From contig NZ_CP059067.1 of NCBI RefSeq assembly GCF_017795745.1, positions 2,666,001-2,730,000 on the forward strand: a stretch of DNA of 64,000 nt. Direction: 5' to 3'. Positions 1-64,000 of the stretch are shown here, in pieces. The first letter of the stretch is position 1, and each line of letters starts with the position of its first letter. The stretch comes from Rhizobacter sp. AJA081-3. Its GTDB lineage: Bacteria > Pseudomonadota > Gammaproteobacteria > Burkholderiales > Burkholderiaceae_C. The notes beneath the pieces were generated by a model, which saw nothing but the letters and a program-made list of their open reading frames with translations, made no database searches and had not been told where the DNA came from. Made by a program: the position numbers and the translations under genes.

Positions 1-2
1 GG

Positions 3-452
3 GTTCGCTTCCACTCGACGATCGAGCTGGTCAACGCGCTGGAGCAGGAGAAGGCCATGGACAAGGCCGGGCAGATCGCGCACCGGCTGACCTACGTGGA
101 CATGCTGGTGCTCGACGAGCTGGGCTACCTGCCGTTCAGCCAGGCCGGCGGGGCCTTGCTGATTCACCTGTTGAGCAAGCTGTACGAGCACGCCAGTGTG
201 GTCATCACCACCAACCTGAGCTTCGGCGAGTGGGCCAGCGTCTTCGGCGACGCCAAGATGACCACCGCGCTGCTGGACCGCCTCACCCACCACTGCCACA
301 TCGTGGAGACCGGCAACGACTCCTGGCGCTTCAAGCACAGAAGTTCGACCACCACCGCCGCCAGGACCCGAACAACCACTCACCGAAAGAAAGGACTCAA
401 CCCGCAAGCCAAGAACTCAGAGATATCCTTAGACAAAGGCTCCCTCAGGTAG
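3..452 (+). CDS. istB: IS21-family helper ATPase IstB, 3' part
   Basis: This is the C-terminal part of the AAA+ ATPase that helps IS21-family transposase IstA capture target DNA. The reading frame is open from the left edge of the window (base 3), so the 5' end lies outside. The Walker B region [10 protein letters not shown], the sensor segment [12 protein letters not shown] and the ending [16 protein letters not shown] are typical of IstB. After FKHR the frame continues for about 35 basic, Thr-rich residues ([15 protein letters not shown]) not found in every family member. The stop is followed at once by IS21-type end repeats, so this is the distal gene of the element. IstA would lie upstream. 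Confidence 0.93.
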
Positions 453-463
453 CCTTCAGGGGT

Positions 464-514
464 GGGTCAGTATTGAATGAGCACGCCGGGTCAGATTACG
501 GTGAGCGTCAACAC
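464..514. repeat. IS21-family right-end terminal repeats
   Basis: Two direct copies of GGGTCAG lie at 464-470 and 488-494. They are followed by GAATGAGCAC and GGTGAGCGTCAAC respectively, the layout of the multiple terminal repeats of IS21 elements. The outer end is probably near 514. A small hairpin, AAGGCT/AGCCTT at 436-456, lies just inside, over the istB stop. From here to 770 I see no gene, RNA or clear signal. Confidence 0.6.
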
Positions 515-770
515 GCATTCCCCGCTGAAAGTCCGTCGAAGCACCCCCATTTGCGCTCCAATCGGCCGGAGCGTGGGGGATCGCGCCCGTCCCTTGGCGC
601 TCCAGAAGACACGACCTGGTTCAATCATCAGGCAGATCCGTTGAACGCAGTTGCGCCAAATCACTGACCAAAGTGGGGCTGCGGGCACATTATTGGGCGG
701 AAACGGTTGCACTTTCCGGTGATACGCTCCCATCCAAGGCTTGCGTCAATCAAGCACGGGATCTCTCGCC

Positions 771-1157
771 ATGGCTCCACTAGCAGAATTTGCCTCCGCC
801 GCGCGCCAATCCGCAGGTTGGGCAGCTTGCTGCGTCATGCTGCTTGTCCTTGCGCTCGCCGATCGAGTTACAGATTACCTGAAGCCCGGGGTGCTGCAGT
901 TCCTGAGGACTTCTCGATCCACCCTGCTCATCGCATTTGTCGTTGCGCTTGCCACGGCCTTGGAGACGCACTACGCCGGCATCTCACAAGTCTTGTTCGC
1001 GCTCTGGCTCGCGGTGTCCGCAGTCTGCCTGGTCTTGGCCATCATTCCGCCGCGCTCGGCTGAGCCGCACGGGCGCAACCTGTACTTCCGCATCCATTCG
1101 CCCATCACGTGGACATCGGCGGCCGAGGAGGTGCCTTACCACCCTCCTGCTCGCTGA
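771..1157 (+). CDS. Hypothetical small membrane protein, three predicted TM helices
   Basis: The product is 128 residues from the ATG at 771; an in-frame TTG at 741 would add ten. I do not recognise the family. Three hydrophobic stretches fit membrane helices: near residues 15-30 (CCVMLLVLALAD), 48-62 (TLLIAFVVALATAL) and 68-90 (VLFALWLAVSAVCLVLAII). A short polar C-terminal tail follows. No good Shine-Dalgarno precedes either start, so expression is uncertain. The gene sits between the IS21 end and the 1329 gene in the accessory region and could be cargo or a remnant. Confidence 0.45.
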   Translation: MAPLAEFASAARQSAGWAACCVMLLVLALADRVTDYLKPGVLQFLRTSRSTLLIAFVVALATALETHYAGISQVLFALWLAVSAVCLVLAIIPPRSAEPHGRNLYFRIHSPITWTSAAEEVPYHPPAR

Positions 1158-1328
1158 ACTCCTGCGAGCCGGCTCCAGTAGCCGGCCTAACCAGGTCCGC
1201 GACAGCTGCCCCCCGCAGACCTCGAGGTCTCGGATGGCCGGCCTGACATCGCGCGAGTTCACGATCTGCCCGCACAACGCCGCCGCCGACACGGCGAGCC
1301 ACAACCGCGGGCCACCAGGAGCACTCCA

Positions 1329-2309
1329 GTGGCAAAACAACCTACCGGCTCAGCGCCCGAGGGCGAGCCAACCCGTTTCGCACGCACCATCCTCTCGATG
1401 GCGATCGCCCAGACCCAAGCAACCCTCTTCGACGCCAGTGAAGAGGACCAAGGGGCGAGCCAACTCTTCAGAGTTCGGGTACTCGGTGTCGTCGGGCCCC
1501 TGCTCGTCGAGTCCGGGAAGTTGCTTTCTGAAGCATTGGCTTCTATCGCCAGCATCGACCTGCGGCATCGGATCGAGGCCGACACTTCGCTGATCCAGAT
1601 CACCGCGGTCTCGGACACCGAGTTCGACCACGAAACGACCCGGCGGCTCGGCGCGGCCGCTGCTGCGATGGCAGAGCGACTTGGTGGGGCCATGGCGGCC
1701 ATTGCTTCGCCGCTGCCGTTCACGCGCTCTGCGCAGAACGACGGCGACCGCCTGTTCGACCAAGTCGCCCAGGTGAAGAAGAGGGGGGTGCCAACGGCTT
1801 TCAGCTTCGCCGTCCGGGCCGGCTACGTCTCCGAACTTGGCGCACTCCGATTCACCGAGGTCCACAAGTGCGCCAAGTCCACCTGGCTCCAGGATCCTGA
1901 GCCGAGCACGACGTGGATCGAAGCGATCCTCCGTTCCAGCCGATCCGGCAAACAGTTGTCGGCCGCTCCGCTCAACGGCGCACCCGCCATCAAGGTGGAC
2001 ACGGATGCGGAAGACGATGCGGAGTCTGATCTGACCGCCCGGGCCCACGCCCTCTGCGGCGGCAGCTGCTGGCTCAACGTCAGGCGCGCCACTGAGCATT
2101 GCGAGAAGGCGCCTGAGCTCGAGCGCCACGTCCACCATCTGGTGGCTGTCGAGATCCGCGACGCCTCGCAGCTGAAAAGCTTGCGGCGTCTGCATGCAGC
2201 CACTGCGAGCCTGATCGAACAGGCCGAAGTGTTCGAGCGCGCTGCTTCGCAGCGAGCTAACCGGAAGCGTCCACTGGACCCGCCGCCTAGCTCGCGTCCG
2301 GCTGCGTGA
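1329..2309 (+). CDS. Hypothetical protein beside the dual recombinase
   Basis: The product is a 326-residue soluble protein of unknown function, starting at GTG 1329 behind AGGAG (1317-1321) with 7 bases spacing. It is Ala-rich and helical, with no signal peptide or membrane helix. The middle part contains LRFTEVHKCAKSTWLQDPEP and a Cys-containing segment (ALCGGSCWLNVRRATEHCEK) near residues 238-258, and the tail is basic and Pro-rich. It is convergent with the recombinase gene, and the two 3' ends overlap by 23 bp (2287-2309). Tight pairing with a recombinase suggests a mobile-element accessory gene. No function can be assigned from sequence. Confidence 0.6.
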   Translation: MAKQPTGSAPEGEPTRFARTILSMAIAQTQATLFDASEEDQGASQLFRVRVLGVVGPLLVESGKLLSEALASIASIDLRHRIEADTSLIQITAVSDTEFDHETTRRLGAAAAAMAERLGGAMAAIASPLPFTRSAQNDGDRLFDQVAQVKKRGVPTAFSFAVRAGYVSELGALRFTEVHKCAKSTWLQDPEPSTTWIEAILRSSRSGKQLSAAPLNGAPAIKVDTDAEDDAESDLTARAHALCGGSCWLNVRRATEHCEKAPELERHVHHLVAVEIRDASQLKSLRRLHAATASLIEQAEVFERAASQRANRKRPLDPPPSSRPAA

Positions 2310-5300
2310 GGAGGGCTCTCCCGTCGCGCCCGCCCGCCGGATCCGTCCGGCGGGCGGGCGCGACGGTCACGGCACTCCAGACCGCTGCAGCAAGGAGCAC
2401 GCGCATGCCAATGCGCGAGTCGCGCACTCGGTCGGTCGTGTTCTGCCGGATGCGCACGCCGACGCGAAGCTGACGAACCTTCCTGTTCGCACCGCCGTCG
2501 CGGGAGGCGGCAAGGTGCGCTCGCCTCGTGTGGCTGTAGCCGGCCTTCTCAATCAGTTCCAACCAGCCGGCCCAAACGTCATTGCTCACAGCCAGCGGGC
2601 CCGCGACCGAGCCCTTCTTGGGCCGGCCGCGCTTGCGCACAGGCGGTGAGCCGGCCGCAGACTCTTTGGACGCCCCACCAATCTTCGATGTTGAGGTCGG
2701 AAGAACGACTTCAACGTTCTTTGCATCGTCGACCAAAGCGCCGAGCACGCGCGCGTAGCCCAGCATCTCCGACTCGCTGCTCGTCACGAGCATGTTCTGT
2801 CGCTCGTCGACATGCCATCCGAGCTTGGTCAGGCGCAGCAACGAGTTCTCGTCCTTGGTGAGGGACTCACCAAGCTTCGAGAGCGCTTCTCGAACCTGGC
2901 GGATCTGGGCAGGCTCGTACCGCGCGTCCTTCTCGATGAGCCACCAGCCCGTACGCTCCGTGTGCCTGCCACGCGCCTGCTCCGCGATTGCGGCGGCAGC
3001 CTGGGCCACCGCCTGGATGTGCTCCTCCGAAACCATGGTGGCCGCAGCGACACCGTCGGCCCGACCATACTGCCGCAGTACGTCGAGCACATCATCCACC
3101 GCATCGGGCGTCAGGTTGCGGTAGGTCTCAGGCTCGAGCTTGTGCATCTCGGCCGTCCGGGGCTTCCAGCGCAGTGCGAACCGTCGCAGTTCGGCAGGAG
3201 TCAGCGTTTTGCCGACGGGTCTGCTGTCTGGCCACCAGGCCGTCTTCAACTCCATGGCCAGAAGCTCTCCGCCCAGGTGCCAATACGAGCGAAGCAGGGT
3301 CCTCGGCGTGTGCCCCATGATGTTCGCAATCGCCCAGATCAGACGCCGGGTCGCAACGGCCTCCTGCGTCAAGACATTGAGCAGCGCCTCCGGCTCGCAC
3401 CACTTCCGCAGAGCGACCTGCAGATGCGCATTGGCGCCCTGATGCAGTGCGAGCGCAGCTGCCAGCAGGCGGTTGGGCAGGCCATGGCGGCAATGGTGAA
3501 CACGAACCTGAGGGTCGCCCGTCACGGCCTGAAGGGCATCTCGCAGGCGCACGGCTACGCGGCCTCGCGGCATCATGCTGCGCACATCGGCCGAGCGCAC
3601 AAAGAGCGCGGTGGTCTCGCGACCATCGTGATACAGGTCTGCGTGCCGGAGCCAGTCCTGCAGAACCTTGTGCTCGGCCGGGCTCAACGTCTCGAGGATC
3701 GGCACGATGCGCATCGAGGTGTCCGACTTGAGACGACGGTAGAGGTTGCCCGACACCCGAATGATCCAGACACCGCCGACGAACTGGATGTCCTTTCTGC
3801 GCAGGCCCATGGCTTCGCCGATACGCAGCCCCGCTCGATAGCAGAGCACCAGAATCGCTGCGTTCATCAGGCGGCGTCTTGCGTCCACTTCCGAATCGCC
3901 CTTCAACAACTCAATGGCTTGGAGGTACTCGTCCTCGGCAATGAGGTTGGCGTCCACCCGCCCGGGCTCACCACGCGCAAGAGCGCGGACGGGCCGCCAG
4001 TCGATGGGTGGCACACCATGGCGCTTGCGCAGATAGGCGTGGAAGACACGCAGTGCCGTTTCGATATGCTCGAGTTGCTCGGTGTCGGCGAATTCCACCA
4101 GGTCGACGTAGAGTTCCTCGATCTCCACGGGGTCCATCGCCGCCAGATCCTCCGTGTCGACATGCTCGATCAGGCGCTTGGCAATGGCGGACCAGTAGGT
4201 CGTGATGCTACGCAGCGAGTAGATCCCGCCTTGCGTGCGGCCTTTCCTGCACATGGCGCACAGCCACTGCGCGAGGTGGCCACAGATGGCCGGGACGGCA
4301 ACTTCGTCCTGCAGGGCTGCAAAGCGCACGTCGACAAGCCTGCCCAGTTCGTCAATCCTGGTGCGGCCATGGGCCATGCCCTCGTCGTTAGTCACCGAGA
4401 GCTTCCTGACGTCAGCAAAGCACCTGCTGACCAGCGCGAGAAACTTCGGCACACCAACGAGCGTCGTGCTGATGGCGGTGTGGGCCGCGTCATGGTCGCC
4501 GGCGACTATGTCCGTCTCCGACTGCGTTGGCTCGGGCTTCTGCTTGGCGAGTGCCTCGAGGGTGCCGGGAAGCGGCTTGCCGCACACGAGACGCTCGATA
4601 GCTTGCGGCGGCAGTGACACGGACCCGTGGTCCCCTGTAGCAAACGAATGCGCGAGGCCACTCAGGCGCACGGCGGCGGCGGCCCGCACTGTCTGCACCG
4701 CGACCTTCAGGCCGCCAGCCATCCAGCCGAGGTTGTACTTGTCCGCGAACCGCGCAACCTGGGCCAGAAACACTTCGCGGTCAATGGCCGTCCACTTGCC
4801 GTCGTGCTGCACGAGCGTCGCAGCAAGCCACTCCGGCAGCGCGAACTGGCGGACACCGGACGAGTCAGACGCCAGGCGGATCCACCACGTGCGCGACTGC
4901 GGGTCTTCACGCCCCGGGATGTTGATCAGGTCGTGCTTCGGCTGCAAGGCCCATTCCTGCAACACCTGCGCATCAAGGACCAATGCCTCGGCCGCCAGCG
5001 CCAGTGCGAGGACGCCGGTTCTCGGCTCCTCGGGTGCGGAGGCCGCGTGGGCCTCCAACTCTTCAACGAGGCACTGACGCAGCCGAGCGGTCTGAGCTGC
5101 TGCACGCAGCGCCGTGTGCTCGATCTTGATCGCGAAGTCTGAGATCGCCACTTCGACCGAAGGAAGGCTCCAGCCGGTTTGGTACTGCTTCGCGGCTCGA
5201 GCAAGGAGTTCGCGAAGCGCCTGACGCAGGCGCACCGCGCGGTATGTATTGGTGTTGGACGTGCGGTCGCTGAGCCGCTTGAACAACAGCTCGACCTTCT

Positions 5301-7875
5301 CGTTGTTCAGCGACTTCAGCGCTGCGCCATTCAGCGACTCTTCAAGGAGTGTGTCGATCTCGCGCGAGATGGCATCCTGCTCCTGCGCGCGCTCCGCACT
5401 CCGGCGCTCATGCCCGAAGAGAAACAATGGTCGCACCATGCCGACGAGATCTTCATGCGCCTCCGACTCCGCGGAGTCTTCCAGCCAACCCGGGACAGCC
5501 TGCACGCCGGTATCGGCCGCCGCGGCATCGAGGAGCGGTCGCAGCGGCGCGTAGTGCGCCTCGACGGCCTGCAAGCTGATCGGGGACAGGTTTTGCGTTC
5601 CGATGCTCACGTGTCCGAGAAGCGACGAGATGACCTCGGCAGTGGCGCCGCGCTCGCGGAGTTCGGTCGATAGCCAGTGTCGCGCAAAGTTCAGCGGCAG
5701 GGGCCAGATGCCCTCGAGTTCCTTGCGCAGCTTGGCGGGCGTCAACGAGCAGATGTGCAGGTCCTCATCGAGATCGAAGAACAGCGGAGCGATCCGCCGC
5801 TCAGGGTGGTAGACGATTGACTTGATGGCCCGCGCGGTCGCGGGGGCTGCACCGCGAAGCTCCGTCATGAGCGCGCGCAGGTAGCTGCACTGGGCGCGGA
5901 TCTGATCCACCGCCAGAGCCGCCAGCACGGCGACCCGGTGGCCGCGCGCCGGCCCTCCGGATTTGTCGTCCAGGAGTCCGATGCGCGCATCGAGGTCGAA
6001 CATCTCGAGTGAGTCGCCGAAGTCCTCGACCGGCCGGCCACCTGTCGTGAGAAGCAGGTTCAGGACCGAGAGTGTCTGGTGCGCCCGATGCCGAGACTGA
6101 AGCGACAACGAACGATCGCGGATTCTACCGAGCAGCGCCTTCCTGGCTTGCTTGTAGATGCGGCGGAGCTCGCGGGGCGGCAGGTACCACCAGGATCCGA
6201 CCCGGAACTCCGCTTTCGCTTGAGAGCTCGAGCCTTCGCGCCATGCAGCCAGGACGACCCGACGGTGCAGTTGCTGCAACTCGGCAGCCTGGCAAGCGTA
6301 GTAGTAGGCGCCGGCCAAAGGTGGGTCGGACTCCACCGCGGTCAGCAGATGCACCTTCACGGCGTCGTGGCAGGCGGCGTACAGCGCAGTGGCCAGCCAC
6401 CGAGAGAGCTTGCCAACGAGCAGGCGAGCGTGCTTCTGCCGGAGCTTGGCCAGGAGCTCGTGCGCCTCGGACACCAGCACCTCTGGCGCAGCGCCGAGCG
6501 CGTCCGCGAGCCGGTAGCCTGGCGTGGCGTGCCCGAGGGACTCGGCAAGGTAGGCCTCTAACGCTGCCGGCATGGTCAGTTGGAACCGGTCGCCGTGGGC
6601 CGCCAGGAGTTTTCGCTGTGCGTCCGTAGGCTGGCGTGCGTTCGGCTCCGACCGGACCACTCGGACCCAGGATCCATCCCTCCTCAGCCCTGGTCGAACC
6701 GTGGGTTCGACGATGGTCTCGACCAGAGAGCTCAAGATCTCGCCAGTCACCAGTGACAACGAAAGCAGCGCCGCCGCGCGCCGCTCCTTTTGGTTGGTCC
6801 CGAGGAGCGCCGCCCGCAGCGCACCGACCAGCGCGCGCAACTCGTGCGGGAGGAGTTGGTCGTGATCGACCGCCAGATACTGGTTTGTGATGGCGGCGCG
6901 GAAGCCCGTCGCGCTGGCTCGGAACTCTTCGTGCGCGTTGCTCTCGCCGCACATGCTGGCCGATCGCTCGTCGGCACCAGCAACCGCGATCTGCTCGCCC
7001 GCCTCGCCGGCGCTGAACGCCGGGTCTTCGGTGGCCCCCTTGCCGTTCACGCTTCCCTCGGCCGGTGCGGCAAGTTCAGGCTGAAGCAGCTGAACTCGGC
7101 GCTCAGGTCTTGCGCCACCCTCGTCGTCGGGGTCGCCGGCAAAGATGATCAAACTGGAGGCCGGTAGGCGCTGAACACCCGAACGCAGGCCTTCCAAGAC
7201 CTGGGAGAACTTCACCAGGAAGGACGAATACACGGTGCTGCGCTTGGTGAGCAGCGGTTCGAGCGCCTCCTTCACCAGCTCCTGGGCGTGATCCAGCGTG
7301 GTCACCAGGTCGTTGGCCGACCCCATTTCATCCCAGTGTGCCAGGCGCCACCACTTCGCCTCTGTCAGGCACTTGCGGATGCCGTCAGCGCACTCCGTAA
7401 CCGTGTCGGAGGTCGTCAGCAGCGAGCCGCGCAGCATGGCCAGCAGCAACAACGCCTTGGCGACCTGCAGACCGTCGCCACCGCCAGCCAAGTGCTCCTG
7501 GCTGAGCATCGCCAGTACCGCGTACTCCGAGTAGGTACCGTAGAACTGGTTAGCGCCTTGGACGGCCGTTGGGGAACCTGGGACCGACTCGACCGTGGAC
7601 AGAATTGCCGCGAAGTCGGTTGGACACCAGCGGTCCAGAAGCCGCAGTGCGGGCCAGGATGGCTTGATCGCCAGCAGCGCCGACCAGTCGCCAGGCGCCA
7701 AGACATACGCCTGCAGAAACTGCCATCCGCCGTCGACCCGAAGCGGCTGGATCGCAGCCCAGAACGTCGTCTCCCACGCCACAATGATTGGGTCGGCGCC
7801 GCTTCGCTGCCGAGCCAAGAGTGCCGCTTCTCGAGGAGTTCGCACTCCTAGTGTGTCAGGGGTGGTAGACGTCAA
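2287..7875 (-). CDS. Giant protein with two tyrosine-recombinase-like domains
   Basis: This is a protein of about 1862 residues, starting from TTG 7875 (a GTG ten codons in is possible). The C-terminal recombinase domain has the full catalytic set: R1351 in AGLRIGEAMGL, K1383 in RRLKSD, H1460-x-x-R1463 in VHHCRHG, H1522 in IMGHTPRT and nucleophile Y1531 in LLRSYWH. It is preceded by a helical core-binding-like region at about 1195-1295. An earlier degenerate copy has R614 in TTGGRPVEDF, N729-x-x-R732 (NFARHWLST) in place of HxxR, and H755 in LLGHVSIG. Serine 764 sits where the tyrosine should be, nine residues after the histidine as in the intact copy. An AT-hook-like KRGRPKKGS lies near residue 1745. 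Ordinary phage integrases are 300-450 residues. The intact domain should cut and rejoin DNA; the degenerate domain may be structural or regulatory. Confidence 0.88.
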   Translation of the reverse strand: MTSTTPDTLGVRTPREAALLARQRSGADPIIVAWETTFWAAIQPLRVDGGWQFLQAYVLAPGDWSALLAIKPSWPALRLLDRWCPTDFAAILSTVESVPGSPTAVQGANQFYGTYSEYAVLAMLSQEHLAGGGDGLQVAKALLLLAMLRGSLLTTSDTVTECADGIRKCLTEAKWWRLAHWDEMGSANDLVTTLDHAQELVKEALEPLLTKRSTVYSSFLVKFSQVLEGLRSGVQRLPASSLIIFAGDPDDEGGARPERRVQLLQPELAAPAEGSVNGKGATEDPAFSAGEAGEQIAVAGADERSASMCGESNAHEEFRASATGFRAAITNQYLAVDHDQLLPHELRALVGALRAALLGTNQKERRAAALLSLSLVTGEILSSLVETIVEPTVRPGLRRDGSWVRVVRSEPNARQPTDAQRKLLAAHGDRFQLTMPAALEAYLAESLGHATPGYRLADALGAAPEVLVSEAHELLAKLRQKHARLLVGKLSRWLATALYAACHDAVKVHLLTAVESDPPLAGAYYYACQAAELQQLHRRVVLAAWREGSSSQAKAEFRVGSWWYLPPRELRRIYKQARKALLGRIRDRSLSLQSRHRAHQTLSVLNLLLTTGGRPVEDFGDSLEMFDLDARIGLLDDKSGGPARGHRVAVLAALAVDQIRAQCSYLRALMTELRGAAPATARAIKSIVYHPERRIAPLFFDLDEDLHICSLTPAKLRKELEGIWPLPLNFARHWLSTELRERGATAEVISSLLGHVSIGTQNLSPISLQAVEAHYAPLRPLLDAAAADTGVQAVPGWLEDSAESEAHEDLVGMVRPLFLFGHERRSAERAQEQDAISREIDTLLEESLNGAALKSLNNEKVELLFKRLSDRTSNTNTYRAVRLRQALRELLARAAKQYQTGWSLPSVEVAISDFAIKIEHTALRAAAQTARLRQCLVEELEAHAASAPEEPRTGVLALALAAEALVLDAQVLQEWALQPKHDLINIPGREDPQSRTWWIRLASDSSGVRQFALPEWLAATLVQHDGKWTAIDREVFLAQVARFADKYNLGWMAGGLKVAVQTVRAAAAVRLSGLAHSFATGDHGSVSLPPQAIERLVCGKPLPGTLEALAKQKPEPTQSETDIVAGDHDAAHTAISTTLVGVPKFLALVSRCFADVRKLSVTNDEGMAHGRTRIDELGRLVDVRFAALQDEVAVPAICGHLAQWLCAMCRKGRTQGGIYSLRSITTYWSAIAKRLIEHVDTEDLAAMDPVEIEELYVDLVEFADTEQLEHIETALRVFHAYLRKRHGVPPIDWRPVRALARGEPGRVDANLIAEDEYLQAIELLKGDSEVDARRRLMNAAILVLCYRAGLRIGEAMGLRRKDIQFVGGVWIIRVSGNLYRRLKSDTSMRIVPILETLSPAEHKVLQDWLRHADLYHDGRETTALFVRSADVRSMMPRGRVAVRLRDALQAVTGDPQVRVHHCRHGLPNRLLAAALALHQGANAHLQVALRKWCEPEALLNVLTQEAVATRRLIWAIANIMGHTPRTLLRSYWHLGGELLAMELKTAWWPDSRPVGKTLTPAELRRFALRWKPRTAEMHKLEPETYRNLTPDAVDDVLDVLRQYGRADGVAAATMVSEEHIQAVAQAAAAIAEQARGRHTERTGWWLIEKDARYEPAQIRQVREALSKLGESLTKDENSLLRLTKLGWHVDERQNMLVTSSESEMLGYARVLGALVDDAKNVEVVLPTSTSKIGGASKESAAGSPPVRKRGRPKKGSVAGPLAVSNDVWAGWLELIEKAGYSHTRRAHLAASRDGGANRKVRQLRVGVRIRQNTTDRVRDSRIGMRVLLAAAVWSAVTVAPARRTDPAGGRDGRALLTQPDAS
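2321..2366. terminator. 46-bp perfect hairpin at the convergent gene ends
   Basis: The arms at 2321-2341 and 2346-2366 are exact 21-base reverse complements around the loop TCCG. The stem is almost all G+C. It lies just beyond the stop of the 1329 gene and inside the last codons of the recombinase frame. No T-tract follows on either strand. A bidirectional transcription stop is the simplest reading, but so long a perfect stem could also be a recombination or replication site. Confidence 0.6.
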
Positions 7876-7910
7876 GGCATCAAAGCTCGTGTCTCTTTGC
7901 AGATCCTACC

Positions 7911-7985
7911 CTAGGCATGCTCTCATCATATGATGCAATGTTAGACTTTTCTGCGTTTCTAGCAATTCACTTATGCATTGCCTAG
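7911..7985 (-). promoter_or_regulatory. Promoter and palindromes upstream of the recombinase
   Basis: This is an AT-rich patch in GC-rich DNA. On the minus strand TTGCTA (7965-7960) and TAACAT (7943-7938) are spaced by 16 bases, a plausible sigma-70 promoter reading into the recombinase. Just downstream is the perfect 12-bp palindrome CATCATATGATG (7924-7935), well placed to act as an operator. CTAGGCATGC (7911-7920) and GCATTGCCTAG (7975-7985) form an imperfect inverted repeat around the whole patch. These could be regulator sites or recombinase binding arms. Confidence 0.5.
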
Positions 7986-8144
7986 CTGAGGGGTTCGCAA
8001 TGCCACGTTTCATCAGGGGCCGCCAGTGAGCGGCCCTAACTCTTCCGGGGCTGGGAAAGCCATGGGGAATGGCCCAGCGCGCCGAGAGGGGCCGAGTCGA
8101 CCACTTGATCTGCTGCGCCCGCGCGCTGCGCAGCTCCTGCGGCC

Positions 8145-8444
8145 GTGACTCTTCCGGGCCGCGCTCGCGCTGGTCGTGACGACCGCCGCCGTGCTCCCGC
8201 GGCCGCGGTGGATTCACGACTCACAGCGCTCGAGCGCAACATGAAGTACGTCGACGACGAGGTGGGCGCCTGGTGGGGAGAACTTGACCAGGAGACGAGG
8301 GCCCGCGCCGACACTGACCGAGCCGAGTCCGACGCTCGCGGCGCAGGCGACGACGCATTTGGAAGGCTACTCGCCGACGCTGCAGCCGGCTCCGTGCACT
8401 TCTCTCCGTTCGGCCTGGGATGGCTCGCCGTCGGGAGCCCGTGA
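8145..8444 (+). pseudogene. C-terminal remnant of a coiled-coil membrane protein
   Basis: From about base 8220 the frame encodes a charged helix (ALERNMKYVDDEVGAWWGEL, then alternating E/D/R) followed by AGSVHFSPFGLGWLAVG. That pattern resembles the extreme C-terminus of larger membrane proteins that end in a coiled coil and one hydrophobic helix. The first 25 codons from GTG 8145 are low-complexity Arg/Ala and do not look like real protein. No start signal is visible. An 11-bp direct repeat (ACTCTTCCGGG at 8039-8049 and 8148-8158) lies at the point where the recognisable frame would have been cut. A broken fragment is more likely than a working gene. Apart from the AT-rich promoter patch, 7876-8144 holds nothing else I can identify. 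Confidence 0.4.
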
Positions 8445-8503
8445 TGGGAACGGGTGATTGGTTGCGAGCTGGCTTCGCCGGCGCTTCTCCCGACATCAGC
8501 CGC

Positions 8504-9649
8504 TCACGCCGCGTCGCCGCCGATGTTCGTCAACGCGAGACGCAGACGCGGCTGACGGATGGAAAGGCCCGCGCGGGCAGCGGCCTCGATGACGGGCGAG
8601 AAGCGGCGATGCATCTTCCGGGTGTGGTTCTGTGCGATGTCGGCCAGCCGGTGCGCCAGGAAGGGATTGAGCAGGCGCTCGCGCAGATCGGCGAGGTAGG
8701 CGAGCGCCGCGGCCCCCTCCCCCAGCGCATCGAAGACGGGCAGCACCTCCTCGTGCCAGAGATCCTCCAGTTGCGCACGCAGCGAGTCGTCGCGCATCGC
8801 GTCGAGGACCGTCTCGTCGGGCGGCCGGCCATCGACGAGCCATCGCTCGGCGAGAAAACTGTGCGCCAGGTTGAGCAGCCACAGCTTGAGTCGCTCGAAG
8901 CCTGCCAGCGCATCCGTCAGAACGATGTCGGGGTGACTGCATGGCAGCACCATGCGCGGATGGCGCTCGATGGCCCACAAGGCATACGGTTCGGCGATGG
9001 CGCCTGCCGGATGCAGCGGGGCCGAAACGATGCGGTCGACCAGCGAGTTGACCCACACGCAGTGATCACGCAGATAGGCCATGAAGTCGTGCGGCGCTCC
9101 CCATCGGCCCGCCACGCCGGCAACGATCTCGCGCAGCGTGTCGCCGTTGCGCCCGACCAGTTCGCAGGGAAGGATCGTCATCGGCGCGGCGGGCAGCAGC
9201 CGCCACCGATGCCACAGCAGGACGACGAGCCGGGCGGGAAAGCTCCGCGGAGGGCCTGCCGTCGCGGTCAACGCGTCGGCGCTGTCGGCAGGGTCGAGCT
9301 CGTATCCCCTGTCGGCGGTGTTCGAGACGATCACCTGGACCTGCGAGGCCACCGCGTCGAGCAGGCGCGGCCACTCGCGCCTGGCATGCCAGGCCGACTG
9401 CACCGACGAGACCCGCAGCACCTCGTCGACCGTGCGGCCGTTGCGCAACCCGCGGATGTGCACGGGATAGCCCTGGGCAGCGGCCAGGGCCGCCAGCCGC
9501 GTGCTGCTTTGCGCGCTGTCGGTGCTTTGCACCACCGCGATGCCCCCCAGCGCCTGCCCGCGCGGCAGCGCCTGCGAAACGAACAGGTCGACATGGGCCT
9601 GCAGGAACCGGCCGGTGCCGAACTGCAGGATCGGCGCGGCGGCTAGCAC
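8504..9649 (-). CDS. Mannitol dehydrogenase-family reductase, tagaturonate reductase-like
   Basis: This is an NAD-dependent polyol/hexuronate dehydrogenase of the mannitol dehydrogenase family (381 residues), which contains UxaB (tagaturonate reductase), UxuB and MtlD. The N-terminal nucleotide-binding segment reads ILQFGTGRFLQAH, and VSNTADRGYEL, ILPCELVGRNGD and DHCVWVNSLVDRIV follow as usual for UxaB-type enzymes. The start is GTG 9649, overlapping the stop of the upstream dehydrogenase gene (GTGCTAG), so translation is probably coupled. It is the last gene of the sugar operon. With an LgoD-like enzyme just upstream, reduction of D-tagaturonate to D-altronate is the best guess; another ketose acid or polyol is possible. 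Confidence 0.82.
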   Translation of the reverse strand: MLAAAPILQFGTGRFLQAHVDLFVSQALPRGQALGGIAVVQSTDSAQSSTRLAALAAAQGYPVHIRGLRNGRTVDEVLRVSSVQSAWHARREWPRLLDAVASQVQVIVSNTADRGYELDPADSADALTATAGPPRSFPARLVVLLWHRWRLLPAAPMTILPCELVGRNGDTLREIVAGVAGRWGAPHDFMAYLRDHCVWVNSLVDRIVSAPLHPAGAIAEPYALWAIERHPRMVLPCSHPDIVLTDALAGFERLKLWLLNLAHSFLAERWLVDGRPPDETVLDAMRDDSLRAQLEDLWHEEVLPVFDALGEGAAALAYLADLRERLLNPFLAHRLADIAQNHTRKMHRRFSPVIEAAARAGLSIRQPRLRLALTNIGGDAA

Positions 9650-10653
9650 TCGACGATGGCCTTGATGACCTGCTGCGCCGGGTCCAGCAGCATGGGGAAG
9701 TCGGTGGGCACGTTGTGAAGCTGCAGTCGGTGCGTGTTCAGCGCGCCATCGGGGATCTGGCCGGCGCGCATCGCCGCGAGAACGGTCTCGAAGTCCTCCA
9801 TCGTCGCATTGCGGCTGCCCAGCAGCGTAGTCTCACGCTTGTGGAACTCGGGGTCGGAAAAGCTGATCGCGTCGCGCACGATCGACACCAGCACGTACTT
9901 GCCGCCGTGGGCGACGAAGCGGAATCCCCGCTCCATCGCATGCCGGTTGCCGGTGGCGTCGAAGACGACATCGAAGAACTCGCCGCCGCTCGACTCAGAC
10001 AGCGTCGCCTCGTCGTCCGGCCCGACCACGACGCCGGCCTCGGCACCGAGCGACTGCACGCAGAAGCCGATGCGCTCCGGGCGCGTGTCGAGCGCGGTGA
10101 CCCTCGCGCCGCGCAGGCGGGCGAAGATCAGCGCGGCCATGCCGATCGGGCCGGTGCCGACCACCAGCACGCGCTGGCCGGCGGCGAGCTCGCCGCGCCG
10201 CACCGCGTGGGCGCCGATGGCGAGGAACTCGACCATCGCCGCCTGGTCCAGGCTCACCCCTTCGGCCTTGTGCACGAAGGCCTGCGGCACGGCCAGCAGT
10301 TCGGTGAAGGCGCCGTCCCGATGCACGCCGAGCACCTGGATGTTCACGCAGCAGTTGGTCTTGCCGCACCGGCACGCGACGCAGCGACCGCATGACAGAT
10401 AGGGCATCACGAACACCGGGTCGCCAGCCCGCAGCCGGCTGCCCGCTGGCGCTTCGGCGACCACGCCCGACAGTTCGTGGCCCATCACGCGCGGGTACTC
10501 GAGGTAGGGTTGGTCGCCCGTGAAGATGTGCAGGTCCGTGCCGCACACGCCGACGCGCTTGACGCGCACCAGCACGTCGGCATCGCCGCGCACCGGTTCG
10601 GGACGGTCCTCGGCGTGAAGCAATCCCGGAGAGCGGCAGACCACGGTCAGCAT
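9643..10653 (-). CDS. lgoD: Zinc alcohol dehydrogenase, L-galactonate 5-dehydrogenase (LgoD)-like
   Basis: This is a 336-residue medium-chain dehydrogenase. It has the catalytic zinc ligand C37 in VGVCGTDLH, H59-E60 in MGHELSG, structural zinc cysteines C88, C91, C94 and C102 in SCGRCVACRCGKTNCC, and the NAD-binding VLVVGTGPIG. Several stretches match my memory of E. coli LgoD (YjjN): YPRVMGHE, NCC..I.VLGVHRDG and FSDPEFHKRETTLLGSRNAT. LgoD oxidises L-galactonate to D-tagaturonate. The start ATG 10653 overlaps the lactonase stop (ATGCTGA), and the 3' end overlaps the next gene by 7 bases. The family assignment is firm. The substrate is inferred from resemblance and from flanking lactonase and UxaB-like genes; L-fuconate-type acids are an alternative. 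Confidence 0.85.
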   Translation of the reverse strand: MLTVVCRSPGLLHAEDRPEPVRGDADVLVRVKRVGVCGTDLHIFTGDQPYLEYPRVMGHELSGVVAEAPAGSRLRAGDPVFVMPYLSCGRCVACRCGKTNCCVNIQVLGVHRDGAFTELLAVPQAFVHKAEGVSLDQAAMVEFLAIGAHAVRRGELAAGQRVLVVGTGPIGMAALIFARLRGARVTALDTRPERIGFCVQSLGAEAGVVVGPDDEATLSESSGGEFFDVVFDATGNRHAMERGFRFVAHGGKYVLVSIVRDAISFSDPEFHKRETTLLGSRNATMEDFETVLAAMRAGQIPDGALNTHRLQLHNVPTDFPMLLDPAQQVIKAIVEC

Positions 10654-11513
10654 GGCATTCCTTGTCGATGGAGAGGGGGCTGCAGCCGGTAGAAACGATG
10701 GGCGTTGCCGCCGAACACCGCGTCGAGATCGTCGTCGTGCATGCCGGGCAGGTCCGCGCAGAGGCTGCGCGCCATCGTGAACCACTCGTCGTAGTCGGCA
10801 GCCAGGCGCAGCACCGGCCAGTCGCTGCCCCACATCAGTCGCCGGGCGCCGAAACAGGCGAACACATGCTCGACATAGGGCTGCAGCCGCCGCTCGCAGC
10901 AGGCCGGGCCGGCCTCGGTGAGCAGGCCGGAGAGCTTGCAGTGCACGTTCGGCAGCCGTGCCAGCGCGGCGATCTCGCGTTGCCAGCCACGCCGCGCGCC
11001 ACGCGCGATCGGCGGACGGGCCGCGTGGTCGATCACGATGGGCAGTTCCGGGTGCCGCTGCGCGAAGTCGCGCAGCGCCGGCAACTGGCGCTGCAGCACC
11101 AGCGCATCGAAGCTCAGGCCGTGATCGATCATGCACAGCACGGCGGTGTCGAGCGCCGGGTCGTCGATCCAGCGGTCGTCGGCCAGATCCTGCAGCATGG
11201 CCCGCAGTCCCTTGAACTGCGGATGCTGTGCCAGATGGGCGATGTAGACGGGGGCGCCGGCGCTCTTCAGGTCGATCCAGCCGACCACGCCCAGGATGAA
11301 GTCGTGGTGCTTGGCGAGTTCGAGCATGAATTCGGTGTCCGACATCGTGGCCAGGGACTGCACGAGCACCGTACCGGCGATGTGACAACGCTGCAGTGCC
11401 GGCAGCAGGTCGTCCGGGACGAAGTCGCGGTGCATGGGGGCCAGCGCCGGCGGCGGCCAGCGCCCCTGTCGGTTGGCGATGTGCCAGAACTGCTGGTGGG
11501 CGTCGATGCGCAT
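10647..11513 (-). CDS. Amidohydrolase-family sugar lactonase
   Basis: This is a 288-residue COG3618-type amidohydrolase, the family of L-fucono-, L-rhamnono- and L-galactono-lactone hydrolases. It opens with RIDAHQQFWH, the first metal-site motif, and carries the TIM-barrel signatures VVGWIDL, PIVIDHAARPP, VHCKLSGL and LMWGSDWPV, the last giving the catalytic Asp, then GGNAHRFY. It should open the sugar lactone made by the aldo/keto reductase encoded 10 bp upstream, passing an aldonate to the LgoD-like enzyme. Its stop overlaps that gene by 7 bases. L-galactono- or L-fuconolactone are the leading substrates. Confidence 0.85.
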   Translation of the reverse strand: MRIDAHQQFWHIANRQGRWPPPALAPMHRDFVPDDLLPALQRCHIAGTVLVQSLATMSDTEFMLELAKHHDFILGVVGWIDLKSAGAPVYIAHLAQHPQFKGLRAMLQDLADDRWIDDPALDTAVLCMIDHGLSFDALVLQRQLPALRDFAQRHPELPIVIDHAARPPIARGARRGWQREIAALARLPNVHCKLSGLLTEAGPACCERRLQPYVEHVFACFGARRLMWGSDWPVLRLAADYDEWFTMARSLCADLPGMHDDDLDAVFGGNAHRFYRLQPPLHRQGMPC

Positions 11514-11523
11514 GGCCGTGCGT

Positions 11524-12534
11524 TCAGTGCTGCGGCAAGGGCGCGCGCGCGTCGATCAGGCTGCGCGCCTGCAGTGCCTGCCAGAAGGCCGCCGGGATGG
11601 GTGTCTCGAACCAGCGGACGTTCTGCACCAACTGGTCCGGGCTGTGCGCCCCGGCCACACACGACACCACCGCCGGGTGCGCGAGCGGGAACTGGAGCGC
11701 CGCCGCGGGCAAGGGCACATTGAACTCGGCACAGACGGCTTCGATCGCATCGACGCGCTGCATCACCTCGTCCGCGGCCGGCGCGTAGTCGAAGCTCGGG
11801 CTTCCGGCCAGCACGCCCGAGTTGAACGGCCCGGCTGCAAGCACCGCGACACCGTGGCGCAGGCAGTCGTCGAGAAAGGGCGCCAGCGCCCCCTGCTCGA
11901 GCAGCGTGTAGCGGCCGGCCAGCATCACGCAGTCCAGGTCGAAGGCCTGCAGGCTCGCGTGCGCGACCTGCCATTCGTTGACGCCCAGGCCAATCGCCTT
12001 CACCGTGCCCTCGTGGCGCAAGCGCTCGAGGGCGCGAAAGCCGCCGCCGTGCGTGAGCTGATCCCAATGCCGCGCATGCTGCTCGCCATGCGTGCGCCGG
12101 CCGATGTCGTGCACGAGGAGCAGGTCGATGCGTGCCAGGGCGAGGCGCCGCAGGCTGTCCTCGAAGGAACGCATCACGCCGTCATGGCTGTAGTCGAACT
12201 GCGGCCGGAAGGGCAGCGGATCGGCCCAGCCGTCGTCGCCGGGCCGCACGCTCTCGTCCGGCCGCATCAGCCGGCCGACCTTGGTGCTGAGCAGGAAGTC
12301 CGCGCGCGGCCGCGACGACAGCGCCGCGCCGGTGCGCCGCTCCGAACGTGTGTAGCCGTAGTACGGCGCGGTGTCGAACAGGCGCACGCCGAGCGCCCAG
12401 GCCGAATTGAAGAGCGCCGCGGCGTCCGCGTCGGACATCGGCTGGAACAGCCCGCCCGCCTGCGCACAGCCGAGGCCGAACACCGGCAGGGCGAGCCCGG
12501 TGCGCGGCAGCGGCCGCCTGTCGGTGATCTTCAT
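11524..12534 (-). CDS. Aldo/keto reductase, L-galactose/L-fucose 1-dehydrogenase type
   Basis: This is a 336-residue AKR of the D-threo-aldose/L-fucose dehydrogenase group, which also contains plant L-galactose dehydrogenase. The catalytic tetrad is visible: D54 and Y59 in LFDTAPYYGYTRSE, K85 in LLSTKVGRL and H142 in LLLVHDIG. The C-terminal part has the cofactor-binding pattern around VVSCVAGAHSPDQ. The expected reaction is NAD(P)-dependent oxidation of an L-sugar at C1 to its lactone, feeding the adjacent lactonase. The gene lies 39 bp after the importer binding-protein gene and 10 bp before the lactonase, in one operon. Confidence 0.87.
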   Translation of the reverse strand: MKITDRRPLPRTGLALPVFGLGCAQAGGLFQPMSDADAAALFNSAWALGVRLFDTAPYYGYTRSERRTGAALSSRPRADFLLSTKVGRLMRPDESVRPGDDGWADPLPFRPQFDYSHDGVMRSFEDSLRRLALARIDLLLVHDIGRRTHGEQHARHWDQLTHGGGFRALERLRHEGTVKAIGLGVNEWQVAHASLQAFDLDCVMLAGRYTLLEQGALAPFLDDCLRHGVAVLAAGPFNSGVLAGSPSFDYAPAADEVMQRVDAIEAVCAEFNVPLPAAALQFPLAHPAVVSCVAGAHSPDQLVQNVRWFETPIPAAFWQALQARSLIDARAPLPQH

Positions 12535-12573
12535 CGTTGCAGCGTGGCCGGCGAAAGCGCTGTCTCAGTGGTC

Positions 12574-13518
12574 TCAGTAGAGAACGTTCTTCGCCTCGGG
12601 CTTGTCGATGTTCTTCTTGGTCACCATGACCACGCCGGTGTCGAGGAACTTCGGCACCTTCTTGCCCGCAACCACGTCGGCGACGGTCGTCACGCCAAGG
12701 TGGCCCATCATGTAGGCGCTCTGCACAGCGATCGCCTCGATGGTGCCGTCCTTGACGAAGGCCTGCAGGTCACCGTTGCCGTCGAAGCCGATCGCAGCCA
12801 CCTTGCCGGCCTTGCCCGACTGCACCAGCGCGCGGCCCATGCCGATCGCCGTGGGCTCGTTGGCGCCGAACAGGCCCTTCAGGTCGGCATTGGCGGCAAG
12901 CACGTCGGTGGTCTGGTTCAGTGCCGTGCCCATCTGCGAGTTCGAGTAGAAGGTGCCGACGATCTTCAGCTTGGAATGGGTCTCGATGTACTTCCGGAAG
13001 CCGCCAACGCGGCCGATCTCCGAGCCCGAGCCGGCGGTGAAGGACATGATGGCGATCTTGCCTTCCTTGCCGATCTTGTCGATCAGCGCCTGCGCGCACA
13101 GCTCACCGGCCTTCTTGTTGTCGGTGGCCAGGAAGGACTGGTAGTAGTTCTTGCCCGCGTCGGACGCGGCCGAGTCGATCAGGATGACCGGGATCTTGGC
13201 CTCCCAGGCCTTTTTCATCGCCGGGATCAGCGCATCCGGGTCGGACGGCGCGAGCACGATGCCGGCCACCTTGCGGTTCACCGCGTTCTCGACCAGCGCC
13301 ACCTGGCCGGCCAGGTCGGTGTCGGAGGCCGCGCCCTGGAAGGTGGCGGTGTAGCCCTTGAGCTTGGCGGCGCCGTCGTTCGCGCCTTTCTTGACGTTCT
13401 GCCAGAAGTCGGAGTTGACGGTCTTGACGATGACCGCGATCTCCTTGTCGGCCGCCGAGGCCGGGAGGGTGGACAGCGCCAGCGTGGCGGCGCACAGGGT
13501 GGTGAGCAGAGTCTTCAT
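12574..13518 (-). CDS. Sugar ABC importer substrate-binding protein (RbsB-like)
   Basis: This is a periplasmic sugar-binding protein of the CUT2 class (314 residues). The signal peptide MKTLLTTLCAATLALS ends in PASAADKEIAV, with cleavage after ASA. The periplasmic fold begins IAVIVKTVNSDFWQNVKKG and has the typical GIVLAPSDPDALIPAMKKA and GLFGANEPTAIGMGRAL segments. The start ATG 13518 follows AAGGATAG. It is encoded 65 bp after the permease in the usual A-C-B order. The sugar is not readable from sequence; the downstream enzymes suggest an L-hexose. Confidence 0.92.
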   Translation of the reverse strand: MKTLLTTLCAATLALSTLPASAADKEIAVIVKTVNSDFWQNVKKGANDGAAKLKGYTATFQGAASDTDLAGQVALVENAVNRKVAGIVLAPSDPDALIPAMKKAWEAKIPVILIDSAASDAGKNYYQSFLATDNKKAGELCAQALIDKIGKEGKIAIMSFTAGSGSEIGRVGGFRKYIETHSKLKIVGTFYSNSQMGTALNQTTDVLAANADLKGLFGANEPTAIGMGRALVQSGKAGKVAAIGFDGNGDLQAFVKDGTIEAIAVQSAYMMGHLGVTTVADVVAGKKVPKFLDTGVVMVTKKNIDKPEAKNVLY

Positions 13519-13583
13519 GGCTATCCTTCGTTGGAAAGGGTTGTCTCGCTTCGAGGCTGCCGGCCGGTCCCGCCGGCGGGGAT

Positions 13584-14567
13584 TCATCGTCGATGGCGCA
13601 TCTGGTCGATCCACACGGTCAGCAGGATGACCAGGCCGATGACGATCTGCTGGGTGAAGGCGGACACGCCGCCCATGTTCAAACCGTTGCGCAGGATGCC
13701 GATCACGAAGGCACCGATGACGGTGCCCGAGATCGTGCCCACGCCGCCCGACAGCGAGGTGCCGCCGATCACCGCGGCGGCGATGGCGTCGAGTTCGTAC
13801 ATCAGGCCCTCGCTGGGCTGGGCGGTGACCAGGCGCGAGGCGAGCACGCAGCCGGTCAGCCCGGCCAGCGTGCCCGAAAGGATGTAGGCGAACAGTGTCA
13901 CGCCGCGCACGTTCACACCGGACAGTCGCGCCGCCTCGCTGTTCGAGCCGATCGCGTAGAGGTGCCGGCCCAGCGTCGTGCGGTTGAGCATCACCGCGAC
14001 GGCGACGGCCAGCAGCACCATCAGCAGCACGGGGTAGGGAATGCCGGGAAAGCTGACGTCGGGGAAGCCGTCCGCCCCCACCGTCGCCACGCGCCACAGC
14101 GATCCGTTGCCGATCTCGGCAAAGCTGTCGCCCAGGCCGCCGATGGCCTTCGCGTCGGTGATCTGCAGCGCGACGCCGCGCGCCACCAGCATCATGCCCA
14201 GCGTGGCGATGAAGGGAGGCAGGCGCAGCCAGGTGACCGCGACGCCGTTGACCGCACCGCACAAGGCGCCGACGAGCACGCCGGCCAGCATGCCGGCGGG
14301 CACCGGCGCGCCCGCCTTCACGGCCAGTGCCGCAACGACGCCCGACAGCGCGAGGATCGCGCCCACCGACAGGTCGATGCCGCCGGTGATGATCACGCAG
14401 GTGGCGCCGATGCCGAGGTAGGCGATCGAGGTCACCTGCAGCGCCACCGTCATGCCGTTGCCCACCGTCAGGAAGGCGTCGCTGACGAAGGCGAACACGA
14501 TCGTCAGCCCGAACAGGCTGGCCAGCGCCGCGAACTTCTGGAACAGGTCCTTCTGCTTGTCGTTCAT
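13584..14567 (-). CDS. Sugar ABC importer permease (RbsC-like)
   Basis: This is a 327-residue inner-membrane permease with about ten hydrophobic helices. It carries the CUT2 signature CVIITGGIDLSVGAILALSG and the later AAAVIGGTSLSGGVGTISGTVIGA, which contacts the ATPase. The start ATG 14567 overlaps the stop of the ATPase gene by 4 bases (ATGA), so the two are translationally coupled. It works with the adjacent ATPase and binding protein. Confidence 0.93.
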   Translation of the reverse strand: MNDKQKDLFQKFAALASLFGLTIVFAFVSDAFLTVGNGMTVALQVTSIAYLGIGATCVIITGGIDLSVGAILALSGVVAALAVKAGAPVPAGMLAGVLVGALCGAVNGVAVTWLRLPPFIATLGMMLVARGVALQITDAKAIGGLGDSFAEIGNGSLWRVATVGADGFPDVSFPGIPYPVLLMVLLAVAVAVMLNRTTLGRHLYAIGSNSEAARLSGVNVRGVTLFAYILSGTLAGLTGCVLASRLVTAQPSEGLMYELDAIAAAVIGGTSLSGGVGTISGTVIGAFVIGILRNGLNMGGVSAFTQQIVIGLVILLTVWIDQMRHRR

Positions 14568-16078
14568 GTTGTCTCGGCGGCGGCCAGCCCGGAGGCGTGC
14601 TGCATGACTTCTTCCTGGTCGGTGTGGCGGGTGTCGAGCACCGTGCTCAAGCGGCCGGCGTGGAACACGGCCACGCGGTCGGTCATGCCGAGGATCTCGG
14701 GCAGTTCGGAGCTGATGAGCACGACGCCGATGCCCTGCGCGGCGAGTTCGTCGAGCAGCTTGTAGATCGCGTACTTGGCGCCCACGTCGATGCCGCGGGT
14801 CGGCTCGTCGAAGAACAGCACGCGCGAATCGCGGAACAGCCACTTGGCGATCACCACCTTCTGCTGGTTGCCGCCAGAGAGCAGTCGCACCGCCTGTCGC
14901 GTCGAGGGCGTGCGGATCGCCAGCGAGTCGATGTAGCGCTGCGCGACCGAGGCTTCGCGCTCGAAGCGGATGAAGCCGAGCGCATTGGCCACGCCGGCCA
15001 TGTTCGCGAGGCTGACGTTGTGCGCCACCGTCATGTTCAGCGCCAGGCCGTGGCCCTTGCGGTCTTCCGACAGGTAGGCGATGCCGTGGCGGATCGCGTC
15101 GCGCGGCGAGCGGATCTGCAGCGTCTGCTCACCCAGCCGCACCGTGCCGGCATCGGGCAGGTCGGCGCCGAACACGGCGCGGGCCACCTCGGTGCGGCCG
15201 GCGCCCATCAGCCCGGCGAAACCGAGGATCTCGCCGCGCCGCAGATCGAAGCCGATGTCCGAGAACACACCTTGGCGGGCCAGACCACGCACCGACAGCA
15301 GCACCTCGGAAGACGGCCTGCGCGTGGGCGGCGGGAATTTATCGTCCAGCGCCCGGCCCACCATGCGCTCGACCACCTCGTCGACGCTGGTGGCCGCGAA
15401 GTCGCCCGTGCTGACGTGGCGCCCGTCGCGCAGCACGGTGACGCGGTCGACGATGCGCACCATCTCGTCGAGCCGGTGCGAGATGTAGACCAGCGCGACA
15501 CCGGCACGCCGCAGGTCGGCGATCACCTGGAAGAGGAGCTCCGTCTCCGATTCGGTGAGCGACGAGGTCGGCTCGTCCATGATGAGCACCTCGGCGTCGA
15601 TCGACAGCGCCTTGGCGATCTCGACCATCTGCCGCTGCGCGACCGAGAGTGTGCGCACGATCGCCTGCGGGGCGATGTCGACGCCCAGCCGATCCAGGCA
15701 GTGCCGCGCATCGGCGTGCAGCCGCCGGCGATCGATGAACGGCCCGCGCCGCGGCTCGCGCGCCAGGAAGATGTTCTCGGCGACCGACAGATGCGGCACC
15801 AGGTTCAGCTCCTGGTGGATCATCGCGATGCCCGCGGCCTGCGCCTGCGGCGTCGATGCGAAGCGCACCGGCGCGCCCTTGTAGACGATCTCGCCGGCAT
15901 CGGGCTGCAGCTGGCCGCTGAGGATCTTCATCAGCGTGGACTTGCCTGCACCGTTCTCGCCGCACAGCGCGTGCACCTCGCCGCGGCGCAGGTCGAAGCA
16001 CACGTCGTCGAGTGCAGTGACGCCGAGAAATCGCTTCGTGATGCCGGTCAATGCCAGCACCAGCGGCGGCGCCGGCAT
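14564..16078 (-). CDS. Sugar ABC importer ATPase with two domains (RbsA-like)
   Basis: This is the CUT2 double ATPase (504 residues). The first half has Walker A GENGAGKST, signature LSVAQRQMVEIA and Walker B VLIMDEPTSSL. The second half has a degenerate P-loop GLMGAGRTE, signature LSGGNQQKVVIAK and VLFFDEPTRGID, the usual asymmetry of RbsA/XylG proteins. The start ATG 16078 gives the family length and begins PAPPLVLALTGITKRF. In-frame ATGs at 16123/16120 would add 15 residues but place the gntR-side operator inside the coding region. It is the first gene of the operon, divergent from the GntR regulator. Confidence 0.92.
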   Translation of the reverse strand: MPAPPLVLALTGITKRFLGVTALDDVCFDLRRGEVHALCGENGAGKSTLMKILSGQLQPDAGEIVYKGAPVRFASTPQAQAAGIAMIHQELNLVPHLSVAENIFLAREPRRGPFIDRRRLHADARHCLDRLGVDIAPQAIVRTLSVAQRQMVEIAKALSIDAEVLIMDEPTSSLTESETELLFQVIADLRRAGVALVYISHRLDEMVRIVDRVTVLRDGRHVSTGDFAATSVDEVVERMVGRALDDKFPPPTRRPSSEVLLSVRGLARQGVFSDIGFDLRRGEILGFAGLMGAGRTEVARAVFGADLPDAGTVRLGEQTLQIRSPRDAIRHGIAYLSEDRKGHGLALNMTVAHNVSLANMAGVANALGFIRFEREASVAQRYIDSLAIRTPSTRQAVRLLSGGNQQKVVIAKWLFRDSRVLFFDEPTRGIDVGAKYAIYKLLDELAAQGIGVVLISSELPEILGMTDRVAVFHAGRLSTVLDTRHTDQEEVMQHASGLAAAETT

Positions 16079-16100
16079 CGGCTCGCGGATGTCGGATTGT

Positions 16101-16143
16101 TGGTAAGGCCACTTGACCATCATTCGTTCATTTGGCCTTACCA
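16101..16143. promoter_or_regulatory. Two mirror-image GntR-type operator sites
   Basis: TGGTAAGGCCA (16101-16111) and its exact reverse complement TGGCCTTACCA (16133-16143) flank a 21-base centre between the divergent importer operon and the GntR gene. Each half resembles the TGGT-N3-ACCA half-palindromes bound by FadR-subfamily regulators. Binding here could repress both directions until the sugar-derived inducer is present. Confidence 0.65.
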
Positions 16144-16218
16144 CCTGTCCATGTCGTGCTGGGATATTCCCTGATGCCAGGGCTATCATGGCCACGACTT
16201 CTTCCGGTGCAGCCCGTC

Positions 16219-16911
16219 ATGTCCGTGCAGTTCAAACAGGTCGAAACGCGACGCCTTTACCAGCAGATCGCCGACCAGATTCGCGATCTCATCGAACGCG
16301 GCGGCTTCGACATCGGCGACCGCCTGCCCCCGGAACGCGAGCTCGCGCAGCAGCTGGGCGTCTCGCGCCCTTCACTTCGCGAAGCGCTGATCGCGCTCGA
16401 CGTGGAGGGATCGGTCGAGATCCGCAGCGGCTCCGGCGTCTACGTCAACAGCCCACCCGAGCGCAGCACGCGCACGACGGCGGCATTGGGCGAGAGCCCG
16501 ACAGAGCTGATGCAGGCACGCGCGGCAATGGAGGGCACGGTGGTGGTGCTGGCCTGCGCGCGAAGCACGCCCGCGGCGTTGGCCAATCTGCGCGCCTGCG
16601 TCGATGGCATGCGCCAGGAGATCGCCCGGCGGCGCACACCGCTCGAGTTCGACCGCCAGTTCCACCTTACGATCGCCGAGATGAGCGGCAACTCGGTGAT
16701 GCAGCGCCTGGTCGTGGAGCTCTTCGACGACAGGCACAGCCCGATTTCCACCAAGCTGCGTTCCCGCTACGAGAACATGCGCACCTGGAATGCGGCGCTG
16801 AAGGAACACGAGGCGATCCTGCACGCGTTGGAGGCGCACGACCCGCTCGCAGCGGAGGCCGCCATGCGCTCGCACCTGAAGGCGTCGGAACAACGCTGGG
16901 TCGGCGGCTGA
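16219..16911 (+). CDS. FadR-subfamily GntR transcriptional regulator
   Basis: This is a 230-residue repressor. The N-terminal winged helix-turn-helix spans about residues 5-75, with recognition region LAQQLGVSRPSLREAL and wing GSGSGVYV. The C-terminal all-helical FCD domain keeps the metal or ligand site pattern: EFDRQFHLTIAEMSGN, then EHEAILHAL and MRSHL. The start ATG 16219 (MSVQFKQV) suits the family; an upstream in-frame ATG at 16132 would run through the operator. It is divergent from the importer/catabolic operon and probably controls it, binding the paired sites at 16101-16143. Confidence 0.92.
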   Translation: MSVQFKQVETRRLYQQIADQIRDLIERGGFDIGDRLPPERELAQQLGVSRPSLREALIALDVEGSVEIRSGSGVYVNSPPERSTRTTAALGESPTELMQARAAMEGTVVVLACARSTPAALANLRACVDGMRQEIARRRTPLEFDRQFHLTIAEMSGNSVMQRLVVELFDDRHSPISTKLRSRYENMRTWNAALKEHEAILHALEAHDPLAAEAAMRSHLKASEQRWVGG

Positions 16912-17013
16912 GCCTCGAGCCGCGGCAGGCGGCGGCCAGTCCGTCGCCCGCAGCCGCATGCGGGGCGTCCCTCACTCACTGTCGAAAAGTGCGTGGCCGT
17001 GCTAGCATAATAA

Positions 17014-17031
17014 ATGAGGTGCGTACCTCAT
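17014..17031. promoter_or_regulatory. Inverted repeat upstream of Gfo/Idh gene
   Basis: ATGAGGT and ACCTCAT (17014-17020 and 17025-17031) form a perfect dyad around GCGT. It directly follows an AT-rich stretch (GCATAATAA, about 17005-17013) that could be a -10 region. The position fits an operator or a small 5' hairpin for the gene at 17092. The rest of 16912-17091 holds nothing recognisable. Confidence 0.4.
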
Positions 17032-17091
17032 CGGAGCCATGTCGCCAATCCAAGTAGCACGCCGCGCCAGGCGCGTGCGAAGGAGTCGGTC

Positions 17092-18093
17092 ATGAAGAAG
17101 GTGGTGTGGGGCGTCCTGAGCACGGCCCGGATCGGCATCGATCAGGTGCTGCCGGCCATGAAAGCCAGCCCCTTGATCGAGCTTCGCGCGATCGCTTCGC
17201 GCTCGCTGCCGGCGGCCCAGGCCGCGGCCCAGGCGCTGGGAATCCCGCTCGCCTACGGCTCGTACGAGGCGTTGCTCGCCGATCCCGAGATCGAAGCGGT
17301 CTACAACCCGCTGCCCAACCACCTGCACGTGCCGCTGACACTGCGGGCCGCCGCAGCCGGCAAGCACGTCCTGTGCGAAAAGCCGATCGCGTTGAGCGTG
17401 GAAGAAGCGGAGTCGTTGCGCGAAGCGGCGAGGCACGTGCGCATCGAGGAGGCGTTCATGGTGCGCCACCACCCGCAGTGGCAGCGCGTGCGCGAACTGG
17501 TGCGCAGCGGGTGCATCGGCACGCCGCGGGCCGTGCAAGTGTTCTTCTCCTACTTCAACGCCGATCCGGCGAACATCCGCAACCAGCCGTCCATCGGCGG
17601 CGGCGCGCTCTACGACATCGGCTGTTATGCCATCCTCAGCGGGCGCTACCTGTTCGAGGCCGAACCGCGGCGCGTGGTGGCGCTGGTGGACCGCGACCCC
17701 GCGCTCGGCACCGACCGCACGACCAGTGCCCTGCTCGACTTCGGCGATGGCCGACAGCTGGGCTTCACCGTCTCGACGCAGAGCTGCCCCTTCCAGCAGG
17801 TGCAGGTGGTCGGCACCCGCGGCCGCCTCGAACTGCGCATCCCGTTCAATGCGCCGCGCGGCGGCTCGATGTCCGTCGCGGTGGACGAAACAGGTGCCCT
17901 CGACGGCAGCAGCGTCCACCTCGAGACACTGCCTGCTGCCGACCAGTACCAGCTCGAGGCCGAGGCCTTTTCGCGCCTGGTGCGCGGCGAGACCGGGCCC
18001 CACTGGGGTCTGGATGACGCGATCGCGCAGCTGCGCGTCATCGATGCGCTGTGGCGCTCCGAGCGCAGCGAGCGCTGGGAAGCCGTGGCCTAG
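17092..18093 (+). CDS. Gfo/Idh/MocA-family NAD(P)-dependent oxidoreductase
   Basis: This is a 333-residue two-domain oxidoreductase acting on sugars, polyols or their derivatives. The Rossmann half begins KKVVWGVLSTARIGIDQVLP and contains YNPLPNHLH and the family hallmark CEKPIAL near residue 96 (catalytic-site Lys). The C-terminal beta-sheet half starts near GGGALYDIGCYAI. The start ATG 17092 follows AAGGAG; an upstream in-frame ATG at 17014 lies in the inverted repeat and is unlikely. The substrate cannot be told. The gene lies directly upstream of a two-component system and two sugar importers, suggesting a role with the imported sugar. Confidence 0.9.
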   Translation: MKKVVWGVLSTARIGIDQVLPAMKASPLIELRAIASRSLPAAQAAAQALGIPLAYGSYEALLADPEIEAVYNPLPNHLHVPLTLRAAAAGKHVLCEKPIALSVEEAESLREAARHVRIEEAFMVRHHPQWQRVRELVRSGCIGTPRAVQVFFSYFNADPANIRNQPSIGGGALYDIGCYAILSGRYLFEAEPRRVVALVDRDPALGTDRTTSALLDFGDGRQLGFTVSTQSCPFQQVQVVGTRGRLELRIPFNAPRGGSMSVAVDETGALDGSSVHLETLPAADQYQLEAEAFSRLVRGETGPHWGLDDAIAQLRVIDALWRSERSERWEAVA

Positions 18094-18126
18094 CCGCGGG
18101 CCGACACCCACCATGCGCAGGCCGAC

Positions 18127-18879
18127 ATGGACCGCATCCCACGCATCCTGATCGTCGACGACGACGTCGAGATCCGGCGCCTGACCAAGACGCTGTTGCA
18201 GGACTACGGCTTTCTCGTCACGGTTGCCGGCAACGGGCGCGAGATGGCCGCGGCGCTCAACGAGTGGCACGTCGACCTGATCGTGCTCGACGTGCTGATG
18301 CCCGGCCAGGACGGCTTCGCGCTGTGCCGCGAACTGCGTCATCGCAGCGAGATGCCGATCATCCTGCTGACCGCGCTGCGCGAGGAGTCGGATCGCATCG
18401 TCGGGCTGGAACTGGGCGCAGACGACTACCTGGTCAAACCCTTCAATCCGCGCGAACTGGTGGCGCGCATCCGTACCATCCTGCGCCGCGCCCGGGCGCG
18501 GCCGATCGAGCGGCCGCAGGAGACGCGCTTCGTCTATGGCTTCGCGGGATGGCAGTTGGATGCGGGGGCGCGCGACCTTCAGTCGCCGGACGGCACGCTG
18601 GTCACGCTGTCGGCGCGCGAGTTCTCGCTGCTGCTCGCCTTCCTCAGCCACCCTCGCTGCGCGCTGAGCCGCGACCGCCTCGCCGACACCGTGCGCGGCC
18701 AGGACTGCTCGCCTTTCGATCGCAGCATCGACATCCTGGTGTCGCGACTGCGCCGCAAGCTCGAGGACAGCCGCAAGGAGCCGACGCTGATCAAGACCAT
18801 CCGCGGCGAGGGCTACCAGTTCTGCGCCGAGGTGACCCGCCGCCCGGCCGACGCGGCGGCGGACACACTCGCCCTTTGA
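18127..18879 (+). CDS. OmpR-family response regulator
   Basis: This is a 250-residue regulator. The receiver domain has acidic pocket D11-D12-D13, phospho-acceptor D55 in VLDVLMPG and conserved Lys in VKPFNPREL. It is followed by a winged-helix DNA-binding domain (residues about 145-240) with FDRSIDILVSRLRRKLE and IRGEGYQF. It is encoded 7 bp before the histidine kinase gene. Its position just upstream of a GtsA-like importer recalls the GltR/GtrS arrangement that controls glucose uptake in Pseudomonas, so it probably regulates the transporters downstream. Confidence 0.93.
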   Translation: MDRIPRILIVDDDVEIRRLTKTLLQDYGFLVTVAGNGREMAAALNEWHVDLIVLDVLMPGQDGFALCRELRHRSEMPIILLTALREESDRIVGLELGADDYLVKPFNPRELVARIRTILRRARARPIERPQETRFVYGFAGWQLDAGARDLQSPDGTLVTLSAREFSLLLAFLSHPRCALSRDRLADTVRGQDCSPFDRSIDILVSRLRRKLEDSRKEPTLIKTIRGEGYQFCAEVTRRPADAAADTLAL

Positions 18880-18886
18880 GCCCGCG

Positions 18887-19945
18887 ATGCGGCGCTGGCC
18901 GGAGGCTCTTGCGTGCTGGGCGCCCCGCAGCCTGAGGGCGCGGCTGCTGTGGTGCATCGCCAGCGCCGTGGTGATGCTGCTGGTACTGACCGACTGGCTC
19001 GCCGGGCCGCTGCAGCGCAGCTTCGGTGCCGGCGTGTCGCTGTTGCTTGGCGCTGCAGCCATTCTCGTGCTCGCCGACTGGGCCGTCGCCCGCCTGATCG
19101 AGCCGGTTCGGGAGATGGCCCGCGTGATCGAGCAACAGGGCGTCGAAGACCCCGGCGGCCCGCTGCCCGAACGCGGCCCGCTGGAAGCGCGCGCGATGGC
19201 GCAGGCCTTCAACCGCCAGCGCGAGCGCATCGCCGACCTGCTGGATGATCAGAAGCGCATGCTGGCCGCGATCTCGCACGACTTGCGCACTCCCGCCACA
19301 CGCCTGCGTCTGCGCGTCGAGTTCGTGCGCGAGGATGCCGATCTGCAACGGTTGATGCTGCGCGACCTGGACGAAATGGATGCGATGCTGACCGAGGCGA
19401 TGACCTTCCTGGCCGACGACGTGCGCGGGGAGCCGCGCAAGCTGGTCGACCTGAGCGCGCTGCTGCAGGCCGTGTGCGACGACTATGCCGATGTCGGGCA
19501 GCCGGTCGCCTTCGCCGAACCGCCCCCGCTGCGTTTTCGCAGCGTGCCCACGCTGTTCGCCGCCGCCGGCCAGGAGCTGAGCTTCGCCAGCGAGCGCCGG
19601 GTGCGCCTGCAGTGCCGGCCGAACGCGCTGCGCCGTGCCGTCAACAACCTGATCGACAACGCGCTGAAGTACGGGTTCCGCGCCGATGTGCAACTGGACG
19701 CGGACGCGAAGCACGTGCGCATCGGCGTGCTCGACCGCGGCCCCGGCATCCCCTTGGCGGAGATCGACAAGGTGCTGCTGCCCTTCTACCGCATCGAGTC
19801 GTCGCGCCAACGCAGTACCGGCGGCATGGGCCTGGGGCTGGCGATCGTCAAGACGGTGGCCGACGCGCACCGAGGACGCATCGAGTTGTGCAACCGCGCC
19901 GAGGGCGGCCTGCTCGCCACGCTGGAGCTGCCGCGCGAAGTCTGA
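18887..19945 (+). CDS. Sensor histidine kinase with minimal periplasmic loop
   Basis: This is a 352-residue membrane kinase. The two predicted helices (about 18-37 and 47-66) are separated by only about ten residues, so there is almost no periplasmic sensor. A HAMP-like linker (IEPVREMARVIEQ) precedes the phospho-acceptor H131 in AAISHDLRTPATRLR. The ATPase has the N box NNLIDNALKYG, G1 DRGPGIP and G2 GGMGLGLAIVK. It probably senses something within or at the membrane, or acts through a transporter or binding protein. It is the partner of the OmpR-type regulator just upstream. Confidence 0.92.
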   Translation: MRRWPEALACWAPRSLRARLLWCIASAVVMLLVLTDWLAGPLQRSFGAGVSLLLGAAAILVLADWAVARLIEPVREMARVIEQQGVEDPGGPLPERGPLEARAMAQAFNRQRERIADLLDDQKRMLAAISHDLRTPATRLRLRVEFVREDADLQRLMLRDLDEMDAMLTEAMTFLADDVRGEPRKLVDLSALLQAVCDDYADVGQPVAFAEPPPLRFRSVPTLFAAAGQELSFASERRVRLQCRPNALRRAVNNLIDNALKYGFRADVQLDADAKHVRIGVLDRGPGIPLAEIDKVLLPFYRIESSRQRSTGGMGLGLAIVKTVADAHRGRIELCNRAEGGLLATLELPREV

Positions 19946-20125
19946 CGCGGGACTGCGTTCGAAGTTCGACGCGCGGATCGATCTGATGCGCCATGCTGCG
20001 CCGCGACATTTGTATCGCTGCGTAGCGATGCGCTCTGGCGCTCGACCAGCGTTACGTCGCCAGCCGCACGGCGCACGCGCGCGCTGCCAGCATCGCGCCG
20101 CGGACCAACGACGAGGAGACACGCC

Positions 20126-21394
20126 GTGCACCACATCCGACTCAGCATCACCTGCCTGGCGCTGGCCACCGGGGCGTTGAGCGCCCTGCCCGCCCTGGCC
20201 GGGCCGCCCACCGTGGAGGTGCTCCACTTCATGACCTCGGGCGGGCAGGCCAAGGGCATGAAGTCGCTCAAGGACGACCTCGAGGCCCAGGGGGGCAAGT
20301 GGGTCGATACGCCAGTGGGTGGCGGCAACAGCGAGGACGCACTCGCCAAGCTGCGCACGCGCGTGATGGGCGGCGACGCACCCTCGTCGGTGCAGCTCAA
20401 GGGGCCGCTTATCCAGGAGTGGGGTGCGCTCGGCGTGCTGCAGCCGATCGACGACGTCGCCACCGCCGGCCGCTGGGAGCAGGCGCTGCCGAAGCTGGTC
20501 TCCGACACCATGAAGTACAAGGGCCAGTGGGTTGCCGCGCCGGTGAACATCCACCGCCTCGACTGGATGTACGCCAACCCGGCGGTGCTGAGCAAGGTCG
20601 GCATCAGGATGCCGGCGACGTGGGAGGAGTTCGACGCCGCGGCCGACAAGCTCAAGGCCGCCGGCATCACGCCGCTGGCCCATGGCGGGCAGGCCTGGCA
20701 GGACGCCTCGCTGTTCGAGATCGTCGTGGCCAGCGTCGGTGGGCCCGCGTTCCACCGCAAGGCGCTGGTCGAACTCGACAACGCCGCGCTCACCGGCCCG
20801 ACGATGAAGCAGGTGTTCGACCGCATGCGCAAGCTGCGCGGCTACGTCGATGCGAACTTCTCCGGTCGCGACTGGAACGTCGCGACCAACATGATCATCA
20901 ACGGCCAGGCCGGCTTCCAGCTGATGGGCGACTGGGTCAAGGGCGACATGAGCGCCGCCGGCAAGCTGCCCGGCCGCGACTACGTCTGCGCCAACCCGCC
21001 CGGCCACGGCGGCGGCAGTTTCCTGTTCATCGTCGACAGCTTCGCGATGTTCAAGTCGAAGAACCCCGACGTGCTGGCCGGCCAGAAGCTGTTCGGCAAG
21101 CTGATGATGGAGCCGCGGTTCCAGGAGAACTTCAACCTGGCCAAGGGCTCGATCCCGGTGCGCAACGACATGAAGCTCGACAAGTTCGACGCCTGCGCCC
21201 TGGCCGCACGCGACCAGATGGACAAGTCGATCAAGGGCGGCGGCTTCAATCCCTCGGCGATCCACGACATGGCGGTGGCCAGCGCGGTGCGCGGCGCGAT
21301 GACCGACGTGGCGACCAAGCACTTCAACTCGTCGATCTCGTCGGACGAGGCGGTGCAGCTGCTCGCCAGGTCCATCAAGCAGGCGCGCGAGTGA
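20126..21394 (+). CDS. gtsA: Sugar ABC importer binding protein, GtsA-like
   Basis: This is a periplasmic CUT1 solute-binding protein (422 residues) with a signal peptide ending SALPALAG. The segments EVLHFMTSGGQAKGM, SVQLKGPLIQEWG, APVNIHRLDWMY, PLAHGGQAWQD and GSIPVRNDMKLDKF correspond to the Pseudomonas glucose/mannose-binding protein GtsA as I recall it. The start GTG 20126 follows GAGGAG. The last codons overlap the permease start (GTGA). Glucose or a related hexose is the likely ligand. It is the first gene of a long transport operon; 19946-20125 upstream holds only a weak hairpin at 20014-20029. Confidence 0.9.
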   Translation: MHHIRLSITCLALATGALSALPALAGPPTVEVLHFMTSGGQAKGMKSLKDDLEAQGGKWVDTPVGGGNSEDALAKLRTRVMGGDAPSSVQLKGPLIQEWGALGVLQPIDDVATAGRWEQALPKLVSDTMKYKGQWVAAPVNIHRLDWMYANPAVLSKVGIRMPATWEEFDAAADKLKAAGITPLAHGGQAWQDASLFEIVVASVGGPAFHRKALVELDNAALTGPTMKQVFDRMRKLRGYVDANFSGRDWNVATNMIINGQAGFQLMGDWVKGDMSAAGKLPGRDYVCANPPGHGGGSFLFIVDSFAMFKSKNPDVLAGQKLFGKLMMEPRFQENFNLAKGSIPVRNDMKLDKFDACALAARDQMDKSIKGGGFNPSAIHDMAVASAVRGAMTDVATKHFNSSISSDEAVQLLARSIKQARE

Positions 21395-22275
21395 TCCGAG
21401 CGGCCCTCGGCCGGCACCTGTCGGCGCTGATCCTGGCGCCCACGGCTGCGGCCACGCTGGTGTTCGTCTACGGCTTCATCGCCTGGACGGCCTACATGTC
21501 GTTCACCGGCTCGCGAATGATGCCGGTGTACGAACTGATCGGCTTCGACGCGTACACGCGGCTGTGGGAGATGGAGCGCTGGAACGTCTCCATCGTCAAC
21601 CTGCTGATCTTCGGCAGCCTGTTCGTCGGGCTCGGCCTGGTCACCGGGCTGATGCTGGCCATCCTGCTCGACCAGCGCATCCGTGCCGAAGGCCTGCTGC
21701 GGACGGTCTACCTGTACCCGATGGCGCTGAGCTTCATCGTCACCGGCACGGTGTGGAAGTGGCTGCTCAACCCCGGCATCGGGCTGGAGCGTGGCATGCA
21801 CCAGCTCGGCTGGGAGAGCTTCCGCTTCGGCTGGATCGTCGACCCGGACCTGGCCATCTACACCATCGTCATCGCCGGCGTGTGGCAGAGCTCGGGCCTG
21901 GTGCTGGCGATCTTCCTGGCCGCGCTGCGCGGCGTCGACCAGGACGTGGTCAAGGCCGCGTTCATGGACGGCGCCAGTACGCTGCAGATCTACTGGGGCA
22001 TCGTGCTGCCGTCGATCCGGCCGGCGTTCTTCTCGGCCGTGATCGTGCTCACCCACCTGGCCGTGAAGAGCTTCGACCTCGTCGTCGCGATGACCAACGG
22101 CGGCCCCGGCTACGCCACCGACCTGCCGGCGATCTTCATGTACTCGATGAGCTTCCAGCGCAACAACATCGCGGTCGGCTCGGCCACCGCGATGATGATG
22201 CTGTGCACGGTGATGGCGATCATCGTGCCCTACCTGTACTCCGAGCTGCGCCCGGCCAGGAGCGCCCATGGCTGA
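21391..22275 (+). CDS. gtsB: Sugar ABC importer permease 1 (CUT1)
   Basis: This is a 294-residue inner-membrane permease with six predicted helices. The EAA-type loop that contacts the ATPase reads AAFMDGASTLQIYWGIVLPSI. The start GTG 21391 overlaps the binding-protein stop by 4 bases. It forms the membrane channel with the second permease encoded immediately downstream, whose start it overlaps by 8 bases. Confidence 0.92.
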   Translation: MIRAALGRHLSALILAPTAAATLVFVYGFIAWTAYMSFTGSRMMPVYELIGFDAYTRLWEMERWNVSIVNLLIFGSLFVGLGLVTGLMLAILLDQRIRAEGLLRTVYLYPMALSFIVTGTVWKWLLNPGIGLERGMHQLGWESFRFGWIVDPDLAIYTIVIAGVWQSSGLVLAIFLAALRGVDQDVVKAAFMDGASTLQIYWGIVLPSIRPAFFSAVIVLTHLAVKSFDLVVAMTNGGPGYATDLPAIFMYSMSFQRNNIAVGSATAMMMLCTVMAIIVPYLYSELRPARSAHG

Positions 22276-23179
22276 GGCCGCACTCGAACTGCGCGACGGC
22301 CGCTGGGCACCGGCCATCGCCGCGCAGCGAAAGCTGCGCATCGGCCGCGTGCTGCTCTATGCGGTGCTGACGCTGTTCGCGCTGTACTACCTCGCGCCGT
22401 TGTACGTGATGATCGCCACCTCGCTGAAGTCGGCCGAGGAACTCCGCGAGGCCTCAATCTTTGCGCTGCCGCACGCCGCGCAGCTCGACACCTGGCGCCA
22501 TGCCTGGAGCGAGGTCTGCATCAGCGTCAGCTGCGGCGGCATGCGGCCCTACTTCGTCAACTCGCTGGTGGTGGTGGTGCCGGCGGTGCTGATCTCCACG
22601 CTGATCGGCGCGATCAACGGCTACGCGCTGGCCGCGTGGCGCTTCCCGGGCTCGAACCTGCTGTTCGGCCTGCTGCTGTTCAGCTGCTTCATCCCCTTCC
22701 AGGCGATCATCCTGCCGTTGGCGCAGCTGCTCGGCGCGCTCGGCCTGGCCAGCACGGGGACCGGACTGGCGCTGACCTACATCGTCTACGGCCTGGGCTT
22801 CACGACGCTGTTCTTCCGCAACTTCTACGTCACCGTGCCGCGCGAGCTGGTGCGGGCGGCGACGATCGACGGCGCCGGCTTCTTCGCCATCTTCTGGCAC
22901 ATCATGCTGCCGCTGTCGCTGCCGACCATCGTGGTCACGCTGATCTGGCAGTTCACGCAGATCTGGAACGACTTCCTGTTCGCCGTGACGCTGACCAACG
23001 GCGCCGGCCAGACGGCCACCGTCGCTCTGGGCAACCTCGTCAAGACCTCGCAGGCCACCAAGCGCTACGACGTCGAGATGGCCGCGGCCATCATCACCGG
23101 GCTGCCCACCCTGCTGGTGTTCCTGCTGGCGGGCAAGTACTTCGTGCGCGGGCTGACCGCGGGCGCGGTGAAAGGCTGA
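22268..23179 (+). CDS. gtsC: Sugar ABC importer permease 2 (CUT1)
   Basis: This is a 303-residue permease with about six helices and the coupling loop RAATIDGAGFFAIFWHIMLPLS. The N-terminus is cytoplasmic, followed by VLLYAVLTLFALYYLAPLYVMI. It is the heterodimer partner of the upstream permease. Start ATG 22268 lies inside the previous gene's last codons, and the ATPase gene follows after 4 bp. Confidence 0.92.
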   Translation: MAEAALELRDGRWAPAIAAQRKLRIGRVLLYAVLTLFALYYLAPLYVMIATSLKSAEELREASIFALPHAAQLDTWRHAWSEVCISVSCGGMRPYFVNSLVVVVPAVLISTLIGAINGYALAAWRFPGSNLLFGLLLFSCFIPFQAIILPLAQLLGALGLASTGTGLALTYIVYGLGFTTLFFRNFYVTVPRELVRAATIDGAGFFAIFWHIMLPLSLPTIVVTLIWQFTQIWNDFLFAVTLTNGAGQTATVALGNLVKTSQATKRYDVEMAAAIITGLPTLLVFLLAGKYFVRGLTAGAVKG

Positions 23180-23183
23180 CCAC

Positions 23184-24296
23184 GTGGCGTCGCTCGAGCT
23201 CATCGATGTGTCCAAGAGCTATGGCCGCGCGGAGGCGGTGCGCAAGGTGTCGCTGCGCGTCGGCGACGGCGAGTTCCTGGTGCTGGTCGGCCCCTCGGGC
23301 TGCGGCAAGAGCACGCTGCTGAATCTGATCGCCGGACTGGAGCACACCAGCAGCGGCGAGATCCGCATCGACGCACGGCGCGTCAACGAGGTGCACCCGA
23401 AGGACCGCGACATCGCGATGGTGTTCCAGTCGTATGCGCTCTATCCGAACATGACGGTCGAGCGCAACATCACTTTCGGGCTGCGCGCGCGCGGCGTGCC
23501 GCGCGAGGTGCGCGAGCAGGCGCTGCGCAAGGTGGCGGCGATCCTGCAGATCGAGCCGCTGCTCGAGCGCAAGCCCGCCCAGCTCTCCGGCGGCCAGCGG
23601 CAGCGTGTCGCGATGGGGCGGGCCATGGTGCGCGACCCGTCGATCTTCCTGTTCGACGAACCGCTGTCGAACCTTGACGCCAAGCTGCGCCTGGAGATGC
23701 GCACCGAGATCAAGCGACTGCACCAGCGCCTGGGAACCTCGGCCGTCTACGTGACGCACGACCAGATCGAGGCGATGACCCTGGCCACGCGCATCGCGGT
23801 GATGCGCGACGGCGTGCTCCAGCAATGTGCCGACCCGCGCACCGTGTTCGAGTCGCCGGCCAACATGTTCGTGGCCGACTTCATGGGCTCGCCGCCGATG
23901 AACTTCGCGCCCGCCACGCTGGTGCAGCAGGACGGCGGGCTCGGCGTCCACCTGCCGCGGCTGGGCCAGCCGGCGCTGTACGTGCCGCTGCCGCAGGCGC
24001 CGCAGCGTTATGCCGACTGGCTGGGGCGCGACGTGGTGTTCGGCGTGCGGCCGGAGCATCTGACTGCGCCACGCCCTGGCGCCGCCGCCACGGCAGAGCG
24101 CGCCGTGCTGGACTGCCGCATCGACGTGGTCGAGCCGACCGGCACCGACACGATGGTGTTCTTCACGCTGGGCGCCGTCGACATGGTGGCCCGCATCGAC
24201 GCACACACCTCGGTGCGACCGGGCGACGTCCTGCGCCTGGAGGTCGACGCGGCGCGCACCAGCCTGTTCGATCCGCGCACCGGCCAGCGCATCTGA
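23184..24296 (+). CDS. Sugar ABC importer ATPase, MalK/UgpC type
   Basis: This is a 370-residue CUT1 ATPase. Walker A is GPSGCGKST, Q-loop VFQSYALYPNMTV, signature LSGGQRQRVAMGRA, Walker B IFLFDEPLSNLD and switch His in YVTHDQIEAM. A C-terminal TOBE regulatory domain (from about residue 240) contains VFGVRPEHL. The start is GTG 23184. It energises the GtsABC-like permeases. Such ATPases can serve several CUT1 systems. Confidence 0.93.
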   Translation: MASLELIDVSKSYGRAEAVRKVSLRVGDGEFLVLVGPSGCGKSTLLNLIAGLEHTSSGEIRIDARRVNEVHPKDRDIAMVFQSYALYPNMTVERNITFGLRARGVPREVREQALRKVAAILQIEPLLERKPAQLSGGQRQRVAMGRAMVRDPSIFLFDEPLSNLDAKLRLEMRTEIKRLHQRLGTSAVYVTHDQIEAMTLATRIAVMRDGVLQQCADPRTVFESPANMFVADFMGSPPMNFAPATLVQQDGGLGVHLPRLGQPALYVPLPQAPQRYADWLGRDVVFGVRPEHLTAPRPGAAATAERAVLDCRIDVVEPTGTDTMVFFTLGAVDMVARIDAHTSVRPGDVLRLEVDAARTSLFDPRTGQRI

Positions 24297-24356
24297 GATT
24301 TCCCAAGGCATGAGGACTTCGCCGCATGCCAAACCACGTGAGAAGAGGAGACTGAG

Positions 24357-25349
24357 ATGAAGACGACGATGTGGAAGATGACGGGCGTTGCACTGCTGGC
24401 TCTCGCGGCAGCTACGCCGGGATGGGCGCAGAAGAAGACGCTGGCGGTGGTGGTCAAGGGGCTGGACAACCCCTTCTTCACCGTGCTGGGCGACGGCTGC
24501 GCACTGTGGAACAAGCAGAACCCGAGCTCCGAGTACACCTGCCTCTACACCGGCCCGGCCTCGAGTGCCGACGAGGCCGGCGAGGTGCAGATCGTCGAGG
24601 ACCTGATCAACAAGGGCGTGGCCGGCATCGCCATCTCGCCGTCCAACGCACCGGCGATGGCCAACATGCTCAAGGCCAAGAAGCCGAAGATGCCGATCAT
24701 GACGATCGACGCCGATCTCGCCGCCGCCGACCGCGCGCTGCGCAAGACCTACCTGGGCACCAACAACTACGACATGGGCGTGCTGATGGCCGGGCACCTG
24801 AAGCAGCACAAGCCCAAGGGCGGCAGCGTCTGCCTGCAGCTGGGCAACGTGGCGGCCGACAACATCAACGCGCGTGCCGCCGGCTTCCGCGACACGATCA
24901 GCGGCAAGAAGGGCATCGACCGGCTCAAGGGCGAAGGCGGCTGGACCGAGATCGCCGGCTGCCCGGTGTTCACCAACGACCAGATCGACCTGGCCAACCA
25001 GCAGATGGCCGACGTGTTCACCAAGAACCCGAAGCTCGACGCCTTCATCCTGATCGGCGGCTGGGCACAGTTCGGCCCGCAGGCCTATGCGCAGGTGACC
25101 GACCAGGTGATGCCGCGCCTGAAGTCCAAGGAGCTGGTGATCATCGCCGGCGACACGCTGCCGCCGCAGCTCGACGCACTGAAGGCCGGCCGCAGCCATG
25201 GGCAGATCGGCCAGCGCCCGTTCGAGATGGGGCTGCGCGCGCCGGCGGTGCTGATCGACCTGATCAACGGCAAGCAGGTGGCCGACCCGCTGTACACCGG
25301 CCTGGACGAGTGCACGGCCTCCAACCTGGGCAAGTGCCCCGCGAAGTGA
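24357..25349 (+). CDS. Sugar ABC importer binding protein (CUT2, FrcB/RbsB-like)
   Basis: This is a 330-residue periplasmic binding protein with a signal peptide ending ATPGWAQ and a mature start KKTLAVVVKGLDNPFFTVL. The type I periplasmic fold shows GIAISPSNAPAMANML and LIGGWAQFGPQAYAQV. Cysteines in CTASNLGKCP near the C-terminus and in the N-terminal half (GDGCALW, EYTCLY) could form disulphides. RBS GAAGAGGAG precedes ATG 24357. It is encoded 60 bp after the CUT1 ATPase, so a second, different importer follows in the same direction. Confidence 0.9.
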   Translation: MKTTMWKMTGVALLALAAATPGWAQKKTLAVVVKGLDNPFFTVLGDGCALWNKQNPSSEYTCLYTGPASSADEAGEVQIVEDLINKGVAGIAISPSNAPAMANMLKAKKPKMPIMTIDADLAAADRALRKTYLGTNNYDMGVLMAGHLKQHKPKGGSVCLQLGNVAADNINARAAGFRDTISGKKGIDRLKGEGGWTEIAGCPVFTNDQIDLANQQMADVFTKNPKLDAFILIGGWAQFGPQAYAQVTDQVMPRLKSKELVIIAGDTLPPQLDALKAGRSHGQIGQRPFEMGLRAPAVLIDLINGKQVADPLYTGLDECTASNLGKCPAK

Positions 25350-25411
25350 CGCCGCAGTCCAGGGCGCCTGCGGGCACCCCGGCGGCCTGTCCGACCGAAC
25401 CAACGAAGCGC

Positions 25412-26148
<737 letters not shown>

Positions 26149-26152
<4 letters not shown>

Positions 26153-27213
26153 ACACACCGAATCCCACCGGCAGCCAGGCCGGCATCGCCGACACCACGC
26201 TGGCCCGTGCCATCGCCGAGCGCTCGCACGGCAGCCGGCTGGCCTGGCTGGCCGGCCAGCAGACCTTCTGGGTGACGCTGGCCGCGCTGCTCGCCTTCGC
26301 CGGGCTCACGCTGGCCAGCGACGTGTTCGCCACGCAGCAGAACCTGTTCAACGTGGCGCGCAATTTCGCCTTCGTGGCGATCATCGCCATCGGCATGACG
26401 GCGGTGATCGTCACCGGCGGCATCGACCTGTCGGTCGGTGCGGTGCTGGTGCTCTCCGGCATGGTCACCGGCATGGCGATGAACTCCGGCATGTCGATCT
26501 GGCTGGCGGTGCCGCTGGGCCTCGCGGCGGCACTGGCGGTGGGCGCGTTCAACGGCGTGATGATCGCCTACGTCGGCGTGCCACCCTTCGTGGTGACGCT
26601 GGGCATGCTCTCGATCGCGCGCAGCCTGGCGATGGTGCTGTCCGACAACCGCATGGTCTATTCCTTCGGGCCCGACCAGCCGGCGCTGCTGGCGCTCGGC
26701 GGCGGCTTCCTCGAACTGGTGCTGCCCTTCGTCGACCCGATCCGCATTCCCAACCCGCTGATCTTCATGCTCGTGCTGATGGTGTGCACCAGCCTGGCCT
26801 TCCGCTGGTCGCGCTGGGGCCGCTACCTGTTCGCCATCGGCGGCAACGAACGCGCCGCCACGCTGACCGGCGTGCCGGTGAAGCGGGTCAAGGTCGGCGT
26901 CTACATGTTCTGCGCGTTGTGCGCCGGGCTGACCGGGGTGCTCGAGGTCGGCTGGCTCGGCACCATCACGACCGGGCTCGGGCAGGGCATGGAACTTACC
27001 GTCATCGCCGCGGCGGTGATCGGCGGCGCCAACCTCTCCGGCGGCATCGGCTCGGCCTTCGGCGCCGTCGTCGGCGCGGCGCTGATCGAGGTGATCCGCA
27101 ACAGCCTGACGCTGCTGGGCATCAGTACCTTCTGGCAAGGCACCTTCGTCGGCACCTTCATCGTCATCGCCGTGCTGTTCGACCGGCTGCGTTCGCGCAG
27201 CGCCAACGAATGA
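26149..27213 (+). CDS. Sugar ABC importer permease (CUT2, FrcC-like)
   Basis: This is a 354-residue inner-membrane permease with roughly ten helices and the CUT2 hallmarks VIVTGGIDLSVGAVLVLSG and AAAVIGGANLSGGIGSAFGA. It is coupled to the ATPase gene by a 4-bp overlap. It is the last gene before a strong intrinsic terminator, so the transport operon ends here. Confidence 0.93.
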
Positions 27214-27356
27214 AGCCAGCCCCACCCAACGACACGACGCGAATGAGCGCACATCAGTTGTCTCCATGATGCCCGCCGCCCGCGGTGACAGATGCCCGCG
27301 CGCGCGTGCATCGAAGGTCCGCAGGCGCAGTCCTTTGGGTCTGATCGGCATCCCTT

Positions 27357-27384
27357 GGGCCCACCGTTGCGTGGGCCCTTTTTT
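27357..27384 (+). terminator. Rho-independent terminator of the transport operon
   Basis: GGGCCCAC (27357-27364) pairs perfectly with GTGGGCCC (27371-27378) around a 6-base loop, and six Ts follow (27379-27384). It is a textbook intrinsic terminator lying between the CUT2 permease and the SDR gene. Confidence 0.9.
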
Positions 27385-27411
27385 GACTTGACCCCCTGCG
27401 GAGGCTTCGTC

Positions 27412-28410
27412 ATGACCCGTTCTGCCCAGCCACTCATCCTCGTCACCGGCGCGACAGGCAAGGTGGGCCGCAGCTTCATCGCGCGGCTGTTGGCCGAGCC
27501 GTCGCTCGCGCATTGGCGCGTGCGTGCGCTGTGCCACCAGCGCGCCTTGCCGCCGCATCCACGCATCGAGTCGGCCCGCGGCGCCATCCAGGACAGGCAG
27601 GCCGTGCAGCAGGTGCTGCAGGACGTGACTCACGTGCTGCACCTGGCCACCAGCAAGGAGACGCCGGAGGATGTGATGGACGTGGCGGTCAAGGGCCTGT
27701 TCTGGTTGCTCGAAGGCTGCAGGGCGAGCCCGAGCTTCCACCAGTTCATCCTGATCGGTGGCGATGCCGCGGTCGGCCACTTCCACTACCCGCACCCGGT
27801 GCCGGTGGTCGAGACTCAGCCGCACAGCGCCTATCCGGGGTGCTACGCGCTCTCGAAAGTCATCGAGGAGGTGATGCTGCAGCAGTACTTCATTCAGTAC
27901 GGCCTCAATGGCTGCTGCCTGCGCGCGCCGTGGATCCTGGAGAAGGACGACCTGCGGTTCCATCTGAGTTTTGGCGCGGACGTGTTCGGCTCGCCGCGCT
28001 GGTGCGACCGGGTCGGCGCCGAGGCGGCCGCGGCCTATGCTGCGTGTGGCGCGATTCCGGTGCTGCTCGACCCGCAGGGCGAAGGCGTGCTGCGCAACTT
28101 CGTTCACGTCGACGACCTGGTGAGCGCCATCCTCGCCGCGATCGACCATCCGCGTGCCAGGCAGCAGGTCATGAACGTCTGCATGGACGAACCGATCGAC
28201 TACGTTCGCCTGGGCGAGTACCTGGTGCGCACGCGCAGCAGCACGCTGGTGCCCCTGCGCGACCGCTATCACTCCACGTGGCTGGACAACAGCAAGGCGA
28301 AGTTCCTGCTGGGATGGCGCCCGCACTACGACATGGAGCGGCTGGTGGAGTCGGCCTGGGGCTACCGGCGTGCCGATGACGAGCCGCGTCGGGTCTGGTA
28401 TCCGGGGTAG
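27412..28410 (+). CDS. NAD-dependent epimerase/dehydratase-family protein (extended SDR)
   Basis: This is a 332-residue Rossmann-fold enzyme. The cofactor motif is LVTGATGKVGRSF near residue 10, and the catalytic pair sits in YALSKVIEE (YxxxK). VLHLATSK and FVHVDDLVSAI are typical of extended SDRs acting on nucleotide sugars or sugar acids. The start ATG 27412 follows GGAGG (27400-27404). It lies after the transport-operon terminator and is transcribed separately. The substrate is unknown; a sugar or uronate dehydrogenase role would fit the context. Confidence 0.88.
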   Translation: MTRSAQPLILVTGATGKVGRSFIARLLAEPSLAHWRVRALCHQRALPPHPRIESARGAIQDRQAVQQVLQDVTHVLHLATSKETPEDVMDVAVKGLFWLLEGCRASPSFHQFILIGGDAAVGHFHYPHPVPVVETQPHSAYPGCYALSKVIEEVMLQQYFIQYGLNGCCLRAPWILEKDDLRFHLSFGADVFGSPRWCDRVGAEAAAAYAACGAIPVLLDPQGEGVLRNFVHVDDLVSAILAAIDHPRARQQVMNVCMDEPIDYVRLGEYLVRTRSSTLVPLRDRYHSTWLDNSKAKFLLGWRPHYDMERLVESAWGYRRADDEPRRVWYPG

Positions 28411-28558
28411 AGGCTGCCTGGCCACAACCCGAGGGCCTTGTGTGCCAGGGTCCGGAACGCGGCGCGCCGTGCGGTTGTCGGCGGCGCCAGGATGTCGGTC
28501 TGCAGGGCGACCATCAGCGGCCGGGCGCGCTCGGGGGCCGGCAACTCGCTGCGAACGG

Positions 28559-28876
28559 TCATTCGAAGCGCAGGAACACCCTGCCGCCCTCGAGCTTCAC
28601 CGGGTAGCTGCGCAGCGCCTCGGTGACCGGTGCGCAGGTCGGCTTGCCGTCACGCACGTCGAACTTGCCCTGGTGCAAGGGGCATTCGATCTCATGGCCG
28701 TCCAGGAAGCCGTCGCACAGCCGCGCATGGCCATGGGTGCAGATGTTGTCGGTCGCGTAGACCGCATCGCCGACGGTGTAGATCGCGATGTCGCGCCCGG
28801 CGACGACGAGGCCCGCGACATCGTCGACGGGAAGTTCGTCGGCCGACAGTGCGTCGACCCAGTTCGTCGTGCTCAT
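28559..28876 (-). CDS. nagAb: Rieske ferredoxin of salicylate 5-hydroxylase
   Basis: This is a 105-residue Rieske [2Fe-2S] protein. The cluster ligands are C46 and H48 in CTHGHARLC and C65 and H68 in CPLHQGKF. It should carry electrons from the NagAa reductase to the NagGH oxygenase. It is the last gene of the cluster, starting 7 bp after the small subunit behind GAGG. Naphthalene/salicylate systems share this ferredoxin. Between its stop and the convergent SDR gene (28411-28558) nothing convincing is seen. Confidence 0.92.
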   Translation of the reverse strand: MSTTNWVDALSADELPVDDVAGLVVAGRDIAIYTVGDAVYATDNICTHGHARLCDGFLDGHEIECPLHQGKFDVRDGKPTCAPVTEALRSYPVKLEGGRVFLRFE

Positions 28877-28883
28877 GCGCGCC

Positions 28884-29366
28884 TCAGATCGGGTAGATGA
28901 TGGAGTTGGGGATCATCTCGGAGTCGTAGATGCACTCGCGCGATGCGAACTTCAGGCCGGCCGGTGTGCGCACCACGACATCCAGGTAGCGCCCGACATT
29001 GAACACGCTCGACACCTCCGAGAGCTTGGTGCGGAACACCGCATAGTTGGCCTCGCAGCGCCAGCGCCCTTCGGCTGCCTCGCGGATCACCGGCGCGCCG
29101 ACCACGTGTCGCTGGTAGTAGGGATCGTGGAACAGGGTTTCGCGGATGCCGTAGACGCGGTCCTTCAGCATGCCCTTGCTCGTGAACGAGAGCGTGGCCA
29201 GCGGGAAGCCGCGCTCGTGGTTCTCGCGCGGCTGCAGTCGGTAGATGCAGTCGTCGGTGAAGAACTCGGGCCAGAGGTCCCAGTGGCCGGAGTCGACGGC
29301 GCTGGCGTAGTCCGCGTAGAGCTGCGTCAGGGCCAGCCAGTCCTCGAAGTTCAGGTTCGTCGCCAT
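28884..29366 (-). CDS. nagH: Salicylate 5-hydroxylase small (beta) subunit
   Basis: This is a 160-residue ring-hydroxylating oxygenase beta subunit with the SnoaL-like cone fold. Recognisable stretches are YADYASAVDSGHWDLWPEFF, CIYRLQPRENHERG and the ending MIPNSIIYPI. I chose ATG 29366 because GGAGG lies 8 bases upstream; ATG 29381, which overlaps the large-subunit stop (TGATG), is also possible. It is structural in the NagGH oxygenase and carries no redox centre. Confidence 0.9.
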   Translation of the reverse strand: MATNLNFEDWLALTQLYADYASAVDSGHWDLWPEFFTDDCIYRLQPRENHERGFPLATLSFTSKGMLKDRVYGIRETLFHDPYYQRHVVGAPVIREAAEGRWRCEANYAVFRTKLSEVSSVFNVGRYLDVVVRTPAGLKFASRECIYDSEMIPNSIIYPI

Positions 29367-29380
29367 GGTGCGGGCCTCCA

Positions 29381-30640
29381 TCACGCTTCCATCACGTCGC
29401 GCCAGTAGCGGTACATGCCCCGGATCAGGGTCTCGGTGACCATGTGCTCCGTGTCCTCCACCGTGTGCCCGCCCAGTTCGGCCACGGCGCGGTGGAAGGG
29501 CTTGCTTTCGAAGGCCTGCTGGGAGAACTCGATGACCTCGCCATCGTCGGCCGAGACGAAGCCGGCCGGGCCGAACAGGTTCGCCTGCGTCAGGCGCCGC
29601 TTCGTCATCACCTCATCGTCGTCCTCGAAGCCGAAATGCGTCCAGACGAAGTCGAAGCTGCCATGGCCGGTGGGCTGGATGTGCCGCGTCGACACGCTGT
29701 TGGCCTGCTGCTGCAGGATCACGCTCGGGAAGATCGTCGTCATCACCGCCGTCGGGCCGCCCCACCAGGGCTCGGGCACGATGTCGATGAAGCTCGGGTC
29801 ATGCAGCTTCATCTCCTCCTTGAAGCTCGACACCTGCGTCACCTGCTCGGCCTTGCCGCCGGTGCCGCGCGTGGAAATCATCGCCGCATGGCGGTGCTTG
29901 TCGTCCATGCGCAGCTGCGACTTGTTGTCGGCGCGCCATAGGCCGAAGGTGACGAACCAGGTGTGCAGCAGCCCCGGGTGGTAAGGGTCCTTGATGTTCT
30001 CCTGCATCAGCTTCCAGTTGCCGGGGATGCGCTGGCGGTTGTAGCCCAGGATCTTCAGCTGGCGGCCGTTGAAGAGGCGGTCGAAGTAGCCCAGGATGGC
30101 GGGGCCGAGGTAGTCCTCGAAGGGCTCGACGTCCGGGTCGAACGACGCGAAGACCACACCGCCGCGCGTGGCCACCTTCAGCTTGGTGAGCCCATGGTCG
30201 GCCGTCTTGAAGTCCGCCGGCATGCCGCCGTTGACCTTGCCGTCCTGCTTGACGCCACGGCGGAAGGGCACGCCCTGCAGGTCGCCCTTGAGCGTGTAGC
30301 TCCACTGGTGGTAAGGGCAGACGAAGTCCTTGCGATTGCCGTGCCGCTCGCGGCAGAAGCGCATGCCGCGGTGGGCGCAGACGTTCTCGACCACGTTGAG
30401 CACGCCGTCGGCATCGCGCGCCAGGATGACCGAACGTTCACCCACCACGGTGCGCTTGTAGTCGCCCGGGTTCGGCACTTCCGCCTCCAGGCCGACGTAG
30501 CACCAGTGGCCCTTGTAGAAGAAGCGCTCGAGCTCCTTGCGATAGAGCTCGTCGCTGGTGTAGGTGAGGAAAGGGATGCGGTGGGTGCCGTCGCCCTCCC
30601 ACACCGGCTGCTCGGGAAAGACGGTGGAGGTCTCGTTCAT
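29381..30640 (-). CDS. nagG: Salicylate 5-hydroxylase large (alpha) subunit
   Basis: This is a 419-residue Rieske non-haem iron oxygenase that hydroxylates salicylate to gentisate. The N-terminal Rieske domain has CAHRGMRFC and CPYHQWSY. The catalytic domain carries the mononuclear iron ligands near KDPYHPGLLHTWF. Long stretches (EAEVPNPGDYKRTVVGERSV, GVPFRRGVKQDGKVNGGMPA) agree closely with NagG of Ralstonia U2 as I remember it, making this a confident assignment over general aromatic dioxygenases. It is encoded downstream of nagK (44 bp) and coupled to nagH. Confidence 0.94.
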   Translation of the reverse strand: MNETSTVFPEQPVWEGDGTHRIPFLTYTSDELYRKELERFFYKGHWCYVGLEAEVPNPGDYKRTVVGERSVILARDADGVLNVVENVCAHRGMRFCRERHGNRKDFVCPYHQWSYTLKGDLQGVPFRRGVKQDGKVNGGMPADFKTADHGLTKLKVATRGGVVFASFDPDVEPFEDYLGPAILGYFDRLFNGRQLKILGYNRQRIPGNWKLMQENIKDPYHPGLLHTWFVTFGLWRADNKSQLRMDDKHRHAAMISTRGTGGKAEQVTQVSSFKEEMKLHDPSFIDIVPEPWWGGPTAVMTTIFPSVILQQQANSVSTRHIQPTGHGSFDFVWTHFGFEDDDEVMTKRRLTQANLFGPAGFVSADDGEVIEFSQQAFESKPFHRAVAELGGHTVEDTEHMVTETLIRGMYRYWRDVMEA

Positions 30641-30684
30641 GGCTTGTCTCCTGTGATCTCGAATCGGGTCGGTCGTTGCCGCCC

Positions 30685-31380
30685 TCAAGCCGTCACGCGC
30701 ACTTCGATCGCGCCCAGCCCCTGCACTTCGCCGCGCATCACGTCTGTGGCCACCACGGCGTTCACGCCCTCCGGTGTGCCGGTCATGATGATGTCGCCCG
30801 GCTCCAGCGCCTCGTACTCGGAGAGATAAGCCACGCACTCGGACACCGACCAGATCAGCTTGGCGATGTCGGACGATTGGCGCGGCTGGCCGTTGACCGT
30901 CAGCGTGATCGCAGCGGCCGCCGGGTGGCCGATGTCCTGCGCGCGGTGCAGCGCGCCGATCGGCGCCGACTGTGCGAAGGACTTGCCGAACTCCCAGGGC
31001 CGGCCCTTGTCGCGCGCTTCGAGCTGCAGGTCGCGCCGCGTCATGTCCAGCCCGACGGCATAGCCGTAGACATGCTCCAGCGCCTGCGCGATCGGGATGT
31101 CGCGCCCGCCGCGGCCGATGGCCACGACCAGTTCGATCTCGTGGTGGTAGTTCTTCGTCTTGGGCGGATAGGGCACGCTGCTCGGCGTGGCCGCGTCGAC
31201 CACGGCCGCCGCGGGCTTCATGAAGAAGAACGGCGGTTCGCGATCCGGGTCCTTGCCCATCTCGCGGGCATGGGCCGCGTAGTTGCGGCCGACACAGAAG
31301 ACGCGGTTCACCGGGAAGCGCTCGTCACGGCCGGCGATGGCCAGCGTGTGCAGCGGGGGAGCCTCGAGGGCGAGATTCAT
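30685..31380 (-). CDS. nagK: Fumarylpyruvate hydrolase (FAH family)
   Basis: This is a 231-residue fumarylacetoacetate-hydrolase-family enzyme that splits fumarylpyruvate to fumarate and pyruvate at the end of the gentisate pathway. The metal and catalytic motifs are VFCVGRNYAAHAREMG, KNYHHEIELVVAIG and PGDIIMTGTPEGV. The start ATG 31380 follows AAGGATC. It lies 23 bp after the gentisate dioxygenase gene. The maleylpyruvate isomerase that normally supplies its substrate is not encoded here. Confidence 0.9.
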   Translation of the reverse strand: MNLALEAPPLHTLAIAGRDERFPVNRVFCVGRNYAAHAREMGKDPDREPPFFFMKPAAAVVDAATPSSVPYPPKTKNYHHEIELVVAIGRGGRDIPIAQALEHVYGYAVGLDMTRRDLQLEARDKGRPWEFGKSFAQSAPIGALHRAQDIGHPAAAAITLTVNGQPRQSSDIAKLIWSVSECVAYLSEYEALEPGDIIMTGTPEGVNAVVATDVMRGEVQGLGAIEVRVTA

Positions 31381-31403
31381 GGCGATCCTTGAACGGGTGG
31401 AGG

Positions 31404-32462
31404 TCACAGGCGCTCTTCGCGCCAGAGACCCAGGGCCTGCTGCACAGGCCGGTCGGAGAAGCTGAACAGCACCGCATCGCGGTCGGCGCGCAACTGCAGT
31501 GCATGCCAGGAGGGCACGACGAACACGTCGTTCTCCTGGAAGCGCCAGGTCCTGTCGCCGGACAGCCCGCTCAGGCGCGCTTCACCGCTCCCTTCGAGGC
31601 AGACATGCACGGTGCCATCGGTGCAGCGCACCGGCTTCGTCTCGAAGCCGGCCGGCAGGCGCTGCGCGAAGGACCCGATGGTCGGCATGGGCGAGGCGCC
31701 GGTGGCCGGGTTCACGTAGCGCAGCTTGAAGCCGTGGTGCGCATCGGGTGCGCCATGCGAGATGCCCATCAGCGAGGCCTTCGTGCGCTCGAACGGGTAC
31801 ACGAAGACCCGCGTCGGATCGGCCGGCTTGGGCTCGTAGTCCAGCGGCGCCATGTTGGCGCCGTAGCGGGCCAGGGCATCGCCTTCCGGGCGCAGCGGCG
31901 CTTGAGACAACTGCTCGCTGCGTTCGGCGAACCCGGCATCGAGGAAGCGCACGATCGGGATGTCCAGCCCGTCGAGCCAGACCACCGGCTGATCGCCGAG
32001 GTTGCCGTGGTCGTGCCAGGTCCAGGCCGGGGTGATGATGAAGTCGCCGCGGCGCATCGTGGTGCGCTCGCCATCGACGGCCGTGTAGGCGCCCTCGCCG
32101 TCGAGCACCAGACGCAGGGCCGACTGCGTGTGCCGGTGCGCGGGCGCCACCTCCCCCGGCATGATCAGCTGCAACCCGGCGTAGAGCGATTGCGTGATGC
32201 ACGACTGGCCGCGCAGGGCGGGGTTCTCCAGGATCAGCACGCGTCGCTCGGCCTCTTCGGCGGAGATCAGCCGGCCGGCCTCCATCACCTTCTCGCGCAG
32301 TTCCGCATAGCGCCACAGGTGCGCCGAGGCGGGCGACCGGGGCTGCGGCGGCACCAGCGCGCCCAGCACCTCCCACAGCGGCGTCATGTGGTCCTTGCCG
32401 ATGCGGCCGTAGTAGTCGGCACGTTGGCGCAAGGCCTCGGGCGGGAGTTTGGAGACTTGCAT
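31404..32462 (-). CDS. nagI: Gentisate 1,2-dioxygenase
   Basis: This is a 352-residue bicupin that opens the gentisate ring to maleylpyruvate using Fe(II). The iron-binding cupin motif is PAHRHTQSALRLVLDGEG, followed by DFIITPAWTWHDHGN. The second, degenerate cupin is near WRFQENDVFVVPSWHAL. The start ATG 32462 follows GAGGAG. It lies between the reductase and hydrolase genes, so ring hydroxylation and ring cleavage share one operon. Confidence 0.94.
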   Translation of the reverse strand: MQVSKLPPEALRQRADYYGRIGKDHMTPLWEVLGALVPPQPRSPASAHLWRYAELREKVMEAGRLISAEEAERRVLILENPALRGQSCITQSLYAGLQLIMPGEVAPAHRHTQSALRLVLDGEGAYTAVDGERTTMRRGDFIITPAWTWHDHGNLGDQPVVWLDGLDIPIVRFLDAGFAERSEQLSQAPLRPEGDALARYGANMAPLDYEPKPADPTRVFVYPFERTKASLMGISHGAPDAHHGFKLRYVNPATGASPMPTIGSFAQRLPAGFETKPVRCTDGTVHVCLEGSGEARLSGLSGDRTWRFQENDVFVVPSWHALQLRADRDAVLFSFSDRPVQQALGLWREERL

Positions 32463-32471
32463 CGGTGCTCC

Positions 32472-33458
32472 TCAGGTGCCTTGGGTGTAGAACGCATCGG
32501 CGTAGATGTGTGCGGCCGCGATGCCCTTGCGGCGCGCCACCACCGTTGCCGCCTCGACCATCGGCGGCGAGCCGCACAGGTAGGCACGCCACGCGCTCAT
32601 GTCGCCGTGGTCCTGCTCGATGGCGTCGGTGACCAGCCCCATGCGATGCGTCGCGGCGTTGCCGCCGGATGTCACGACGACGTGAACGTTCAGCCGCGGG
32701 TGATCGCGCTCGAGCTGTTCGAGCCACGGCATCCCGTAGATGTCGCGCGGCGAGCGCAGGCCGAAGTACAGGTGAATGGGGTTCGCCATGCCCTGCGCGA
32801 TGGCGCCACGCAGGATCGACAGGATCGGTGCCAGGCCCGTGCCACCGGCCACGCAGAGCATCGGGCCCTCGTGCCTGCGGCGCAGATAGGCCGAGCCCAG
32901 CGGCCCGCTGACCTTGACTGCATCGCCGACCTTGAGCTCGTGCGCGATGTAGCCGGTCACGCGCCCGTCCGGCACCAGGCGGACGTGGAACTCGAACAGG
33001 CCGTCGCCCGACAGCCCGGCCATCGAGTACGGCCGCGCATGCTCGGGCGTGAATTGGAGCTGCACGTACTGGCCCGGGGAGAACTCCATGGGCTTCGCCG
33101 GCCGCAGCACCAGCCGCTTGATGTCGTGGGTCAGGTCCTCGAGGGCCGCGACGGTGGCCTTGACGATGCGGGCCGGGTGGACCACCACCTCGTCGGGCTC
33201 CGGGATCTCGATCGTGCACGGCTCGGTGACGTAGGTCTGGCAGGCGAGCACGAAACTGTCGTCGCCTTCGAGCAGGCGCTGCTGGTCGCTCCCGCCTTCC
33301 ATCACCTCGCCGTCCAGCACCCGGCAGCGGCAGGTGCCGCAGCGCCCGGCCATGCAGGAATAGGACATCGGGATCTGCGCGGCCTGCAGGGCCTGCAGCA
33401 GATTGGCGCCTGGCTGGACCCGGATCACACGATTCAGAGGTTGGACGAGGACTTCCAT
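32472..33458 (-). CDS. nagAa: Ferredoxin reductase of salicylate 5-hydroxylase
   Basis: This is a 328-residue electron-transfer flavoprotein. The N-terminal plant-type [2Fe-2S] domain has C35, C40 and C43 in SYSCMAGRCGTC plus a distal Cys in VLACQT. An FAD-binding domain (RPYSMAGLS) and an NAD-binding domain (CVAGGTGLAPILSIL) follow. Length and motifs match NagAa. The start is ATG 33458 (MEVLVQPLNR). As first gene of the catabolic operon it is divergent from nagR. Confidence 0.93.
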   Translation of the reverse strand: MEVLVQPLNRVIRVQPGANLLQALQAAQIPMSYSCMAGRCGTCRCRVLDGEVMEGGSDQQRLLEGDDSFVLACQTYVTEPCTIEIPEPDEVVVHPARIVKATVAALEDLTHDIKRLVLRPAKPMEFSPGQYVQLQFTPEHARPYSMAGLSGDGLFEFHVRLVPDGRVTGYIAHELKVGDAVKVSGPLGSAYLRRRHEGPMLCVAGGTGLAPILSILRGAIAQGMANPIHLYFGLRSPRDIYGMPWLEQLERDHPRLNVHVVVTSGGNAATHRMGLVTDAIEQDHGDMSAWRAYLCGSPPMVEAATVVARRKGIAAAHIYADAFYTQGT

Positions 33459-33485
33459 GGCAGGCGGATCATTCCCGCTTTGCCT

Positions 33486-33534
33486 CATTCAGCAAATAGA
33501 ATCTCTTGAATGTGATGCATCACTGGCAGTGATG
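33486..33534. promoter_or_regulatory. nagR-nagAa control region with overlapping palindromes
   Basis: The 84-bp divergent gap holds three dyads: CATTCA/TGAATG (33486-33491 and 33507-33512, a LysR-like arrangement), the perfect GTGATGCATCAC (33512-33523), and CATCACTG-G-CAGTGATG (33518-33534). NagR should bind here and activate the catabolic genes when salicylate is present. The last dyad recurs upstream of the gene at 34591. Confidence 0.65.
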
Positions 33535-33542
33535 GAGGTTCC

Positions 33543-34475
33543 ATGGAGCTTGCGGACATCGATCTCAACCAGCTGGTGCTCTTTCAGCAGTTGATGGTCG
33601 AGCGTCGTGTCTCCAAGGTGGCCGAGAACCTGGGTCTGACGCAGCCCGCGGTCAGCAACACGCTGGCCAAGCTGCGGCGCCAGTTCGGCGACGACCTGTT
33701 CGTCCGCACGCCGGCGGGCATGGTGCCGACGCCCTTCGCCGAGCAACTGGCCGAGCCGATCGGCTACGCGCTCGGCATGATCCACAGCGGGCTGAACCAG
33801 CACAGCCGCTTCGATCCCGCCAGCGTCAAGCGCTCGGTGACGATCGGCATGACGGACATCGGGGAGATCGTCTTTCTTCCCCGGCTGGTCGAGCGCCTGC
33901 GCCAGGAGGCTCCGGGCGTGTCGCTGATCACCGTGCGCACCACCGCGACGAGCCTGCGAGATGACATGGAAGCCGGCAAGGTGGACCTGGCCATCGGCCC
34001 GCTGCCGCAACTCAAGGCGGGCTTCTTCCAGCGCCGACTGTTCCGCCAGCGATACGTCTGCCTGTTCAGGAAGGGCCACCCGCTGGACCGCAAACGACTC
34101 TCGCTGGCGGACTTCAAGGCGGCAGAGCACCTGGTCATCGTGTCGGCCGGCACGGGCCACGGCAAGGTCGATGACCTGATCCGGCGAGCGGGTGTCGAGC
34201 GTGCCGTGCGACTGACGGTTCCGCACTTCGTCAGCGTAGGCCACATCCTGCGGCACTCGGACATGGTCGCCACGGTGACCGAGCGCCTGGCCGACAGCCT
34301 GGTCGAGCCCTTTGATCTCACCTTTCGCGCGCACCCTGTCGACCTGCCGGAGATCGCCATCAACCTGTTCTGGCACGCCAAGGTGCACCGCTCGCCTGCG
34401 CATCAGTGGTTGCGCGGCGTGGTCTTCGATCTGTTCGGCGAAGACCGGGCGACCGCTGCGACCTCGTCCAGGTAG
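33543..34475 (+). CDS. nagR: LysR-type activator of the salicylate/gentisate operon
   Basis: This is a 310-residue LysR regulator closely resembling NahR/NagR. The N-terminal HTH (residues about 1-65) has VSKVAENLGLTQPAVSNTLAKLR. The effector domain keeps MTDIGEIVFLPRL, GFFQRRLFRQRYVCL, SAGTGHGKVD and LPEIAINLFWHAK, all NahR-like. NahR-type proteins respond to salicylate, consistent with the adjacent salicylate 5-hydroxylase. It is divergent from nagAa. Confidence 0.93.
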   Translation: MELADIDLNQLVLFQQLMVERRVSKVAENLGLTQPAVSNTLAKLRRQFGDDLFVRTPAGMVPTPFAEQLAEPIGYALGMIHSGLNQHSRFDPASVKRSVTIGMTDIGEIVFLPRLVERLRQEAPGVSLITVRTTATSLRDDMEAGKVDLAIGPLPQLKAGFFQRRLFRQRYVCLFRKGHPLDRKRLSLADFKAAEHLVIVSAGTGHGKVDDLIRRAGVERAVRLTVPHFVSVGHILRHSDMVATVTERLADSLVEPFDLTFRAHPVDLPEIAINLFWHAKVHRSPAHQWLRGVVFDLFGEDRATAATSSR

Positions 34476-34499
34476 CGCGCCGGACCCCGATCGAGGGCG

Positions 34500-34531
34500 A
34501 TGCTGCGAAGCAGCATCACTGCGCGTGATGC
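34500..34531. promoter_or_regulatory. Hairpin and second copy of the nag-type palindrome
   Basis: After the nagR stop there is a tight hairpin, GATGCTGC-GAA-GCAGCATC (34500-34518), possibly a weak terminator. It overlaps CATCACTG-CGC-GTGATG (34515-34531). That sequence matches the palindrome at 33518-33534 at 14 of 17 positions. It lies 60 bp upstream of the AcoR-like gene and could be an operator for it. Confidence 0.5.
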
Positions 34532-34590
34532 GCCATATTCGCGCGGCGCCATTGGCGCACGGCTGAGAACACGGGACCATCGCCACCGCC

Positions 34591-35781
34591 ATGAGCCATC
34601 TGCCCAGCCTGTCTCTCCTCGAGTCGCGTCCCGCCCGCATCGAGTGGGCTCGCCAGCGCTTCTTCGAGGAGGGACAGGTCCCGACCGGCGTGGTCAGCGA
34701 AGCCGTCTTCGAGTCCTGGGCGCGATGCTTGCGGCGCCACGGCAACCCGCACGAGCGCGCCGCATTCGAGCCCGTCACCGCGAGCCGGACTCAGTTGGCG
34801 TTGTTGAAGAACCGCCCGCTGCGTCAGGCCTGGATGGACGAAGTGCCCCGGCTGGAGTCGGCCCTCAGCTCGACCAGTTGTGCGTGGATGCTGACGGACG
34901 CCACAGGCGTCCTGATCGGGTCGACCTGCGTGGGCCGTTCGCACGAGGCCTTGATGCCTGTGGCCACACGACTCGGCGTCAACCTCTCCGAGGACGCGGT
35001 CGGCACCACCGCCCCGGGCGTGGCCGCCAGAACCGGCAAGCCTTTATGCGTGCAGGGTGGAGAGCACTTCTTCGACAGCGTGAAGGAGATGCATTGCGCC
35101 GCCGCGCCGATCCGCGACATTCGCGGCCAGATCGCGGGCGTGCTCGACCTGTCCAGCGAGCGGATTCCGTTTTCCTTCGACGCTGCTGCGGTGGCCGGCG
35201 TGTTCGCCGGCGCGATCGAGAATCGCTTGCTCGTGGCGCAGTCGACCGAGCATCTGGTGATCCGATTCCAGATCACGGCGGAACTGCTCGACACGGCGAT
35301 GGTCGGGTTGATCGGGATCGACGCCGAAGGCCGCATTGCCTGGGAGAACGCTGCGGCCCGCAGCCTGCTCGGTGGCTCGACCCTGGCTGTTCACCACGAA
35401 GATCGAACACCGGATCGCAGGCTGGGTTTGTCATGGCCCCAGTTGGCTTCGCTGCCCGCATCCGGCGCCGCGCCACTGTCCCTGCCCAATGGGCTGCTCG
35501 TGTGGGCGCGTGCTGAGATGCGCATGCCCGATGGCCTTCGAGGACTGGTGCCTGCCTGGTCGCCTCCGGTGGTCGACACGGCGGAAGTCGGCGTGTCGAC
35601 CACCCAGGGCACAACGTCGATGCCGCTGCTGAGGGAGTCGGACCTCGCTCTGATTCAGCGAACGCTACATGCCTGCAAGGGCAACGTGTCGGGTGCAGCC
35701 AAGCAACTCGGCGTATCCCGCGGCCTCATCTACCGGCGCTTGCGTGCCGCGGGCCCATGCGCAGAGGCCCGCAGCGCATAG
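34591..35781 (+). CDS. AcoR-like GAF/Fis regulator lacking the AAA+ domain
   Basis: This is a 396-residue regulator. The N-terminal half has the AcoR-type GAF region (VVSEAVFESWARCLRRHG, SWML-like CAWMLTDATGVLIG, NLSEDAVGTTAPG, GEHFFDSVKEMHC, GVLDLSS). A PAS-like segment follows (GLIGIDAEGRIAWENAAA). The C-terminus is a Fis-type HTH (HACKGNVSGAAKQLGVSRGLIYRRL). The sigma-54-interacting AAA+ module with Walker A and GAFTGA, normally between them, is absent, so it cannot work as a classical sigma-54 activator. It follows nagR and may act on the same pathway. Confidence 0.88.
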   Translation: MSHLPSLSLLESRPARIEWARQRFFEEGQVPTGVVSEAVFESWARCLRRHGNPHERAAFEPVTASRTQLALLKNRPLRQAWMDEVPRLESALSSTSCAWMLTDATGVLIGSTCVGRSHEALMPVATRLGVNLSEDAVGTTAPGVAARTGKPLCVQGGEHFFDSVKEMHCAAAPIRDIRGQIAGVLDLSSERIPFSFDAAAVAGVFAGAIENRLLVAQSTEHLVIRFQITAELLDTAMVGLIGIDAEGRIAWENAAARSLLGGSTLAVHHEDRTPDRRLGLSWPQLASLPASGAAPLSLPNGLLVWARAEMRMPDGLRGLVPAWSPPVVDTAEVGVSTTQGTTSMPLLRESDLALIQRTLHACKGNVSGAAKQLGVSRGLIYRRLRAAGPCAEARSA

Positions 35782-35800
35782 TCACATCGCTGCGGGCCTC
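35764..35800 (+). terminator. Hairpin spanning the stop of the AcoR-like gene
   Basis: GAGGCCCGCAGCG (35764-35776) pairs perfectly with CGCTGCGGGCCTC (35788-35800) around an 11-base loop that contains the stop codon. No T-tract follows. It probably separates this gene from the convergent csbD operon. Confidence 0.55.
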
Positions 35801-35831
35801 GCCAACGCTCCGTATGGGCCGAAGGAAGCCT

Positions 35832-36065
35832 TCAGTCGGACTTCTTGTCCACCGCAAACCAGGCGTCGCTGGCCTTGCGCTGCCACTCCGCCAGCTGCTT
35901 CTCGGCCTCTTCCTTGGCGACGCCGTAGCGCTCCTGGATCTTGCCGGAAAGTTGTTCGCGGCGGCCGGCCACGACATCGAGGTCGTCGTCGGTGAGCTTG
36001 CCCCATTGTTCCTTGGCCTTGCCGGTCGCCTGCTTCCAGTTGCCCTGAATCTGTTCCCAGTTCAT
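35832..36065 (-). CDS. CsbD-family stress protein
   Basis: This is a 77-residue, highly charged helical protein beginning MNWEQIQGNWKQATGKAKEQWGKLTDDDL, the CsbD signature, and containing GKIQERYGVAKEEAEKQ. CsbD proteins are general-stress induced; their biochemical role is unknown. It is the last of three minus-strand genes (ferritin-like, BON, CsbD) with gaps of 43 and 34 bp, probably one operon. Confidence 0.92.
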   Translation of the reverse strand: MNWEQIQGNWKQATGKAKEQWGKLTDDDLDVVAGRREQLSGKIQERYGVAKEEAEKQLAEWQRKASDAWFAVDKKSD

Positions 36066-36099
36066 GTCGTGTCCTTTCGTGTTTGCCGTGTCCCGAAGC

Positions 36100-36414
36100 T
36101 CACGGGCGGATGGCGAGTTCGTTCTTCACGGCCTTCACGCCGTTGACCTTCCAGGCCAGCGTCTCGGCAGTGGCCTTCTCGGTCGAGCTCTTGGCGAAGC
36201 CCGACAGCATCACGGTGCCGTTGAGCGTCTCGACACGGATGCTGGAGGCATCGACGTCCTTGTTGTCGATGTAGCGGCCCTTGACGGCGGTGGTGATCGC
36301 GGTGTCGTCGACATAGGCGCCCACCGTTTCCTGGCCGCGCGTGACGGCACAGCCGGAAGCGACGAGCAGGACGATGGAGGCGGCGATGGTGGCGAGCGTG
36401 TTGCGTGTGTTCAT
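36100..36414 (-). CDS. BON-domain lipoprotein
   Basis: This is a 104-residue lipoprotein: the signal peptide ends in lipobox VASGC with the lipidated Cys near residue 22. One BON domain follows (ITTAVKGRYIDNKDVDASSI, then VMLSGFAKS and VNGVKAVKNEL). BON proteins such as OsmY and DolP bind membranes and protect the envelope under osmotic stress. It lies in an operon with ferritin-like and csbD genes. Confidence 0.92.
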   Translation of the reverse strand: MNTRNTLATIAASIVLLVASGCAVTRGQETVGAYVDDTAITTAVKGRYIDNKDVDASSIRVETLNGTVMLSGFAKSSTEKATAETLAWKVNGVKAVKNELAIRP

Positions 36415-36457
36415 GGTGTTCTTCCTGTGCGGTTGTTGATGGCGGTGGCGAGGGATC

Positions 36458-37033
36458 TCAGTCGCTGGCGAGCCAGCCCTTGAGCTCTTCGGCGTGTTCC
36501 TGCTCGTCGCTGAGGATGTCTTCGAGCAGGCGTCGGGTGGTCGAGTCCTTGTCGCCGATCAGCGAAATGATCTGGCTGTAGGTCTCGATGGCCACACGTT
36601 CGGCGATCAGGTTGGCCTTGATCATCGCCTTCAGGTCGGGCGACTCGTCGTAGGCCGCGTGGCTGCGCTGCGAGAGCGAGTCGGGCGAGAAATCGGGTTC
36701 GCCGCCCAGCTGGACAATGCGCTTGGCCAGGCGGTCCGCGTGGCCCGATTCTTCGTTGGCGTGCACGAGGAACTCTTCGGCGATCTTCGGCGAGGCCAGG
36801 CCCTGCGCGGTGAAGTGATGGCGCTTGTAGCGCAGCACACACACCAGCTCGGTCGCCAGCGAGTCGTTGAGCAGCTGGATCACGTCCTTCTTCCAGGGCC
36901 CGTAGTGCGGCGTCATCGCGCCTTGCGCGAGGTTGCGGCGCGACGCGTCGATGGCCGCTTCGTTCAGGGCGAGTGTCTCGTGTTCGGCAGGTTCGAGCTG
37001 CTTGACGACGGCGGTTTCGTTCTTGGCGGCCAT
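36458..37033 (-). CDS. Ferritin-like / bacterioferritin-family protein
   Basis: This is a 191-residue four-helix ferritin-like protein. The iron ligands appear as ExxH pairs: NDSLATELVCVLRYKRHHF, HANEESGHADRL, ERVAIETYSQII and SDEQEHAEELKGWL. It probably stores or oxidises iron, or protects DNA in stress. The start ATG 37033 follows AGGAA. It is the first gene of the operon with BON and CsbD. Upstream, CCTACAG on the minus strand near 37119-37125 may belong to its promoter. Confidence 0.88.
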   Translation of the reverse strand: MAAKNETAVVKQLEPAEHETLALNEAAIDASRRNLAQGAMTPHYGPWKKDVIQLLNDSLATELVCVLRYKRHHFTAQGLASPKIAEEFLVHANEESGHADRLAKRIVQLGGEPDFSPDSLSQRSHAAYDESPDLKAMIKANLIAERVAIETYSQIISLIGDKDSTTRRLLEDILSDEQEHAEELKGWLASD

Positions 37034-37261
37034 GGGGTTCCTGTGCGTGGGGTGTTCGGGCAGTGGGTCACTGTAGAAGGGCCCTTTGCCGGCCACCATC
37101 GGTGCCGGTCGCGCAGCCCTGTAGGACGACGCCTCGTTCAATGCGCATGGCGACGACGCGCCGCCATTGGGTGCGACAGCGCACCGACACCGGCCTGCCC
37201 GCGGCGCAGCCTGCGAGGGTGCGAACACGCACGCCTCCTGATCACACGGAAAGCCACGACC

Positions 37262-37648
37262 ATGACCACCCATTCAATCCTTCGCCCGCATCGGGGCGCC
37301 GCCCTGGTGCTCGGCAGCGCACTGGTCCTCGCGGCCTGCGCCAGCACGCCGCCGCCGCCCAACGAACGCATGGCGGTGGCGACCGCTGCCGTCGCGCATG
37401 CCGCGGCCGCTGGCGGGCCCGAGTTCGCCCCGGTCGAGATGCGCCTGGCGCGCGACAAGCTGCAGCGCGCCACCGTGGCGATGACCGGGAAGGACCACGC
37501 CGCCGCCGACACGCTGGCCGAGCAGGCGCAGCTCGACGCGCTGCTCGCCGAGGCGAAGGCCGAGTCGGCCAAGGCCCGCAAGGCGTCCGACGCGGTGAGC
37601 GAAGGCAGCCGTGTGCTGCGCGAAGAACTCGACCGCAAGCCCAAGTAG
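37262..37648 (+). CDS. DUF4398 lipoprotein
   Basis: This is a 128-residue lipoprotein. The signal peptide ends LVLAACAS, with lipidation near Cys 25. It is followed by a DUF4398 helical domain (FAPVEMRLARDKLQRATVAM and a long Ala/Glu helix). It is encoded 26 bp before a second DUF4398 lipoprotein fused to OmpA. Probably periplasmic and outer-membrane anchored, with unknown function. Confidence 0.87.
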   Translation: MTTHSILRPHRGAALVLGSALVLAACASTPPPPNERMAVATAAVAHAAAAGGPEFAPVEMRLARDKLQRATVAMTGKDHAAADTLAEQAQLDALLAEAKAESAKARKASDAVSEGSRVLREELDRKPK

Positions 37649-37674
37649 CACCACCTCCTGACGAGAACACGACC

Positions 37675-38628
37675 ATGACCACGAACCGATTCCTTCCCCT
37701 CACGCTGGTGGCACTGGCGGCGCTGGCAGCCTGCAGCAGCGTGCCCGTCGGCAACGCGCAGCTCGACGAAGCCCGCCGCGACTACCGCGCCGCGCAGGAG
37801 AACCCGAAGGCGCGCGACCTCGCCAGCGGCGAGATGCGCCTGGCTGGCGATGCGCTGGCCCGCGCCAGCGACGCCTGGACACGCGGCGACGACACCGACA
37901 AGGTGAACCACCTGTCCTACCTGGCCCGCCAGCGCGTGGCCATCGCGCAGGAGACCGGCAGCCGCAAGGCCTCCGAGCTCGCTGTCACCAACGCCAACGT
38001 GGCGCGCAATCAGGTCCGCCTGGAGGCGCGCACCGACGAGGCCGACGCAGCGCGGCGCAAGGCCGAAGCCGCCCAGCAGGACGCCCAGGCGTCGCAGCGT
38101 CAGGCGCAGGCCTCGCAGCAGCAGTCCGAGGCGGCGATGCGCGATGCGCAGGCCGCGCAGCGCGACACGCAGAACGCGCAGCGCCAAGCCGCCGACAGCG
38201 CCGCGCGCAACCGCCAGCTCGAGGCGCAGCTGAAGGACCTGAACGCGAAGCAGACCGAGCGCGGCCTGGTCGTCACCATCGGCGACGTGCTGTTCGAAAC
38301 CGACCGCGCGCAGCTGCGTGCCGGCGGCATGCGCAACGTCGAGAAGCTGGTGGCCTTCCTCAACCAGTACCCGCAGCGCAAGGCGCTGGTCGAGGGCTTC
38401 ACCGACAGCACCGGCAGCGAGAGCTACAACATGGAGCTCTCCGGCCGCCGTGCCGACGCGGTGCGCACCGCCCTGGTCGACCAGGGCGTCGGTGGCAGCC
38501 GCATCGCCACGCGAGGCTACGGCGAGTCGTACCCCGTCGCCGGCAACGACAGCTCAGGCGGACGGCAGATGAACCGCCGCGTCGAGATCGTCCTGTCCGA
38601 CGAGTCCGGCGCGATCGTGCCGCGTTGA
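37675..38628 (+). CDS. OmpA-family lipoprotein with DUF4398 domain
   Basis: This is a 317-residue outer-membrane lipoprotein. The lipobox is LAACSS. A DUF4398 domain (SGEMRLAGDALARASDAW) is followed by a long Gln/Ala-rich coiled coil at about residues 120-190, built from repeats such as DAQAAQRDTQNAQRQA. A C-terminal OmpA domain binds peptidoglycan (GDVLFETDRAQL, VEGFTDSTGSESYN, LSGRRADAVRTAL, NRRVEIVL). It likely ties the outer membrane to the wall across a helical spacer. Its last 75 bp overlap the convergent glucan synthase gene. Confidence 0.93.
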   Translation: MTTNRFLPLTLVALAALAACSSVPVGNAQLDEARRDYRAAQENPKARDLASGEMRLAGDALARASDAWTRGDDTDKVNHLSYLARQRVAIAQETGSRKASELAVTNANVARNQVRLEARTDEADAARRKAEAAQQDAQASQRQAQASQQQSEAAMRDAQAAQRDTQNAQRQAADSAARNRQLEAQLKDLNAKQTERGLVVTIGDVLFETDRAQLRAGGMRNVEKLVAFLNQYPQRKALVEGFTDSTGSESYNMELSGRRADAVRTALVDQGVGGSRIATRGYGESYPVAGNDSSGGRQMNRRVEIVLSDESGAIVPR

Positions 38629-41600
38629 GGCGTCGGGCGCGGGGCTGCCACCGGCGGCCCCGCGCTCGTCCGTCAGCGGGATCACGAAACATTGATCCTG
38701 CGTCAGCGCCGGCCAGTCGAGCGACTGGCCCGGCAGCAGCAGCCGCGCCGCCCACGGTGCGGCGTCCTGCAGCGCCACCTCCGCCGTTGCCCGCATCAGG
38801 ATGAAGCGCATCGTGCGCCCGTCGCGCCTGAGGCTCAGCTCCGCGCGCGGCCAGTGCGCGGGCAGGCAGGGAAGGAACGACAGTTCATTCGCTCCCAGGC
38901 GCAGGCCGAAGATCGACTCCACCGCCGCGCGGTGCATCCAGGCCGCCGCGCCGGTGTACCAGCTCCAGCCCCCGCGTCCCGTGTAGGGCGGCTGCGTGTA
39001 GACGTCGCCCGCCATCACGTAGGGCTCGATGCCGTAGGCCGCGCCGTGCGCCGAGTTCGCCGCCCGGTGAGCCGGGCTCAGGAAAGTGAAGTAGCGCCAC
39101 GCCGCCTGGGCGCTGCCGGCTGAGCCGAAGCGCGTGGCCAGTTCGGCCTGCGCCATCAGTGCCCACACCGCACCGTGGGAGTACTGCCCACCGTTCTCGC
39201 GCACACCCGGCGGGTAGGCCTGGATGTAGCCGGCGCTCGGCACGGCGTGCACGAGCGGCGGGTCGAGCAGGCGCACCAGCCCGGCAGCCGTGTCCACCAG
39301 CTGGTGCTCGACCGCGCCCATCGCCGCGACCTGTCGCGGCCACGGCGCCGCGCCAGACAGCACGGACCAGGACTGCGCGATCAGATCGATGCGGCCTTCC
39401 TGGTTGGCGTGCGAGCCGAGCGGGCTGCCGTCGTCGAAGAAGGCGCGCTTGTACCAGGCGCCGTCCCACGCCGGCCCGTTCAGTGCCGCCTTCCATCCCA
39501 GCGCCGCCGCCTCCCAGCGCTGCGCGCGGGGCACTTCGCCGCGGCTGCGCGCCAGCGGCGCGAAGCCGTCGACCAGCGCGCACAGGAACCAGCCCAGCCA
39601 GACCGATTCGCCGCGCCCTTCGTGGCCGACGCGGTTCATGCCGTCGTTCCAGTCGCCGCTGCCCATCAGCGGCAGCCCGTGCACGCCCACGCGCAGGCTG
39701 CGGTCGATGGCGCGCGCCGCATGTTCATAGACCGAGGCCACCTGCACGCCGACCACCGGCGTGTCGTAGATGTCCTCGACGCCGGGCGGGATCTGCGCGC
39801 CTTCGAGAAAGGGCACGGGCTCGTCGAGCACAGCCGCGTCGCCGGTCGCGCGCACGTAGTGCAGGCAGGCATGGGCCAGCCACAGCAGGTCGTCGGAGAA
39901 ATGCGTGCGCACGCCGGCACCGCCGGGCGAATGCCACCAGTGCTGCACGTCGCCTTCGGGGAACTGCCGCGAAGCCGCGAGCACGATCTGCTCGCGCAGC
40001 ATCTGCGGCGCGGCCCAGGCCAGGGCCATCGCGTCCTGCAGCTGATCGCGAAACCCGGTCGCACCGCCCGCCTGGTAGAAACCGGCCTTGGCCCACATCC
40101 GGCACGACACCGCCTGGTAGAGCAGCCAGCGGTTGACCATCGCGTCGAACAGCGGGTCGGGCGTGGAGACGGTGGTGGCCTCCAGCAGCCCGTCCCAGTG
40201 CGCGCGCACGGCCGCCAGCCGCTGCGTGGCCGGCACGCCGGCCGCACGGGTGGCCAGTTCACGGGCCGCATCGGCGCTGGCCGCATAGCCGAGCAGGAAG
40301 ACCCGCTCCAACGCTTCACCCGCCGGCACGCGCACGACCGTCGACAGGGCCGCGCAGGGGTCGAGGCCGCCGCCTTGCTGCTGGCCGAAGTGATCGGGCA
40401 GCACCAGGCGGCCGCGCGCATCGAAACACTCGCGGCGGTCGCAGGTCCAGTCCTCGCCGTCGTCGGCACCATCGGTCAGGCCGAAGAAGGCCGTGCCCTC
40501 GCCGAAGCCGGCGGACTGCTCGCGCTGGGTGCACAGCAGCGCGGTCAGCTTCTGCCCCGGCAGGCGCTGGCGGTGCAGCGCGGTGTGCACCGTGCCGCGA
40601 TCGCCGCGCTGCGCTCCCATCGTCCATTCGACGATGCCCGCCAGGCGCAGATGCAGCGTGCGCTGCCCGCGGTTGACGATGCGCAGCCGTACCTGCTTGA
40701 CGGCGCTGATCGTGTCGACGCACCAGCTCGCCGTCACGTCGGCATCGCCGTGCCGGTGCGCGATGACGCTGTGGCCCTGGCCATGCGTGACGCGGTAGCT
40801 CACGCGCTCGTCACCCGGGCTGCCCCAGGCGCAGGGCGTGGCGCTCCAGGTCTGCCGCGTGCGCAGGTCCTGCAGCAGCAGCCACTCCGAGGGCGGGTCG
40901 GCCACCGCGTCGTTCGACCAGGCGGTGAGCTGGTTCATGCGGCTGTTCAGCGCCCAGGTGTAGCCGCCGCCCGCTTCCGACACCTGGGTGCCGAACTCTG
41001 CGTTGGCGATCACGTTGATCCACGGCCGCGCCGGACGCTTCTGCGCGCTCACGTCGAAACCGAACTCGGCCGTGTCCGGCGCAAAGCGGCCCTGCGGCGC
41101 GGGCACCGGCGTGGCCGGCCCGGAGGCCACCAGCACCGCCACCGTCGACACCGCATGGCGCTGCTCGAAGGCCTGCTCGTGCCGCTCCACCCACTCCTGC
41201 ACGTGATGCAGCAGGGGCCGGCCGTCGGCGCGCAGACGCACGCGCGCCAGGCCCTTGAGCGTGGCCAGTTCGGCCGCGGACACCTCGTGCGACTGCAGCA
41301 CCACGAAGCCGGTGCTGGACACGCCGCCCTGCGCCGCGCTGTCGGCCAGGTGGCGATCGCGCAGCGCCATGACGTCGTGCTGCAGCGCCATCAGGTAGGA
41401 GGCCGGCTCGGCATTGACCACCACCAGGTCGCAGGCGACACCGCCCCAGGACCACAGGCGCAGCGCCTGCGCCAGCGAGCGCAGCAGGCCCAGGCCCTGC
41501 GAGACGCCGGCGGTGACGAGCACGATCGGCCGGTCGCCCGAGAGGCCGAAGCGCCACAGCAGACGGCGGTCGCAGGGTTCGGCATGCGAAGCGCCGGCCG

Positions 41601-44600
41601 ATTGCGGCCGGGCCAGCGTGAGCACCAGCGCCGTCGTCAGGCTCTGCACGGCGGCGAAGTTCTCCGCGCCGATGCGCAGCGCACGCAGTCGGATGCCGGC
41701 CAGCGTGGCCGACATCAGCGAGGCGCGCTGCACGTGGATGGGCTGGCGGTACTTGTCGATCACCGCGCTGAGCACGCCGCCGTTGTCGGTCGCCGCGGTG
41801 GCGAAGGTCAGCATCGCCTTGCCCCGCGGCGCGATGCGCAGGCGCACGGCCAGCGCGCACACCGGGTCGAGGCCGGTGTCCAGCGCCACGGGCGCGTCGT
41901 CGACCGACAGGGGCGGCAGCTCGAACGAGGCCAGCGGCCGGCTCGCCCCACGGTTGCGGCCGAGCCAGCGCTGGCGGTCGGCCTGCACGCGCACGCTGAT
42001 CACCTGCGGGTCGCTGGCAGCGATGAAGTGCGCCGCCATCATGCCGCGCTCGGTGGCCAGCCGCGGCGTGCGTTCGAACACCAGCGCCTGGTGGGCATCG
42101 CGCCACTGCGCGCGCACGAACAGGTTCGAGAAGGCCGGGTGGGCCTCGTCGGCGCGCGGTTCGGCCAGCGTCACCTCGAAGGCAGACAGCAGCTCGATGT
42201 CCAGCGTGCGGTCGCTGAGGTTGTGCAGTTCGACCTGGCGGAACTCGATGTCGTCTTCCGGGCTCACCCACACCGTCGTGTGCGCCTGCACCTCGGACCA
42301 GGCGGCGTCGAAGCAGACGCGGTCGGCGTGGTAGGTGCTGCGGTACACCGCGGCATGGTCGGGCGCCGGGTGCTGCGTGATCGACACGGCGCGTGGCTGC
42401 TGGTCCCAGCGCAGGTAGAAGAAGCTGCCCAGCGCGTCGCGCAGGGCATCATCGCGCCAGCGCGTGATGCCGGCGCTGCCCCAGCGGCTCCAGCCGGCAC
42501 CGTTGGCGCGCAGCGAGACGCTGTAGCGGCCGTTGGACAGCACATGCGTGGGCTCCAGTGCCGCAGCGCCGGGCAGCACCTCGCGCAGCAGGCCCGGCGT
42601 GCGCCGCTGCAGTGCCTGCGGCGGCGGGCCGGCGAGCGGCGCATAGAGCATCGACACCTCGCGCGGCGCACGTTCGTGCAGCAGCGGTGCCACCGCCTCG
42701 ATGTGCGAATCGGCCATGCCCCAGCGGCGCACCACGCCATCGTGCAGCACGTTGGCCAGGGCCACGATGGTCATGCCCTGGTGGTGCGACATGAAAGTGG
42801 ACACCGGCGTGAAGCCCTCGGCCTGCGACTGCCGCGAAGGCGTGTAGTCGAGCGCCTCGATGAAGCCAAGGGCCTCGCGCGCGCCCAGCGTCTGCAGCAG
42901 GTCGAAGTTGGCCGCCGCGCGGCGTGGCGCCACCTGCGCGGCCAGCCCGGTGGCATAGGGCGCGATCACCAGCTCGTCGGGGGGCGTGCGGCGCAACGCC
43001 AGCCGCGGCACGCCTTGCGGCGCGTACTGGTAGGCCAGCGTGTGGTCGCGCCCCGCGTAGGCGGACTCCGAGATGCCCCAGGGCACGCGGTGCGCGTGCG
43101 CGAAGTCGATCTGTTCGCGCAGCGCGGCCAGGCAGGCGTCGCGCAGCACGCTGCCCTCGGGTTCATCGAGCACCAGGCTGGGCATCAGGTACTCGAACAT
43201 CGAGCCCGACCAGGAGCGCAGCCCCGCCCTCGCGCCCACTGCATAGAAGGGCCGGCCGAGGGCCGCCCAGTGGCCCACCGGCACGTCGCCCTTGGCGATG
43301 GCCAGCAGGCTGGTCAGGCGCGACTCCGAGGCCAGCAGGTCGTAGAAGCCGGCATCGAGCTGCTGCTCGGCGACGCGGTAGCCGATGTGGAACAGGCGAC
43401 GCCGGTGGTCGAACAGGAAGGCATAGTCGGCGCCCCAGGCGAACTGCGCGCAGCGCTGCGCGATCGCCTGCAGCCGCTGCAGCGCATCGTCGTCGAGATC
43501 GCCCTCGCGCGCCAACGCCAGGCAGGCCTGGCCGACGGCGAGCAGGTGGCCGCCGAGGTTGCCGCTGTCCACCGTGGATACGTACATCGGCAGCAGCGGC
43601 GCACACGTCTGCGTGTCGTACCAGTTCATGAAGTGGCCGCGGTGGCGCTGCAGCGTGTCCAGCGTGGTCAGCGTCGCCTCGATGCGCGTCAGCAGCTCGG
43701 CCGTGCCGATCCAGCCGAACTCGCGCGCGCAGGCCACGCTGAGCAGGTACAGGCCGATGTTGGTGGGCGAGGTGCGGTGCGCCACCATGTCGTGCGGCAG
43801 CGTCTGCAGGTTGTCGGGCGGCAGGTGGCTCTCGTCGGCGGTGACGCAGCGCTCGAAAAAGCGCCAGGTGTCGCGCGCGATGCCTTCGAGGTACTCGCGC
43901 GTCACCTCCGGCAGCTCGGCCGCGGCGCGCGCGGGCTGTGGCCGGCTCACCCACCAGGTCCACAGCGGCGAGGCCGACCACATCAGGCACAGCGTGATGG
44001 CCAAGGCGGGGTGCGGCGAGCCGGACGCGAGCAGCCCGGCGAGCAAAGCAGCGCCGAGCAGCGGCTCGGCCGCATGGCGGCGCCACAGCACGGCAAGGCG
44101 CGTGGAGGCCTGCGCCTGCGCGGTGGCGGCGGTGGTCCACTGCAGCAGGTGGCGCCGGCTGACGGCGGTGCGCCAGAGCGCGCGCACGATCGCATCGGCA
44201 TTCGCCAGCGCCTGCTGCAGCAGCTGCGCGAGGTGCCACAGCCCACCCCACAGCGCGCGAGCCAGGTCGGCGAAGGCCTGGCGGTAGAAGTGCAGCCGGG
44301 CCAGGTCGTCGCGCTGCGGCGACAGGCCCGACACCGCGCCCATCAATGGCCCGGCGGCGAAGGCGGCCAGCAACAGCCCCAGAACCGCCCAGGGCGACAC
44401 CACGGTGCCGGCCAGCGCCAGCGTCAGCAGCGCCAGCGACATCGGGGCCACCAGCGAGCGGCGCAGGTTGTCGAACATCTTCCAGCGGTTGACGGCGCGC
44501 ATGCGGTAGCGCCCGGGTGCCATCAGGAAGGGCAGCAGCTGCCAGTCGCCACGCGTCCAGCGGTGCACGCGCGAAGCGGCCACGTCGGCATGGAACGGCG

Positions 44601-46908
44601 CGTCCTCGATCAGCGTGATGTCGGTGACGGCCGCGCAGCGCGCCAGCGAGCCTTCGAGCAAGTCGTGGCTGAGCACCTGGCCGTCGGGCAGGCGCTGAGC
44701 CAGCACGGCATGCATCGCGCGCACATTGAGCAGGCCCTTGCCGGTGAAACTGCCTTCGCCGAACAGGTCCTGGTAGACCTCGGAGGTGGCAGCGCTGTAG
44801 GGGTCGATGCCGCACTGCCCGGCGAACAGCCAGTGGAAACGCGTGAAGTCGCGCGCCGCCGGCAGCGGCGTGACGATGCGCGGCTGCAGGATGCCGTAGC
44901 CGCCCACGACCTGCAGGCCGTCGGCCGACAGGCGCGGCTGGTTGTGCGGGTGCGCGGCCACGCCGACCAGCTCGCGCAGCCGACCCGGCGGCAGCTGCGT
45001 GTCGCTGTCGAGCGTGACGAGGTAGCGCGCGCCGGCCGCCAGGCGCGAGGACTCGCCGCAGTCGATGAAGCCGCCCGAAGGTTCATCGGCCAGCGCCGCC
45101 ACCAGCTGCTCGAGCTTGCCGCGCTTGCGCTCCCAGCCGATCCAGCGCTGCTCGGTCTCGCTGAATTCGCGCTCGCGGTGCAGCACGATGAAGCGCGGTG
45201 CCGCGCCGGCATCGCGCGGGTCGCCCGGGTGGCGCCGGTTCAGCGCCTCGATGCCCGCCACCGCCTGGGCGAGCAGCGGTGCGTCGCTGTCGCGCTGCGC
45301 CGTGTCGGCGTCGGCCCAGTCGCTGAGCAGCGCGAACTGCGCCTCGCGCTCCGGGTTGGCCAGGTGGTGCAGCTCCAGCCGGTGCACCAACGCCTCGACC
45401 CCCTGCGCATCCGTGAGCATGGCCGGCACGACGACGAGCACGCGGTGCTCCGCCGGGATGCCGGTTCCGAACGACAGGCGCGGCAGCGGGCGCGGGCGTG
45501 CCGACTCGCTGATGAGGCGGTTGATCACCGCGACCACCGCCTCCGAGGCCGGGAACAGCATCAGCAGCGCGGCCGGCAGGGCCGCCCACTCCAGCGCGGT
45601 GTGCTGGCGCATCAGCAGCCAGGCCGTGACGCCCAGCGTGCCCAGCAGCAGCGCCACCAGGTAGACCGGCAGGGACAGCCGCGCGACCACGCCGCGCCAT
45701 GCGCTGGCGGCGCGCTCGTGCAGACCGAGCGCATGCAGCAGCGCCGGCCGCCCGGCGCCGAGCAGCCAGTGGCTGGGCACGCCGGCCAGCGCGTCGCCGG
45801 CGGGGGCCGAATGCATCAGGTCGAGCAGGCGCTGGGCCACCACGCGCTCCCGGCATCCGCTGCGGCGCGACAGCCGCTCGATGCCATGCAGCGTCTGGTC
45901 GCGCGTGGCCACGTGCTCGGCCTCGAACACCGGCGAGGTGAGCATCAGCCGCATCAGGAGGCTGGTGCGCGCCACGATGTCGGGCCAGTCGGCGTCGCCG
46001 ATGTCGCGCAGCGAAGTCACGGCGTTGCTGACGCTGAGGTTGTCCGCCGCCTGGTCGGCGCTCTGCTGCGCCTGCAACGCCGCCAGGTCGGGCAGTGCCA
46101 GGCGCAGCCACTCGTGGTGGGCAGCCTGCAGGCCGGCCCCGGCGCCGGGCTGCAGGTCCTGCAGGCGTTGCGCCATCTGCCCGAGGAAGACGCGGCCGAC
46201 ACCCCGCCGCTCGAGCAGCGCGAGCAGTGCATCGAGCGCCGGCACGCCGTGCGCGCCGATGCGGTCGCACACCAGGTTGGCGACCTCGCGCGCGGCCTTG
46301 TTGGTGGCCACGCGCTCGGCCAGTCGCCGCAGGTTCTCGATCAGCACCACGCGCAGCGTCGTGGGCAGCGCCCACATCTCGCTCAGGCGCAGCTCGCGCG
46401 TTTCCTGGTACGCGCCGAGGAAGGCGGCCAGCAGGTCCTCGTCGAAGGCGCCGTCGGTGTGGGCCACGAAGGCCCAGGCCACGCCGTACACGCGCGGCAG
46501 GCCGGCCAGCGGCGGATCGACGAGCACCGGCAGCTCGCGGAAGTAGCGCCGCGGCAGGCCTTCGCGGATCTGCGTGAGCTGGGCCTCGATGAGGTGGAAG
46601 TTGTCGAGCAGCCATTCGGCTGCCGGGCTGACGTCGTAGCCGGTGGCGGCCTGCACGCCGATGTAGCGGTGCGCCTCGCGCAGCGCGACGATATTGCTGC
46701 GCAGGCGCGGGTAGAAGGTCGGCATGCGCAGGCGCGAGCGCGACACGCGGTGCGTGTCGCCCAGGCTCAGGCCATGCTGCGCGAAACGCTGCTGGCCGAA
46801 GATCTCGGAGCGGATCGGTGGCGGCACCGGCCCGCGCGAGGCATCGAGGATGGCGCACAGCGCCGCCGACGCCTCGGGGACCAGCCGCGCCAGCGCGGAA
46901 GACACCAT
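38554..46908 (-). CDS. Cyclic beta-1,2-glucan synthase (GT84/GH94, NdvB-like)
   Basis: This is a 2784-residue inner-membrane enzyme that makes cyclic beta-1,2-glucan for the periplasm, an osmoprotectant; family members are about 2800 residues. Helices near residues 395-450 precede a glycosyltransferase domain with DSDT near 634 (UDP-sugar metal site), SHDLLEG near 747 and HRWTRGDWQ, then more helices. A glucoamylase-like region (GSMFEYLMPSLV) follows. The C-terminal GH94 phosphorylase domain (ATGFRDQLQDAMA, GSGDWNDGMNRVG near 2419) sets ring size. The start ATG 46908 lies 4 bp after a small membrane-protein gene. Confidence 0.95.
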   Translation of the reverse strand: MVSSALARLVPEASAALCAILDASRGPVPPPIRSEIFGQQRFAQHGLSLGDTHRVSRSRLRMPTFYPRLRSNIVALREAHRYIGVQAATGYDVSPAAEWLLDNFHLIEAQLTQIREGLPRRYFRELPVLVDPPLAGLPRVYGVAWAFVAHTDGAFDEDLLAAFLGAYQETRELRLSEMWALPTTLRVVLIENLRRLAERVATNKAAREVANLVCDRIGAHGVPALDALLALLERRGVGRVFLGQMAQRLQDLQPGAGAGLQAAHHEWLRLALPDLAALQAQQSADQAADNLSVSNAVTSLRDIGDADWPDIVARTSLLMRLMLTSPVFEAEHVATRDQTLHGIERLSRRSGCRERVVAQRLLDLMHSAPAGDALAGVPSHWLLGAGRPALLHALGLHERAASAWRGVVARLSLPVYLVALLLGTLGVTAWLLMRQHTALEWAALPAALLMLFPASEAVVAVINRLISESARPRPLPRLSFGTGIPAEHRVLVVVPAMLTDAQGVEALVHRLELHHLANPEREAQFALLSDWADADTAQRDSDAPLLAQAVAGIEALNRRHPGDPRDAGAAPRFIVLHREREFSETEQRWIGWERKRGKLEQLVAALADEPSGGFIDCGESSRLAAGARYLVTLDSDTQLPPGRLRELVGVAAHPHNQPRLSADGLQVVGGYGILQPRIVTPLPAARDFTRFHWLFAGQCGIDPYSAATSEVYQDLFGEGSFTGKGLLNVRAMHAVLAQRLPDGQVLSHDLLEGSLARCAAVTDITLIEDAPFHADVAASRVHRWTRGDWQLLPFLMAPGRYRMRAVNRWKMFDNLRRSLVAPMSLALLTLALAGTVVSPWAVLGLLLAAFAAGPLMGAVSGLSPQRDDLARLHFYRQAFADLARALWGGLWHLAQLLQQALANADAIVRALWRTAVSRRHLLQWTTAATAQAQASTRLAVLWRRHAAEPLLGAALLAGLLASGSPHPALAITLCLMWSASPLWTWWVSRPQPARAAAELPEVTREYLEGIARDTWRFFERCVTADESHLPPDNLQTLPHDMVAHRTSPTNIGLYLLSVACAREFGWIGTAELLTRIEATLTTLDTLQRHRGHFMNWYDTQTCAPLLPMYVSTVDSGNLGGHLLAVGQACLALAREGDLDDDALQRLQAIAQRCAQFAWGADYAFLFDHRRRLFHIGYRVAEQQLDAGFYDLLASESRLTSLLAIAKGDVPVGHWAALGRPFYAVGARAGLRSWSGSMFEYLMPSLVLDEPEGSVLRDACLAALREQIDFAHAHRVPWGISESAYAGRDHTLAYQYAPQGVPRLALRRTPPDELVIAPYATGLAAQVAPRRAAANFDLLQTLGAREALGFIEALDYTPSRQSQAEGFTPVSTFMSHHQGMTIVALANVLHDGVVRRWGMADSHIEAVAPLLHERAPREVSMLYAPLAGPPPQALQRRTPGLLREVLPGAAALEPTHVLSNGRYSVSLRANGAGWSRWGSAGITRWRDDALRDALGSFFYLRWDQQPRAVSITQHPAPDHAAVYRSTYHADRVCFDAAWSEVQAHTTVWVSPEDDIEFRQVELHNLSDRTLDIELLSAFEVTLAEPRADEAHPAFSNLFVRAQWRDAHQALVFERTPRLATERGMMAAHFIAASDPQVISVRVQADRQRWLGRNRGASRPLASFELPPLSVDDAPVALDTGLDPVCALAVRLRIAPRGKAMLTFATAATDNGGVLSAVIDKYRQPIHVQRASLMSATLAGIRLRALRIGAENFAAVQSLTTALVLTLARPQSAGASHAEPCDRRLLWRFGLSGDRPIVLVTAGVSQGLGLLRSLAQALRLWSWGGVACDLVVVNAEPASYLMALQHDVMALRDRHLADSAAQGGVSSTGFVVLQSHEVSAAELATLKGLARVRLRADGRPLLHHVQEWVERHEQAFEQRHAVSTVAVLVASGPATPVPAPQGRFAPDTAEFGFDVSAQKRPARPWINVIANAEFGTQVSEAGGGYTWALNSRMNQLTAWSNDAVADPPSEWLLLQDLRTRQTWSATPCAWGSPGDERVSYRVTHGQGHSVIAHRHGDADVTASWCVDTISAVKQVRLRIVNRGQRTLHLRLAGIVEWTMGAQRGDRGTVHTALHRQRLPGQKLTALLCTQREQSAGFGEGTAFFGLTDGADDGEDWTCDRRECFDARGRLVLPDHFGQQQGGGLDPCAALSTVVRVPAGEALERVFLLGYAASADAARELATRAAGVPATQRLAAVRAHWDGLLEATTVSTPDPLFDAMVNRWLLYQAVSCRMWAKAGFYQAGGATGFRDQLQDAMALAWAAPQMLREQIVLAASRQFPEGDVQHWWHSPGGAGVRTHFSDDLLWLAHACLHYVRATGDAAVLDEPVPFLEGAQIPPGVEDIYDTPVVGVQVASVYEHAARAIDRSLRVGVHGLPLMGSGDWNDGMNRVGHEGRGESVWLGWFLCALVDGFAPLARSRGEVPRAQRWEAAALGWKAALNGPAWDGAWYKRAFFDDGSPLGSHANQEGRIDLIAQSWSVLSGAAPWPRQVAAMGAVEHQLVDTAAGLVRLLDPPLVHAVPSAGYIQAYPPGVRENGGQYSHGAVWALMAQAELATRFGSAGSAQAAWRYFTFLSPAHRAANSAHGAAYGIEPYVMAGDVYTQPPYTGRGGWSWYTGAAAWMHRAAVESIFGLRLGANELSFLPCLPAHWPRAELSLRRDGRTMRFILMRATAEVALQDAAPWAARLLLPGQSLDWPALTQDQCFVIPLTDERGAAGGSPAPDASTRHDRAGLVGQDDLDAAVHLPSA
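38637..38665 (+). terminator. Hairpin after the OmpA gene
   Basis: GCGCGGGGC (38637-38645) pairs perfectly with GCCCCGCGC (38657-38665) around 11 bases, 8 bp after the OmpA stop. It lies within the last codons of the convergent glucan synthase gene. There is no T-tract. A stop for OmpA transcription is likely. Confidence 0.5.
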
Positions 46909-46912
46909 CGCC

Positions 46913-47155
46913 CTACCAGGCCAGGGAGCCGACGCCGATCACCAGGGTCAGCACCACCACCGTGGTCACGAAGCGCGCCGCGACAAAGCCCTGCACGGCT
47001 TCTGCGCCGCAGCGCAGCACGAACAGGCGACCGGACAGCGAGCGGCACAGGTGCAGGTGCTCGCCGAGCGCCGACAACTCCATGGGAGAGGTGTCGACGG
47101 CATCGCCGAAAGACGCCGTGCTCCAGTTCGGCCCGGCGGGGCCAGTTGCGGTCAT
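46913..47155 (-). CDS. Small single-helix membrane protein upstream of glucan synthase
   Basis: This is an 80-residue protein from ATG 47155 with one C-terminal hydrophobic helix (VAARFVTTVVVLTLVIGVGSL). It ends 4 bp before the glucan synthase start, so the two are almost certainly co-expressed. I do not recognise the family. A regulatory or assembly partner for the synthase is a reasonable guess. The promoter-like site at 47295-47321 would serve both genes. Confidence 0.65.
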   Translation of the reverse strand: MTATGPAGPNWSTASFGDAVDTSPMELSALGEHLHLCRSLSGRLFVLRCGAEAVQGFVAARFVTTVVVLTLVIGVGSLAW

Positions 47156-47294
47156 GAGGCAGCCTTGTCGTGGGCGTGGGTGTGGGCCTGGACCGTGTCG
47201 AGGAGCGATGCGTTCCCGCAATGTCGAATCTGGCGCGCGATCATGGTTGGTGGCTCTCTCGGGGCTCTCGTGGACTTCGGTGTGATTCCCCTTG

Positions 47295-47321
47295 TAGCTG
47301 GCCGCGTGTTCGCTGTCTGTG
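47295..47321 (-). promoter_or_regulatory. Shared stress motif, glucan synthase operon
   Basis: On the minus strand CGCACAGA (CACAGA at 47321-47316) is followed after 17 bases by GCTACAAGGGG (GCTA at 47298-47295). It is one of five sites with this pattern and spacing in 47-56 kb. It lies about 140 bp before the small membrane protein gene. Confidence 0.55.
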
Positions 47322-47332
47322 CGTTGTCGAAC

Positions 47333-47884
47333 CTAGCCCTTCCCGGGCACCGTGCCGAACACGCGATCCCAGAACGAAGTGGTGACGCCATAGCAGCAGT
47401 GCGTGCCGGCGTGGTGGTGCATCGCGTGCCAGCGCTTGCGCTCGCGCAACCACGCACTCCCGGCGCGCCAGTGGTGCGTCGCGTGGTGCGTCACGCCGTA
47501 GGCGAAGTAGCCGGCCAGCAGGCCGAGCGTCAGCGCGCAGGCGATCCACAGGTCGGCCAGCAGCAGCGCCGGCAGGAACACGAAGACGACGATCAGCGAC
47601 GCGCTCAGGATCGTCGGCGCGCAGATCATCGCCCTCGGCCGCTCGTGGTGTGCTGCATGCCAGCGGCTGAACGGCGCCACGCCATGCAGCAGGAAGCGGT
47701 GCAGCAGGTACTCGAAGCCGCTCCAGCCCCAGGCGCCCATCAGCACGCACGCGACGATCACCAGGCCATGATCGCGCGGCACACCAGCCAGCAGCACGCC
47801 GGTCAGCGCGACCACCGCCGCGCCGTAGAGGGCAAAGTCGGCGCCATAGGCCGCCTTGCCGTGTTCGATCGACAGTATTCCCAT
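47333..47884 (-). CDS. Fatty acid hydroxylase / sterol desaturase-family protein
   Basis: This is a 183-residue membrane di-iron enzyme with four histidine clusters: LHRFLLH, WHAAHHE, THHATHHW and WHAMHHHAG. It has about four hydrophobic helices (AAVVALTGVLLAG, IVVFVFLPALLLADLW). Members hydroxylate lipids such as fatty acids, sphingolipids or carotenoids. The start is ATG 47884. If the shared motif upstream is a true promoter, the mRNA would be almost leaderless. Divergent from the Crp/Fnr gene. Confidence 0.88.
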   Translation of the reverse strand: MGILSIEHGKAAYGADFALYGAAVVALTGVLLAGVPRDHGLVIVACVLMGAWGWSGFEYLLHRFLLHGVAPFSRWHAAHHERPRAMICAPTILSASLIVVFVFLPALLLADLWIACALTLGLLAGYFAYGVTHHATHHWRAGSAWLRERKRWHAMHHHAGTHCCYGVTTSFWDRVFGTVPGKG

Positions 47885-47895
47885 GCAATCGACGC

Positions 47896-47922
47896 TAGGG
47901 CCGGATCAGCGCCCGGTCTGTG
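47896..47922 (-). promoter_or_regulatory. Shared stress motif, fatty acid hydroxylase
   Basis: On the minus strand CAGCGCACAGA (CACAGA at 47922-47917) is followed after 17 bases by CCTAGCG (CCTA at 47899-47896), 11 bases before the start codon. It is one of five sites with this pattern. Confidence 0.55.
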
Positions 47923-48018
47923 CGCTGGGAGACGGTGCAGCACGCGCTTCGGGAACAGACTGCGCACACCGATCGACGGGAGTGCCGCAGCGATCGGCAT
48001 GACCACGGAGCACTCACA

Positions 48019-48711
48019 TTGGCCGATGCACAGAACCACCTGATCGAAATGCTCCCACGCAAGGATTGCGAACGGCTGATGGCCGTCGGCGAACCCGTGG
48101 AGCTCGTGCTCGCCGAAGTGCTGTATGAACGTGACACGGTCGTGAGCCATGTCTACTTTCCGGTCGACGGCTTCGTGTCGCTGGTGACACAGGTCGACAA
48201 GCATCCGAGCCTGGAGGTCGGCATGGTCGGGCGCGAGGGCATGGTCGGCGCGCCGATGGCGCTGGGGATCGCCACCACGCCGCTGCGTGCCGTCGTGCAG
48301 GGTGCCGGATCCGCCTGGCGCATCGGCGCGGTGCCCTTCCGCCGCGAACTGGCGCGCAGCCCGGCCCTCAAACAGTGCCTGGACCGCTACCTGTACGTGA
48401 TCATGGCGCAGCTCGCCACGTCGGCTGCGTGCCTGCGATTCCACCTGATCGAGCCGCGGCTGGCGCGCTGGCTGCTGATGACGCAGGATCGTGCCCACGC
48501 CGACAGCTTCCACGTCACGCACGACTTCCTGGCCTACATGCTCGGCGTGCGCCGCGTGGGCGTGACGATGGCCGCCGGTGCGCTGCAGGCCAGCGGCCTG
48601 ATCGAATACCACCGCGGCGAACTGAAGGTGCTGGACCGCGCGGGACTCGAAGCGGCGGCGTGCAGTTGCTACGCCGCCGATCTGCGCGGCTACGACTCCG
48701 TGATGGCTTGA
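48019..48711 (+). CDS. Crp/Fnr-family transcriptional regulator
   Basis: This is a 230-residue regulator from TTG 48019, chosen because GGAG (48007-48010) sits 8 bases upstream. ATG 48049 is an alternative. The cyclic-nucleotide-binding-like N-terminal domain has VVSHVYFPVDGFVSLV and GMVGREGMVGAPMAL. The C-terminal winged helix reads HDFLAYMLGVRRVGVTMAAGAL. No FNR-type cysteine cluster is at the N-terminus, so oxygen sensing through an iron-sulphur cluster is unlikely. Convergent with the VIT gene. Confidence 0.9.
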   Translation: MADAQNHLIEMLPRKDCERLMAVGEPVELVLAEVLYERDTVVSHVYFPVDGFVSLVTQVDKHPSLEVGMVGREGMVGAPMALGIATTPLRAVVQGAGSAWRIGAVPFRRELARSPALKQCLDRYLYVIMAQLATSAACLRFHLIEPRLARWLLMTQDRAHADSFHVTHDFLAYMLGVRRVGVTMAAGALQASGLIEYHRGELKVLDRAGLEAAACSCYAADLRGYDSVMA

Positions 48712-48727
48712 GCCGCCGACGCGAACG

Positions 48728-49486
48728 TCAGACGACGGCGCCGAACCAGGCGCCCACGCCGGCCGTGATGGCCATGGCCAGCGCACCCCAGAAGGTCACG
48801 CGAAACGCCCCGAGCCAGGGCTTCGCACCGCCCACACGCGCCGCCACCGCCCCGAGCAGCGCCAGGAACAGCAGCGAAGTGCCGACCACGCCGGCCATCA
48901 GCTGAGACCCGGGCATCAGCGCCACGACGGCCAGCGGCAGCGCGGCGCCGACGCCGAAACTCGCGGCCGAGGCGAGCGCCGCCTGGATCGGCCGGGCGCT
49001 GAGCGCGTCGGTGATGCCGAGCTCGTCGCGCGCATGGGCGCCGAGCGCATCGTGCTTCATCATCTGCTCGGCCACCTGGGCGGCCAGCGCCGGCTCGATG
49101 CCGCGCGCCGCGTAGATGGCTGCCAGCTCGCGCCGCTCGGCGGCCGGGTCGGCATCGATTTCGGCCTGCTCGCGCGTCAGGTCGGCGCGCTCGGTGTCGG
49201 CTTGCGAATGCACCGAGACGTATTCGCCCGCCGCCATTGACATGGCCCCGGCCACCAAGCCCGCCACCCCGGTGGTCAGGATGGAAGCATGGCTCGCACT
49301 TGCCGCGGCCACGCCGACCACGAGGCTCGCGGTGGAGACGATGCCGTCGTTGGCCCCCAGCACCGCCGCGCGCAGCCAGCCGATGCGATCGGTGCGGTGG
49401 CGTTCGGTGTGGTGGCGGCGCATGAGGGTCATGCCCGAGTGTGCCGCAGGAGCGGCCGGCATGGCGGGCTCGGGCATGCGCTGCAT
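48728..49486 (-). CDS. VIT1/CCC1-family membrane protein
   Basis: This is a 252-residue protein of the vacuolar iron/manganese transporter family, with five hydrophobic helices. It has the N-terminal signature RAAVLGANDGIVSTASLVVGVA, AGAMSMAAGEYVSV, and a charged cytosolic segment RAQAEIDADPAAERRELAAIY-like between helices. It probably exports Fe2+ or Mn2+ from the cytosol. The start ATG 49486 overlaps the stop of the preceding small gene (TGATG). Confidence 0.9.
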   Translation of the reverse strand: MQRMPEPAMPAAPAAHSGMTLMRRHHTERHRTDRIGWLRAAVLGANDGIVSTASLVVGVAAASASHASILTTGVAGLVAGAMSMAAGEYVSVHSQADTERADLTREQAEIDADPAAERRELAAIYAARGIEPALAAQVAEQMMKHDALGAHARDELGITDALSARPIQAALASAASFGVGAALPLAVVALMPGSQLMAGVVGTSLLFLALLGAVAARVGGAKPWLGAFRVTFWGALAMAITAGVGAWFGAVV

Positions 49487-49701
49487 CAACGCTTGGTCAT
49501 CGCGAGTGACTCGAGTGCCCAGGTCTCGGTTTCCTCGTCCCATCGGTGCGACTTGACGAACTCGGCACGCTCCATGCACACCTGGGCACGCGTCAGCCGC
49601 TCGGCAGGCGGCGCAACGGTGGCCTGGGCGAAGCCGGACGTGGCACCCGCGGCAGCCAGCAGCACGGTGAGAACGCGAAGGCGTTTTGGCAAGCGGTTCA
49701 T
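49486..49701 (-). CDS. Small secreted hypothetical protein
   Basis: This is a 71-residue protein with a clear signal peptide (RLRVLTVLLAAAGATSGFAQA, cleavage after AQA) and a mature part of about 45 residues (ERLTRAQVCMERAEFVKSH and a Thr/Glu-rich tail). The start ATG 49701 follows GGAAAC. It is translationally coupled to the VIT transporter gene. Function unknown; a single Cys in the mature part would not form an internal disulphide. Confidence 0.65.
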   Translation of the reverse strand: MNRLPKRLRVLTVLLAAAGATSGFAQATVAPPAERLTRAQVCMERAEFVKSHRWDEETETWALESLAMTKR

Positions 49702-49762
49702 CGTGGAGTTTCCATTCCTGGTTTGAAGGGCCATGAGGGCATGGCGCGCCGGCGCCCCAGGG

Positions 49763-50314
49763 TCACGCGGCGTGTTTCGTCACCCAGGCGACGTAGCGGT
49801 CAGTCCAGCTCTGAAGAAAAGCGCGACTGCTCTCCTGCACGTCACCGGAAGGCTCGAACAGGCCGGGCTGGGCCTGCATGAACACCTCGGGCTGGCCCAG
49901 CGTGGGCATGTCGAGGTAGGCCAGCACGTTGCGCAGGTGCTGCTGCGCCATCGAGCTGCCGGGAGCGCCCACCGAGATGCCGATCACCCCGGCCGGCTTG
50001 CCCGCCCAGGCGCTCTTGCCGTAGGGGCGCGAGCCGTGGTCGATGGCGTTCTTCAGCACGCCGGGGATCGAGCGGTTGTATTCGGGCGTGGCGAACAGCA
50101 GGCCGTGGGCCAGCGAGATCGATTGCTTGAGCCGCTGAACGGCCTCGCCGGGCTTGTCGTCGTCGTCCTGGTTGTAGGGCGGCAGGTCGCCGATGGGCAC
50201 CTGCGTGGCAGAGAAGTTCGACGGCATCAGGCGGATCACGGCGTTGACGAGCTGGCGGTTCAGCGATTCGCGGCGCAGGCTGCCGACGATCACCGCGATG
50301 CGGTAGGAAGTCAT
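49763..50314 (-). CDS. NADPH-dependent FMN reductase
   Basis: This is a 183-residue flavodoxin-like oxidoreductase of the NADPH-dependent FMN reductase/chromate-azoreductase group. The FMN phosphate loop is VGSLRRESLNRQL, and the flavin-ring contact is ATPEYNRSIPGVLKNAIDH, followed by VGAPGSSMAQQHLR. The start ATG 50314 follows GAGG. It probably reduces quinones or similar electrophiles during stress. One of the shared 17-bp-spaced motifs lies about 50 bp upstream. Confidence 0.9.
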   Translation of the reverse strand: MTSYRIAVIVGSLRRESLNRQLVNAVIRLMPSNFSATQVPIGDLPPYNQDDDDKPGEAVQRLKQSISLAHGLLFATPEYNRSIPGVLKNAIDHGSRPYGKSAWAGKPAGVIGISVGAPGSSMAQQHLRNVLAYLDMPTLGQPEVFMQAQPGLFEPSGDVQESSRAFLQSWTDRYVAWVTKHAA

Positions 50315-50364
50315 GGGGGTCCTCGAAGAACGGAAGGTGCGCCATCGCACCCGGCAGGCCACGG

Positions 50365-50391
50365 TAGGTCGCGGCCAGGCCAGCGTCTGTG
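50365..50391 (-). promoter_or_regulatory. Shared stress motif, FMN reductase
   Basis: On the minus strand CAGCGCACAGA (CACAGA at 50391-50386) is followed after 17 bases by CCTACCG (CCTA at 50368-50365), about 50 bases before the gene start. It is one of five such sites. The rest of 50315-50549 shows nothing recognisable. Confidence 0.55.
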
Positions 50392-50549
50392 CGCTGGACG
50401 ACGCATGCCGCCGCGGCACGCAGGCGCAGCCCAGGCGCGGGCGTGCGCATCAACGTTCGTTGCCGCACAGACGCAATGCAGCGCTGCGCGCATGGTCATG
50501 GCCGGCGTGGATGTCGGGCCCCGACCCCCTTTGCCGCCAGGGAGTCCAG

Positions 50550-51053
50550 ATGCGCATGAACCTGTCGCGAGCCGCTTGGCCGACCGACCCCGCTGCCTTC
50601 TTCGTGCCGCAAGGCAAGGCGAGCGCCGAACCTCGCCCCGACATCGGCCCGGTGGCGACGGAGCACGACTTCAGCATCCTGCGCCATGCCTTCCGGCCCA
50701 CGGGTGGCATTGCGCGCGGCGACGACCTGTCGCGGCTGCTCGAGGACCACCGCTGCGGCGACTTCATCAGCCTGGCGCGCTTCATTGCGCAGCACGAGAT
50801 CTTCGCCTTCCAGTGGCGCGACTCGTTCTGGATCCCGATGTTCCAGTTCGACCTGCAGGATCTGTCGATCCGCACCGGGCCGCGCCGCGTGCTGGCGGAG
50901 CTGGCGTCGGTGTTCGACGGCTGGGCGCTGGCCGTGTGGTTCGCGCAGAGCAACTCATGGCTGCACGGGCATCGCCCGGTGGATCTGCTCGAGTCCGATC
51001 TCGACAGCGTGCTGCAGGCCGCTTGCGCCGACCGCTTCATCGCCAACGGCTGA
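50550..51053 (+). CDS. Orphan MbcA/ParS/Xre toxin-binding-domain-like protein
   Basis: This is a 167-residue protein starting at ATG 50550 behind AGGGAG. The C-terminal 60 residues (FDGWALAVWFAQSNSWLHG, RPVDLLESDLDSVLQAA) resemble the MbcA/ParS/Xre antitoxin C-terminal domain that binds RES-type toxins. The N-terminal part is unrecognised and shows no clear HTH. No RES toxin gene lies next to it: neighbours are an FMN reductase and a zinc dehydrogenase. It may be a domesticated, regulatory version. Confidence 0.7.
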   Translation: MRMNLSRAAWPTDPAAFFVPQGKASAEPRPDIGPVATEHDFSILRHAFRPTGGIARGDDLSRLLEDHRCGDFISLARFIAQHEIFAFQWRDSFWIPMFQFDLQDLSIRTGPRRVLAELASVFDGWALAVWFAQSNSWLHGHRPVDLLESDLDSVLQAACADRFIANG

Positions 51054-51081
51054 ACGCCGACCATCCCGAGGACCTCTTCCC

Positions 51082-52119
51082 ATGCAAGCACTCGTCTACG
51101 TCGGACCCGGCAAGAAAGCCGTGCAGGACCGCCCCACACCCGCGCTGCAGCAGCCCGGCGACGCGATCGTGCGGATGACGCGAAGCACCATCTGCGGCAC
51201 CGACCTGCACATCCTGAAGGGCGACGTGGCGACCTGCCTGCCCGGCACCGTGCTCGGCCACGAAGGGGTCGGCATCGTCGATGCCGTGGGCACGGGCGTG
51301 ACCGGCTTCAAGGCGGGCGACCACGTGCTGATCTCCTGCATCAGCGCCTGCGGCCGCTGCGAGCCCTGCCGCAAGGGCATGGGCTCGCACTGCACCACCG
51401 GCGGCTGGATCCTCGGCCACCGCATCGACGGCACGCAGGCCGAGTACGTGCGCATCCCGCACGCCGATACCAGCCTGTACCCGATCCCGCCCGGCGCGCA
51501 GGAAGAGGCGCTGGTGATGCTCAGCGACATCCTGCCCACCGGCTTCGAGTGCGGCGTGCTCAACGGCCGTGTGCAGCCCGGCGGCAGCGTGGCCATCGTC
51601 GGCTCCGGCCCGATCGGCCTGGCGGCGCTGCTCACCGCGCAGTTCTACGCGCCGGCGCAGATCATCATGGTCGACCTCGATGACAACCGCCTGGCTGTCG
51701 CCACGCGATTCGGCGCCACGGCCACGGTGAACAGCGGCGCCGGCGACGCCGCGCAGCAGGTCATGGCCCTGACGGGTGGGCGTGGCGTGGACACCGCCAT
51801 CGAGGCGGTGGGCATTGCCGCCACCTTCGAGCTCTGCCAGGACATCGTCGCCGCCGGCGGCACCATCGCCAACGTCGGCGTGCACGGCACCAAGGTCGAC
51901 CTGCACCTGGAGCGGCTGTGGTCGCACAACATCACCATCACCACGCGGCTGGTCGACACGGTGTCGATCCCGATGCTGCTGCGCAGCGTGCAGTCGCAAC
52001 GCGTCGACGCGTCGCAGCTCATCACCCACCGCTTCGGCTTCGAGCGCATCCTGCAGGCCTACGACACCTTTGCCAACGCGGCCGACACGAAGGCGCTGAA
52101 GGTGATCATCGAGTTCTGA
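51082..52119 (+). CDS. Zinc-dependent alcohol dehydrogenase
   Basis: This is a 345-residue medium-chain dehydrogenase. The catalytic zinc site is C38 in TICGTDLHILKGD and H60-E61 in LGHEGVG. The structural zinc site is CISACGRCEPCRKGMGSHC, and the NAD loop is VAIVGSGPIGLAA. The pattern is that of the stress-associated ADHs common in Burkholderiales and cyanobacteria. It probably oxidises or reduces short alcohols and aldehydes. It lies 28 bp after the MbcA-like gene, perhaps co-transcribed. Confidence 0.92.
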   Translation: MQALVYVGPGKKAVQDRPTPALQQPGDAIVRMTRSTICGTDLHILKGDVATCLPGTVLGHEGVGIVDAVGTGVTGFKAGDHVLISCISACGRCEPCRKGMGSHCTTGGWILGHRIDGTQAEYVRIPHADTSLYPIPPGAQEEALVMLSDILPTGFECGVLNGRVQPGGSVAIVGSGPIGLAALLTAQFYAPAQIIMVDLDDNRLAVATRFGATATVNSGAGDAAQQVMALTGGRGVDTAIEAVGIAATFELCQDIVAAGGTIANVGVHGTKVDLHLERLWSHNITITTRLVDTVSIPMLLRSVQSQRVDASQLITHRFGFERILQAYDTFANAADTKALKVIIEF

Positions 52120-52149
52120 TCTGGCGCAATGCCCATCTGTTCGACAGCG

Positions 52150-52176
52150 CACAGAAGTACGCCGGGTTAGCGCCTA
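52150..52176 (+). promoter_or_regulatory. Shared stress motif, DUF3309 operon
   Basis: CAGCGCACAGA (CACAGA at 52150-52155) is followed after 17 bases by CCTAACC (CCTA at 52173-52176), 25 bases before the DUF3309 start. It is one of five such sites. Confidence 0.6.
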
Positions 52177-52201
52177 ACCTGAGGCACAACCGGAGAAATC
52201 C

Positions 52202-52360
52202 ATGAGCCTCGGAACCATTCTGCTGATCGTGCTGATCCTGATGCTGATCGGCGTCTTCCCCACCTGGCCGCACAGCAGCGGCTGGGGCTACGGGCCCAGC
52301 GGCGGCATCGGCCTGGTGGTCGTCATCGTGCTCGTCCTGCTGCTCATGGGTCGTCTGTGA
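52202..52360 (+). CDS. DUF3309-family small membrane protein
   Basis: This is a 52-residue protein: [21 protein letters not shown], a Gly/Ser-rich turn ([13 protein letters not shown]), then [16 protein letters not shown]. Two membrane helices around a [12 protein letters not shown] loop are the DUF3309 pattern. RBS CGGAGAAA precedes ATG 52202. The stop overlaps the start of the next gene (GTGA), so the two are coupled. Confidence 0.88.
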
Positions 52361-53673
52361 CCCTGCGTGCCGGCCCGGCCATCGGGCTGGCGCTGGGCAT
52401 GCTGCTGGCCGCCTGCGGCGAACCCGCCCGGCTGACGGTCGCGGCCGGCACCGGGCCGCGCCCCGAACTGCCGTCACCGCGCACCAGCCTGATCCCGACC
52501 GTGCACATCGCGCCGGCGCGCGGCTGGGTCGACGGCGCCACGCCGCTGGCCGCGCAGGGCCTGCAGGTGCACGCATTCGCGCGCGGGCTCGACCACCCGC
52601 GCTGGCTGCTCGTGCTGCCCAACGGCGACGTGCTGGTGGCCGAAACCAATGGCCCACCTCGCCCGGGCGACGGCGGCGGCGTCAAGGGCTGGGCGATGGG
52701 CGTGGTGATGAAGTCGGCCGGTGCCGCCGTGCCCAGCGCGAACCGGATCACCCTGCTGCGCGATACCGACGGCGACGGCGTGGCCGACCTGCGTTCGGTG
52801 CTGCTCGACGGCCTCGCCTCGCCCTTCGGCATGGCATTGGTGGGCGATCAGCTCTACGTGGCCAACACCGATGCGCTGCGGCGCTTTCCCTACCGCAGCG
52901 GGCAGACGCAGATCACCGCGCCCGGCGTCACCTTGCTGGCCTTGCCGGCCGGAACGATCAACCATCACTGGACCAAGAACCTGATCGCCAGCCGCGATGG
53001 CAGCAGGCTCTACGTCACGGTGGGCTCCAACAGCAACGTGGCCGAGCGCGGCATGGCGGCCGAGGCCGAACGTGCCGCCATCTGGGAGGTCGATCTCGCC
53101 ACCGGCCAGCATCGCGTGTTCGCCTCCGGCCTGCGCAACCCCAATGGCATGGCCTGGGCGCCCGGCAGCGGCGCGCTGTGGACTGTCGTCAACGAGCGCG
53201 ACGAACTCGGCAGCGACCTGGTGCCCGACTACCTGACCTCGGTGCGCGACGGCGCCTTCTACGGCTGGCCCTACAGCTACTACGGCAGCCATGTCGATGC
53301 GCGCGTGCAGCCGCCGCGGCCCGACCTCGTGGCCACCGCGACCGTGCCCGACTACGCGCTCGGCCCGCACACCGCCTCGCTGGGCCTGGCCTCGTCCGCC
53401 GGTTCGCGACTGCCTGCGGCCTTTGCCGAGGGCATGTTCATCGGCCAGCACGGCTCCTGGAACCGGCGGCCGCACAGCGGCTACAAGGTGATCTTCGTGC
53501 CCTTCACAGGCGGCCGGCCTTCGGGTATACCGATCGATGTGCTGACCCGCTTTCTCACCCCCGATGGCGATGCGTCCGGCCGGCCGGTCGGCGTGGCCAT
53601 CGATCGCCAGGGCGCCTTGCTGGTGGCCGACGACGTGGGCAACGTCGTCTGGCGCGTCACCGCGGCCCCCTGA
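52357..53673 (+). CDS. PQQ-dependent sugar dehydrogenase-like lipoprotein
   Basis: This is a 438-residue secreted beta-propeller of the L-sorbosone/glucose dehydrogenase group. The lipobox is MLLAACGE. Propeller signatures are [59 protein letters not shown] and [18 protein letters not shown]. These bind PQQ and calcium in relatives. It probably oxidises aldoses at the outer-membrane face. The start GTG 52357 overlaps the DUF3309 stop. Confidence 0.9.
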
Positions 53674-53683
53674 GGTACCGTAC

Positions 53684-55060
53684 ATGCGCCGCAGCCTGCT
53701 CCTCGCGCTGCTGTGCGTGTCGGGCTGCACCGGTTGTGTCAGCCTGCCGGTCATCGTGCCGGATCTGGCCCGGCCAGCCGTACCGGCCGTGCAGCTCGAG
53801 GGCTCGCGCGGGCCGCTGACGGCGGCGCAGAGCAAGGCCGTGCTCGCGCGGCTGGCCGCCCGCGGTGAGCCCACCGACATCTTCGCGCGCCACCTCGCGC
53901 TGGAGGAAGCGATCGTCGGCAGCCCGCTGACCGCCGGCAACCGCGTCACGCTGCTCAAGGACGGCCCGGCCACCTACCGCGCGATGCTGGCCGCCATCGA
54001 GGCGGCAACCGACCACGTCCACATGGAGACGTACATCCTCGACGACGACGAGATCGGCCAGCGATTCGCTCAGGCCTTCATTGCCAAGCAGCGTGCGGGC
54101 GTGCAGGTGCGGCTGATGCGCGACAGCGCCGGCACGATCAGCACGCCGGCCACCTTCTTCCAGCCGCTGGCCGATGCCGGCGTGCAGATCGTGGAGTTCA
54201 ACCCGCTCAATCCGCTGAAGGCGCACGACGACTGGGAACTGAACCAGCGCGACCACCGCAAGCTGCTCGTCGTCGACGGGCGCGTGGCCTTCCTCGGCGG
54301 CATCAACATCAGCAGCGTCTACTCGGGTGGCTCGTTCAGCCAGGGCTCGCGATTGCGTCCCGGCGGAGGGCCGGCCTGGCGCGACACGGACCTGCAGCTC
54401 GAGGGCCCGGTGGTCGCCGAACTGCAGAAGCTCTTCCTCGCCGCCTGGGCGGCTCAGAAAGGCCCAGTGCCCACCTCGACCGGGCTGTTCCCGCCGCCCG
54501 AGCGGGCCGGCCACCAGGTGGTGCGCGCCATCGGCAGCTCGCCCGACGAACCGTTCAGCCTGATCTACGCGACGCTGCTGTCGGCCATCGGCAGTGCCGA
54601 GACCAGCGTGCAGATCACCAATGCGTACTTCGCGCCCGACCCGCAGTTGCTGGCCGCGCTCGAGGCGGCGGTGGCGCGCGGTGTCGAGGTGCGGCTGATC
54701 CTGCCGAGCCAGACCGACTCGTGGCTGATCTTCCACACCGGGCGCGGCTTCTACGAGCGGCTGCTGCGCGCCGGCGTGAAGATCTTCGAGCGCCGCGGCG
54801 TGATCCTGCATTCCAAGACCGTGCTGATCGACGGCGTGTGGGCCACGGTGGGCTCGACCAACCTCGACTGGCGCAGCTTCCTGCACAACCACGAGCTCAA
54901 CGCCGTGGTGCTGGGCGCCGAGTTCGGCGCGCAACTGCAGGCGATGTTCGACGCCGACCTGGCCGGCTCCGACGCCATCACGCTGGAGGCCTGGACACGG
55001 CGGCCGCTCGATCTGCGCATCAAGGAGATGTTCGCGCGGCTGTGGGAGTACTGGCTTTAG
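53684..55060 (+). CDS. Phospholipase D / cardiolipin synthase-family lipoprotein
   Basis: This is a 458-residue protein with an N-terminal lipobox-like VSGC. It has two HKD catalytic motifs: HRKLLVVDGRVAFLGGINI and HSKTVLIDGVWATVGSTNLD. TYILDDDEIGQRFAQA and QITNAYFAPDPQLLAAL are typical of cardiolipin synthases. Unlike ClsA it has a lipoprotein signal rather than two N-terminal helices. It may remodel phospholipids at the envelope under stress. It lies 10 bp after the dehydrogenase gene. Confidence 0.9.
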   Translation: MRRSLLLALLCVSGCTGCVSLPVIVPDLARPAVPAVQLEGSRGPLTAAQSKAVLARLAARGEPTDIFARHLALEEAIVGSPLTAGNRVTLLKDGPATYRAMLAAIEAATDHVHMETYILDDDEIGQRFAQAFIAKQRAGVQVRLMRDSAGTISTPATFFQPLADAGVQIVEFNPLNPLKAHDDWELNQRDHRKLLVVDGRVAFLGGINISSVYSGGSFSQGSRLRPGGGPAWRDTDLQLEGPVVAELQKLFLAAWAAQKGPVPTSTGLFPPPERAGHQVVRAIGSSPDEPFSLIYATLLSAIGSAETSVQITNAYFAPDPQLLAALEAAVARGVEVRLILPSQTDSWLIFHTGRGFYERLLRAGVKIFERRGVILHSKTVLIDGVWATVGSTNLDWRSFLHNHELNAVVLGAEFGAQLQAMFDADLAGSDAITLEAWTRRPLDLRIKEMFARLWEYWL

Positions 55061-55077
55061 CCGATACGCTTCGCGCC

Positions 55078-55482
55078 ATGACCAAGTACGTCGCCGCCTA
55101 CGCCGCCACCGCTCTCGTCATGCTCGTGCTCGACGCGATCTGGCTTGGCCTGATCGCCGCGCCGCTGTACCAGCAGGGCATCGGCCACCTGATGGCGCCG
55201 CAGCCGCGGCTCGGCGTGGCCGCGATCTTCTACCTGCTCTATCCGCTGGGCATCGTGATCTTCGCGGTGGCCGCAAGGCCGGCCGGGGCCTGGCAGCCCA
55301 CGCTGCTGGCCGGCGCGCTGTTCGGCTTCTTTGCCTACGCCACCTACGACCTGACCAACCTGGCCACGCTGAAGGGCTGGCCGATCGGCCTGTCGCTGGT
55401 CGACGTCGCCTGGGGCAGCGCGGTCAGCGCCGTCTCGGCCGGCGCCGGGCGCTGGGCGATGGATCGCCTCGACACAGCCTGA
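55078..55482 (+). CDS. DUF2177-family membrane protein
   Basis: This is a 134-residue membrane protein with four predicted helices. DUF2177 features are visible: LVMLVLDAIWLGLIAAPLYQ, FYLLYPLGIVIFAV, GFFAYATYDLTNLATLKGWP and VDVAWGSAVSAVSA. Function unknown. It lies 17 bp after the phospholipase D gene, probably in the operon begun by DUF3309. Confidence 0.9.
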   Translation: MTKYVAAYAATALVMLVLDAIWLGLIAAPLYQQGIGHLMAPQPRLGVAAIFYLLYPLGIVIFAVAARPAGAWQPTLLAGALFGFFAYATYDLTNLATLKGWPIGLSLVDVAWGSAVSAVSAGAGRWAMDRLDTA

Positions 55483-55515
55483 GACACCTCGGCCGCGCGG
55501 CTGCGTACGTTGGCG

Positions 55516-55542
55516 AACAGACGCCAGCCCCCCGGCTGCCTA
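55516..55542 (+). promoter_or_regulatory. Shared stress motif, GGDEF gene
   Basis: GGCGAACAGA (AACAGA at 55516-55521) is followed after 17 bases by CCTACAAGGG (CCTA at 55539-55542). The downstream half matches the site of the glucan synthase operon almost exactly. It is one of five such sites. Confidence 0.55.
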
Positions 55543-55567
55543 CAAGGGTCGAATGGAAAGATTCGAC

Positions 55568-56536
<969 letters not shown>

Positions 56537-56965
56537 CGAGCGAGGCCAGCACGGCCAGCCACGCCGGGCCCGGAACGCGGGCCATCGCCGTCGAGAACAA
56601 CTGTGGCATCAGCCCGGCGAGCAACGCGGGGCTGAGCAGCCAGCGCCAGGGCCGGCTCCACGCGAACAGGCCGCCCGCCAGCACGGACGCCGTGACCAGC
56701 AGCAGCGGATGGCGCTGCGCGAGCGGCGCCACGGCGGTCTGCGTGGCCTGTGCGGCGAGCAGCAGCGCCGGGCGCAGCGGATGCTTCGCCCACCAGCCCC
56801 GCGCGCCGTCGATCAGCCCGCCGATCCCGGGAATCGCGCTCCAGGCATCGAATCCGCCCGCATGCGCAGCCGCAGCCTGGTCGCCGCCGTTGCGCTGCAC
56901 CGCCAGGGCCATGCGCAGCCTCTGCCGCGAGAGCGCGAGCCGTTGCACCACGCCGATGGCCGCGC

Positions 56966-57346
56966 TCACGCGGCCCCCGCCTGCTTGAGCATGCCCAGAT
57001 CGGCCAGAACCTGCTCGCGCACCAGCGCAAAGGCATCGCCATCGGCCGTGCGCCGCGCGGCGGCCAGGCAGGCCACTGCCGCGAGCAGTGGCGGCAGCGG
57101 CACAGCCAGCAGCGCCCAGGCGGCCTGGCCCGGCACCGCGGGCAGCATCGCCCACAGCATCAGGGCCACGCCGCCGAGCACCGCGGCCACGCCGAGCAGG
57201 CACAGGCCGAGGGCAGCGAGAACCGCCTGCCTGCGCCAGGCCGACACCGCCTGGCCGGTCTGCGCCGACACCAGCTCCGCATAGGCCCGGGCATGCTCGA
57301 CGAGCAGCTCGGGCTGGCTGGCGATCAGGCGCAGGATCGGTTGCAT
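56966..57346 (-). CDS. Phage-holin-like (DUF1469) membrane protein
   Basis: This is a 126-residue protein from ATG 57346, overlapping the upstream stop (TGATG). A soluble N-terminal helix (LVEHARAYAELVSAQTG) is followed by two membrane helices (AVLAALGLCLLGVAAVLGGVALML and LLAVPLPPLLAAVACLAA) and a short charged tail. This is the pattern of the YqjE/holin III-like family. It is usually partnered with DUF883 proteins, as here, and is not evidence of a prophage. Confidence 0.85.
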   Translation of the reverse strand: MQPILRLIASQPELLVEHARAYAELVSAQTGQAVSAWRRQAVLAALGLCLLGVAAVLGGVALMLWAMLPAVPGQAAWALLAVPLPPLLAAVACLAAARRTADGDAFALVREQVLADLGMLKQAGAA

Positions 57347-57621
57347 CACGTGCGCGAACGACTGAGCAGTGAAATCAGGGCTGTCAACGCCGCGCCGGCG
57401 GCCGCAGCCATCAACATGGCCTTCACCGGCTCGTGGCGGATGTAGTCCACCGTGCTGTCGCCGGCATGCTGGGCCTTGGCGCGCAGATGGTCGGTACCTT
57501 CGATCACGGCATCGAGGCCGCGGTGTGCCATCGCGCTGGCCTTTTCGGCCGTCCGGTCGATGAGCGGGCCGGCCTGGGCGGCCAGAGAATTGCCTGATTC
57601 GGGGATCTTCGGGTCGAACAT
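57346..57621 (-). CDS. DUF883 (ElaB/YqjD-like) protein
   Basis: This is a 91-residue protein. Its helical N-terminus (LIDRTAEKASAMAHRGLDAV) is followed by the C-terminal glycine-zipper helix HEPVKAMLMAAAAGAALTALISLLSRSRT. ElaB/YqjD family proteins are tail-anchored, sit in the inner membrane and bind ribosomes in stationary phase in E. coli. It is the first gene of a three-gene coupled set. Confidence 0.87.
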   Translation of the reverse strand: MFDPKIPESGNSLAAQAGPLIDRTAEKASAMAHRGLDAVIEGTDHLRAKAQHAGDSTVDYIRHEPVKAMLMAAAAGAALTALISLLSRSRT

Positions 57622-57664
57622 GATGGGTCCTTGGAGAGTGGGGGGAAGGTGGGAAGGGTTGGCC

Positions 57665-57826
57665 TCAGCGCTTGAGCAGCCCGAACAGGAAAGTCACCAC
57701 GGCGAGCACGAGGAAGACCATGAAGAGGATCTTGGCGATGCCCACCGCGCTGGCGGCGATGCCGCCAAAGCCGAACACGGCCGCGATCAGCGCGATGACG
57801 AGAAAGACGACGGCATAGTGCAGCAT
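57665..57826 (-). CDS. DUF1328-family small membrane protein
   Basis: This is a 53-residue protein with two helices: [20 protein letters not shown] and [19 protein letters not shown], joined by [12 protein letters not shown]. It is the standard DUF1328/YtjA form, stress-associated and of unknown function. The start is ATG 57826 behind AAGGGGG. Confidence 0.9.
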
Positions 57827-57994
57827 GGTGGCCCCCTTGCAGTTCGCGTCGGCGCCCGTCCGACGGGTGTCGGGCTGGAGCGGCGCCGCAGCGATGCAGC
57901 CAGTGTCCTGCGGCCGGTACCCGATCGGCATCGGCTTGCAGGCCGACGCCTTGTCGGTCACGTCGCCCGGGCGCCGTAGGACGGCGCCCACAGC

Positions 57995-59218
57995 TCAGGC
58001 CTGGGCCGCCTGCGGCAGGCTGACGCGGATCATCGTTCCCTGTCCCGGTGCCGACACCACGGTCAGCACCCCGCGCTCGGCCTCGGCGCGATAGCGCATG
58101 CCCATCAGCCCGTGGGCGCTCGGCGGCTGGCTCCGCGGGTCGAAGCCCACGCCATCGTCGCGCACGCTCACCTCGACACGATCGCCGCGGTCGCGCAGCG
58201 TCAGCCAGACGTTGCGCGCCTGGGCGTACTTGGTGATGTTGGTGATGGCCTCCTGCACGAGTCGGTAGACCACCAGCTCGGCGCTCTCGCCCAGCCGCAC
58301 CGGCTGGAGTTCGCAGTGCACCGCGATGCCGGAGCGCTCGGCGTATTCGCGCGCCGTGATCTCCAGCGTGACCACGAGGCCGAGGTTGCTCAGCGCCGAG
58401 GGCCGCAGGTCTTCGGTGATGCGGCGCTTCAGCGCGATCACGCTGTCCAGCGTGGCGACCAGTGCGCCCAGGCGCTCCAGCGCCTCCGGTGCGGCCCCGG
58501 CCAGGCGAGACTTCATGCGCGCGGCATCGAGCTTGGCCGAGGTGAGCAGCGCACCGAGTTCGTCGTGCAGGTCGCGCGCCAGCCGGTTGCGCTCGTCCTC
58601 GCGTGCCGTCTGCAGGTGCTGCGCCAGTTCGGTGAGCTGCGCGGTGCGCTGCGCCACCTCGGCCTCGAGGCGGTCGCGCTCGCCCTGTATCTGGCGCTGG
58701 CGCTCCTTCTGCTGCGTCTGCAGCGCCGAGGCCTGGCGCAGCATCATGTACAGCGCGAACAGCCCGAAGCCGCTGAGCAGCGCCACGCCCAGGCGGCCGA
58801 GCATCAGCGTACGGTAGAGCCCCTCGCGGCGAGTGACCACCTCGCGCAGCTGGTGCGCCAGCAGCGCGTTGATCAGCGGCGCCGTCTCGCGCTCGCCGGC
58901 GCGTTCGGCCACCAGCGCCTGCAGGCGGGCCACCTGCTCGGCCGGCAGGATTTCGGCGCGGTAGTGGTCTGCCAGGAAACTCAGCGAGGCCTCGATCTCG
59001 CGGCGCACGACGGAGCCGGCCACGGCGCCCGGCAGCTCGGGCAGCCGGCGCTGCAGGTTCTGGATCTGCGTGCGCGCCGCGCCCATGCCGCCGAGTTCGT
59101 CGAGCGCGCTCACGGAGCGCCGGTAGGAGACTTCGCTGACGAAGACGAGCGCGGCCACCACGGCGCAAGCCATCGCCAGGACCACCGGGCTGCGTCGCAG
59201 GACAGTCCAGAAGACCAT
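57995..59218 (-). CDS. NarX/UhpB-type sensor histidine kinase
   Basis: This is a 407-residue kinase. Helices at about residues 11-28 and 141-160 bound a helical periplasmic sensor of about 110 residues. A coiled coil (QKERQRQIQGERDRLEAEV) leads to the HisKA_3 site with H218 in ARDLHDELGALLTSAK. The ATPase has VQEAITNITKYAQA and DDGVGFDP. It is divergent from the LuxR-type response regulator gene and is its probable partner. The ligand is unknown. Confidence 0.93.
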   Translation of the reverse strand: MVFWTVLRRSPVVLAMACAVVAALVFVSEVSYRRSVSALDELGGMGAARTQIQNLQRRLPELPGAVAGSVVRREIEASLSFLADHYRAEILPAEQVARLQALVAERAGERETAPLINALLAHQLREVVTRREGLYRTLMLGRLGVALLSGFGLFALYMMLRQASALQTQQKERQRQIQGERDRLEAEVAQRTAQLTELAQHLQTAREDERNRLARDLHDELGALLTSAKLDAARMKSRLAGAAPEALERLGALVATLDSVIALKRRITEDLRPSALSNLGLVVTLEITAREYAERSGIAVHCELQPVRLGESAELVVYRLVQEAITNITKYAQARNVWLTLRDRGDRVEVSVRDDGVGFDPRSQPPSAHGLMGMRYRAEAERGVLTVVSAPGQGTMIRVSLPQAAQA

Positions 59219-59286
59219 GCCTACCGCCAGGCCACAACCGGGGCCGAAAGCGTGAGACGATGGCGTACCAAACTGCGCCTCTCGCC

Positions 59287-59919
59287 ATGATCCGAATCGC
59301 CATCGTCGACGACCATGCCATGGTCCGCGCCGGGCTGCGCCAGTTCTTCTCCGATCAACCCGACTTCGCCGTCGTGGCCGAGGCCGCCAGCGGCCGCGAG
59401 GCGGTGGACATCGTGCGCAACGCCGAGGTCGACGTGATCGTGCTCGACATCTCCATGCCCGAGCAGAGCGGTGTCGATGCGCTCGCGGCCATCAAGGCAC
59501 GCGCGCCCGACCTGCCGGTGCTGATCCTGTCGGGCTTCGCCGAGTCGCATTACGCCACGACGCTGCTGCGCCTGGGCGCCAGCGGCTACCTCAACAAGGA
59601 CTGTGACCCGGAGGAGATCGTCAAGGCGATCCGCACCGTGTGCCGCGGGCGCAAGTACATCACCGCGGCGGTGGCCGAGCAGCTCGCCGACACGCTGGGC
59701 GAAGGCGGCGACCGGCCACTTCACGAGACGCTCTCCGAACGCGAGCTGCAGGTGTTCCTGCGCCTGGCCAAGGGCGAGACCATCGGCCACATGGCCGAGA
59801 GCATGTCGCTGAGCGTGAAGACCGTGAGCACCTACCGGACCCGGGTGATGGAGAAGATGAAGCTCGCCTCGAACAGCGACCTCACGTATTACGCGCTGAA
59901 GGCGGGCCTGATTCAATAG
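59287..59919 (+). CDS. NarL/FixJ-type response regulator
   Basis: This is a 210-residue regulator. The receiver has D8-D9, phospho-acceptor D54 in IVLDISMP and Lys in GYLNKDCDPEE. The LuxR-type HTH is LSERELQVFLRLAKGETIGHMAESMSL-like, with VKTVSTYRTRVMEKM as recognition helix. The start ATG 59287 (MIRIAIVDDH) fits the family. It may be a regulator of this stress island, although binding sites are not proven. Confidence 0.93.
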   Translation: MIRIAIVDDHAMVRAGLRQFFSDQPDFAVVAEAASGREAVDIVRNAEVDVIVLDISMPEQSGVDALAAIKARAPDLPVLILSGFAESHYATTLLRLGASGYLNKDCDPEEIVKAIRTVCRGRKYITAAVAEQLADTLGEGGDRPLHETLSERELQVFLRLAKGETIGHMAESMSLSVKTVSTYRTRVMEKMKLASNSDLTYYALKAGLIQ

Positions 59920-59940
59920 ACGCAGGTCACTGAAGCCGGC

Positions 59941-60351
59941 TCACGACAGCGCACCGAGGCTGCTGTCGGTCGGCTCGCCGCTGGCCAGGCGGCTGCAGTA
60001 CTGGATCAGCGCATCGATCTCGTTGGACTTGTCGAACACCCGGTCGGCACCGAGCTCCATGCATTTGCGCCGCATGTCCGGCGTCGCGTAGTTGCTCAGC
60101 ACCACGAGCTTGCGCCGCTGCGGCATCGCCCGCGCGGCGCGCAGCACGCCCAGGCCCGAGCCGCCCTTGAGGAAGATATCGACGATCACCAGGTCGGCGC
60201 GGTGGTCGGCGCGCTCCAGCCACTGCAGCGCGCCCGACTCGTCCTCGGCGCTGCCCACCACCTCGACCGGCAGCAGTTCTTCGAGCGTGGCGATCAGGTT
60301 CTCGCGGATGACCGGACTGTCTTCGACGATGTACGTCTTGAGCGGCTGCAT
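59941..60351 (-). CDS. Single-domain response regulator
   Basis: This is a 136-residue receiver-only protein: [13 protein letters not shown], phospho-acceptor D58 in [13 protein letters not shown], and DKSNEIDAL in place of the usual KP motif, though K113 could fill the role. No output domain. It may take phosphate from the neighbouring NarX-type kinase or act as a phosphate sink. Convergent with the NarL-type gene (21 bp apart). Upstream, 60352-60455 holds a GGGGTACCCC palindrome (60380-60389) and nothing else clear. Confidence 0.9.
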
Positions 60352-60455
60352 GGGGTGATACGGCTCGACCTGCGGGGCTGGGGTACCCCGTGAGTGTGCG
60401 CCCTTTGCGGAGCGGCGGCATCGGCCGGAAGCCGGGGCCTCTTGTGGGCCTTGTC

Positions 60456-61175
60456 CTACGCGGGCGTCTTCACCGGCCGCTCGTCGCTCTCGACGCGGCC
60501 GTCCACCAGCTCGATGATGCGGTCGCAGCGCTCGGCCAGCCGCGGGTCATGGGTGACGACCAGGAACGAGGTTTTCAGCTCGGCGTGCATGCGGCGCATC
60601 AGCGCGAAGACCTCGTCGGACGAGGCCCGGTCCAGGTTGCCGGTGGGCTCGTCGGCCAGCACCAGCGGCGGCTGCATGACCAGCGCGCGGGCGATCGCCA
60701 CGCGCTGCTGCATGCCGCCGGAGAGCTCGCCCGGCCGCTTGGCCATCGCCTCGCCCAGCCCCATCGCGGCGAGCACGGCGCGCGCATGCTCGCGCTGCGC
60801 GGCACTGACGCTGCCGTCGCGCATCAGCGCCGGCAGGGTGACGTTCTCCAGCGCGGTGAAGGCCGGCAGCAGGTGGTGGAACTGGAAGACGAAGCCCAGC
60901 GCGGCGCGCCGGCGCAGCGTCAGGCCGGCGTCGTCCAGGCCGCTGACCTGCTCGCCCTGGATGCGGTAGCTGCCCGCGGTCATCGGCTCGAGCAGGCCGA
61001 TGATGTTCAGCAGCGTGCTCTTGCCCGAGCCCGAGGGCCCGATCAGCGCGGCGAACTCGCCGGTGTCGAGCGTGAACGACACGCCGTGCAGCACCTCGGC
61101 CTCGTTCGGGCGGCCCAGGTTGTAGCTCTTGCGGATGCCGTCGAGCTCGATCAGCGGCGTGGAGGCAGCGTTCAC
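60456..61175 (-). CDS. ABC exporter ATPase (MacB/LolD type)
   Basis: This is a 239-residue ATPase. Walker A is GPSGSGKST, signature [15 protein letters not shown], Walker [13 protein letters not shown] and switch His in [30 protein letters not shown] is typical of LolD/MacB types. It works with the FtsX-type permease encoded 7 bp upstream and the adaptor before it. Confidence 0.92.
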
Positions 61176-61182
61176 GGGCGCC

Positions 61183-62409
61183 TCACATGCGGATGGCCAG
61201 GGCCGGGTCGAGCGCCGCCGCGCGCCGCGCCGGCGCCACCGCGGCGAGCACGCCGCACAGGGTGGCGACGGCGGCGATGCGCAGCGCCAGCGCCGGGGCC
61301 AGCGTGATCGAGAACAGCGGCAGCCCGTCGGAGCCGCGCACGAAGCTGGTGAAGGCCCAGATCAGCAGCACCGCGAGCAGCACGCCCAGCACCGAGCCGA
61401 GGGCGCCGACGATCGCGCCCTGCAGCAGGAAGACGCGCAGGATCTGGCCTCGCGTGGCGCCCATCGCGCGCAGGATGCCGATCTCGCGGCGCTTCTGCAC
61501 CACCGACACCACCAGCACGCTGGCGATGCCCAGCACCACCACCACCATCACCACGCCGCGGATCAGCCCGGTGCTCACCGACTGCGCGTTCAGCGCCGAG
61601 ACGAGCTGCGCATTGGCCTGCTGCCAGCTCTCCACCTTGTACGGGTAACGCTGCGCCAGGTCGTCGGCCAGGCGCTGCGCGGCCCACACGTCGACCAGCG
61701 CGAGGTCGAGGTTGGTGGCGCCGCCCGGCAGCCCGACCAGGCTCTGCGCGGCGCGCAGCGGCACGATGACGGTGCGCCGGTTCAGCTCGCGCACGCCAAG
61801 GTCGACCAGCGCGGTGACGCGCAGCGAATCGCCGACGTTGCCGGTGACGATGCTGACGCGGTCGCCCACGCGCACGCCGAGGTCGACGGCGAGGTCGCGG
61901 CCGATGATGCCCTCGCCCGGCCCGAGCCGTGCCACGCCCTCGACCACCTTGGAGCGCAGGTGCACGATGCGGTCGTAGCGGTCGAGGTCGACACCGACCA
62001 GCGCGATCGACTTCGAGGCCTCGCCGCGCAATGCCAGGCCGGCGCCAGCCACCATGGGCGAGACGGCGGCCACCTCGGGCATGGCCTCGAGCACCGGCAC
62101 CAGCGCGGCCCAGCTGGCGATCGACCGCGGGCGCTGGGCGCGCGGCTGCGTCTGCGCCAGCATGGTCGCGCCCGACGCAGGCCGCCCGGGTGCGACGACC
62201 ACGTCGTCCTGCGCGCTGACCGTGACGTGGGCCTGCGCGCCGAGGGTCTTCTCCAGCGTGTTGCTCTGCAGCCCGGTGATGAGCGCCGAGATGTATGCGA
62301 CCACCGCCACGCCGGCGGCGACGCCGACGACGATGAGCAGCGTCTGCATGCGCCCTTCGCGCAGGAAGCGCACGGCGACGCTTCGTTCGAATCCGAGCCA
62401 GTTGATCAT
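61183..62409 (-). CDS. ABC exporter permease (FtsX/MacB domain)
   Basis: This is a 408-residue permease. The N-terminal helix ([21 protein letters not shown]) is followed by a large periplasmic MacB-PCD domain (about residues 45-260) and three C-terminal helices ([57 protein letters not shown]) of the FtsX type. The start is ATG 62409. It forms a tripartite exporter with the flanking adaptor and ATPase genes. The cargo is unknown; a macrolide, lipoprotein or lipid are all possible. Confidence 0.9.
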
Positions 62410-62419
62410 GGGGTGCGCG

Positions 62420-63700
62420 TCAGCGGCCCATGGCGCTGCCGAGCGCCGAGCCGACGTCTTCGCGGCTGGCCTGCGCGGCGCGCTGCGCGGTCGCGCTGCT
62501 GTCGGCGCGCACGCGGCGCCCCGGTGCGGGTGCCGGCCCGAGCAGCACGACGTCGCCCGCGGCCAGCCCCTCGACCACCTCGACCGCCTCCAGCGTGGCC
62601 AGGCCCAGGCGCAGCCGGCGCGGCTCGACGCGGCCGTCGCGGGCGACGAGCACCGTCGCCGTACCCGCATCGCGCGTGTCTCGATCACCGCCGAGCGCCT
62701 GCACCGGCACGACCAGGGCGCGTTCGCGGCGGCCGGTCTCCACCTGCACCGACAGCGTCATGTCCTCGCGCAGGTAGGCCGGCGGCGCCTGCGGGAGCGA
62801 GAGCTTCACCTCCACCGCGCCGCGCTGCGCATCGACCAGCGGCGCGATGCTCAGCACCCGAGCCTCGAAGCGCTGGCTCGGAAAGGCGTCGGCGGTGACG
62901 ATGGCCGGCTGGCCGACACGCAGCTGCTCGAGGTAGCGCTCGTCGACCTGCCCTTCGAGCTGCGCCGCGCCGGCCAGCGCCAGCGTGAGCAGCGCACGCC
63001 CGGGCTGGACGATCTGCCCCGGCTCGACGGCGCGCAGCAGCACCCGCGCATCGGCGGGTGCGCTGATCACGGCCTGCTCGAGCCGGGCCTGCGCCGCCAC
63101 CACCGCGGAGCGCGCCAGCGCGAGCTGCGCCTGCGCCTGCGCAACGTCGGTGCCCTGCTCGTCGTTGGCGGCGCGCTGCGCGCTGGCGCCGGCGAGCTGC
63201 GCCTGCGCCACGGCCACCGCGCGGCGCGATTCGTCGAGCCGCGCTTCGCTGAGGAATCCGCGCGCCACCAGGTCCTGCGTGCGCTGCAGCTCGGCCTGCG
63301 CCGCCAGCAGCACCGAATCGGCCTGCGCCACACTCGCCTGCGCGGCGCTGCGGCCCGAGCTGCGCAGCCCGGCCAGCCGCGCCGCGGCCTGGCGCTCGCT
63401 GGCGCGCGCCTGCTCGAGCGCGGCGCGCAGTTCCTCGCTCTCCAGCCGCACCAGAACGTCACCCTGGCGCACCGGGGCGCCCTCGGCCACCAGCACCTCG
63501 CGCACGCGGCCCGTGAGCGTGCTGCCGAGTTCGACACGCGAGGCCGTGGCCACGCGCGCCGAGAACAGCAGCGTGCGCACCAGCGGCGCCGGCTGCACCA
63601 CCGTCGCGGCGACCACGGGGGCGCGCGTGAACCACCACGCCAGCACGGCGCCAAGAACCAGCGCCGCAGCGGCGAGCGCAAACATCGATCGTCGGGACAT
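62420..63700 (-). CDS. Periplasmic adaptor (HlyD/MacA family)
   Basis: This is a 426-residue membrane-fusion protein with an N-terminal anchor (SMFALAAAALVLGAVLAWWF). A biotinyl-lipoyl half motif (GRVREVLVAEGAPVRQGDVLVRLE), a long Ala/Gln coiled-coil hairpin (about residues 95-210), the returning half (ARVLLRAVEPGQIVQPG) and a beta-barrel follow. It bridges the FtsX-type permease to an outer-membrane channel, which is not encoded here. First gene of the exporter operon. Confidence 0.92.
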   Translation of the reverse strand: MSRRSMFALAAAALVLGAVLAWWFTRAPVVAATVVQPAPLVRTLLFSARVATASRVELGSTLTGRVREVLVAEGAPVRQGDVLVRLESEELRAALEQARASERQAAARLAGLRSSGRSAAQASVAQADSVLLAAQAELQRTQDLVARGFLSEARLDESRRAVAVAQAQLAGASAQRAANDEQGTDVAQAQAQLALARSAVVAAQARLEQAVISAPADARVLLRAVEPGQIVQPGRALLTLALAGAAQLEGQVDERYLEQLRVGQPAIVTADAFPSQRFEARVLSIAPLVDAQRGAVEVKLSLPQAPPAYLREDMTLSVQVETGRRERALVVPVQALGGDRDTRDAGTATVLVARDGRVEPRRLRLGLATLEAVEVVEGLAAGDVVLLGPAPAPGRRVRADSSATAQRAAQASREDVGSALGSAMGR

Positions 63701-63848
63701 GTCGGCGATTGTTTCATCCCCGCGGGGGCATCGGCATGACCTGTGTCTGTAGGACAGCTACTACGCGCAAAGCTCGCGGCGTCCGCTGTGCGCGGCCGGC
63801 TGCGCTTTCCATACTGCAGGCGGACCACGAGAACACTGGAGACACCCC

Positions 63849-64000
63849 ATGCACACCCCCATCCGCCACGCGCTGGCCATCGCCGCGCTGGCCCTGGCCA
63901 CGCAGGCTTCGGCCCAGGTCACCATCTACGAGAACGACGGTTTCAGCGGCCGCTCCTTCACCACGCAGCGCGCGGTGGGCAACCTCGACCGCTATGGCTA
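63849..64000 (+). CDS. Beta/gamma-crystallin-family secreted protein, 5' part
   Basis: Only 50 codons lie in the window; the gene continues beyond 64000. A signal peptide (HALAIAALALATQASAQ) is followed by VTIYENDGFSGRSFTTQ, the first Greek-key strand pattern of beta/gamma-crystallins. RBS GGAG precedes ATG 63849. Bacterial members bind calcium and are often stress-induced envelope proteins. Confidence 0.82.
   Translation, partial: MHTPIRHALAIAALALATQASAQVTIYENDGFSGRSFTTQRAVGNLDRYG

Follow-up and report, generated by a model that had tools for sequence, protein, structure and literature searches.

A single-chain tyrosine recombinase with one putatively dead and one live core in Rhizobacter

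The 64,000-nucleotide stretch of Rhizobacter sp. AJA081-3 DNA analysed here (the window) carries a gene whose product appears, from its sequence and that of its homologues, to be a genuine fusion, natural and conserved, that joins a pseudo-recombinase to an active tyrosine recombinase. Because related bacteria encode the same parts as separate neighbouring genes, the protein looks like a naturally fixed, lopsided recombinase, and the DNA that hosts it looks like a poorly known kind of mobile DNA. We moderately favour the reading in which this gene encodes the enzyme that integrates and excises a mobile island, acting as a two-protein recombinase in a single chain, one subunit of which is a pseudo-recombinase.

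Two published element types carry a recombinase-like protein that is not fully catalytic and has no assigned job, namely GinC (PMC5385486) and Tfp (PMC10214605). The present family makes the dead-live question testable with one protein, and a natural dead-live recombinase would be useful to designers of asymmetric recombinases. Neither the family nor a dead-live fusion was described in the top results of the literature searched, outside of which most subscription journals lie.

Two cores in a single chain

The gene is a single uninterrupted open reading frame of 1862 codons with a candidate TTG start (Table 1), and no truncation is seen, since the C-terminal end of its product aligns with the ends of its relatives. 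An earlier note on this DNA had read two recombinase-like cores in a protein of about this size; both were recovered in the one chain, with R614, N729, R732, H755, S764, R1351, K1383, H1460, R1463, H1522 and Y1531 all at the numbers it had claimed. The C core displays the complete R1351-K1383-H1460xxR1463-H1522-Y1531 set. The N core displays R614, N729xxR732 and H755, together with K638, a lysine absent from that first list, and has Ser764 at the tyrosine position, nine residues after the histidine (H+9). The nucleophilic tyrosine at H+9 that characterizes an active tyrosine recombinase is present in the C half (codon 3283-3285) and missing from the N half (serine codon 5584-5586).

Table 1. 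Features of the fused recombinase gene and of its surroundings (window coordinates)
Feature	Coordinates	Strand	Remarks
Putative fused dead-live tyrosine recombinase	2287..7875	-	1862 aa, predicted TTG start; single-gene relatives alignable end to end
N-terminal region, residues 1-340, weakly kept	6856..7875	-	alignment A1
Residues 341-560, presumed DNA-binding, preceding the N core	6196..6855	-	largely helical in AlphaFold model; role presumed
N core, predicted dead, residues 565-790: R614, K638, N729, R732, H755, without Tyr	5506..6183	-	
Inter-core region, residues 800-1190	4306..5478	-	alignment with split relatives
Predicted live unit, residues 1191-1545: presumed core-binding region and catalytic core	3241..4305	-	PF00589
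C-terminal tail, residues 1546-1862, low conservation	2290..3240	-	alignment A1
Candidate interval for the recombinase-proximal island end	7876..8503	.	no att repeat found

The C core is matched by PF00589 (E 2.3e-15, best stretch 1314-1473), whereas the N-core stretch of the window protein gave no match in Pfam. The window protein matches the NCBIfam model PRK01287 (XerC-type) at 732-772 with an E of 7e-4, far under the cut-off of that model; PF00589 was detected in four of the seven rows of an N-core alignment (A4, best E 5e-5), whose profile matches XerD (1a0p, E 3.4e-4); and a Foldseek search with the AlphaFold model built for residues 341-800 (mean pLDDT 75.8, pTM 0.63) had tyrosine recombinases in 24 of its best 25 rows and a type IB topoisomerase in the remaining one, with a best E of 0.012 and none below 0.001. 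Because these profile, alignment and model matches add up, the N core was taken as a recombinase fold, and both its sequence and its modelled structure indicate a relationship to Xer. The earlier note had proposed a profile and Foldseek check of this region against the prospect of a non-recombinase fold; the fold modelled is that of a recombinase. A model comprising the two cores matches IntI4, XerH, XerA and Cre, with a mean pLDDT of 53.6 and no residue at or above 90, at which the placing of one core relative to the other is not reliable.

Across the window protein and five single-gene relatives sharing 20-25% identity with it, T611, G612, R614, D637, K638, N729, R732 and H755 are invariant in the N core, as are R1351, K1383, H1460, R1463, H1522 and Y1531 in the C core; invariance at such a level of divergence indicates that the residue pattern is not due to chance. 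Residues were counted over 27 N-core and 26 C-core rows from 28 loci including the window, leaving out L065 (a copy of L069), L018 (a copy of L017 with a stop) and the first open reading frame of L067, which stops ahead of the N core; L124, L128, L129 and L130 entered the tree only, and loci L077-L115 are profile matches only, outside the alignments. In the N core, the first arginine, the lysine and the second arginine are present in 27/27 rows each and His755 in 25/27 (2 gaps), and Asn729 occurs in 22/27, with R, G, V, F or S otherwise and His in none. The tyrosine column, readable in 25 of the 27 rows, never contains Y: 13 rows have G, four have S, four have H, two have D, and K and L occur once each, next to 2 gaps. 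By comparison, R, K, R, H and Y of the C core are kept in all 26 rows and His1460 in 23. In the survey of homologues that the earlier note had suggested for the N729 and S764 changes, no row (0/27) has His at 729 or Tyr in the 764 column, and the dead N core and live C core that it had read in one protein are kept across the family (27 N and 26 C rows).

Tyrosines nonetheless occur close to the vacant position in part of the family. Among the 15 readable N rows that derive from split loci, five (L022, L015, L069, L066 and L071) carry a Tyr at H+11, which might act as a displaced nucleophile, and one of these also has a Tyr at H+8, whereas the 10 single-gene rows lack any Tyr from H+7 to H+11. 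The term dead is thus secure where the gene is single, but less secure for each and every split relative. In the A. ursingii protein described below, outside these counts, the N core likewise shows NxxR and lacks the H+9 Tyr, but has a Tyr at H+6.

Fused, split and re-split relatives

Single-gene relatives of 1769-1894 aa were found in other genomes of the genus and, further out, of the family and the order, and one of 1743 aa was found in Alteromonas; the five aligned end to end with the window protein measure 1790-1894 aa and the others 1743-1867 aa. Elsewhere each half has its own gene; the two encode 743 and 995 aa in Vibrio cyclitrophicus, 738 and 1014 aa in Ketogulonicigenium and 756-779 and 1061-1066 aa on three Acinetobacter plasmids (the last two as annotated), and 790 and 1120 aa in Aeromonas caviae and 760 and 1050 aa in Marinospirillum (both as longest frames). 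The gene boundary of these two-gene relatives falls near the start of the region equivalent to residues 800-1190. Overlapping halves were measured in 12 of 14 two-gene loci, four of them with an overlap of exactly 4 nt, and gaps of 44 and 4 nt in the remaining two; some overlaps are overstated since they were measured from the longest possible start.

In an unrooted tree of 30 C halves (12 single-gene, 2 re-split and 16 separate-pair rows), a branch with a support of 100/100 separates both re-split rows and 11 single-gene rows from all 16 separate-pair rows and the twelfth single-gene row, the A. ursingii protein, which sits on a long branch; long-branch warnings accompany the tree, one of them for the window row. 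This protein (WP_004986494.1, 1680 aa), encoded on the A. ursingii plasmid NZ_CP068182.1 (L124:6979-12686) and annotated only as a tyrosine-type recombinase/integrase, shares the two-core architecture of the window protein, but differs from it by its position outside the window group on a long branch and by an overlapping small upstream gene (222 aa). As it falls outside the window group, it perhaps represents an independent fusion.

The re-split members, L067 (5949-12235; 775 + 1320 aa) and L130 (317-5208; 378 + 1253 aa), are both broken ahead of the dead catalytic core, such that the dead and live cores remain in one chain. We read this, from two cases only, as a sign of selection for the link between the two cores; the break in L067 or in L130 may be a sequencing error or a frameshift. 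The coexistence of one-chain, two-gene and re-split relatives in one family suggests that the dead and live pair works as a unit.

Several two-gene relatives harbor a small gene of ~190-240 aa directly upstream (L015:10028-10654, L014:7894-8523, L022:7163-7879, L129:1488-2048), one such gene having a weak Xre-like HTH match, under the cut-off. No single shared family is evident for these small genes, because only pairs match: those of L014 and L015, alone among eight compared by phmmer at E 0.01, and those of L043 and L045, in a further phmmer comparison. No match was found between the small upstream genes and the open reading frames near the window gene, and no neighbour of the fused gene is common to many members, few phmmer pairs being detected.

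Working and mobility of the fused gene

Tyrosine recombinases act as four protomers, two of which are active at once, and exchange strands in two steps. In a fused dead-live enzyme, one chain would cover both half-sites of each attachment site: the dead core would grip one of them and assemble the synapse, and the live core would cut its own strand only. Two chains would then form a pseudo-tetramer whose two active sites are fixed on one strand pair; with both half-sites filled by the chain, the active pair would be fixed and the enzyme would carry out only one strand exchange, that of one defined strand pair, the junction being resolved by the host or by replication. Fusion would fix both stoichiometry and orientation, which the two-gene relatives may obtain through coupled genes, and the Arg, Lys, Arg and His retained by the dead core would be consistent with a grip on the scissile region and on the neighbouring protomer rather than simple tethering. 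We infer this one-strand-per-site mechanism from the arrangement of the two cores and from the general behaviour of tyrosine recombinases. The earlier note had also suggested that the asymmetry could impose directionality or half-of-sites control without a partner protein; this is an attractive possibility, but a partner may be needed, given the small upstream gene of several split relatives, the four genes on which GInt depends and the three of four shown to be necessary in SE.

Possible, but clearly less probable than the island recombinase that we favour, is that the N core does not serve as a second protomer at the crossover site but binds DNA or regulates, through arm-site binding, target choice or repression, and is attached for delivery to a live core that forms an ordinary homotetramer. 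MrpR, reportedly a phage repressor with a recombinase fold, would be a precedent for such a module, and the two-core model shows no reliable contact between the cores. Tfp of the SE elements, a non-catalytic protein with a recombinase fold, is likewise proposed to act via DNA binding (PMC10214605). Against this reading, the R, K, R, H pocket is kept in 27, 27, 27 and 25 of the 27 rows (2 gaps at H), seemingly beyond what a pure binder would need, and the dead and live cores stay joined in both re-split members. Rather unlikely, in our estimate, is a broader version of the dead-live enzyme, in which a half-of-sites single chain that cuts one strand per site forces the exchange of single strands and then copy-out replication instead of cut-and-paste; if true, the dead core would account for strand bias in multi-recombinase islands generally.

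The mobility that an island recombinase implies was approached through the distribution of the gene and its surroundings. The scan of relatives revealed a match in 11 of 149 genomes, own genome included, and none in most; two of these 11 (G095 and G114), with frames of only 309 and 323 aa, were set aside. From the profile alone, and with the own genome counted, scattered matches were obtained in 12/300 genomes of the order at E 1e-20, and in 12/369 genomes of the class and 14/398 of the phylum at E 1e-15. Members are located on contigs longer than 1 Mb in G000, G056, G069, G093, G158 and G249; genome contigs yielded no locus in a first scan and 6 in a second, and viral contigs yielded 14 pattern matches and no relative. 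Two genomes of the genus, assigned to different species (G006 and G007), are 99.7% identical over 9.3 kb of DNA that includes the gene, an identity that carries the caveat of misbinning because both genomes are metagenome bins; the fused-gene copy of G007 (L018:2008-7617) contains one in-frame stop.

For the window copy, no attachment repeat, empty site or island boundary was found, and a search for att-like repeats, which the earlier note had proposed for homologues, gave nothing clearly above the control in 42 kb to the left. GC drops to 0.52 at 7801-7950, and similarity to genomes of the genus starts at 8529 at the earliest, within the last codons of the neighbour gene 8504-9649 (synteny with four genomes); left of the window gene, no synteny match to four genomes of the genus was obtained. 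Scanning 7871-8040 at 14 bases with one mismatch returned 6 matches in the 42 kb to the left against 3 in a 56-kb control to the right, and the scan of both strands, in which element ends were not located, returned little else than a 15/17 inverted match at ~-11061. This match, considered as a terminal repeat, lies within a gene and is taken as chance.

To the left of the window gene lie istA/istB, whose domains point to the IS21 type, together with genes for a chemotaxis receptor and for a transposase that has rve and HTH_21 domains; the IS21-type istB lies at window 57-452 and istA at L047:18219-19622, the window start cutting the element. A 326-aa open reading frame on the plus strand (1329-2309), convergent with the recombinase gene and overlapping its end, has no match in Pfam, NCBIfam or PADLOC. 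Further along the window, at 38554-47157, two very long frames of 2784 and 2660 aa overlap each other, one on each strand, in a stretch of ~73% GC; at most one of them is a likely gene.

The clearest picture of mobility comes from the split form, in which the recombinase is part of a three-gene module carried by L043, L044, L045 and other Acinetobacter plasmids, and annotated only as hypothetical proteins and an integrase. A 9-kb query from L044 is matched by 225 Acinetobacter plasmid records and, among the matches listed, 4 of 40 start at query positions 1217-1220, ~165 bases ahead of the small first gene. Two of these four were examined: to the left of the module, L117 has an unrelated piece of plasmid and L116 an insertion sequence ending within a few bases of the module start. 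The L117 site is unoccupied in two plasmids (...GGTTGTAATACTC...) and reads ...GGTTGTAATAACAG... when occupied; since both copies carry TGTAATA, this sequence is common to the junction. In AT-rich DNA this 7-bp identity may be chance, and the module may be present at another place in the two plasmids whose site is free. No right end was found for the Acinetobacter element; the target sequence picks up again ~8.7 kb on, with ~0.5 kb missing.

These plasmids also bear on an alternative function, that of a plasmid or chromosome maintenance recombinase (dimer resolution, replicon fusion) rather than a mobile-element integrase, which would agree with the location of the L043 and L124 modules a few kb from replication-initiation and par genes and with the 225 plasmid records. 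The sharp, insertion-like left end of the Acinetobacter module, the members on contigs of more than 1 Mb and the lack of a match in most relatives (11/149) make this function improbable.

Constraint on the N core was estimated from two single-gene pairs, in which its dN/dS reaches 0.094 and 0.285, versus 0.136 and 0.332 for the C core, dS being high or saturated in the pairs and above 4 in the first, whose ratio is rough; a third single-gene pair gave 0.224 (C core only), and a split Acinetobacter pair yielded no value for either core. Pairwise identities of N and C cores are correlated (r 0.69, 300 pairs), as shared ancestry alone would give. The loss of Tyr and of the HxxR His might evoke a decaying pseudo-domain retained merely by being in frame, which is highly improbable given a constraint close to that of the live core in the two pairs, pocket residues invariant at 20-25% identity, and its maintenance as a separate gene in split relatives.

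Known multi-recombinase systems

No defence system was recognized, as none of the five proteins compared with the PADLOC models matched at E 0.001, and the comparison with known systems focused on mobile elements. RIT and BIM are multi-gene modules with tyrosine recombinases, also in Betaproteobacteria (PMC3414803, PMC10214605). The RIT archetype consists of three recombinases of 315-410 aa, all with the Tyr, and BIM of one recombinase and a second protein predicted as an SMC domain protein. RIT was rejected against a single 1862-aa chain, and BIM because no SMC family was found in the window protein or in the 1329-2309 open reading frame. Tn554 TnpA/TnpB and actinobacterial tandems bring an ordinary and a long recombinase together, but as separate genes whose proteins both have the catalytic motif, unlike the window family (PMC3414803).

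Both GInt and the window family have recombinase sets with one defective member. GInt has three integrase genes and ginD: ginA and ginB precede the defective ginC and ginD follows it, all four being necessary for excision and integration, and direct imperfect repeats of 10-17 nt flank the element (PMC5385486). However, GinC is without the first Arg, whereas in the window family this residue (R614) is present in 27/27 rows and the Tyr is missing. In the window's genome, no further PF00589 match lies closer than 69 kb, and GInt, compared through its published description, was rejected on this gene content and on these residues.

In SE, the gene for Tfp, which has a recombinase fold and no catalytic residues, directly precedes that for the large active IntB, with an overlap suggesting translational coupling (PMC9345347); three of the four core genes intA, tfp, intB and srap were shown necessary, and a tfp deletion was unobtainable (PMC10214605). 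Circularization is strand-biased and occurs without an empty site, with imperfect inverted terminal repeats of 13-19 bp (PMC9345347), and the second strand is proposed to be settled by the host or by replication (PMC10214605). SE and the window family both have a dead-plus-live recombinase pair, as separate genes in SE and as one chain here, but Tfp is reported to be without the RHRY motif, whereas the window N core keeps R, K, R and H. The family profiles gave no match to Tfp, IntB and Srap of SE-6945 (from pSEA1; one SE), nor did phmmer searches with these three proteins among 417 open reading frames that span -40 kb to 20 kb relative to it. An SE element was rejected on this lack of similarity to the SE-6945 proteins tested and on its missing core genes, only one gene being present; by analogy, a Tfp-IntB-like working of the window protein stands, and SE membership does not. 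Dead-plus-live sets being known for SE and GInt, the window family is a further variant of multi-recombinase mobile islands.
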